This document shows, piece by piece, positions 1-29,198 of a DNA stretch of 29,198 bases. Both the position numbers and the translations under genes were made by a program. Source of the stretch: a virus. Below the pieces are notes generated by a model. It had not been told where the DNA came from. It was given only the letters and a program-made list of their open reading frames with translations, and did not search any database. The stretch is from IMG/VR virus record IMGVR_UViG_3300010885_015116, positions 1 through 29,198 of that record. One strand, 5' to 3'. Numbering within the stretch: the stretch's first letter is position 1; the number at the start of each line of letters is the position of its first letter.

Positions 1-109
1 CTGTAGGGATCTTGAGGTGCCTACGAATTCTCTCAGCACTCCAGCCAGCCATAGCAACGTAGTCGGTTTGTTCATTGTCAAACGCAAATATCAATGCGCC
101 CGTGGTCAT
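1..109 (-). CDS. Partial CDS (N-terminal 36 aa), conserved phage protein, possibly glycosyltransferase-like
   Basis: The ATG at 109 opens a frame that stays open to the window edge, so only the first 36 codons are present. The start overlaps the stop of the 102-aa gene as ATGA, which suggests translational coupling. The peptide starts MTTGALIFAFDNEQ and continues with TDYVAMAGWSAERI and RRHLKIPT. From memory, this alternation of a hydrophobic strand (ALIFAF), a D/N-rich turn and a helix ending in LKIP is typical of the first Rossmann-like unit of phage proteins related to nucleotide-sugar transferases; this is an inference that cannot be tested on 36 residues. The catalytic part would lie outside the window. 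I am fairly sure it is a gene and unsure of its function. Confidence 0.7.
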   Translation of the reverse strand, partial: MTTGALIFAFDNEQTDYVAMAGWSAERIRRHLKIPT

Positions 110-414
110 CGTTTTTTACTTTGTTCTTCATATTCTACCAGCCACGCATTCATTTGTTCTTGCCAATGCCCATGTGATCGAGCAAACAGTTCCGGAACGT
201 TTACTCGCACAGGAGTTTCGTACAAGTCTAGTAGCACAACATCTTTGTCTTGAGCACAACTTAATAGAGTGCATTGCAGTTCAGGTCCTGCTCGCCACAT
301 GCCGCCTGCATGAGCAAACAACATCCGAGCCTCATATTTTTCTTTCAATACACGTCTTGCGGCCACGTGATCAAAACGTGCTCGTGCGTGAGCAATTAAT
401 GCGTCAGTATTCAT
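106..414 (-). CDS. Conserved phage protein of unknown function, 102 aa
   Basis: The protein is soluble, mostly helical and charged, with no signal peptide or membrane segment. It has an N-terminal basic helix (residues 1-30, many Arg/Lys/Ala), a middle strand-rich part (VVLLDLYETPVRVNV, residues 59-73) and a C-terminal amphipathic helix containing HWQEQMNAWLVEYEEQ (residues 83-98). I recall similar short proteins next to tail genes in aquatic T4-like phages, but no function is known to me. It lies just beyond the terminator that ends the structural gene run and overlaps the next gene by ATGA. No Shine-Dalgarno sequence precedes the ATG. Instead a TATAAT box ends 6 nt upstream, which would give a leaderless transcript. 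It could be a chaperone or a regulator of the following gene; that is speculation. Confidence 0.75.
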   Translation of the reverse strand: MNTDALIAHARARFDHVAARRVLKEKYEARMLFAHAGGMWRAGPELQCTLLSCAQDKDVVLLDLYETPVRVNVPELFARSHGHWQEQMNAWLVEYEEQSKKR

Positions 415-449
415 TGTAGTATTATAAAAGAAATCAGGGCAAAAGTCTA
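414..449 (-). promoter_or_regulatory. Candidate sigma70-type promoter overlapping the terminator, leaderless start
   Basis: On the minus strand a perfect -10 box TATAAT (421-426) lies 17 nt downstream of TAGACT (444-449), which matches TTGACA at four of six positions. The -35 element sits in the loop and second arm of the terminator hairpin. Transcription would begin at or next to the ATG at 414, which agrees with the lack of a ribosome binding site there. The -10 box could also be read as a degenerate T4-type late motif (TATAATAC against TATAAATA). Confidence 0.4.
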
Positions 450-464
450 CCTTTTGCCCTGATT
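421..464 (-). terminator. Rho-independent terminator closing the structural operon
   Basis: A perfect 14-bp inverted repeat (AATCAGGGCAAAAG at 432-445 and its complement at 451-464) encloses a 5-nt loop. On the minus strand the stem is followed by TCTTTTAT, a T-rich tract. It starts 12 nt after the stop codon of the 332-aa gene at 476. The plus-strand side has no T tract, so it should act on leftward transcription. This is the strongest hairpin I noticed in the window. Confidence 0.88.
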
Positions 465-475
465 GAGTTTGCCAA

Positions 476-1474
476 TTAGGCTACACTGGCTGCAATAGTG
501 GGTGTTCCCCACGAAGCAGATAAACCTTGAGCAGTTGCTGGTGGGAAGTATGTGACCAAAGTGGTTGGTGCAGTGGCCGCACCAATTGAAGTGGCTGGAC
601 TGGAAACTGCACTGCCGCCTGAAATATCAGCAGTGGTACCTGCGCCTGATGATCCATCACTGACCCAGGTTGTGACCAAAGTCAACACTGTGGAACTTGT
701 GGCTGTGGCTGTGGTACGAATATACTCACCGGAATATGGACTGGTGGCATTGTTCAATTGGAATATGGTGGCAGGCGATGCTGTTAGATTATACCAACCT
801 GTTGTGGTGGCTAGTGTAGTCTCTGTGCCACCTGAGCCACTAAGGCGGGTGGTACCAGTATATGCTTGTCCAGCAATAGTTTGGGTGGCAGCGTTTACCC
901 GGCCGGTAAGGTAGATTGACCCACATTGGCCAGCAAGTGTGTTCCAGTCTGGATCAGTGTCAGTACCAGTTGAACTCTTGCCATATTGCAAACGTACAAT
1001 GCCGCCTGCATTCCAGAAATAACGTGCTTGGTTGGCTGACGGGAATGTCACAGTGTGCGTAAATGTAATGGTCCAAGCGTCTTGTCCTGAACCAGTGGCT
1101 GTGGTTTTGCTTGTGGTGCCGGTGAATGTGCCATACTGTGTTCCTGATGCAACCGCGTTACCACGGTTGGTTGTGACACTTGTAATATCTGTTTGTACGT
1201 TGGCCAAAATACCAATTATGTTTCCTGTAACAGGTGCTGTTCTTGATGTTATGGTTGTGTTAGTTTGTGTACCTGATGTGCTCAAGTTGTTAACTATTGT
1301 GGCCCATTGTGTGGCTGTTACAGTTCCACTGGTGGCCACAGTGGCAATGTCAGTCTGTCCCCATCCTGCATCACCTGCACCTGTACTCCAGACACGATTT
1401 AGGCCTGCTGTGGTGTTACCTGCAAAGGTATTGTAATCTGCGGCTAGTATTTGTGATCCTGATGAATAAGTCAT
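476..1474 (-). CDS. Tail fibre/adhesin-like virion protein, 332 aa
   Basis: The protein is extremely rich in Thr, Ser, Gly and Ala and has no Lys-rich or catalytic segment, as in beta-structured phage fibre tips. The N-terminus reads MTYSSGSQILAADYNTF, followed by VWSTGAGDAGWGQ, an opening I recall from small tail-associated proteins of aquatic myoviruses. A central segment (about residues 135-175: ITFTHTVTFPSANQARYFWN, then AGGIVRLQYG) resembles a recurring beta-sandwich module of such proteins. A ribosome binding site (AGGA, in AGGAAAAAGAAATG) precedes the start. It is the last gene before the terminator and lies 12 nt behind the 400-aa fibre-like gene. The receptor-binding role is inferred from composition and position. 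Confidence 0.65.
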   Translation of the reverse strand: MTYSSGSQILAADYNTFAGNTTAGLNRVWSTGAGDAGWGQTDIATVATSGTVTATQWATIVNNLSTSGTQTNTTITSRTAPVTGNIIGILANVQTDITSVTTNRGNAVASGTQYGTFTGTTSKTTATGSGQDAWTITFTHTVTFPSANQARYFWNAGGIVRLQYGKSSTGTDTDPDWNTLAGQCGSIYLTGRVNAATQTIAGQAYTGTTRLSGSGGTETTLATTTGWYNLTASPATIFQLNNATSPYSGEYIRTTATATSSTVLTLVTTWVSDGSSGAGTTADISGGSAVSSPATSIGAATAPTTLVTYFPPATAQGLSASWGTPTIAASVA

Positions 1475-1486
1475 TTCTTTTTCCTG

Positions 1487-2689
1487 TTATTTGATGGTGA
1501 CAATGGCTTCTACTGTGCCAAGTCCTGCGTCTAATTTATCTACCAATGCGCGACCGATAACATTAAATGCATTTGCCTCTTCGGGTTGAGCAGATCGAGC
1601 AATGCCGTCCCCGGCCGAAATCAATCTGTCGCCTTTGCGTACTGCACCTGTAACACGCACAGGCACACGACCTGTCATGGCCACTGGAGGGTGTGTGTCG
1701 TTTTCGCCTGCACCACCGTTCATGGTAAATGCAGGGCGTGTAGAAATCACACCAAACACATTGTTGCTGGCATCTGTCCGGACCATGGTAATTTCGGCTG
1801 AGCCGCCCAGTTCAACCACTGTACCGGGTGTGTAAACTTCATCTGCGGCAAAACGTTCTGCAACGTCAGCATAAAGTGCTGTGGTTGCTGTGGCAAAAAT
1901 TGTGTTGAAGTAACTGCCCGATGATCCAATGTTACCAATTGCATTGCCTGCACCGTTGATGATGCCAGTAGCGGCACCGCCGGTGTTTACTGTGATTGTG
2001 CCCGAGCAAGCAGTATTAGAATCACTGCGCATGAATTGACTGCTGGTCAAACTATTCAAGGTCAATGCATTTGTTGCATTGCCCCAAACAGCATTGTTAG
2101 CAATACCAGTGGCCAAAGTGAGACCTGGGTTAATATCTTGTATGCCCCAACCTCCTCCAATTGCTGTTCCTGGAGTAAAAGTAGAGTATCTGCTGATCAT
2201 TCCCACAATTGAAGCATTGGAATATAATTCAATTATGGAACGTGCCACAGTTGAGGTGTCTGTTACTGTGGCAACAATAGCACCTGTTGTGCCTGTGCCC
2301 GGAGTAAATGCAGGACCTACCACAATCCAGGCAGTGCCTGTGTAAACATTCAACTGTTGATTAACTGTATCATACCATAAATCACCAGCGACATTTGAAG
2401 TTGGGGCAGTAGAACTGGCTGCGGCACCACCGATGGTCTTGAACGTAGAGCCGTTGTAGACTTGCATTGTGCCCGACGTTGAGTTCCACCAAAGTTGTCC
2501 AGTTAGCGGTGCTCCAGGTGCAGTGGTGTTGGCACCGTTTTCTAGTAGACGAATAAAGTTGTCATCTAAAAATTGCCCGTAACCAGCCCAGTTTTTGCCC
2601 ACCAGGGTCATGCTGGAATCAGTGTTGATGGTGCCATCTGCTATAACAGCAAAAATTGCGCCATCAGTTAGTGTAATTGTATATGACAT
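1487..2689 (-). CDS. Tail fibre-like protein with C-terminal conserved fibre domain, 400 aa
   Basis: Residues 1-60 form a conserved head (KNWAGYGQFLDDNFIRLLEN). Two tandem repeats of about 25-30 residues follow, each with a G-x-L-W core and a VY-x-G turn (GQLWWNSTSGTMQVYNG at 64-80; GDLWYDTVNQQLNVYTG at 102-118). Residues about 208-240 carry a fibre motif (SLTSSQFMRSDSNTACSG). Residues about 250-275 (NIGSSGSYFNTIFATAT) lead into a C-terminal domain starting ALYADVAERFAADEVY, with PGTVVELGG and GRVPVRVTGAVRKGD, a C-terminal unit I recall from many aquatic phage fibres. It shows no S74 peptidase (intramolecular chaperone) signature. The start follows GGAG with 6-nt spacing. The likely role is a distal fibre or baseplate-attached adhesin. 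Confidence 0.72.
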   Translation of the reverse strand: MSYTITLTDGAIFAVIADGTINTDSSMTLVGKNWAGYGQFLDDNFIRLLENGANTTAPGAPLTGQLWWNSTSGTMQVYNGSTFKTIGGAAASSTAPTSNVAGDLWYDTVNQQLNVYTGTAWIVVGPAFTPGTGTTGAIVATVTDTSTVARSIIELYSNASIVGMISRYSTFTPGTAIGGGWGIQDINPGLTLATGIANNAVWGNATNALTLNSLTSSQFMRSDSNTACSGTITVNTGGAATGIINGAGNAIGNIGSSGSYFNTIFATATTALYADVAERFAADEVYTPGTVVELGGSAEITMVRTDASNNVFGVISTRPAFTMNGGAGENDTHPPVAMTGRVPVRVTGAVRKGDRLISAGDGIARSAQPEEANAFNVIGRALVDKLDAGLGTVEAIVTIK

Positions 2690-2713
2690 GTGTTGCTCCG
2701 AATGCTCTATCTA

Positions 2714-2720
2714 TATTTAT
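2714..2720 (-). promoter_or_regulatory. Candidate T4-type late promoter, ATAAATA
   Basis: The minus strand reads CATAAATATAG here, against the T4 late consensus TATAAATA. It lies 24 nt upstream of the 400-aa start and includes the TAA stop of the 205-aa gene, leaving room for a short leader with a GGAG ribosome binding site. The assignment rests on motif match and position only. Confidence 0.45.
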
Positions 2721-3334
2721 GCTGTGCTCAAGTTAGTCAGCGTTTGTATGCGCACAGTATAGTCAATCTGTATCTGACGGTTTAAACTCTTTTGTACTGG
2801 GTGGAAAATTACATGGGTTAGCAATCTCAAATCGGTTGCACTACCCGCCCAGGCTTTTAGCCCTAATTCATCAAACACATATTCACCGTTGAAATTGGTT
2901 GAATTATCAAATGCTTGCTGTCCTGGCGGCTCGCCGTAATCCAACAAACAACTGACCAAAATATCAGTATAAACCTTGCCCGATGTATGTAATACAGACA
3001 TGTAGTTATTGGTAGGGTCTGTATCAGCGGCCGAATTGTCATCAACTACTTTGGCGTAGGTTTCGTTGTAAAGATCGGCATTGATGCCGGTGGTGTTTGG
3101 GGGCAAATAGGTAATAATGCCAGTGGGATCCACGCTGGATCCTCCGTTGCCAAATGCCATTTCGTAAATCCAACCACCGCCTTGTGCGCTGGTACGATTA
3201 CTGAGAGTTTCAGCAAGACTGATACTCATGTTTTCATAATGAATAGCGTTCTTTTTGTCCACAAAAATTTCGCCGTTATTTGGGTCAAATATTTTGACAA
3301 ATCCTTCAATTTTTACCATACCCGGAGAAATCAT
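2717..3334 (-). CDS. Baseplate/tail-associated virion structural protein, 205 aa
   Basis: The protein begins with a short module (VKIEGFVKIFDPNNGEIFVD, residues 7-26) followed by a helix-rich part (residues 27-60). The C-terminal segment has YVFDELGLKAWAG (about 150-162) and LLTHVIFHPVQKSLNRQIQI (about 170-189), a pattern I recall from tail proteins of aquatic T4-like phages that lie next to the wedge genes. No membrane segment, signal peptide or catalytic motif is visible. The start is preceded by GGAG with 8-nt spacing and overlaps the stop of the 47-aa gene as ATGA. Position alone might suggest a gp8 equivalent, but I see no sequence match to T4 gp8. The exact role is unknown. Confidence 0.7.
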   Translation of the reverse strand: MISPGMVKIEGFVKIFDPNNGEIFVDKKNAIHYENMSISLAETLSNRTSAQGGGWIYEMAFGNGGSSVDPTGIITYLPPNTTGINADLYNETYAKVVDDNSAADTDPTNNYMSVLHTSGKVYTDILVSCLLDYGEPPGQQAFDNSTNFNGEYVFDELGLKAWAGSATDLRLLTHVIFHPVQKSLNRQIQIDYTVRIQTLTNLSTA

Positions 3335-3474
3335 GCTCTAGTCTCCACAAAAGTTTCTTGAGTTTTTGGATCAAAAATCTTTACAAAACCTGTAACCGAA
3401 ACTGAACCCGTTTCGTTGGGACGCTTTGGTTGTGAGTTTGTTTCTTGTTTTATAGGTTGATCTTTTTGTATCAT
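3331..3474 (-). CDS. Small protein, 47 aa, sharing the N-terminal motif of the next protein
   Basis: ATG at 3474 and TGA at 3331-3333 give 47 residues. The TGA overlaps the ATG of the 205-aa gene (ATGA). An AAGG ribosome binding site lies 10 nt upstream, within the 19-nt gap behind the giant gene. The first 22 residues are polar (MIQKDQPIKQETNSQPKRPN). Residues 25-44 read VSVTGFVKIFDPKTQETFVE, which aligns with VKIEGFVKIFDPNNGEIFVD of the 205-aa protein: GFVKIFDP is identical and the E-x-F-V ending is shared. Proper gene signals plus conservation of the protein motif argue strongly that it is real and a partial duplicate of its neighbour. Function is unknown; it may bind the same partner as the 205-aa protein or attach to a fibre. 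Confidence 0.8.
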   Translation of the reverse strand: MIQKDQPIKQETNSQPKRPNETGSVSVTGFVKIFDPKTQETFVETRA

Positions 3475-3478
3475 GTTT

Positions 3479-3484
3479 TATTTA
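3479..3484 (-). promoter_or_regulatory. Weak late-promoter-like TAAATA
   Basis: The minus strand reads GGTAAATAAAAC between the AAGG ribosome binding site and the ATG of the 47-aa gene. It matches the TAAATA core but lies too close to that start to give it a leader. It could only serve as a promoter for the 205-aa gene downstream, or it may be an A-rich spacer. Confidence 0.2.
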
Positions 3485-3493
3485 CCTTGTTCT

Positions 3494-6400
3494 TTAGCCT
3501 CTAAAAAACTGTGCGGCCACAGTGTCAGTGTATTGCAAGCCTACACCATCGTACGCTGTGGTAGAGCCGGCGCCGTACCAGCCCAGTCCTTGACGTATTT
3601 GGATAGTTACTTGGTATCCTGCTGTGGGTGCTGTGTCAAACTCTACAGTAACTGGATTGTCACCAGTTACTGTATACCCGCTGGTTTGTAACAAACCACC
3701 TACATACACTAAAATGGCCTGTGCATCAAAGGTCGAATCTTCTAAACTTAGATCAACGTCTGCTGTAAAGATTGTGGTGGTTCCATCGGCCAATGTATCG
3801 GAGCCTACATATTGATTTTGATATATTACCGGTGCTAGGTTGTCACGACTTAAATTATAAACTATTGAATCTACAGAATGCAAATCAACTGCGGTTCCTG
3901 CAGTTCCTCTCAAGAGGCTGCTTACTGTATTTGCTATTAAATCACGTTCACGATACATGATGCGCTCACCATTAACAGTCAACACACCCCAAATGTTGTT
4001 GGCTAAATCAGGCTCTGCAAGAGCGCCAGCATTGTCTACATATACAATGTCATCATTGGCATACAAAGTTTGAGTCAATGTAGTGGTAGTTGCTGGGGTC
4101 ATTCTATAGGTGGCCTGTACTCCACGCATGTCTTGGAAGATACGCAATTCAAGTCCTGATACAGGATCAGTTTCAAGAATAACAATCACTGCACCTGCTG
4201 CCGGAGCAGTATTAAAAGTAACACCTGCGTTTACGCTGTCCCCATAATCAACAGTGTATTCAGTAGGAGAAACTACAACATTGTTGACCGCAACTTCCAC
4301 TTCCACAGATGCAGTAGGAGCGGCATATGGCCCAGCATCGCTGCCATCACCAGTGTACGTTGTGATTTGACGTGTGTAAACACGGAAGTCCATGGTATCA
4401 AATATTGCACCTGGCACTAATTCTTCAGGAGCATGACTTTCGTAAGGTCCAACAAATTCGCCACCATCTACGTTGATATCAGTTGCTAGAGTTCCTAGAT
4501 AAGGGTCAAGGAACGAACTTTCATAGATTGCATCAAGTATGGCAGGATCGTATGTGGGGCGACCTTCTGGACCATAACTGATGTTGTCAAAAGGATTGAT
4601 GTCAAAGTTGCCCACATCAAAGCCTGTGTTTTGAGAGAATGTGGGTGCGGTGACTTGTACGCCTGGATAGTCTACACCGTCAATTAACAAAGGTAAATCT
4701 AGTCCAGGTTCATTGGGTCCTGGCACATAAAAGCCCATGGTACGATCAACACCACTCAATGAACTGGCTGTAACCAAAGTCCAATCGTCAGGATCAAATG
4801 TTGTTCCTGTAACTGGTTGCCATGCGATTGCAGTTCCTGTGCCACTACCTGTACCAGTGGCAACAAATGTTACTCCTACTGTGTTTGAAACAGCACCAAT
4901 TGATATAAAATTAGTAGTGCCTAATGTTTTAATAGTATACGTAACACCAATTGTAAAAGATCCTGCAGTCACAGTCTTTGATGCTGACCATACGCGATCA
5001 TCGTAACGAACTAGAGTACCTTTAGGATAACTTACATTGGCTTCCCAAGGTACAATGGTGCTCACATATTGATAACGGTCATACTTGATAGTGGTGTTGA
5101 TGCTACGAACCAGGTTGTTGCCCATTACAGCAACAATCCGACCGCCTGTTCCGTTACCGCCCGACACAGTAATAATGGCTGTGCTGATATAGCCTGATCC
5201 AGGATCGGTAACAATTACCTGACTGATATTACCCGCACTGTTAACAACCGCGGTCATAGTTGCTTGTGTTACACAATCTCCAGTGACTGTGAGTTGAGGA
5301 GCAACAGTATATCCTGAGCCGCTGTCCGCAATCACAACATCTTGTATACTGAGTGTGTAGTTTTCAAACCAGAAACTATAGGGCTGTGTTTGCCACAGTG
5401 TACTATCGGGTGCTACATCACTGTAGGTACTAGGGTGGCCAGTTCCTGTTGCTGTACTCAAAGTGTAAGGAGTCAAGATTGGACTCATGTACTGATTTGG
5501 TACTTGTTCAGTGTTGTAGAATGCTGGCAAATCAAAGTCAGCCATACTACCTTGGTAATCATCAAAACCGTTATAAATCAAATTAAATTCACGTATTTGC
5601 ACATGATATGGTTTGATTTCTTGAATATAGTTCAGCACAAAGTCCTGGTTGTTTTTCTGATATGTTTGGTACGGAATCAGTTGGGCAATCTTGTGATCAA
5701 CGTCGATCAAACTGGTTTTGGTCAACCACTCAGGTGCTTCAAACTCGCTGAGTACAAAATTAAACATCAGCATCAATGCACGATTGCGTTCGATCAATAG
5801 GTCGCCAATCAACAGTTGTTCGTTGATGGCTTGTATAATCTTACGTGTTTCAGTCACTGGTTCTTGATCAAAGTGCTGTGCATCAAAAACTTCCACATCA
5901 AATCCAAAACGTCCCAGCGCATAGTCCCATAGTTCTGCTAGGAACTGTATGGTCCCATCTTGCAATCCCACACGGTCCCATCCAAGATTTGTTCTTAGAT
6001 AAATTTCATATTTGCCTTGACTGTTGGCAGTGACTTTTGCACTACTTCCCACTGGGGCTTGCGTTAAACTCAAGGTATTGAGGCTGGCCACGTTAGCGAC
6101 TTCAGCAATAATTTTAACGCTGGAATTGTATCCTGGCAAGTACCAAGTGACATATACCCAATAGTTTCTGGTATCGTAATTTTGCACACGACTCAAGAAC
6201 AGGGTGGCAAAAGTCTTGGTTGCTGTCACAGTGTAAATGGTCCATAGACCGTTTTGTGTGCTGTCGCTGACCACAAGATATTTGTACCCTACTGCAACCT
6301 GAGCAAAATCTTGGTAACTGAGTTCTTCAATGTTAGCCACACGTTTGTTCCAGGCACCAGTTCCTGCTTCTGGTTCAGCCTCACTGCTGTTTAGTAAACT

Positions 6401-9400
6401 GAAGTTTCTGGTTTCTGATATAGGGAATTGTAATAACACAGCATTGACATATTCCAAATAGTTTTGCAAGGCCAGGAACCTATCTGCAAACATACTTTGA
6501 CGTGGACGGAATTGCACACCATAACGTTGTGCTGGACTCAATGTAGGATCAGGCACAAGAGCACCTTGTGTGTTTACTCCGCAGAAACTGTCTTGTAATT
6601 TTGCATACAAATTGTCTGGTAAGAAACCATTAGCACGATCTTGTGGCAACAAATCATATTGCACATGGACATTGTCATCGGTTAGTTGTCGATCAAATTC
6701 AATACTGATCACAGTATCTTGGGCACTAATTTCTCCTATGGCATTGTAAATGGCTGTGGCGCTGGGGCTAACAAATGCCACATAAGGAATGCCACTGCTA
6801 CGAGGGTCAGCAATGTATCTGGCAATACCGCTGGGGCTGAGAGTTTTACCTATTGCAGTATTGATTGTGGTAATGTTTTTAACCCAGAAATAATATGTGG
6901 TTCCAAATACACCTGTTTTATTCAGTCCAGTGGTCACACTATAATTGGTTACAGTTCTAGGTGTACCAGGGCCTGTGTAGTTGGCCGGTGGGACAGAACT
7001 AGCAACCCATTGATATACATCAACACTACTGCCTGGGAACAATTGGCTCCATCTACGTGCGGCATACACAATGTCATCTTGATTGGGGTCAATAAATCTC
7101 ACTGAATTAGTATCCCACCAAATTTGTCCTTCTCTTGTGGCAGCCCAAATTTGACCATAATTGTTTTTGGCTCCTACATTGTAAGCAGCCGGATCAACTG
7201 CACCAATGTAGTCAATGTTTTGTCGTGCGGCACCTAATATTTTGCCTTGCAATGGATCAATGAAATCAAAGAATGTGGTTTTGGCACTGGTAATGCGATC
7301 GTATGTGAACACACCATTGATCAAGGCAATATCCACCACTGGTTGTTGTAAATTGATCGGTGTCCATGCCGGAGAAAGATCAGGATTATTAAAAATAGAG
7401 ACTGCTCCGTAATTGCGAGCAACCAATGAACTGTCTCCAAGATCATCTTTAGGGCTGCCGGCCAACAGTATACCATTGGTATAGTCAACAGAGGTGCCAT
7501 ATTGATCTAACTCAGTTACTGTTTGATCATAAATTTGTAGACCAAACGCAAACTTACCAGGATTTGTAACAGAGTCAGTGTCACTGGCAAAATAATCATA
7601 TGTGTATACTGCACCACTTTGAATCAATGGTCCATTGAATATTGTGGTCTTGCTGTCGAAATATGTGGTGCCACCATCAAATGTAGTTGGGCGATATATA
7701 TTACCACGCGGTGCACCCACAGTGAGTACAAGAGAAGTATTATCAATGTTGACATCGCTACCAAAGGCTGCATAGGCCACTGGGTAAGGACTAGAAATAG
7801 TTTGAGTGTACACAAAAGTTTCAAAAACCATGCTGTCAAAGATATTACCAATCAGGCCAGGTAGCACAGTCAACTTGTTGCCGGCTGTTGCGGCATCTGT
7901 ATTCTTGACACTAACTGTGAGCAAACCAAATGTTTGTGTTCCTGGAACAGCACCGGCACGGGCTATCACGTTGGGAACTGTGCTTGAGTTGATATCTTGG
8001 GCAAGCACTGCGGCCCAACTGCTGGGCTGCCAATATGTGGTATCATTCAAAGAAGTTCCTACTGGCACAGGTTTAATAGCAATCCAAAGACCTTGATTGT
8101 ATTCAACTATAGTATCAACGGTATAGGTCAGCGCATTGTTCCATGTGGTTGGTGTACTCAGGGCCACTTCCATGTTGTTGATTCTAATAGTGTTGCCAGG
8201 ATTTAGTCTAGCATTTACTGTTGATGTTGTTATGCCATACACACGACTTTGATTTACATCACGTTCTACTGATCCTGCTTCTGGCAAAACACTACCGTCT
8301 TGTGGTGCACCCACATACAAACTACAATTGTAGTGGCAAAGATCCACAGCCTGTCCAAAGTTTGCACCCTGGAATGGTGCGTTAGATCCAATGGTTTGAA
8401 TCAGGCTAAATGTGTTTACTTCAATCTCTAATATATCTCCTACTGCGGCAGGAATGGTCAAGGTAATCTCATTGGTGCCAGTTACTGTGTAGTCTCCTGA
8501 GGCATTACCTTCGGTGTTTGTTAAAAATTGATTGTTTAAAATTACCGATGTTGGGGCCACCAAAGTTGTATCAACTTGATACACAGTCTGCGTGTTGTCT
8601 GTCACAATAAATCTTTGTACAGACCGATCGTACACATAAGTTGATCCAGCATCGGACACTGAGTCATATGTGTCGTTTGGACAGCCAATTATGATTTGTC
8701 TACCGTCTGTGGAACAACTAACCGATTGGCCAAATCTTGCACTAACGTCAAGTCCTGCAGGGCTTAGTGTTTCAACATAGGTATAATAACTTTGCGTAGT
8801 CACAGCAATTGTGCCAGTTGGTATATGTGCAGAATCGAAGGTTATATTTCTAGTGCTATTGTTAAATGTATAATCGATGTTGGGCCGTTGAATTATGTCG
8901 TTTACTGTGACTTTAAAACTGTAGATATTGGTAGCACTATACAAATATTCATTTAATGAGAAAGTTTGTGTGACTCCGTTGCCTGTAAAAGTTTTACTTA
9001 CTCGGCGGCCAATTCTTAACACAAGATCCTGGGCTGGTGCTGTGTTTAACACCACGCTGGTCGCGGTCACTGTGTAATCAGTTGTGTAGGTCAACAGTTG
9101 ATTGGCAAGAACCACAAACAACTGTTCGTATTCTCCAGAATCGATTATCACGTTACTACTATAATTATAAACTGTCTGGACTCCATCAGTAACGTATTCT
9201 ACCTGTTGGGCTTCTATCTCTACCAAGCCATATGCATACACTTGATTGATGCCTGGTGCACCAATGTACATCCAGTTTTCATCTGGGCTGACCACAACGC
9301 TGGTGCCGAATTCACTGCTCGAATCTATGTAAGTATCATCAGGAACAGTTAATAAATTTGACAACACAAAAGTAGGACTGTTTGGAAATCTATAGATAAC

Positions 9401-12400
9401 CGCCGCATAGCCGGAGTTTGCACTTGAGTCTGAGCCGATACTGGTTGGAGCGCCTACTGCTCCCCAGGTTTGATTGCCGATACTGACAACTGATCCAAAT
9501 CCATATGCTCCGGGATTATTACACTCTATTATACTGTTTTGAGTAAATGGATTAGACGAAGTTCTCACATAAGTGTAAAGTGCGCCCGACTGTGTGTCAC
9601 CGTAACCTGGTGCGCCCACAAAAGCAAACACGTTGTCTCGGGCTTGTGCAACGCTTGTACCAAATTGACTGTCGGCCGACGGCGACGTCACTTCAAGTTG
9701 ACCACTAGTATGGAACACTTCTTGTTTTTCTACAACTTCCCATAGCCCTGCGCCATTGTTATCGATCCAGGCACGATCTCCGGGTATCAGATTATTAGCA
9801 TATGGCAATGTGATAATGTCGCTGCCTTGTGTGACTCGTTGAGTTTGCAAAGTAAATGGTGTTCCAGTACCCGTAGCCACAGTTTGACTAGTCTGCAAGA
9901 AAGTGAAAGCAATAGTGACCTGGAAAATGCTCGGAACATTTAATACTCGATACACTCCGTCAACACCAGATCCAAAATATTTGATTAACAAAATATTGTC
10001 TGCGACTAATCCGTGTGCTTGATTAAACGTAGCCACTGCGGTGCCATTGAGGTTGCTGTTGACTTGTGTGATGATGCCTTGTACTTGGGCTGTTCTATAA
10101 ATGCCCCAATCGTAGTCATTGATTTTGGCTATCCATACTATAGAGCCCACGTTGACATTGTTTAAATTGCCTGCCAACGAAGCAGTATTGTCAATATTGA
10201 ACACAGTAATATCAACATCATCAATGTTTACATATCCTGCCGATGGCAGGACTGTGTCTGTAATTTTAACCAGTGTAGTGGTCAATATGTCAGGGCTAGG
10301 TATTTTGTAACTTTGATTCCATAAGTTACTGAGCAATACTGTTTGTTCAGCCAGGCTTGATTCACCAGGAACGACCACTTGAATCAGGCTGGGATTTGAA
10401 GTCAACAATGCTTCATTCAATCTCATTTCATAAAAACTTCTGTTGGCATTGGCACCATATACGCCACGTTGTACTGCCCAGTTTTCATAAATGTTATACT
10501 CGGATACGCCGCGGCCAAAATCAGCAAAGGTAAAAATCTCTGCCGCACGTACAGTACCTTTGGTTCCAAGGAATTGTCGATACAAGTTAACTTGACTGGT
10601 GCTGTCTAGATTCAGCGACACCATGTATTCTCTAGGTTTGAATCCAATTAAATTGTAGGCAAATAAATCTTGATTGAGTTCAAGATTGGCCTGATACACA
10701 TCATATGTGTTGGCCAACTGATCACTCTTGTTGGGCAAGTTGGGCAATAAACCTTGCTGGATTTTGGTATAGTCACTGCGTGTCCAGTCGTTGAAATCAA
10801 ACTTTGCTTTGGGCTGTACAATGTCAACTGCACTGTAATAGAAATTTTTGTATAACACAATTTCCCCGCGGGCGTATTTGCGCAGAGGTTCCCATTCTTT
10901 GATGTTGTTTTGATTCAGTATAAAGCCTGGCGCATTTAATTGACCGTTCCATTCCTGGGTAGTGGAACCAATCAGTCGCACTCGACTTTGTCGAGCACCG
11001 GTTGCAGGATAATAAATCAAATCAGCAAAAATACTCTCATTGTCCAACACAATCATGTTTTCATATGATGTAAATTTGATATGAAAGTAGTTTATGGTAT
11101 CAGCAGTTAGACTCTTGAGGGTAAATGTATTATCCAATCGTTCGACCACAAGATTTCTTGTGGCAAATGGAGTACGATCAGCATTGAGTACCATGTTTTC
11201 TGTGGTCTGCAAAGCAATGCTGTCAACTATGGCACCTGGCCTTACTACCGTCACTTGTGATGCCGCCGAATTCAAATTTATAATACTACCTTCGGCCCAA
11301 CCTTGACCACTCCAGTACAGGAATTCACTGACCATTTGGTTCCAGTCTATTAGATAACCATTTTCCATTTGGTCAAATACCACACCTTGCTGTTGTAGCA
11401 ATGCACCATAACTCAATAAGAAATCTGCTACCAAGGTTCTGTTGGTAAACACATATCCGTAAGGAACCTGTACCACTTGATCACTATAAGTCACTGGTAC
11501 ACGGACGTCAAATCCTCCCGCACTGATTGTACCCAATACACCATTGACTTTGCTGACCAAGATATTGAAATAAGGTTGTGTGGTACTGTATCCGTATACT
11601 GCCCAGCCATTGCCAGTCGACTGCACAATTATACTGCTGTAAGTCAACTGATCAAAAGGTACATTTTTGTAAAACAACAAATTGTAACTTTCGTCTGGTA
11701 ACAACAAACTTGAATTGAGACTGTTAGGACTCGACTTTTCAGTGTAAATTTCCAACAGATTTTTACCAGTAAATGCTGCCATTCTATAACACAACCGCAC
11801 ATCAAGATTTTTAAGATCTGCTGTGAGTGCGTCTGTGGAATTGATTCCGGTCACACGATTGTAGTCTACGATCCAGTCGATATAACTGGCCTTGCTGACA
11901 CCATTGCCATAAATTTCAATGCCATTGGCATCTAGTCTGTAACGACCGTTATAGAGATACTGCCCAAGTTCTGCATTGTAGCGGTATAAGTCACGGTCAG
12001 CAAACAGGCTAAAGAATTCTGCAGGGCGTGTGAGTACCAACATTCGCATGATAGCAAATGGATAAGCACTACTTGTTCTCCAGGCATTTTCTACAGGAGC
12101 ATCATCACCAACAGTCCAACTTTTCCTAAAGTTTGTGCTGTTAAAGTTGCCGACCACGGTTTCAATAGGTGGTAGTAATGTGCCTTCACTGCCTGAAGGA
12201 ATCACTTGTGTGAGTTTGGGTCTGGCATATTGAGGCAGTATATAAGGTGCAACAGGATCTCTTACTAGACCCAATGCTAGATCATCCCAAAGAACCAAGT
12301 TGCCAGAAGTATAAGGAGCAGGGCCATATTCATCCATCCACCAGACTGGCATTACACTAAAACCCAACATCTCCCAGGGTCGTGTGTTAGGACTTATGGT

Positions 12401-15400
12401 GTCGTAGAAATAATTGTATATGCCGCGCCAGGCGCCCACCGCCAATGGTTGGTTATCAGTCAACTTGTTACTGGCGGTACTGTAGTTCCAAGTAAATCCA
12501 TTATTGGGCAAATAGTCTTGCGATTTATAATCTAGTTTGTTCCAGCCGACCCATGTTAAGAAATCTTGACTTTCAATATCAGTAATTTCTTGCAAGATGT
12601 AATCGGTTGTGCGGAATTGACCGGGCACAACTTCGGTGGCTGTGAGTGGTACAGGATTGCCATCCAGTTTTAAATTGCTGTAAATTCTGATTTCAAATTC
12701 CAATAACAACTGATCTCTGAAGTCACCAAACGCCACTGTAATCGAGCCATCATGGCCGCGAATAACTCGCCGAGGTGTGACATAAGTTGTGTCTAGATAT
12801 ATTTCAGGAATAAATGCAGGATACAATCCTAGTTTGGTAGGAGTGTTAGGTATAAAGGTACCATATGTTTCTGCGTATTCTTGTATGACCACGGTGTCGC
12901 CCACTGCCAACGGAATGATAATGGTCAGTGTTGCAGAATCAGTAGAAACCACATACTCAAGATCTCTAGTGAGCAGGCGATCGTTGACATAGACCAATAG
13001 GCCCAAGTAATTGGCTGAAGTATAATTATAAACCTGTGTGGTATCGAAAATTTGTGTGGAAATTGGATTAATTACAGTAGTAGATTCTGTATAGACATTA
13101 CCGCCCGGCAACATGTCACTCCAGTAGAATGGATTTGAACTGGTTCGTCCGGCAATGAGATCCGTTATGACTGCTGTCAGTATTTCAGGCACAGTCATAT
13201 TAACATAGTCATTGCTGATCGCAGTATTCAATAATTGTGCTTTGTATTTTTCGTATTCTCTTGAGTTGTATTCAAGACTGGCAAAAATATTATACTCTGG
13301 GTTACGCAAGAAATAACCAGCCAAGGTCATTGGAGAACTTTGTTGCAGAATATTTAGACCAAAAGGTATAATATTGCCCAGGTCACGTGAGTTGTTGGCT
13401 CCGTTGATTTTGCCTGTGAGCCCGATAAGATTTTGACCAATGGTGTCGTAATGCGTTCTTATTGTGCCTAGTGTAAGATTATCTGCGTTTTCGTTCAGCG
13501 GGTTGTTTTCAAGGTTGATTGGCACTTGATAAAATGCCACTGCACTGGCTTGATCGCTTAGAACCAAAACTTCAATTATTTGCCCAGGCACAATAACTGT
13601 GGTGCTAGGAAATGTTATTGTTGTGGTGTTGTCAGTTGTGACGTAGGTATATGTACCTGGGTCCTGGAATGTGCTATCAATATAAATTTTAATTGATGGA
13701 ACTGTGTCCACAGGCAACGCTGCCACGTCTAATAATAACGGCGTGTTTTCAGCATATACAAAACTAAATTGTTGATAAATTTTGCTTTTGACTGCGGCTG
13801 TTTGCCAACCAATTTCTCGACGATAAACTGTACGGTCAGCGTATTGTCTTACAAATCCTATGCTGATGTTTTTTGTGTAACTTACATTGTCTTTGACATA
13901 GAGAAAAGTGTCAGCATAAAGATTATTGTTAAACACAATGTCGCCAATGTTGTTGAGACTCAGATAGCGTAAAGGAAATCCTAGTACTGTATCATCTGCG
14001 CCTGGGCCAACAGCATAACTAAACAACTTGGATCCCGCAAATGTGCTACTAGGATACGCCACCAGATTGCTGAGACTGTATCCGTTACTGTCGTAGATAT
14101 CAAACAACGGTGCTTGGTTTACACTGGTCTTTTGTTGTGCTCGAATCCATTGAACACCGTCATAATAAAAACTTATGCCTTGCAATGTGGTGCCACTGAG
14201 ACAGACCACTGTTTGATCAAAAAATACGTCAGCGTCGCTGGCTGGAACTAGGTTGATAACTGGATCTGAAAATGAACTGCCATCATCGCTGAGGGTTACA
14301 AATTCAACTGTATAAATTTTGTCTCTTACATCGGGATCTGTGTCTCGAGCAAAAATAACTCTGGTTCCAGCAATGAATGTATATCCATCAACTCCGTAAC
14401 CCACAGTCCCGTTTATGGTGCTAAGAGCGTCGGTTGTGACAAAATCAATGATATCCACAGGTTGCTTGCCTTGTGTACCCATTTCATACAGTCTAGTGCC
14501 GCCGCGGAATTCCAAGATAGGACGTCGTGCTCTGAATGCATTGTCCAGCACTGGTACAGTATTGTTGTATGTGGCCGAAGCATTGATCACATCAACGTGG
14601 AACCAACGATTGCTACGACTCCATGCATTAAGATCCGGAGAATCCAGGGCCATGGTCAAGTAGTCTGGTATCAATGGTTGGTTTAGGCTGGAATCAAAGT
14701 TGCCCACATCAAAAGGTGTTGAGTCAAATGGCACTGTGGCACTTTGTGTGTAGGTTTCCGGAGTGACATAGTTGCTGGTGGGCAATAATTGTATGGCTGT
14801 GCCAACTCCAGCCACATAGTATTCTTGATTTGCATAACTAGTGGGCACCACTGGTGCAAGAAACTGCACCTTGAGATTGTTGGTAAACACTACCCCATTG
14901 GGGCTAGTGTAGTTTTGTTTGCCTAAAATGTCAGTAACAACATTAATAGTTGAACTGTCGGCTTGATCGACCAGTCTGATCTGACCAAAAATATCTGGGT
15001 TGGTTCCATCTTGATACCACAACACGTCTTTAATTGCAGTGAGCAACGGAACTTCAGTAATCACACTGCTGGCATTACTGTACCACGTTGTGCTGGCCCA
15101 CTCAGTACCAAACAACACATCAAACTTGGACAGAGTGCTTATGGTAGAGATAGGAATCAAGTTGATAATTGGCAAATTGTCGATGTCGTAGATGTACTGT
15201 ATCTGCCAAACGTTGTTGGTCGGAAAAGTAGGAGATGTTGTGAATACCAGGGTCTTGTTGTTGAGATTGGTAATGCCATCTATGCCACCATAGTTAGAAA
15301 TGATATCACTGAGATAGACTCCGTTTAACTGATCGTAACTCAATGCACTCAACAGGTCCACGTTGCCAATGCTGGTCAGGTCATAGTAGAACTGTTGTGC

Positions 15401-16117
15401 ATTTTTAAATGGTACATAAAAAGTAACTGTGCCCAGGTCTTCGCCGTTGTTGGTAACGCCCAGCACTGTTCTACTGCTGATGTTAGGAGCATAGGGTAAC
15501 GTTCCGTTGATACCCGGGTCAGTTTGTATCCAGAACGGATTGCCAGTTTGACTCACTTGAAATGTGTAGTTGCCTCCACGTACCAGAGTGATCACAGGAT
15601 TATTGCCGGTAACACCACTAAAGTTGTATGATGCTGTGTTACGAGTAACAGTAAAGTTATCAGTTAGTGGTATCTCTGTTGCATACACATCTACCACATT
15701 AGGTCCGGCAGGCAACCAATAATATTGACTGTAGTTTACAAATTTATCAAAACTAACAAATGGATCCCAGGTATAGTATTCGCTGGTATAAAGTCTATCA
15801 CTCTTGGTTGTGTTGGCACCTTGAACTGCTAGTGCATCAGTAATGCCAGGATATGTAATAGCATCTTGTATTTCTGTAGTGTCTGGCTTGAGGCTGATGA
15901 CACCAGGTTCCAACTGATAGTTGGCTCTGACTGCATCGGGTTCTAGCACATAGTAGTCATTGGGATTAACCCCAGGTCCAACTCTACGGCCCACATAACC
16001 TTGTGTTTTCTTGAATGCAGGTTCTTGGACCAGTTGATCTAGTGTGGCATTTAAAAATTGTTTGTTGGGAGTGGTCTGAAATATTTCAGGTAAAAAATCA
16101 ACAGTGCGTATAGCCAT
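3494..16117 (-). CDS. Giant mosaic baseplate/tail fibre protein, 4207 aa, at the gp7 position
   Basis: One uninterrupted 12.6-kb frame starts by TAATG overlap with the gp6-like gene. T4 gp7, which occupies this place, has about 1032 residues. Approximate domains: 1-60 conserved head (KQFLNATLDQLVQEP); 485-545 DYLTMALDSPDLNAWSRSNR; 806-853 and 1030-1083 Ig-like beta modules; 1244-1320 PWEMLGFSVMPVWWMDEYGP; 1738-1790 carbohydrate-binding-like (CBM5/12-type) module; 2140-2915 seven FG-GAP repeats with Ig-like modules (2305-2371, 2373-2443, 2502-2569) and a second CBM-like module (2657-2703) inserted; 3333-3530 a conserved helical region (TSLIDVDHKIAQLIPYQTYQ); 3592-3664 two GSGY repeats; 3685-3781 an interrupted third CBM-like module; 3918-3983 and 4106-4173 further Ig-like modules, with a VNGERIMY/LLRGTAGTA motif between them. 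No enzyme motif or membrane segment is visible. It probably fuses wedge and fibre functions. The virion role is likely; equivalence to gp7 is inferred from position. Confidence 0.85.
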   Translation of the reverse strand: MAIRTVDFLPEIFQTTPNKQFLNATLDQLVQEPAFKKTQGYVGRRVGPGVNPNDYYVLEPDAVRANYQLEPGVISLKPDTTEIQDAITYPGITDALAVQGANTTKSDRLYTSEYYTWDPFVSFDKFVNYSQYYWLPAGPNVVDVYATEIPLTDNFTVTRNTASYNFSGVTGNNPVITLVRGGNYTFQVSQTGNPFWIQTDPGINGTLPYAPNISSRTVLGVTNNGEDLGTVTFYVPFKNAQQFYYDLTSIGNVDLLSALSYDQLNGVYLSDIISNYGGIDGITNLNNKTLVFTTSPTFPTNNVWQIQYIYDIDNLPIINLIPISTISTLSKFDVLFGTEWASTTWYSNASSVITEVPLLTAIKDVLWYQDGTNPDIFGQIRLVDQADSSTINVVTDILGKQNYTSPNGVVFTNNLKVQFLAPVVPTSYANQEYYVAGVGTAIQLLPTSNYVTPETYTQSATVPFDSTPFDVGNFDSSLNQPLIPDYLTMALDSPDLNAWSRSNRWFHVDVINASATYNNTVPVLDNAFRARRPILEFRGGTRLYEMGTQGKQPVDIIDFVTTDALSTINGTVGYGVDGYTFIAGTRVIFARDTDPDVRDKIYTVEFVTLSDDGSSFSDPVINLVPASDADVFFDQTVVCLSGTTLQGISFYYDGVQWIRAQQKTSVNQAPLFDIYDSNGYSLSNLVAYPSSTFAGSKLFSYAVGPGADDTVLGFPLRYLSLNNIGDIVFNNNLYADTFLYVKDNVSYTKNISIGFVRQYADRTVYRREIGWQTAAVKSKIYQQFSFVYAENTPLLLDVAALPVDTVPSIKIYIDSTFQDPGTYTYVTTDNTTTITFPSTTVIVPGQIIEVLVLSDQASAVAFYQVPINLENNPLNENADNLTLGTIRTHYDTIGQNLIGLTGKINGANNSRDLGNIIPFGLNILQQSSPMTLAGYFLRNPEYNIFASLEYNSREYEKYKAQLLNTAISNDYVNMTVPEILTAVITDLIAGRTSSNPFYWSDMLPGGNVYTESTTVINPISTQIFDTTQVYNYTSANYLGLLVYVNDRLLTRDLEYVVSTDSATLTIIIPLAVGDTVVIQEYAETYGTFIPNTPTKLGLYPAFIPEIYLDTTYVTPRRVIRGHDGSITVAFGDFRDQLLLEFEIRIYSNLKLDGNPVPLTATEVVPGQFRTTDYILQEITDIESQDFLTWVGWNKLDYKSQDYLPNNGFTWNYSTASNKLTDNQPLAVGAWRGIYNYFYDTISPNTRPWEMLGFSVMPVWWMDEYGPAPYTSGNLVLWDDLALGLVRDPVAPYILPQYARPKLTQVIPSGSEGTLLPPIETVVGNFNSTNFRKSWTVGDDAPVENAWRTSSAYPFAIMRMLVLTRPAEFFSLFADRDLYRYNAELGQYLYNGRYRLDANGIEIYGNGVSKASYIDWIVDYNRVTGINSTDALTADLKNLDVRLCYRMAAFTGKNLLEIYTEKSSPNSLNSSLLLPDESYNLLFYKNVPFDQLTYSSIIVQSTGNGWAVYGYSTTQPYFNILVSKVNGVLGTISAGGFDVRVPVTYSDQVVQVPYGYVFTNRTLVADFLLSYGALLQQQGVVFDQMENGYLIDWNQMVSEFLYWSGQGWAEGSIINLNSAASQVTVVRPGAIVDSIALQTTENMVLNADRTPFATRNLVVERLDNTFTLKSLTADTINYFHIKFTSYENMIVLDNESIFADLIYYPATGARQSRVRLIGSTTQEWNGQLNAPGFILNQNNIKEWEPLRKYARGEIVLYKNFYYSAVDIVQPKAKFDFNDWTRSDYTKIQQGLLPNLPNKSDQLANTYDVYQANLELNQDLFAYNLIGFKPREYMVSLNLDSTSQVNLYRQFLGTKGTVRAAEIFTFADFGRGVSEYNIYENWAVQRGVYGANANRSFYEMRLNEALLTSNPSLIQVVVPGESSLAEQTVLLSNLWNQSYKIPSPDILTTTLVKITDTVLPSAGYVNIDDVDITVFNIDNTASLAGNLNNVNVGSIVWIAKINDYDWGIYRTAQVQGIITQVNSNLNGTAVATFNQAHGLVADNILLIKYFGSGVDGVYRVLNVPSIFQVTIAFTFLQTSQTVATGTGTPFTLQTQRVTQGSDIITLPYANNLIPGDRAWIDNNGAGLWEVVEKQEVFHTSGQLEVTSPSADSQFGTSVAQARDNVFAFVGAPGYGDTQSGALYTYVRTSSNPFTQNSIIECNNPGAYGFGSVVSIGNQTWGAVGAPTSIGSDSSANSGYAAVIYRFPNSPTFVLSNLLTVPDDTYIDSSSEFGTSVVVSPDENWMYIGAPGINQVYAYGLVEIEAQQVEYVTDGVQTVYNYSSNVIIDSGEYEQLFVVLANQLLTYTTDYTVTATSVVLNTAPAQDLVLRIGRRVSKTFTGNGVTQTFSLNEYLYSATNIYSFKVTVNDIIQRPNIDYTFNNSTRNITFDSAHIPTGTIAVTTQSYYTYVETLSPAGLDVSARFGQSVSCSTDGRQIIIGCPNDTYDSVSDAGSTYVYDRSVQRFIVTDNTQTVYQVDTTLVAPTSVILNNQFLTNTEGNASGDYTVTGTNEITLTIPAAVGDILEIEVNTFSLIQTIGSNAPFQGANFGQAVDLCHYNCSLYVGAPQDGSVLPEAGSVERDVNQSRVYGITTSTVNARLNPGNTIRINNMEVALSTPTTWNNALTYTVDTIVEYNQGLWIAIKPVPVGTSLNDTTYWQPSSWAAVLAQDINSSTVPNVIARAGAVPGTQTFGLLTVSVKNTDAATAGNKLTVLPGLIGNIFDSMVFETFVYTQTISSPYPVAYAAFGSDVNIDNTSLVLTVGAPRGNIYRPTTFDGGTTYFDSKTTIFNGPLIQSGAVYTYDYFASDTDSVTNPGKFAFGLQIYDQTVTELDQYGTSVDYTNGILLAGSPKDDLGDSSLVARNYGAVSIFNNPDLSPAWTPINLQQPVVDIALINGVFTYDRITSAKTTFFDFIDPLQGKILGAARQNIDYIGAVDPAAYNVGAKNNYGQIWAATREGQIWWDTNSVRFIDPNQDDIVYAARRWSQLFPGSSVDVYQWVASSVPPANYTGPGTPRTVTNYSVTTGLNKTGVFGTTYYFWVKNITTINTAIGKTLSPSGIARYIADPRSSGIPYVAFVSPSATAIYNAIGEISAQDTVISIEFDRQLTDDNVHVQYDLLPQDRANGFLPDNLYAKLQDSFCGVNTQGALVPDPTLSPAQRYGVQFRPRQSMFADRFLALQNYLEYVNAVLLQFPISETRNFSLLNSSEAEPEAGTGAWNKRVANIEELSYQDFAQVAVGYKYLVVSDSTQNGLWTIYTVTATKTFATLFLSRVQNYDTRNYWVYVTWYLPGYNSSVKIIAEVANVASLNTLSLTQAPVGSSAKVTANSQGKYEIYLRTNLGWDRVGLQDGTIQFLAELWDYALGRFGFDVEVFDAQHFDQEPVTETRKIIQAINEQLLIGDLLIERNRALMLMFNFVLSEFEAPEWLTKTSLIDVDHKIAQLIPYQTYQKNNQDFVLNYIQEIKPYHVQIREFNLIYNGFDDYQGSMADFDLPAFYNTEQVPNQYMSPILTPYTLSTATGTGHPSTYSDVAPDSTLWQTQPYSFWFENYTLSIQDVVIADSGSGYTVAPQLTVTGDCVTQATMTAVVNSAGNISQVIVTDPGSGYISTAIITVSGGNGTGGRIVAVMGNNLVRSINTTIKYDRYQYVSTIVPWEANVSYPKGTLVRYDDRVWSASKTVTAGSFTIGVTYTIKTLGTTNFISIGAVSNTVGVTFVATGTGSGTGTAIAWQPVTGTTFDPDDWTLVTASSLSGVDRTMGFYVPGPNEPGLDLPLLIDGVDYPGVQVTAPTFSQNTGFDVGNFDINPFDNISYGPEGRPTYDPAILDAIYESSFLDPYLGTLATDINVDGGEFVGPYESHAPEELVPGAIFDTMDFRVYTRQITTYTGDGSDAGPYAAPTASVEVEVAVNNVVVSPTEYTVDYGDSVNAGVTFNTAPAAGAVIVILETDPVSGLELRIFQDMRGVQATYRMTPATTTTLTQTLYANDDIVYVDNAGALAEPDLANNIWGVLTVNGERIMYRERDLIANTVSSLLRGTAGTAVDLHSVDSIVYNLSRDNLAPVIYQNQYVGSDTLADGTTTIFTADVDLSLEDSTFDAQAILVYVGGLLQTSGYTVTGDNPVTVEFDTAPTAGYQVTIQIRQGLGWYGAGSTTAYDGVGLQYTDTVAAQFFRG
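4770..5065 (-). other. Carbohydrate-binding-like module interrupted by a GTTNF-type cassette
   Basis: Within the giant protein, residues about 3685-3715 (VPWEANVSYPKGTLVRYDDR, then VWSASKTV) are the first half of a CBM5/12-like fold, and residues about 3768-3781 (VTGTTFDPDDWTLV) are its last strand. Between them lies a self-contained segment of about 50 residues (YTIKTLGTTNFISIGAVSN, then FVATGTGSGTGTA). From memory this segment is a separate module in many aquatic phage tail proteins. The junctions show similar residues, VTAGSF on one side and VTGTTF on the other. Confidence 0.55.
7375..9700 (-). repeat. Seven FG-GAP (integrin-alpha-like) repeats forming a probable beta-propeller
   Basis: Seven copies of an FG-x-S/A-V ... 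V/I-G-A-P pattern occur in the giant protein: FGTSV/VGAP at about 2152/2168, FGSVV/VGAP at 2206/2221, FGTSV/IGAP at 2269/2285, FGQSV/IGCP at 2462/2477, FGQAV/VGAP at 2586/2601, FGSDV/VGAP at 2784/2802 and YGTSV/AGSP at 2871/2887. Most are followed by a G-x-x-Y-x-Y strand (GALYTY, GSTYVY, GAVYTY). Seven is the blade number of integrin-alpha propellers. The spacing FG to GAP is 15-18 residues, shorter than repeats with a Ca-binding loop, so calcium binding is doubtful. Confidence 0.7.
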
Positions 16118-19100
16118 TAAATTACTCCGCTGCCAGGTGCAGTTCTAATATTAGTACTGGTCAATGCAGTAATTACTTCCACACTATTGACTCCGGCGCC
16201 ATTGACAAATATCTCACTGGGGCCACTGCGTATTTCGTACAGGTCACCAAAACTCTTTAGTGGGTCCAATGGTACCAACACCACTGAACTTACAACTCCT
16301 CCCATGTTGGAATGAATGTAGGCTGCCAGTTCTGAGAAATAAAACGTCTGTCCAAAGTCCCATTTGTCAATGCTAAAATAAGTGTTTAGATTTGCTACCA
16401 CTAGATTTTTTATTTCACTTTCACTGGCTGTGCTATCAGCGGCACGAATAACTTTGATTGTGGCCTGTAACTCTTTGGCTGCCTTGGGTCCGAACAATGG
16501 TTTGAATACCACGCTGTTTACAATCACGTTATCACTGATCATTTTATAATCATTGAGTCCTTGATATGCTGTGTTTAATTCGTCAATAGTCGGAACTGCG
16601 GGTTTTGGCACAGTATCAGTTACATCTCTCAACCAATTCTGATAGGCAGTATAATAGGCCTGACTAACCACATACAAGTCAATGATGTTGGTTGTACCTG
16701 GATCAATTCTACTGGTCAGTGCGGCATTGTGTCTGTATTGATAGTACAGGCTTTGGCGGCCAACTCTGGCCAACCATTCGTCCGACACTTCAATCAGACT
16801 ACGCACACCTGTTCCACTAATAACTAGTTGATAAAATGCAGGATTTGTTGTATAGGTATTGGTTGAAGTATTGTAAACTCCGTAAGCATAAAACACTTGT
16901 CCAGGAACAAACTGTAACAGTACTGCGCTAATGTCGTCTTTGGTGGCATATTCAGAAATCACCCGACCAGGTTCTACCAAAAGATAACGTTGCAGATTGT
17001 CAAAGTCCACGGTCTTTTCAAAGAATACAAATTTAGTAGTAGGGTTCACATCAGGTGCTACAATTTCATCAAAAAAGTCCGGGTCATCAGGAACACCATC
17101 ATTGTCTGCATCTTGGTAACTTACAAAAACTTGATAGTCGTCAACAAAGCCGTCGCTGGCCACTGGCTGGCCAACAATAGCCATCTTGATATCTCCAGGT
17201 AAGGGAGTATTTGTGTCAGGTCTTGAATTGGTTTTTAATACATTAACAAAGTCAGCGATTACTGTGCCTGTGCGGCTGTCGTAGATTCGTTGGTTGGTTT
17301 CAAAGAAAAATCTAGTCTGTAACACTGATCCAAACAGATAAAACAATGCACGACTGGTAACTGTATATGTGGTTCCGTTAGTAACAAACTGTATCAACCA
17401 AGAAGCATCTTGATTGGTGCCCGACGTGTTTTGTGCGTTGGCCAAACTAAATGGTGCGTTTACATCTAAATTTGTACTTGTAATTACATACCAGGTAGCG
17501 GTAGTATTGTCGTAACCAAGACCAAAATTACGATACAATACAATCTGATCAGTTATGGTACTAACTGTAGTATTTGGCAAATTTGTCACTAGTAAAGGAA
17601 TAACTGCCACTGGAATAGCGCCAGTCGGCACAAAATTGTTTAGTATGACAGGTCCGGTACCGTTTGAGAAATTACCCTGACCTTGATTGGTGCCGTCTAA
17701 TACTATGGCAGTGGGACTGGCCCAAATTATCAATTTGTCATTGTCTTGGCTAGGCGTTCCTAGTTTGAGTCTATTATTGACATCAAAATAATAGCCAGTG
17801 GGTGGAACAAACTGCACTAAAGAACCAACTTGTATATATTTACTCACCGTGCTACTGTAGGTTCCAATGGCAGCAGGAAATCCTAGTGCATTTACAAAAT
17901 AACCAGTAGTCTCATTGGCCAGGGTTGTACTTTGATTCCAGGTGAAATTTAATACAGTAAGATTGGGTCTTGGAAAGTTTGCATAATAAAATTGATCTAA
18001 TCCAGTAGAAACCAATAATGGTTGAATGTTATTAGTAATCACTGTGGCTACGTCGTTACGAGTCAACCAAGAAAAGTTAAAGGTGGGCAGTTGATTTTCT
18101 TCCCACAAGGCTCCATCGCTACCAAATGTGTTAGTTGATGAGTACTTGCCAGTATTGTCCACCAGGTCAAGATATCTTGAAGTTCCAATTGACGCACGAT
18201 TTAGTGCATTGCTTTTGATAATTGAATTATAAAGAGTGAACGGAAAGTTACTGTAGTCTTCTCCGTTGACCATACGATTCTGTGTGTAATATCTAGCAGG
18301 CGCACGTTGCTTGATCTCGTCTAGAGTTTCACGAGGTTGTGCGTTGCTGACAGGTTGTGTAATGCCGCATGTGAATGTAATTGTTTCAAGTTGCCCAGTA
18401 CGACTCACATAACTGATGGGTATGGCCACGCTTTGCATTTCTTCAGGATTAATAATGTAAGCCAATCCGTTAGAAGCACGAACATAAGCACGGAATAATC
18501 CCACTGGGATAGTACTAAACACACCGTCTCCAAAAGTCAGTGTGATTTGATCGTTGGTTCTACTGACCACAGAAAATAATTTTCTTTGATCTGGGGCTAG
18601 TTGTTCAGTGGCGGCGGCATAGACACTTTGTACATACTGCCATTCGTACTGTACATTGCCCACATTGTCCAGTTGGAACAACCAACGGTCTTCGTTGTTG
18701 ACTCCTTCGATATTGACGTTGACTGTTCTGTTGGCCACACGTTCGCCAATATTGAAGTCTTGATTTTGCAGTACGCCTTGTTTGAAATAAAAGAAATAAC
18801 CTGTGTTGGCACTAGCAAATCCCAGTTGATCATTGCGGAACAACAAATTGAAAATACCATTAGGCAATGGACTAGGTTCGTACACATAGTCGCGTCCTAC
18901 CGATGTTGAGTTTACTGCCTCGAATGGCATGGCAATACCATTTACTGTGGCAGTATAAGGAACTATTGGTAAAAATCCAGGAACCAAGTTGATACTGTAT
19001 TCAGATGTGTCAACTCCTACAACAGTCTGTTTATTACCCGGGCGGCCGACTCGTTGTGTATTGACCAAGGCAGCATTAAGAATGGCTGTGAATTGTTCTA

Positions 19101-19557
19101 CCCAGTTAAAGTTGGTAGGATCGTTCCAGTTTATGGTGACATTGGCCAAGTTAACGCCGTTGAAGTCTGTGACATTTTCTGTTGTTTGTACTGAGAATAC
19201 TTTGAGATAGCCTTGAGAGGCTTGATTTCGTTTGGGAGTATAACTGACCAATTCGGCCAATTTGACCACGCTGTCTCTACGCTCTGCGGTGCCTAAATAA
19301 TTTTCTCTGGTGTTTAAATCATTGCGGAAACTCATGGCTTGACCCATGTATGCAATGACGTCTAGCATGGCAATAAATTCTGAACTTTCAATGTAGTCAT
19401 TGAAACTTTCAGGGTAATACTGGCGTATATAATCTACAAAACTTTTGCGCAGGGTTTCAAAGTCATAACTTTGAAAGTCTGCTTCTCTGTAGGTTTGATA
19501 GATTCTTTTCCAATCTTCAACGCCAAATACAACTGTTTGTCTAGTAGTTCGTGCCAT
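16117..19557 (-). CDS. 6: gp6-like baseplate wedge protein, 1146 aa
   Basis: This is the wedge subunit that, in T4, forms the inner baseplate ring with gp53, gp7 and gp25. The N-terminus is diagnostic: DFETLRKSFVDYIRQYYPES (32-51) and FIAMLDVIAYMGQAMSFRND (61-80), then ENYLGTAERRDSVVKLAELV (85-104). A baseplate-J-like core has ITLTFGDGVFSTIPVG and RETLDEIKQRAPARYYTQNR followed by MVNGEDYSNFP. The C-terminal part reads FKPLFGPKAAKELQATIKVI and WDFGQTFYFSELAAYIHSNM, which suits the gp6 dimer/ring region. T4 gp6 has 660 residues; the extra length lies mostly between about 480 and 930, a beta-rich insertion. The stop overlaps the giant gene's start (TAATG), so the two are probably coupled. A promoter-like ATAAATA and an AAGGA ribosome binding site precede it. 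Confidence 0.88.
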   Translation of the reverse strand: MARTTRQTVVFGVEDWKRIYQTYREADFQSYDFETLRKSFVDYIRQYYPESFNDYIESSEFIAMLDVIAYMGQAMSFRNDLNTRENYLGTAERRDSVVKLAELVSYTPKRNQASQGYLKVFSVQTTENVTDFNGVNLANVTINWNDPTNFNWVEQFTAILNAALVNTQRVGRPGNKQTVVGVDTSEYSINLVPGFLPIVPYTATVNGIAMPFEAVNSTSVGRDYVYEPSPLPNGIFNLLFRNDQLGFASANTGYFFYFKQGVLQNQDFNIGERVANRTVNVNIEGVNNEDRWLFQLDNVGNVQYEWQYVQSVYAAATEQLAPDQRKLFSVVSRTNDQITLTFGDGVFSTIPVGLFRAYVRASNGLAYIINPEEMQSVAIPISYVSRTGQLETITFTCGITQPVSNAQPRETLDEIKQRAPARYYTQNRMVNGEDYSNFPFTLYNSIIKSNALNRASIGTSRYLDLVDNTGKYSSTNTFGSDGALWEENQLPTFNFSWLTRNDVATVITNNIQPLLVSTGLDQFYYANFPRPNLTVLNFTWNQSTTLANETTGYFVNALGFPAAIGTYSSTVSKYIQVGSLVQFVPPTGYYFDVNNRLKLGTPSQDNDKLIIWASPTAIVLDGTNQGQGNFSNGTGPVILNNFVPTGAIPVAVIPLLVTNLPNTTVSTITDQIVLYRNFGLGYDNTTATWYVITSTNLDVNAPFSLANAQNTSGTNQDASWLIQFVTNGTTYTVTSRALFYLFGSVLQTRFFFETNQRIYDSRTGTVIADFVNVLKTNSRPDTNTPLPGDIKMAIVGQPVASDGFVDDYQVFVSYQDADNDGVPDDPDFFDEIVAPDVNPTTKFVFFEKTVDFDNLQRYLLVEPGRVISEYATKDDISAVLLQFVPGQVFYAYGVYNTSTNTYTTNPAFYQLVISGTGVRSLIEVSDEWLARVGRQSLYYQYRHNAALTSRIDPGTTNIIDLYVVSQAYYTAYQNWLRDVTDTVPKPAVPTIDELNTAYQGLNDYKMISDNVIVNSVVFKPLFGPKAAKELQATIKVIRAADSTASESEIKNLVVANLNTYFSIDKWDFGQTFYFSELAAYIHSNMGGVVSSVVLVPLDPLKSFGDLYEIRSGPSEIFVNGAGVNSVEVITALTSTNIRTAPGSGVI

Positions 19558-19573
19558 AATATTCCGTTCCTTT

Positions 19574-19580
19574 TATTTAT
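19574..19580 (-). promoter_or_regulatory. Candidate T4-type late promoter, ATAAATA
   Basis: The minus strand reads GCAATAAATAAAAGGAAC in the 43-nt gap between the gp25-like and gp6-like genes. The motif ends 16 nt before the gp6 ATG, with AAGGA as ribosome binding site in between. This is one of the two best-placed internal late-promoter candidates. Confidence 0.45.
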
Positions 19581-19600
19581 TGCAAAAATAAACGGCGTAG

Positions 19601-19975
19601 TTATACGTAACTGGCTCGTCTTGTTTCTTGATTAAAAAATATATTAAGTTGTTCCACAGTGGTACTAGGAACTATCTGAATCTGCAATTCAATCAATACC
19701 CCGTTTTCTTGAGGGTAATAATTTGCATCACTGATATAAATTCTTGGATCTCCACCAGCAATTTTTTGTATTTCGGCTAGGATAGCACGTTCTGTTACAG
19801 TGTCTTGACTTTCAAAAACATAGTCTAACAATGTAGAACCATAACCAGGGCGACCCGGCAAGGTACCCTGACGAATGTTAAAAGCATTAAGAAGATCACG
19901 TTTAACTAGTTCACCGTCGGTCAGGGTGAATTTTTTATATTGATTGATGGTGCTATACCCGATAAATGTGGCCAT
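19601..19975 (-). CDS. 25: gp25-like baseplate wedge/sheath initiator, 124 aa
   Basis: Length and sequence fit the GPW/gp25 family (T4 gp25 has 132 residues), whose protein joins the inner baseplate ring to the first sheath ring. Visible features are LVKRDLLNAFNIRQGTLPGR (residues 23-42), a GYGSTLLDYVFE motif (44-55), the helix ERAILAEIQKIAGGDPRIYI (62-81) with the conserved E and DPRI, and a final beta strand GVLIELQIQIVP (92-103). It lies between the 484-aa gene (20-nt gap) and gp6, the usual gp25-gp6 order. No good ribosome binding site precedes its ATG; the gap holds CAATAAATAACAGT instead, so expression may depend on upstream translation or on a very short leader. Confidence 0.9.
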   Translation of the reverse strand: MATFIGYSTINQYKKFTLTDGELVKRDLLNAFNIRQGTLPGRPGYGSTLLDYVFESQDTVTERAILAEIQKIAGGDPRIYISDANYYPQENGVLIELQIQIVPSTTVEQLNIFFNQETRRASYV

Positions 19976-19980
19976 ACTGT

Positions 19981-19987
19981 TATTTAT
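19981..19987 (-). promoter_or_regulatory. Late-promoter-like ATAAATA upstream of gp25-like gene
   Basis: The minus strand reads ACAATAAATAACAGT directly before the gp25-like ATG, with 5 nt between motif and start. The motif is as good as the one before gp6, but the distance would leave no leader. It could act for downstream genes or be coincidental. Confidence 0.25.
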
Positions 19988-19995
19988 TGTCTGAA

Positions 19996-21450
19996 CTACC
20001 AGAAACTAGCAATAAACTCAACGGCTTCCGCGGCATACTCTTGAGCAGCCTCAATGATTACATCAGAGCCGCCTAGTAACTCTGATACATCAAAGTCAGT
20101 GATTGTTGTGATGTCTAGCCCTAAGGCGTCAAACCCTTCTGTAAATATTGCTGTTCCATACTCTTGAAGCCCTGCTAATACCTCTCCTGACCCAGGTATG
20201 TCTTTTAACAACGCACCAACGCCAGGTAAACTTTTTGCTTGGTCTAGTAGGCTGGCGGCGCCTTTTATCTCACCCAGAAGTCCTTGACCTGATTTAAGCA
20301 AACTCATGATACTGTTTGCGCCAGGTATTTGAGACAATGCGGCAACGCCGGCCGCAGTTGACGCCAACTGAGTGAGTAGTATGGATGCCGATTGGTTGAC
20401 TGTGCTGAGTTGCGTGGCTTGAGTTCGTATGTCAATACCCAGCGCAGGATTGGCAAATATATTGCTAGGTATTTTGTTATTACCGATTATGCTGTTGAAA
20501 GCAGTATCTATTACTGATCGATTCACTGTGTTTGAATAGCCTCGAGGTGTTTGAACACCCGTCTGTAACGGATTACCTCCGCCGCTTACAGATTGGTTGA
20601 CTGTGCCAAAATTCTGACCAAATATTGAATTAATGGCCGAGGTGGTCAATTGACCAATTTCACTGCCGCCCACAGTGTTGTTTAGCCATGCTGTGGTTGC
20701 GCCTACTCCATAATTGGCCGCATTGTTGATCACCGCACCCAGATCTGTATTGGAACCAAGCAAGTTATTCACCGTAGACGATACTACTCCTAATTCAGAT
20801 AGATTATTGTAACTGCCGGTCAACGAACTCTGCTGTGCAAGACTTTGTAATGTGGGATTGGTCAGCACCGCATCTAGATCAGTTGCACCGCCTTTGCCAG
20901 TCCATACTGTGGGACTACTGAGAGTGCTAACTAGGGTTGACGGGTCTTGGTTGATCAGTTCTGCTGTGCCTGGTTTAATTAGGCCTGCTTGTTGCAATTG
21001 ATCAGGTGTGAGTCCGTATTTGCCTAGGCCGTTTTCGTTGGTAATGTCTGTGGCATTTTGATTCACTGCTGAGGCGGTGCTTGACAACAATCCTTGTATC
21101 TGTGTGGTTGACAGCGGCCCTACAGTACTACCCGCCAACACCGGAGTATTAACAAAAGTTGATATTGTGGTTGGGTTCTGTGCTGGAAGATTTGGTATCT
21201 TGGTTATGGCGCTACCAATCTGAGACAATGTACTGGGCGTGATCGATGATGTGACCTGAGACAGGGCTGTAGCAAGTCCGCCTTTGGCCTGAATCAAACT
21301 GTTTAATACGTCCCCGGCTCTTAGTCCTGTCAGGCTACCAGTGTTGTACTGTTGATTAAAGATAGCCAGGGCTTGGTCATAGGTAGATCCTGCTGGACCA
21401 GTGACTTCAATTGGTTGGCCTGTGGGAGTAGTAAACTTAAAAACGTTCAT
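19996..21450 (-). CDS. Helical tail/hub-associated protein of unknown function, 484 aa
   Basis: Residues 1-45 form a small module (FKFTTPTGQPIEVTGPAGST, then YDQALAIFNQQY) of a kind I recall at the N-terminus of other phage tail proteins. About residues 145-225 contain YGLTPDQLQQAGLIKPGT and LSSPTVWTGKGGATDLDAVL, a further recurring unit of aquatic phage hub-region proteins. The rest is rich in Ser, Ala, Gly, Leu and Asn with weak amphipathic helices. The C-terminus is acidic and ends in AAEAVEFIASFW. There is no signal peptide or clear membrane span. The ATG overlaps the spike gene stop (ATGA), and the gp25-like gene follows. Position suggests a spike partner, spike cap or baseplate assembly factor; none of these can be shown from the sequence. 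Confidence 0.55.
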   Translation of the reverse strand: MNVFKFTTPTGQPIEVTGPAGSTYDQALAIFNQQYNTGSLTGLRAGDVLNSLIQAKGGLATALSQVTSSITPSTLSQIGSAITKIPNLPAQNPTTISTFVNTPVLAGSTVGPLSTTQIQGLLSSTASAVNQNATDITNENGLGKYGLTPDQLQQAGLIKPGTAELINQDPSTLVSTLSSPTVWTGKGGATDLDAVLTNPTLQSLAQQSSLTGSYNNLSELGVVSSTVNNLLGSNTDLGAVINNAANYGVGATTAWLNNTVGGSEIGQLTTSAINSIFGQNFGTVNQSVSGGGNPLQTGVQTPRGYSNTVNRSVIDTAFNSIIGNNKIPSNIFANPALGIDIRTQATQLSTVNQSASILLTQLASTAAGVAALSQIPGANSIMSLLKSGQGLLGEIKGAASLLDQAKSLPGVGALLKDIPGSGEVLAGLQEYGTAIFTEGFDALGLDITTITDFDVSELLGGSDVIIEAAQEYAAEAVEFIASFW

Positions 21451-22970
21451 TTAACTTGAAAATTCCATCCTGATGGTACTGGCTCAGCAGTAGGCGGCGG
21501 AGTTGGTTGCCCATCAACAAAATCTACTACCACACTTACACCCTGGTTGTGATATTTATAGGGCTCATGTGTGGGTGCTCGAGTCACAATACTTTCCAAT
21601 GCACCGGTTTTGACTTGCCAGCCCTTGCTGTTGTTAAAACTAGTGTCATCTAGTGTGCGCTTGGGATACAGTTTAGGAGGCGTTACTGTTTTAGCACTAC
21701 CGCCATTGAGATCAATACGGCCTGCTTTGAGTGCTAATTTTGTTCCACCTTGCCAAGAACTAGTTGCGCCTTGTAGACTCAAACTGCCATCACTACGAAC
21801 TCCCAATGCGGCTGTGCTGTATAATGTCATGCCTGCTTCGGCAGCCAAGTTCATTGTGGTTACTGCACCTATGTTAGTGGCCGCACCACTCTTCATACTG
21901 ATGTTACCACCAGCATACATGTTGATGTCTTTGTCAGCATGCAAGTTGATTGTGCCTTCTGTTCGCACGTTCACAGAGTTTGTGGAGTATACATCCACAG
22001 TACCTTCAACGCCTAATTCGATCCAGGTTTGTCCATTGGCATGAGCAATGTAGATAAAGTCTCCAGAGTCGTTCATCATGACCTGATGACCTTTGGCCGA
22101 TCTCATGCGGAATAAAGCATTGTCGCCATCAAGGTTGCCATCATCCATCACAAGTGTATGTCCACCGTAGCGACCAATCACTTGCACATCCTGTGGCTTC
22201 ACTGTGCCTGCATCCAATTGCTTTCTTATAGTATCAGGATCTAGGCCGCCTGCATAGATAGGTTTACCCGGAGTAGATATTCCATAAACTGTGCTAGGAC
22301 TTTCTCTTTGCGCACTTGATCCGATAGGACCACGTTCAGGATCATTATCTAGGCCTTGCTGAAAATATATAGCCGCTTGTACACTATGTACTGGCTTGGG
22401 CTGATCAAAAAATCTTGGACTTTGATCTATTTGCTTGTTTTCAGAATTGATTTCAGTGACTGGCAATTGTGGCGAGTTTGCAAAATAGGTCGCTTGTGCT
22501 TTGTTGCCAGGAACATATTGGCTTTTAGGAGCCGCACCAATGGCCGGTAACATGTGGTTAAGTCCTATTTCAGGAATACAACCAGTATAGTAACCTTGAG
22601 CAGGGTCGCCTGCCACAAAGAAACAGATCACTCTAGTGCCCATATCTGGGGGTGTGAACCACATGCCATAACTTTGTTGATTTCCTGGATAGGTACCTGT
22701 GCCGACACTGGTACTGTTTTTTTCAGTAGTTCCGTAAAATGGTGAAACAAAATCCACTGTGCGCCATAGCGAATCGTCAGTGAGATCTGGGGCTCCATCA
22801 GCAGTGGTTGCTCCAAATTCTGCTATCCAAACTTGTAGTCGGCCACTGCGAGTGTTGTCAATGTTGTTGACCACTATGCCAATGAATGGTCCCATCTCCG
22901 CGGACATGCCGCCGCGATCAAATTTAAACTCTTTTGGTCTACCTGTACTTCGTTCAATATTCTCTGCCAT
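21447..22970 (-). CDS. 5: gp5-like baseplate central spike protein, 507 aa, without lysozyme domain
   Basis: This is the trimeric spike below the tail tube that pierces the outer membrane on contraction. Residues about 28-135 form an OB-fold as in gp5/VgrG (GPFIGIVVNNIDNTRSGRLQ, later PPDMGTRVICFFVAGDPAQG). Residues about 265-320 lead into the needle (RYGGHTLVMDDGN, RMRSAKGHQVMMNDSGDFIY). Residues about 320-425 are short repeating strands (VDVYSTNSVNVRTEGTINLH, DKDINMYAGGNISMK) typical of the triple-stranded beta-helix. T4 gp5 carries a lysozyme between OB-fold and helix; here that interval (about 136-265) is Pro/Gln/Asn-rich with no glycosidase motif. The C-terminus adds about 80 residues with a Pro-rich tract. 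The start overlaps the 316-aa stop (TAATG). Confidence 0.87.
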   Translation of the reverse strand: MAENIERSTGRPKEFKFDRGGMSAEMGPFIGIVVNNIDNTRSGRLQVWIAEFGATTADGAPDLTDDSLWRTVDFVSPFYGTTEKNSTSVGTGTYPGNQQSYGMWFTPPDMGTRVICFFVAGDPAQGYYTGCIPEIGLNHMLPAIGAAPKSQYVPGNKAQATYFANSPQLPVTEINSENKQIDQSPRFFDQPKPVHSVQAAIYFQQGLDNDPERGPIGSSAQRESPSTVYGISTPGKPIYAGGLDPDTIRKQLDAGTVKPQDVQVIGRYGGHTLVMDDGNLDGDNALFRMRSAKGHQVMMNDSGDFIYIAHANGQTWIELGVEGTVDVYSTNSVNVRTEGTINLHADKDINMYAGGNISMKSGAATNIGAVTTMNLAAEAGMTLYSTAALGVRSDGSLSLQGATSSWQGGTKLALKAGRIDLNGGSAKTVTPPKLYPKRTLDDTSFNNSKGWQVKTGALESIVTRAPTHEPYKYHNQGVSVVVDFVDGQPTPPPTAEPVPSGWNFQVK

Positions 22971-23920
22971 TATAGTCCTCCGCCGCCAAATGCCATACCT
23001 TGATCATTCACTGTGTTTGGATCTGTTCCTGCGGCAATAGCGGCTTGTTGTTTCATGGGCAGGTCTCCAACTGTTATGGGTGGTCTCGATTGCTGTGTTT
23101 TTACAATTGCTGGAGCCGGGGCCGAAGTTGTATTCACAACCTCTCTCTGTTGTGCATTTGTTTGCGTTGTGTTTGCAGTTTGTTGAGTGTACAATATACC
23201 TTTAAGTGATTGTTCAAATCTACCTTGTTTAAAAACACTAACAACCTGTATCGCTTGGTAAACATAACTTTGAGTACGAGCCTGATATTGAGGCGAAGGC
23301 GAAACTGCTCTTGCAGGCACTGTGCCGCCGGCATCAGCATGTGTTCCTGCGCCTGGGCCACCAATAGGAGCCGCAGGATTAAAAACACTTTCTGTAATTT
23401 CCTGTCTAGGGTCGAAAACACTTTCTTGTATGGTACTACCGGCATTGCTGTTAGTCGATACTGCTTGCGTCTCGGCAGTGGTACGTATTGCAGAGTCGGT
23501 GCCCACAGTAGGATTGTTTTGTTGGGTGGGTGTTTCTACAGCATTGGTGCCTGCGATTTGCCCAACACCATCTGCTCCAGAGCCAGCAGGTTGAATGCGC
23601 CCTGCTGGTGTGATTATTTGTTGTGGTTGTTGTGGTAACGATGGGTTGGCACTTTCATCTCTGGCAGTGGCGGCGTTGCCCACAATAGCGCCTGCGCTGG
23701 CTGTTGGCAGTGTGCCACTAGCAATAGCATTAGCAATAAATTGTTGACCACCTTGTGCCACATATTGAGCGTAGGCTTGTGCTTCTAAAGTACCTGCGGC
23801 GGCACCAGAAAAAATGTTAGTGCCCAATGCTATGCTCAATTGGATTGCCTGCATTTGTCTCAATGACAGAGTCTCTCCTGGTATGTAGATTTGACCACCA
23901 ATAATAATGTTTGTGGCCAT
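22970..23920 (-). CDS. Hub-region virion protein with shared linker, 316 aa
   Basis: I do not recognise a family for the whole protein. Residues 1-75 are a compact helical module (IYIPGETLSLRQMQAIQLSI). Residues about 76-196 are a low-complexity Ala/Thr/Asn/Gln linker homologous to one in the 872-aa protein next to it. It also holds ESVFDPRQEITESVFNPAA (166-184), shared with the 723-aa protein. Residues about 214-245 (RTQSYVYQAIQVVSVFKQGR followed by FEQSLKGIL) look like the short beta region that closes several phage structural proteins. The end is glycine-rich (MAFGGGGL). It lies between the hub-like 872-aa protein and the spike, with 1-nt spacing on one side and TAATG overlap on the other, so it probably belongs to the hub complex as a connector or chaperone. 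Confidence 0.6.
   Translation of the reverse strand: MATNIIIGGQIYIPGETLSLRQMQAIQLSIALGTNIFSGAAAGTLEAQAYAQYVAQGGQQFIANAIASGTLPTASAGAIVGNAATARDESANPSLPQQPQQIITPAGRIQPAGSGADGVGQIAGTNAVETPTQQNNPTVGTDSAIRTTAETQAVSTNSNAGSTIQESVFDPRQEITESVFNPAAPIGGPGAGTHADAGGTVPARAVSPSPQYQARTQSYVYQAIQVVSVFKQGRFEQSLKGILYTQQTANTTQTNAQQREVVNTTSAPAPAIVKTQQSRPPITVGDLPMKQQAAIAAGTDPNTVNDQGMAFGGGGL
23333..23695 (-). repeat. Shared linker, copy in the 316-aa protein
   Basis: Residues about 76-196. It aligns in order with the linker of the 872-aa protein: ATARDESANPSLP with LARDEGANSNLP, QQIITPAGRIQPAGSG with QQVITPTGRITPAGSG, then a G-T-N segment, AIRTTAETQAV with TVRTAEQTQAI, and a closing GGPGA segment. Confidence 0.75.
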
Positions 23921-23921
23921 A

Positions 23922-26540
23922 TTATGCTGATCTTCCTGTACCGGTCTTGCCTGGTTCCATTAGACCAGTGTTGAGATCATAATCTCCGGGCAAATTAAAG
24001 TTCACTTCAAAATACACTTGTCTCGATTCGCTGTTGATTGTGCCATCTGCAAAAAACGGATCTGGTTTAAAACGTGCGGCGCTGGCTCCATACGCCACTT
24101 CTCCTTGAAATATCCAAGCAGGATCTCCTATAATTCTGACATCTGCATGAGCAAGATCTTCTGGACTGTATAATTTATCTGCGGCATTGGCAGCCGGTTC
24201 ATTTGTTCGTCCTTGGGCTCCTTGACTGCTTTGCCCACTTCTCGGTGAAAACTTCTTTTTGACCAGATCATTGAGTTCTCCCAGGTCACTAGTGCGTGAG
24301 TCAGTAGTAGGAGCACCACTTAAGATTCTAGTGTACAAAGTATTGTAAGTCTGTTCATAATTTATTATGGCAGTATTTTGCCCTGTGAACCAATAAGGAT
24401 AACTCTTGTTTACTCCTCGAAATGCTGTGGTTGGAAAATATGCACTGTCTACAGTGGCCACCCAATAAGGAGTCAACACGTATCTTATTTTATAAGCATA
24501 GTCTTTGCGTTTTTCATCCCAATCAATTGGCTCTGCCGCAAATCCAACCTGGAACCAGGCAAGATTTTGCCCGCCCTTGCCTTGTGGCTTTTGTACGCCA
24601 CTGGTGGGATCAACGACCACTGTTTGTTGATCTTGGATATAGGTACTGTTTCTGGCCATTTGGTCCAGGAACTGTATAATTTGCATCCCTGCTTTTGCTC
24701 GCAAAGTATTAGTTGCAAAGTCTGCACTTTGTTTGCTAGGGTTGAGTTGATCGGCAGCGGTGCCGCCTTTGGGCATGGCACTGTTGGATGGATCTATACC
24801 TCCGCGATATGTTACCAATGCATTAGCAAGAGCATCGCTGGCAAATTCAACTTCATAGATATCGGCAAGACTTTGTGTACCATCTGCCACTAGATCTTGT
24901 TGATATTTGTTTAGTGCGGCAAACAATCCTTTGTTTACAGTGAGATTTTTCTTAGGAGCGGTGTTGGCTTTTCCTGGAGCAGCCTGACTGTTAGGATTTA
25001 CCGGAGGAGTATATGAGGACCCACTGCCTGGTGCGGCTGCCAGTTGTGCTTGTGTTAACACTCCAACCCCAGTGCCATTGGAAGTGCCGCTGGTAGTTGT
25101 TATAGTAGCATTGTCAATGGCTCTGATAGAGGCCTGTGTATTAGGTGGAGTTACCGCAGGCCTGCCATTAGAATCCACAGCATTGGCAGTTACTACCAGT
25201 TGTCCGGCTAGTGCTTCTTTGAGGGTACCGGCTGCTATTTCGAGATCGTATGGTATAGTTCCACGATTGGATCCAGCATTGATGTTATTACCCGGAGTAA
25301 CACATTCAAAGTTGTACTCTACTGCCTTGCTCCCAACTTTGAATTTTAATTCGGAGATCTGAAAAGGTATGTATTTTTCTACCACAGCGTTGGGATCTGC
25401 ACCACCGTCGGGTTTTTGAACTCCGCCACGTACCAAGTTACCACTGGAATCATAACCATAAAATTTTATAACCATTAGATAGTTCTGACCTCCCCAGGGT
25501 GCTTGACCACCACCACCAGACTTTTTACGATTGATGTTGCCTTTGTAGATATAGTCCAATACAGCGTCATTGAGATTGTTGATCAAAGTGATCCCGTTCG
25601 GCTCAATCACACTAAATTTCATATTGGTACTATTGTGTGGGCTACCTGTGCCTTTGCCCGATATCAGACCATTGATTTCTACGTTGTCAATATAGTAGTC
25701 TAAACTGAAATAAGGATTTCTACCTGCTGTGGCGGCTGTGTTTCCTGAGGCGTTGGCAGCGGCACCACCACTTTGAAACAGCAAGGCATATCCTGCAACG
25801 TTTCTTTTGGCCGAAGTTATTAGTCTACGATAGCCTGCTGAATCCATGAGATAAACTGAGATGTTGTAGGTGTAACTTGCATATTGATCAAGTACGTTGC
25901 CTTGTGGAGTTATTGTCTGAACTGTGGAGAACAGTGTGTCAATTGAATTTTGTGTGGCGTTCTTGGACTGTCCACTGTCTTCATTGCCTGCGGCAGCACC
26001 AGGGCCTCCAGCAGGTGCATAGTTCGGACCAGGATCATACAAATCACCATTTTCAGGATTGCGTCTGAGATTAGATACTGTGCCATCATCATTGATAACT
26101 GGCAATCCGCTGTTGTTTCTTATAGCCTGTGTTTGTTCAGCGGTCCTGACTGTAGCATTTGTGCCTTCTGTGGGATCAGATTCTATAGTTGGCGTGGCTT
26201 TGGCATTAGTGCCTGATCCTGAGCCAGCGGGTGTAATTCGTCCAGTAGGTGTAATTACTTGCTGACCTTTAGGAGGCAAATTAGAATTAGCACCTTCATC
26301 GCGGGCTAGATTAGCGTTAGTCACAATGTCACCAGCACTTGCTGAAGCAAGTACTGATTTTAACTCTGCTTCAAGTGCTAGAATTTGCCCCGGAATAGTT
26401 GCAACTTCTTCTGTGTATCTTGCAATAATAGCCCGGTTGCTTTGTAAATTTCTGTCTAGATTTGACAGGCCGTTACGAGCGATTCGTAATCTTTCTCTTA
26501 GTCGAGCGATCTCACTAGTGATATCTTGTGCTGTGGCCAT
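23922..26540 (-). CDS. Baseplate hub-like virion protein, 872 aa
   Basis: Residues 1-65 predict as a coiled coil (ARLRERLRIARNGLSNLDRN, heptad-like Leu/Ile). Residues about 68-187 are the low-complexity linker shared with the 316-aa protein. Residues about 217-400 form a beta-rich domain (YASYTYNISVYLMDSAGYRR; NPYFSLDYYIDNVEINGLIS). Another linker (about 480-540) precedes a large C-terminal domain with IIQFLDQMARNSTYIQDQ, DWDEKRKDYAYKIRYVLTPY and FRGVNKSYPYWFTGQNTAII. From memory these motifs mark a conserved tail-hub family of aquatic myoviruses. Lying between gp53-like and gp5-like genes, it is a good candidate for the hub ring to which the spike binds (gp27 role), but I see no direct similarity to T4 gp27. 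No membrane or enzyme motif is visible. Confidence 0.62.
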   Translation of the reverse strand: MATAQDITSEIARLRERLRIARNGLSNLDRNLQSNRAIIARYTEEVATIPGQILALEAELKSVLASASAGDIVTNANLARDEGANSNLPPKGQQVITPTGRITPAGSGSGTNAKATPTIESDPTEGTNATVRTAEQTQAIRNNSGLPVINDDGTVSNLRRNPENGDLYDPGPNYAPAGGPGAAAGNEDSGQSKNATQNSIDTLFSTVQTITPQGNVLDQYASYTYNISVYLMDSAGYRRLITSAKRNVAGYALLFQSGGAAANASGNTAATAGRNPYFSLDYYIDNVEINGLISGKGTGSPHNSTNMKFSVIEPNGITLINNLNDAVLDYIYKGNINRKKSGGGGQAPWGGQNYLMVIKFYGYDSSGNLVRGGVQKPDGGADPNAVVEKYIPFQISELKFKVGSKAVEYNFECVTPGNNINAGSNRGTIPYDLEIAAGTLKEALAGQLVVTANAVDSNGRPAVTPPNTQASIRAIDNATITTTSGTSNGTGVGVLTQAQLAAAPGSGSSYTPPVNPNSQAAPGKANTAPKKNLTVNKGLFAALNKYQQDLVADGTQSLADIYEVEFASDALANALVTYRGGIDPSNSAMPKGGTAADQLNPSKQSADFATNTLRAKAGMQIIQFLDQMARNSTYIQDQQTVVVDPTSGVQKPQGKGGQNLAWFQVGFAAEPIDWDEKRKDYAYKIRYVLTPYWVATVDSAYFPTTAFRGVNKSYPYWFTGQNTAIINYEQTYNTLYTRILSGAPTTDSRTSDLGELNDLVKKKFSPRSGQSSQGAQGRTNEPAANAADKLYSPEDLAHADVRIIGDPAWIFQGEVAYGASAARFKPDPFFADGTINSESRQVYFEVNFNLPGDYDLNTGLMEPGKTGTGRSA
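25980..26339 (-). repeat. Shared linker, copy in the 872-aa protein
   Basis: Residues about 68-187, homologous to the linker of the 316-aa protein (see the copy at 23333-23695). Here the FDPRQE element is replaced by a diverged stretch (NGDLYDPGPNYAPAGGPGA). Confidence 0.75.
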
Positions 26541-26543
26541 ATG

Positions 26544-26843
26544 TTAGAAACCTAACACACTTCTTAGCGTGGTAATTTTGGGTAGATAGATTGTGACGCC
26601 AGCCTTGAAGTCCAAAGGAGGTGCTGTAAGTGTATTGGGGTTGCGTTGATAAAACACCCACCATAATTCAGCAGAGTCATACAAGTCAAATGCCAGCAAG
26701 TCGGGTCTATACTGATAGGTTTGATTGATCAACATCAGTTGATCGTCGGCCTCTTTAGGAATGGCTCGATTGGTCATCACGTCCAAGAAAAACTGACTAT
26801 ATCCAGTATTATAATAGGCGCTGGTTGCGGTATAAGTTGACAT
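26544..26843 (-). CDS. 53: gp53-like baseplate wedge protein (LysM-like fold), 99 aa
   Basis: In T4, gp53 clamps wedges together in the inner baseplate and carries a LysM-like domain. Here the whole protein is about that domain: YQYRPDLLAFDLYDSAELWW (residues 47-66), VFYQRNPNTLTAPPLDFKAG (67-86) and VTIYLPK (87-93). The order of a Y-R-P-D strand, an aromatic L-W-W helix, an N-P turn and a final I-Y-L-P strand is characteristic of the family. T4 gp53 has 196 residues, so this is a short version. The N-terminus (SAYYNTGYSQFFLDVMTNRA) may make the wedge contact. The start overlaps the stop of the 723-aa gene (TAATG); the 872-aa gene follows after 3 nt. Confidence 0.82.
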   Translation of the reverse strand: MSTYTATSAYYNTGYSQFFLDVMTNRAIPKEADDQLMLINQTYQYRPDLLAFDLYDSAELWWVFYQRNPNTLTAPPLDFKAGVTIYLPKITTLRSVLGF

Positions 26844-29014
26844 TACCAGAATCCTCCTTTGAGTTGATTGCCATTGTTGTATTGTCGATTATCAAACACT
26901 TTGCTGACCTGTTGACGACTCTGCATCGGGTAAAGTGTTAGTTCAATATCTATTTTGGTTGGAACATATGTAGGCTGATTTTGCCCCAGCGTCGGTGGTG
27001 GTGGTGGATAAAACAGCGCACCTTTGTTTATGCCTTGACTACTGAACAAGTTTTGTAATCTTGCCACCGCACCCGAAATTGGATTGGTTGGAAGGTCTTG
27101 TCTGTTTCGTCGAGTCAGCATGTTGGTACCGTTTATGTTAGTGGACCTGGCACGTATGTAGTCTATGTCGCCAGGTAAACTATAATTAAAACTGGCTACT
27201 ACACAAGGGTGTTGTGCAAATTGATATTCTCCCAGTCCTGTTAGATAGACCAAGGGAGGAGGAGCGCCACGATTGGGATCTTGGCCGTAGAACATTTTGG
27301 TCGCTGAGCGAAAGAAATGTATCACAGCCAAGAGGTAATCTGCTTCTGCACTATCCTGTGCTGTGAATGTGGCACTCAATGAAACCTGATCTGCATAACT
27401 GCCTTTGTAAAAATATCCTTTATAGTTGCTGTGTGTAAGAGCCTGTGCTTCATAGTCAGCCTTGTAGTTGAGCATGATTTTGGGAGTGTATGGGAATATT
27501 ACTCCATCTGTTTGCCGCAACGGCAACAAGATACCTGGGTTGGGTGCATTGTATAGATAGGTAGCACCTGGTGCCAATTGTAATCTCACACGCCAGTCAC
27601 CGTTGTTGACCACTCGCTTTTGTGCGGCTAGTACTGCCTGTTGTTGTGCCAACTGGCGACCAACCTGTGTTTGAATTGCTGAGTTTTCAGCGGCTGTGGT
27701 GAATGGTGCTGCCGGGAAAATTGGTGTGCCGTCAGCATTAACTGGATTGCCTGCGGCATCAACAAATCCACCACTGCCATTAGGGTCCGGCAACACAGGA
27801 CCAAATGCCTGGCCATCAACTGGTGCGGCTGTTCTAGTTGGGTTAATCACTGTGGCAGTGATCTGTTGGGGTCCTATAAAACTAGGATCACTATTGACTT
27901 CAACAACAGGAACATTTGATCCTGCTGTGGTGGCCCGGTAACTGGCTGAGTTAGTGTCAATAGATGCTTCGTTGAATTGAATTGTTTCTTGTGTGGTAGC
28001 AATGTAGGCTTGATTTTCGTTGACGCTTTGAGTTTGATCAAAGACATTTTGCACTTGAGCGGCGTTGTTGGCTTCCAGTACTGCTCGACGTTCTGCACTG
28101 ATGTTGGGATCGGCTAGTTCAGCATTGTTCTGTGCAATGTAACTTTCACTGTCTGCAATTTTTTGTTGTGCTGACTGAATTGTTTGCGTGGCTGTTGCTA
28201 TTCCATCTTGGCCTCGAGAGATTTCAGCGGCTGCCTGATCAATGTTAGTGAGATAAGGATTAGGAGACTCAGCATTGAGTCGGGCGGCCGCGGCCGCTGT
28301 CTGTTGATTGGCGGCGGCTATTGCGGCACCAGTGCCATTGTCGACTGTGGGGGCAAGCCCGTTTACGAATGCAGGGTTAATGCCTCTTGTGACTTGTGCT
28401 GTTTGTGCGGCATCAAGGATAGTTAATCCGTATGCATCTTGTGTGGGCGAGGCTGCCTTTGATGTCAATGCCGACAAAGATCTTTGTACCGTTGCTTGTT
28501 GTGCGTAAGGATTTGCAGCCGGTGTTTTAGCAGTCAATGCTGACACGGCTTTTTGCACCGTGCTGGTGGTTGATGCCGCAACATCTTTGATTGAGTTAAA
28601 GAAATTGCTGGTGCTGGGCAAACTAGTCAGTGGTGATCCAGGAAGTTGTGGTATGCCAAGTCTGGCACGTATGTAAGGGTCCGTAGGATCTGCTCCACCA
28701 AGATTTTGTATTTGATCAGGCGTCAATCCCAAATAAGGATCAGGTACTGCGGCAGCAGGATTGAATACGCTTTCTTGTACTTCTTGGCGCGGATCAAAAA
28801 CATTTTCTGTTACAGCATCGGGATTTTGTACAGTTTGTCCAGGATAATTGTCGTCCCACCAGCCGCCGTCGCCTGCTAGACTTTGATTTTGTCCATAGAA
28901 ATTTTCGCCTCCTTGAGCATCAGCATCGGCGTTGTACAAAAATTCATCGCCATCATTGGCCACAATAGCATCTACGTTTAGCGGTTCGATTGAGATAAAA
29001 TTCTCTTCATCCAT
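26843..29014 (-). CDS. Tail tube/baseplate junction protein candidate, 723 aa
   Basis: This is the first gene of the leftward run. The N-terminal 90 residues are acidic and end with ENVFDPRQEVQESVFNPAA (70-88), the motif shared with the 316-aa protein. Residues about 90-465 are Ala/Gln/Thr-rich and helical, with a probable coiled coil at about 255-355. The C-terminal folded domain (about 470-723) has GVIFPYTPKIMLNYKADYEA (504-523), EADYLLAVIHFFRSATKMFY (557-576), PPPLVYLTGLGEYQF and NYSLPGDIDYIR. I recall this domain from baseplate/tail-tube-cap proteins of cyanophage-like myoviruses, so a gp48/gp54-type role is possible. A run of five prolines lies at about 670-674, and the end is QLKGGFW. 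The ribosome binding site AAGGA sits 6 nt before the ATG. Confidence 0.6.
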   Translation of the reverse strand: MDEENFISIEPLNVDAIVANDGDEFLYNADADAQGGENFYGQNQSLAGDGGWWDDNYPGQTVQNPDAVTENVFDPRQEVQESVFNPAAAVPDPYLGLTPDQIQNLGGADPTDPYIRARLGIPQLPGSPLTSLPSTSNFFNSIKDVAASTTSTVQKAVSALTAKTPAANPYAQQATVQRSLSALTSKAASPTQDAYGLTILDAAQTAQVTRGINPAFVNGLAPTVDNGTGAAIAAANQQTAAAAARLNAESPNPYLTNIDQAAAEISRGQDGIATATQTIQSAQQKIADSESYIAQNNAELADPNISAERRAVLEANNAAQVQNVFDQTQSVNENQAYIATTQETIQFNEASIDTNSASYRATTAGSNVPVVEVNSDPSFIGPQQITATVINPTRTAAPVDGQAFGPVLPDPNGSGGFVDAAGNPVNADGTPIFPAAPFTTAAENSAIQTQVGRQLAQQQAVLAAQKRVVNNGDWRVRLQLAPGATYLYNAPNPGILLPLRQTDGVIFPYTPKIMLNYKADYEAQALTHSNYKGYFYKGSYADQVSLSATFTAQDSAEADYLLAVIHFFRSATKMFYGQDPNRGAPPPLVYLTGLGEYQFAQHPCVVASFNYSLPGDIDYIRARSTNINGTNMLTRRNRQDLPTNPISGAVARLQNLFSSQGINKGALFYPPPPPTLGQNQPTYVPTKIDIELTLYPMQSRQQVSKVFDNRQYNNGNQLKGGFW
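28748..28810 (-). repeat. FDPRQE / ESVFNPAA motif, copy in the 723-aa protein
   Basis: Residues about 69-89 (ENVFDPRQEVQESVFNPAA) match 166-184 of the 316-aa protein (ESVFDPRQEITESVFNPAA, at 23366-23428) in 15 of 19 positions. Each copy is itself a double E-x-V-F-(D/N)-P motif. Confidence 0.8.
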
Positions 29015-29032
29015 GTTTGTTCCTTGACCCTG

Positions 29033-29039
29033 TATTTAA
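29033..29039 (-). promoter_or_regulatory. Candidate late promoter, TTAAATA, for the structural operon
   Basis: The minus strand reads GGTTAAATACAGGG, 18 nt before the first ATG of the structural run, with AAGGA as ribosome binding site in between. It matches seven of eight positions of the T4 late consensus TATAAATA if the second T is counted as a mismatch. As the only such motif noticed upstream of the first gene, it is the likeliest main late promoter here. Confidence 0.4.
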
Positions 29040-29070
29040 CCAAAAAATTAACTGGTCCGTTTATAAAAGG

Positions 29071-29098
29071 TTGACAACTAGTACAAATGTGCTACAAT
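29071..29098 (+). promoter_or_regulatory. Sigma70-type promoter, divergent from the structural operon
   Basis: TTGACA (29071-29076) is a perfect -35 box and TACAAT (29093-29098) is one base from a consensus -10, separated by 16 nt. Transcription would begin near 29105 and leave a leader of about 23 nt that contains the AAAGGAA ribosome binding site. Such a promoter is read by unmodified host RNA polymerase, which suggests early or constitutive expression. Confidence 0.82.
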
Positions 29099-29127
29099 AA
29101 GTAATATTTTAAAGGAATCCCCAGTCA

Positions 29128-29198
29128 ATGACTGCAACTATCCGTGCCACACCCAAAACCAACTATCTCAACAACAGAGATATTCTCAAAGAGATACA
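29128..29198 (+). CDS. Partial CDS (N-terminal 23 aa), phage protein of unknown function
   Basis: ATG at 29128 follows AAAGGAA (29111-29117) with 10-nt spacing and a strong promoter, and the frame is open to the window edge. The peptide is MTATIRATPKTNYLNNRDIL, then KEI. A start followed by N-Y-L-N-N-x-D-I-L is, from memory, a recurring opening of a conserved phage protein in aquatic T4-like genomes, but I know no function and 23 residues do not allow a family call. It is the only plus-strand gene in the window and marks a divergent transcription unit. Confidence 0.78.
   Translation, partial: MTATIRATPKTNYLNNRDILKEI

Follow-up and report, generated by a model that had tools for sequence, protein, structure and literature searches.

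The IMG/VR virus record IMGVR_UViG_3300010885_015116, analysed here over positions 1 to 29,198 (the window, 29,198 nucleotides), encodes in its baseplate gene cluster a giant protein of 4207 amino acids with seven ordered FG-GAP blades at about residues 2152-2923. These blades are confirmed by sequence comparison, and the region is predicted with high confidence to fold as a closed seven-bladed propeller like the head of integrin alpha. The pattern among relatives suggests that an integrin-type propeller was captured once, at one exact position of the protein, by the ancestor of a large uncultured jumbo-phage clade. An earlier sequence-only reading, which had proposed an integrin-like propeller with inserted ligand-binding domains in a phage baseplate protein, is thereby partly supported.

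The giant protein and its baseplate gene cluster

The giant protein is a member of the baseplate gene cluster, at the place where T4-type phages encode gp7. Its gene comes directly after the gp25- and gp6-like genes, the same order being found in PA5oct and PBECO4. The genes and conserved scaffold blocks of the window are as follows.

3494..16117, minus strand: giant gp7-position baseplate protein, 4207 aa (open reading frame; phrog_10938 family)
10313..12859, minus strand: upstream conserved scaffold block of the giant protein, residues 1087-1935 (24-32% identity to cultured jumbo-phage homologs)
5468..7363, minus strand: downstream conserved scaffold block, residues 2919-3550 (tree built on its equivalents)
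16117..19557, minus strand: gp6-like baseplate wedge protein (phrog_10646, 2.7e-277)
19601..19975, minus strand: gp25-like baseplate wedge protein (PHROG, 2.4e-10; Pfam GPW_gp25, 1.3e-5, slightly below the cut-off)
21447..22970, minus strand: baseplate hub protein, gp5-like (phrog_13211, 2.6e-34)
26544..26843, minus strand: gp53-like baseplate wedge protein (phrog_7145, 5.2e-20)

The PHROG profile phrog_10938, a jumbo-phage virion structural protein, matches the giant protein over its scaffold (4e-287). Homologs were found in PA5oct, Atu_ph07, PBECO4, SCTP-2 and Phosso, as well as in jumbo phage CBB; PA5oct, Atu_ph07 and PBECO4 are among the cultured relatives of the jumbo-phage cluster. In the record of the PA5oct homolog, an ESI-MS/MS note identifies it as a virion protein; gene order and this detection bear out the proposed location of the propeller in a protein of the baseplate gene cluster. 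T4 gp7 (1032 aa) occupies the same position after gp25 and gp6, but no resemblance to the giant protein in sequence or fold was detected here, and no propeller is known in it. Neither sequence profiles of the scaffold blocks nor a predicted model of residues 2919-3551 (pLDDT 85, pTM 0.63) gave anything convincing against solved structures, T4 gp7 included, and since no T4 gp7 match was found for the scaffold in sequence or fold, the baseplate placement rests on gene order. An unannotated 4,200-residue phage protein gains in this way a modular anatomy of conserved scaffold blocks and a region with lineage-specific modules.

Sequence evidence for seven FG-GAP blades

Seven FG..G[ACS]P segments occur in order on the minus strand (residues 2152, 2207, 2270, 2462, 2587, 2785 and 2873), in the interval where seven FG-GAP repeats had been noticed earlier. 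In a held-out test, a profile built from six blades of 57 relatives was used to score the seventh, with 3,000 shuffles as a control. Blades 1 to 7 scored 33.5, 6.5, 29.3, 30.7, 20.4, 20.6 and 18.4 bits. The window score was reached by none of the 3,000 shuffles for six blades, and by 21 of 3,000 for blade 2, the weakest by sequence. Pfam FG-GAP_2 (PF14312, cut-off 23) matches the whole protein at 3.8e-7 (30.6 bits) and a 657-aa fragment at 1.9e-9 (38 bits), above the cut-off in the latter case as well. Blade by blade, the Pfam match is significant for blade 4 (5.6e-6, 26.9 bits, above the curated cut-off) and blade 1 (1.2e-4) and marginal for blades 7 (0.036) and 6 (0.27); blades 2, 3 and 5 have no Pfam FG-GAP match, and FG-GAP (PF01839) and FG-GAP_3 (PF13517) match nothing within the window. 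The expectation that at least five of the seven segments would match an FG-GAP profile significantly thus fails with Pfam (two significant) and holds with the family's own held-out profile, which recognises six.

Blades in homologs were counted by profile because a strict regular expression overlooks blade 2 of the window. An iterated blade profile was run on 234 homologs with both scaffold flanks (near-duplicates included). It detected four to eight blades in 190 of them, most often seven (115 homologs), and the other 44 had no match; reversed and scaffold controls gave zero matches.

Predicted fold and comparison with integrins

The AlphaFold2 model of the propeller region, built with 57 relatives, has a pLDDT of 90.5 and a pTM of 0.91. 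Compared with solved structures, it is closest to integrin-alpha heads, which align over 350-380 residues (model residues 39-827) at Z 32-36 and an rmsd of 2.5-3.0 A; this match is not independent of integrins, as these are among the AlphaFold2 training structures. The predicted propeller is closed and aligns to integrin heads across all blades, in agreement with the integrin-alpha-like, seven-bladed fold suggested earlier. A degenerate FG-GAP-like series, or an array of repeats that does not close, might account for the fact that only two blades are significant by Pfam and for the weak sequence of blade 2; the pTM for the whole region, the full-length alignment to integrin propellers and the modal blade number of seven among homologs largely refute this explanation and leave it very improbable. 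The parts of the cassette, in order along the protein, are listed below.

7343..9718, minus strand: propeller cassette, residues 2134-2925, about 790 (AlphaFold2 model; junction comparison with propeller-less homologs)
9698..9712, minus strand: N-terminal strand, residues 2136-2140, likely the closing strand (DSSP; alignment start at model residue 39 equals integrin alpha residue 1)
9527..9664, minus strand: blade 1, residues 2152-2197 (33.5 bits; Pfam 1.2e-4)
9350..9499, minus strand: blade 2, residues 2207-2256 (6.5 bits; four strands in the model)
9221..9310, minus strand: blade 3 strands A-C, residues 2270-2299 (29.3 bits)
8789..9220, minus strand: blade 3 insert, two predicted beta modules of about 65-70 aa, 2304-2372 and 2372-2443 (model)
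8765..8788, minus strand: blade 3 strand D, residues 2444-2451 (DSSP)
8627..8734, minus strand: blade 4 strands A-C, residues 2462-2497 (30.7 bits; Pfam 5.6e-6)
8414..8626, minus strand: blade 4 insert, one predicted beta module (model)
8387..8413, minus strand: blade 4 strand D (DSSP)
8252..8359, minus strand: blade 5 strands A-C, residues 2587-2622 (20.4 bits)
7817..8251, minus strand: blade 5 insert, 145 aa, predicted mixed alpha/beta (model; no Pfam family), optional in length (95-216 aa in relatives)
7796..7816, minus strand: blade 5 strand D (DSSP)
7532..7765, minus strand: blade 6, residues 2785-2862; its B-C loop measures 32 aa (20.6 bits; partly of low confidence, pLDDT <50 at model residues 718-734)
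7349..7501, minus strand: blade 7, residues 2873-2923 (18.4 bits)

Judging by the model, the likeness to integrin is one of fold only. Both propellers have seven FG-GAP blades, the same fold and loops that can host extra domains, whereas sequence identity is 16-20% and the calcium loops of integrins (DxDxDG, in the A-B hairpins of later blades) are absent from the phage propeller. Its A-B hairpins are 2-6 residues long in all 57 relatives, so nine-residue calcium loops cannot fit, and the DxDxDG motif is missing at those places in the window. Unlike integrin alpha, the phage propeller has no I domain separating blades 2 and 3, carries constitutive inserts in three C-D loops (blades 3-5) and leads into a phage scaffold block where integrins have the thigh and calf domains of the stalk; this block is conserved in propeller-less jumbo-phage homologs.

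Inserts and loop lengths

The sequence-only reading had placed the extra domains between blades 3/4, 4/5 and 5/6, but the strand order in the model puts them within blades 3, 4 and 5, between the third and fourth strands (C-D loops). Their description as carbohydrate-binding-like was dropped, as Pfam recognised no carbohydrate-binding family in any of the three; modules like the beta modules in blades 3 and 4 recur elsewhere in the same giant protein. A weak CBM_5_12 match (17.2 bits versus a cut-off of 26.2) lies outside the propeller, at residues 3691-3717.

Among the 57 aligned relatives, the A-B hairpin length differs by at most one residue, and none lacks the C-D inserts of blades 3-5. 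Blade strands and these large inserts are well conserved, as would also be expected if the role were purely structural or one of docking. Optional domain-sized inserts occupy four B-C loops (blades 1, 4, 6 and 7), two D-A loops (1-2 and 3-4) and two C-D loops (blades 3 and 5). Those in the B-C and D-A loops are modules of 40-90 aa, and on the presumed ligand face few relatives have them, 1 to 8 of 57 for any one loop; loop lengths were measured, and loop faces were assigned from general propeller topology. The propeller of L296 is compact and has no large inserts.

Insertion site, relatives and origin

The propeller cassette replaces a short WxVY...WxxxRxQxxVD connector, probably a beta-hairpin tip, of propeller-less relatives such as L223. 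The junction reads GWAVYTYNGSTWTRTRQQSPSVD in L223 versus LWEVVEKQEVF...[propeller]...AWTPINLQQPVVD in the window.

9722..9769, minus strand: upstream side of the insertion site, WIDNNGAGLWEVVEKQ (counterpart in L223: VWVNADTQSGATGWAVYTY)
7316..7366, minus strand: downstream side of the insertion site, WTPINLQQPVVDIALIN (counterpart in L223: WTRTRQQSPSVDITSIN)

A tree of 105 representatives, built on equivalents of the downstream scaffold block (residues 2919-3550), contains 73 sequences with the propeller and 32 without. The 73 propeller-bearing rows and two nested propeller-less rows form one clade of 75 with support 100, and propeller presence requires three changes on the tree versus a shuffled mean of 27.5. 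The most parsimonious scenario, and the best reading of this pattern, is one gain followed by two losses. The propeller is absent from that site in all cultured relatives checked; PBECO4-type homologs have only about 186 aa in the corresponding region. A tblastn search of 50,697 named phage genomes with the propeller returned nothing, and bacterial and archaeal genomes, when scanned, yielded no relative either, so that no donor or host was identified.

Related phages carry other modules in the same inter-block region, for example a GDSL hydrolase (PF13472, 8.6e-15) in L302. Replacement of the propeller by this domain at its own site was considered and rejected, since the junctions put the GDSL domain upstream of the exact site; it is evidence on the wider region only. 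L302 sits on a long branch. A LamG-like reading of a segment of SCTP-2, made by eye only, has no Pfam support.

Possible function and comparison with known systems

On balance, we favour an explanation in which an FG-GAP propeller was inserted at the connector in the clade ancestor and captured into the gp7-position baseplate protein as a platform for host-surface ligands. The propeller would fold as a closed seven-bladed disc and most likely project from the baseplate wedge, and binding of host-surface ligands by it is likely. The A-B hairpins are rigid in length, the optional modules enter the B-C and D-A loops (in integrins, the loops of the ligand face), and large beta domains fill the C-D loops of blades 3-5, which by general propeller topology lie on the opposite side. 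As such, the propeller would be a compact, expressible candidate adhesin of a widespread uncultured jumbo-phage clade. More tentatively, the wedge core of the whole clade might carry an integrin-like adhesion head, a rigid FG-GAP disc working as an exchangeable platform for display, its ligand-face loops gaining and losing receptor-binding modules; if true, host recognition would be part of the wedge itself, beyond detachable tail fibres.

About a one-in-three chance should be left for an assembly platform: within the virion, the propeller would serve as a protein-protein hub to which tail fibres, spikes or adjacent wedges attach, and would make no host contact. Propellers are common docking modules, and T4 gp7 is a peripheral wedge protein bearing other baseplate proteins. 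The C-D inserts shared by all 57 relatives and the A-B hairpins of constant length fit such a hub, as does the lack of a propeller in PBECO4-type homologs if fibre sets differ. However, the optional B-C and D-A modules suggest at least one free face, and related lineages put unrelated modules, a hydrolase domain included, into the region. That hydrolase, in the same region of L302, might instead point to an enzyme, with the propeller as a glycan-cleaving or lyase domain opening capsule or surface polymer; glycoside hydrolase or lyase activity is common among propellers of other families. We regard this as improbable, given that the nearest folds are non-enzymatic integrin heads and no catalytic family was found in the cassette.

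A search of a literature library retrieved no report of FG-GAP repeats in a phage baseplate, consistent with the earlier remark that such a role is not known to have been described. Bacterial and phage FG-GAP_2 (PF14312) proteins share their repeat family with the giant protein, above the curated cut-off. Among relatives of the window's phage, Atu_ph07 encodes an FG-GAP_2 'hemagglutinin' (gp320) next to its tail-sheath genes and Sinorhizobium phage Phosso has very long FG-GAP_2 arrays, but both phages have these repeats in proteins of their own and none in the giant scaffold protein. The ligand-platform reading has a precedent for a seven-bladed propeller in a jumbo-phage baseplate, the C-terminal propeller of phiKZ gp131 (PDB 4GBF), which is peripheral in the baseplate of that jumbo myophage and suspected of binding the receptor (PMC4901313). 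Likened here by description, it is a separate peripheral protein, whereas the FG-GAP cassette lies inside the gp7-position giant protein. The receptor-binding protein of Staphylococcus phage phi11 has a five-bladed propeller platform (PMC4901313), likewise within a baseplate adhesion device, but it is a separate homotrimeric protein of a Gram-positive siphophage. Jumbo phage CBB, itself with a homolog of the giant protein, encodes propeller-type proteins of the Kelch family, all separate and one of them in the virion (PMC5259590).

Genomic context of the giant protein

On the minus strand, the 29,198-base virus record carries in order genes for a tail protein, a gp53-like wedge, several tail proteins, a hub/lysozyme-type protein, a gp25-like wedge, a gp6-like wedge and the giant protein, in which the following elements were located.

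3494-16117, minus strand: giant protein, a single 4,207-codon frame after the gp6-like wedge
about 5117-5353, minus strand: GSGY-type repeat (giant-protein residues 3589-3667)
about 4830-4970, minus strand: mini-module of ~45 residues (giant-protein residues about 3717-3762)

The giant protein matches the jumbo-phage virion structural family phrog_10938 (4e-287). A tblastn search with its most conserved part picked up homologs, 22-30% identical, that are carried by Pseudomonas phage PA5oct and its relatives, Salicola phage SCTP-2, Agrobacterium phage Atu_ph07, Sinorhizobium phage Phosso and the Rak2/PBECO4/GAP32/CBB group. The gp25-gp6-giant gene order is identical in PA5oct and PBECO4, and the PA5oct record notes mass-spectrometry detection of the homolog in the virion. 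By gene order, the giant protein occupies the position of T4 gp7; T4 gp7 was matched neither by sequence profiles of the scaffold (the conserved blocks flanking the propeller) nor by the predicted model of one scaffold block, so 'gp7-like' has a positional meaning only.

A predicted seven-bladed FG-GAP propeller

Seven FG..G[ACS]P segments start at residues 2152, 2207, 2270, 2462, 2587, 2785 and 2873 of the giant protein, bearing out the seven ordered FG-GAP repeats proposed in the sequence-only reading. That reading was to fall if fewer than five of the seven segments matched an FG-GAP profile, which is the outcome with Pfam alone (FG-GAP_2 is clear for blades 1 and 4 and marginal for blades 6 and 7), whereas a profile built from six blade positions in 57 relatives and scored on the held-out seventh, each in turn, recovers six of seven blades at 18-34 bits, scores reached by none of 3,000 shuffles; blade 2 scores 6.5 bits, equalled by 21 of 3,000. 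We regard this numerical refutation as answered by the held-out profile together with the fold.

The proposed integrin-alpha-like propeller is confidently predicted by an AlphaFold2 model of residues 2095-2935, based on an alignment of 57 relatives with 41-85% identity (mean pLDDT 90.5, pTM 0.91). The best 50 structures by structural Z (32-36) are all integrin alpha heads save two WD40 entries, with rmsd of 2.5-3.0 A; the integrin alignments cover 350-381 residues across model positions 39-827 at 16-20% identity. Foldseek likewise ranks integrins at the top (about 1e-10). Among the best matches in a viral structure library are giant-virus FG-GAP proteins, the 'hemagglutinin' of Atu_ph07, a cyanophage S-TIM5 virion protein and an uncharacterised protein from an uncultured member of the Caudovirales; therefore virus FG-GAP proteins as such are not new. 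FG-GAP_2 proteins are present in Atu_ph07 and also in Phosso, where they form very long arrays. Known propellers of phage adhesion devices include the seven-bladed phiKZ gp131C at the baseplate periphery, whose role is unproven, and the five-bladed phi11 RBP (PMC4901313), as well as Kelch-type virion proteins of CBB (PMC5259590). In the literature searched, we found no phage baseplate described as carrying an FG-GAP propeller.

Two adjoining 'hypothetical' genes of Phosso (PV764938.1 48338-68978; about 3,160 and 3,690 aa) encode dozens of FG-GAP_2 repeats, with more near 92-94 kb and 66 matches genome-wide. The Atu_ph07 'streptococcal hemagglutinin' (L190 7019-8200; NC_042013.1 243018-244199) is an FG-GAP_2 propeller-type protein adjoining tail-sheath genes, and its name is probably misleading.

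Loops and inserts

In propellers generally, the B-C and D-A loops between strands share one face, in integrins the ligand face, and the A-B and C-D loops lie opposite. By strand order in the model, the large inserts of blades 3, 4 and 5 all separate the third strand from the fourth, one shared topological place as seen against blades 1, 2 and 7, which are uninterrupted; the inserts are thus within blades, and not between them as originally suggested. A profile of the first blade-3 module matches the second blade-3 module, weakly the blade-4 module, and residues 3941-3980 and 4108-4173 in the C-terminal part of the giant protein; these inserts are recycled beta modules of this protein. No Pfam family matched the blade-5 insert.

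Across the 57 relatives, A-B hairpin length is constant in all seven blades (standard deviation 0 to 0.1 residues). Unlike in integrins, no calcium-loop motif occurs at these hairpins in the window, and at 2-6 residues they are too short for integrin calcium loops. The other loop lengths are summarized below.

Loop lengths in the 57 relatives (residues)
B-C, optional inserts, maximum: blade 1, 69; blade 4, 96; blade 6, 100; blade 7, 62
D-A, optional inserts, maximum: blades 1-2, 91; blades 3-4, 84
C-D, range: blade 3, 140 to 247; blade 5, 95 to 216

Distribution and insertion site

Homologs were collected in three IMG/VR scans with the downstream block as query (best 80 loci each), plus named phages. 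At least 234 proteins have both flanks, at least 190 with four or more blades and at least 44 with zero, none being intermediate, a split that does not represent population frequencies (best 80 loci per scan, some contigs twice). Reversed and scaffold controls gave zero blade matches. In a tree computed by the quick method from the downstream block of 105 representatives, one group with support of 100 unites 73 propeller-bearing and two propeller-less representatives and excludes every cultured phage in the tree. Three changes of propeller state are enough, versus 27.5 with shuffled labels; this is read most naturally as a single gain and two losses, with the caveat that change counts alone cannot separate gain from loss. 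Both nested exceptions, L223 and L302, are long-branched.

At the insertion site, the propeller stands where propeller-less relatives (for example L223, 'GWAVYTYNGSTWTRTRQQSPSVD'; L270, 'PWKVYQKYGVWFEYRREDKKVD'; L267, 'GWKVFSKTSDGWTAVRRQPRVMD'; PA5oct, 'DWAVAVVSGSTITNIRSRQNLVD') have a few residues; in the window it lies between 'LWEVVEKQEVF' and 'AWTPINLQQPVVD'. This site is probably the tip of a hairpin.

Possible function of the propeller

Repeat number, site, distribution and genomic context are established here, as is the fold through a confident prediction. We further infer that the propeller is exposed at the baseplate periphery and binds the host surface; its use as a binding platform seems to us slightly better than an even proposition. 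A role as an assembly platform inside the virion is a less likely alternative. Two observations, neither amounting to proof, favour the binding platform over it: the presumed ligand face tolerates optional modules, and elsewhere the equivalent region is given over to unrelated modules. Where both blocks are well delimited, the inter-block region of the homologs spans about 180-1,590 residues; it is longer in three marine-type rows whose upstream block is poorly delimited. It holds GXGY-type repeats in L192, L195 and L230, and a GDSL lipase/acylhydrolase domain (PF13472, 8.6e-15) upstream of the propeller site in the giant baseplate-cluster protein of L302 (5823-8063), propeller-less within the propeller clade.

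GSGY-like repeats also occupy the cassette region of Atu_ph07, as in those three homologs. The GSGY-type repeat of the window shows partial matches to PHROG families of head-closure and hub proteins (3.8e-9 and 5e-5) and is a module common to unrelated phage structural proteins. The mini-module (AGxFxxGxxYTIxxVGTTxFxxIGAxxNxxGxxFxATGxGxGTGxA) occurs at varying places in 37 of the collected records, including L040, L029, L035 and L123, and inside propeller loops in blade 6 of L040 and blade 7 of L029. It has the look of a small protein module that is mobile. Finally, a divergent relative (L296, 5895-8063) has a compact, almost insert-free propeller with seven FG..P-like segments by eye and five by profile, a suitable candidate for expression.
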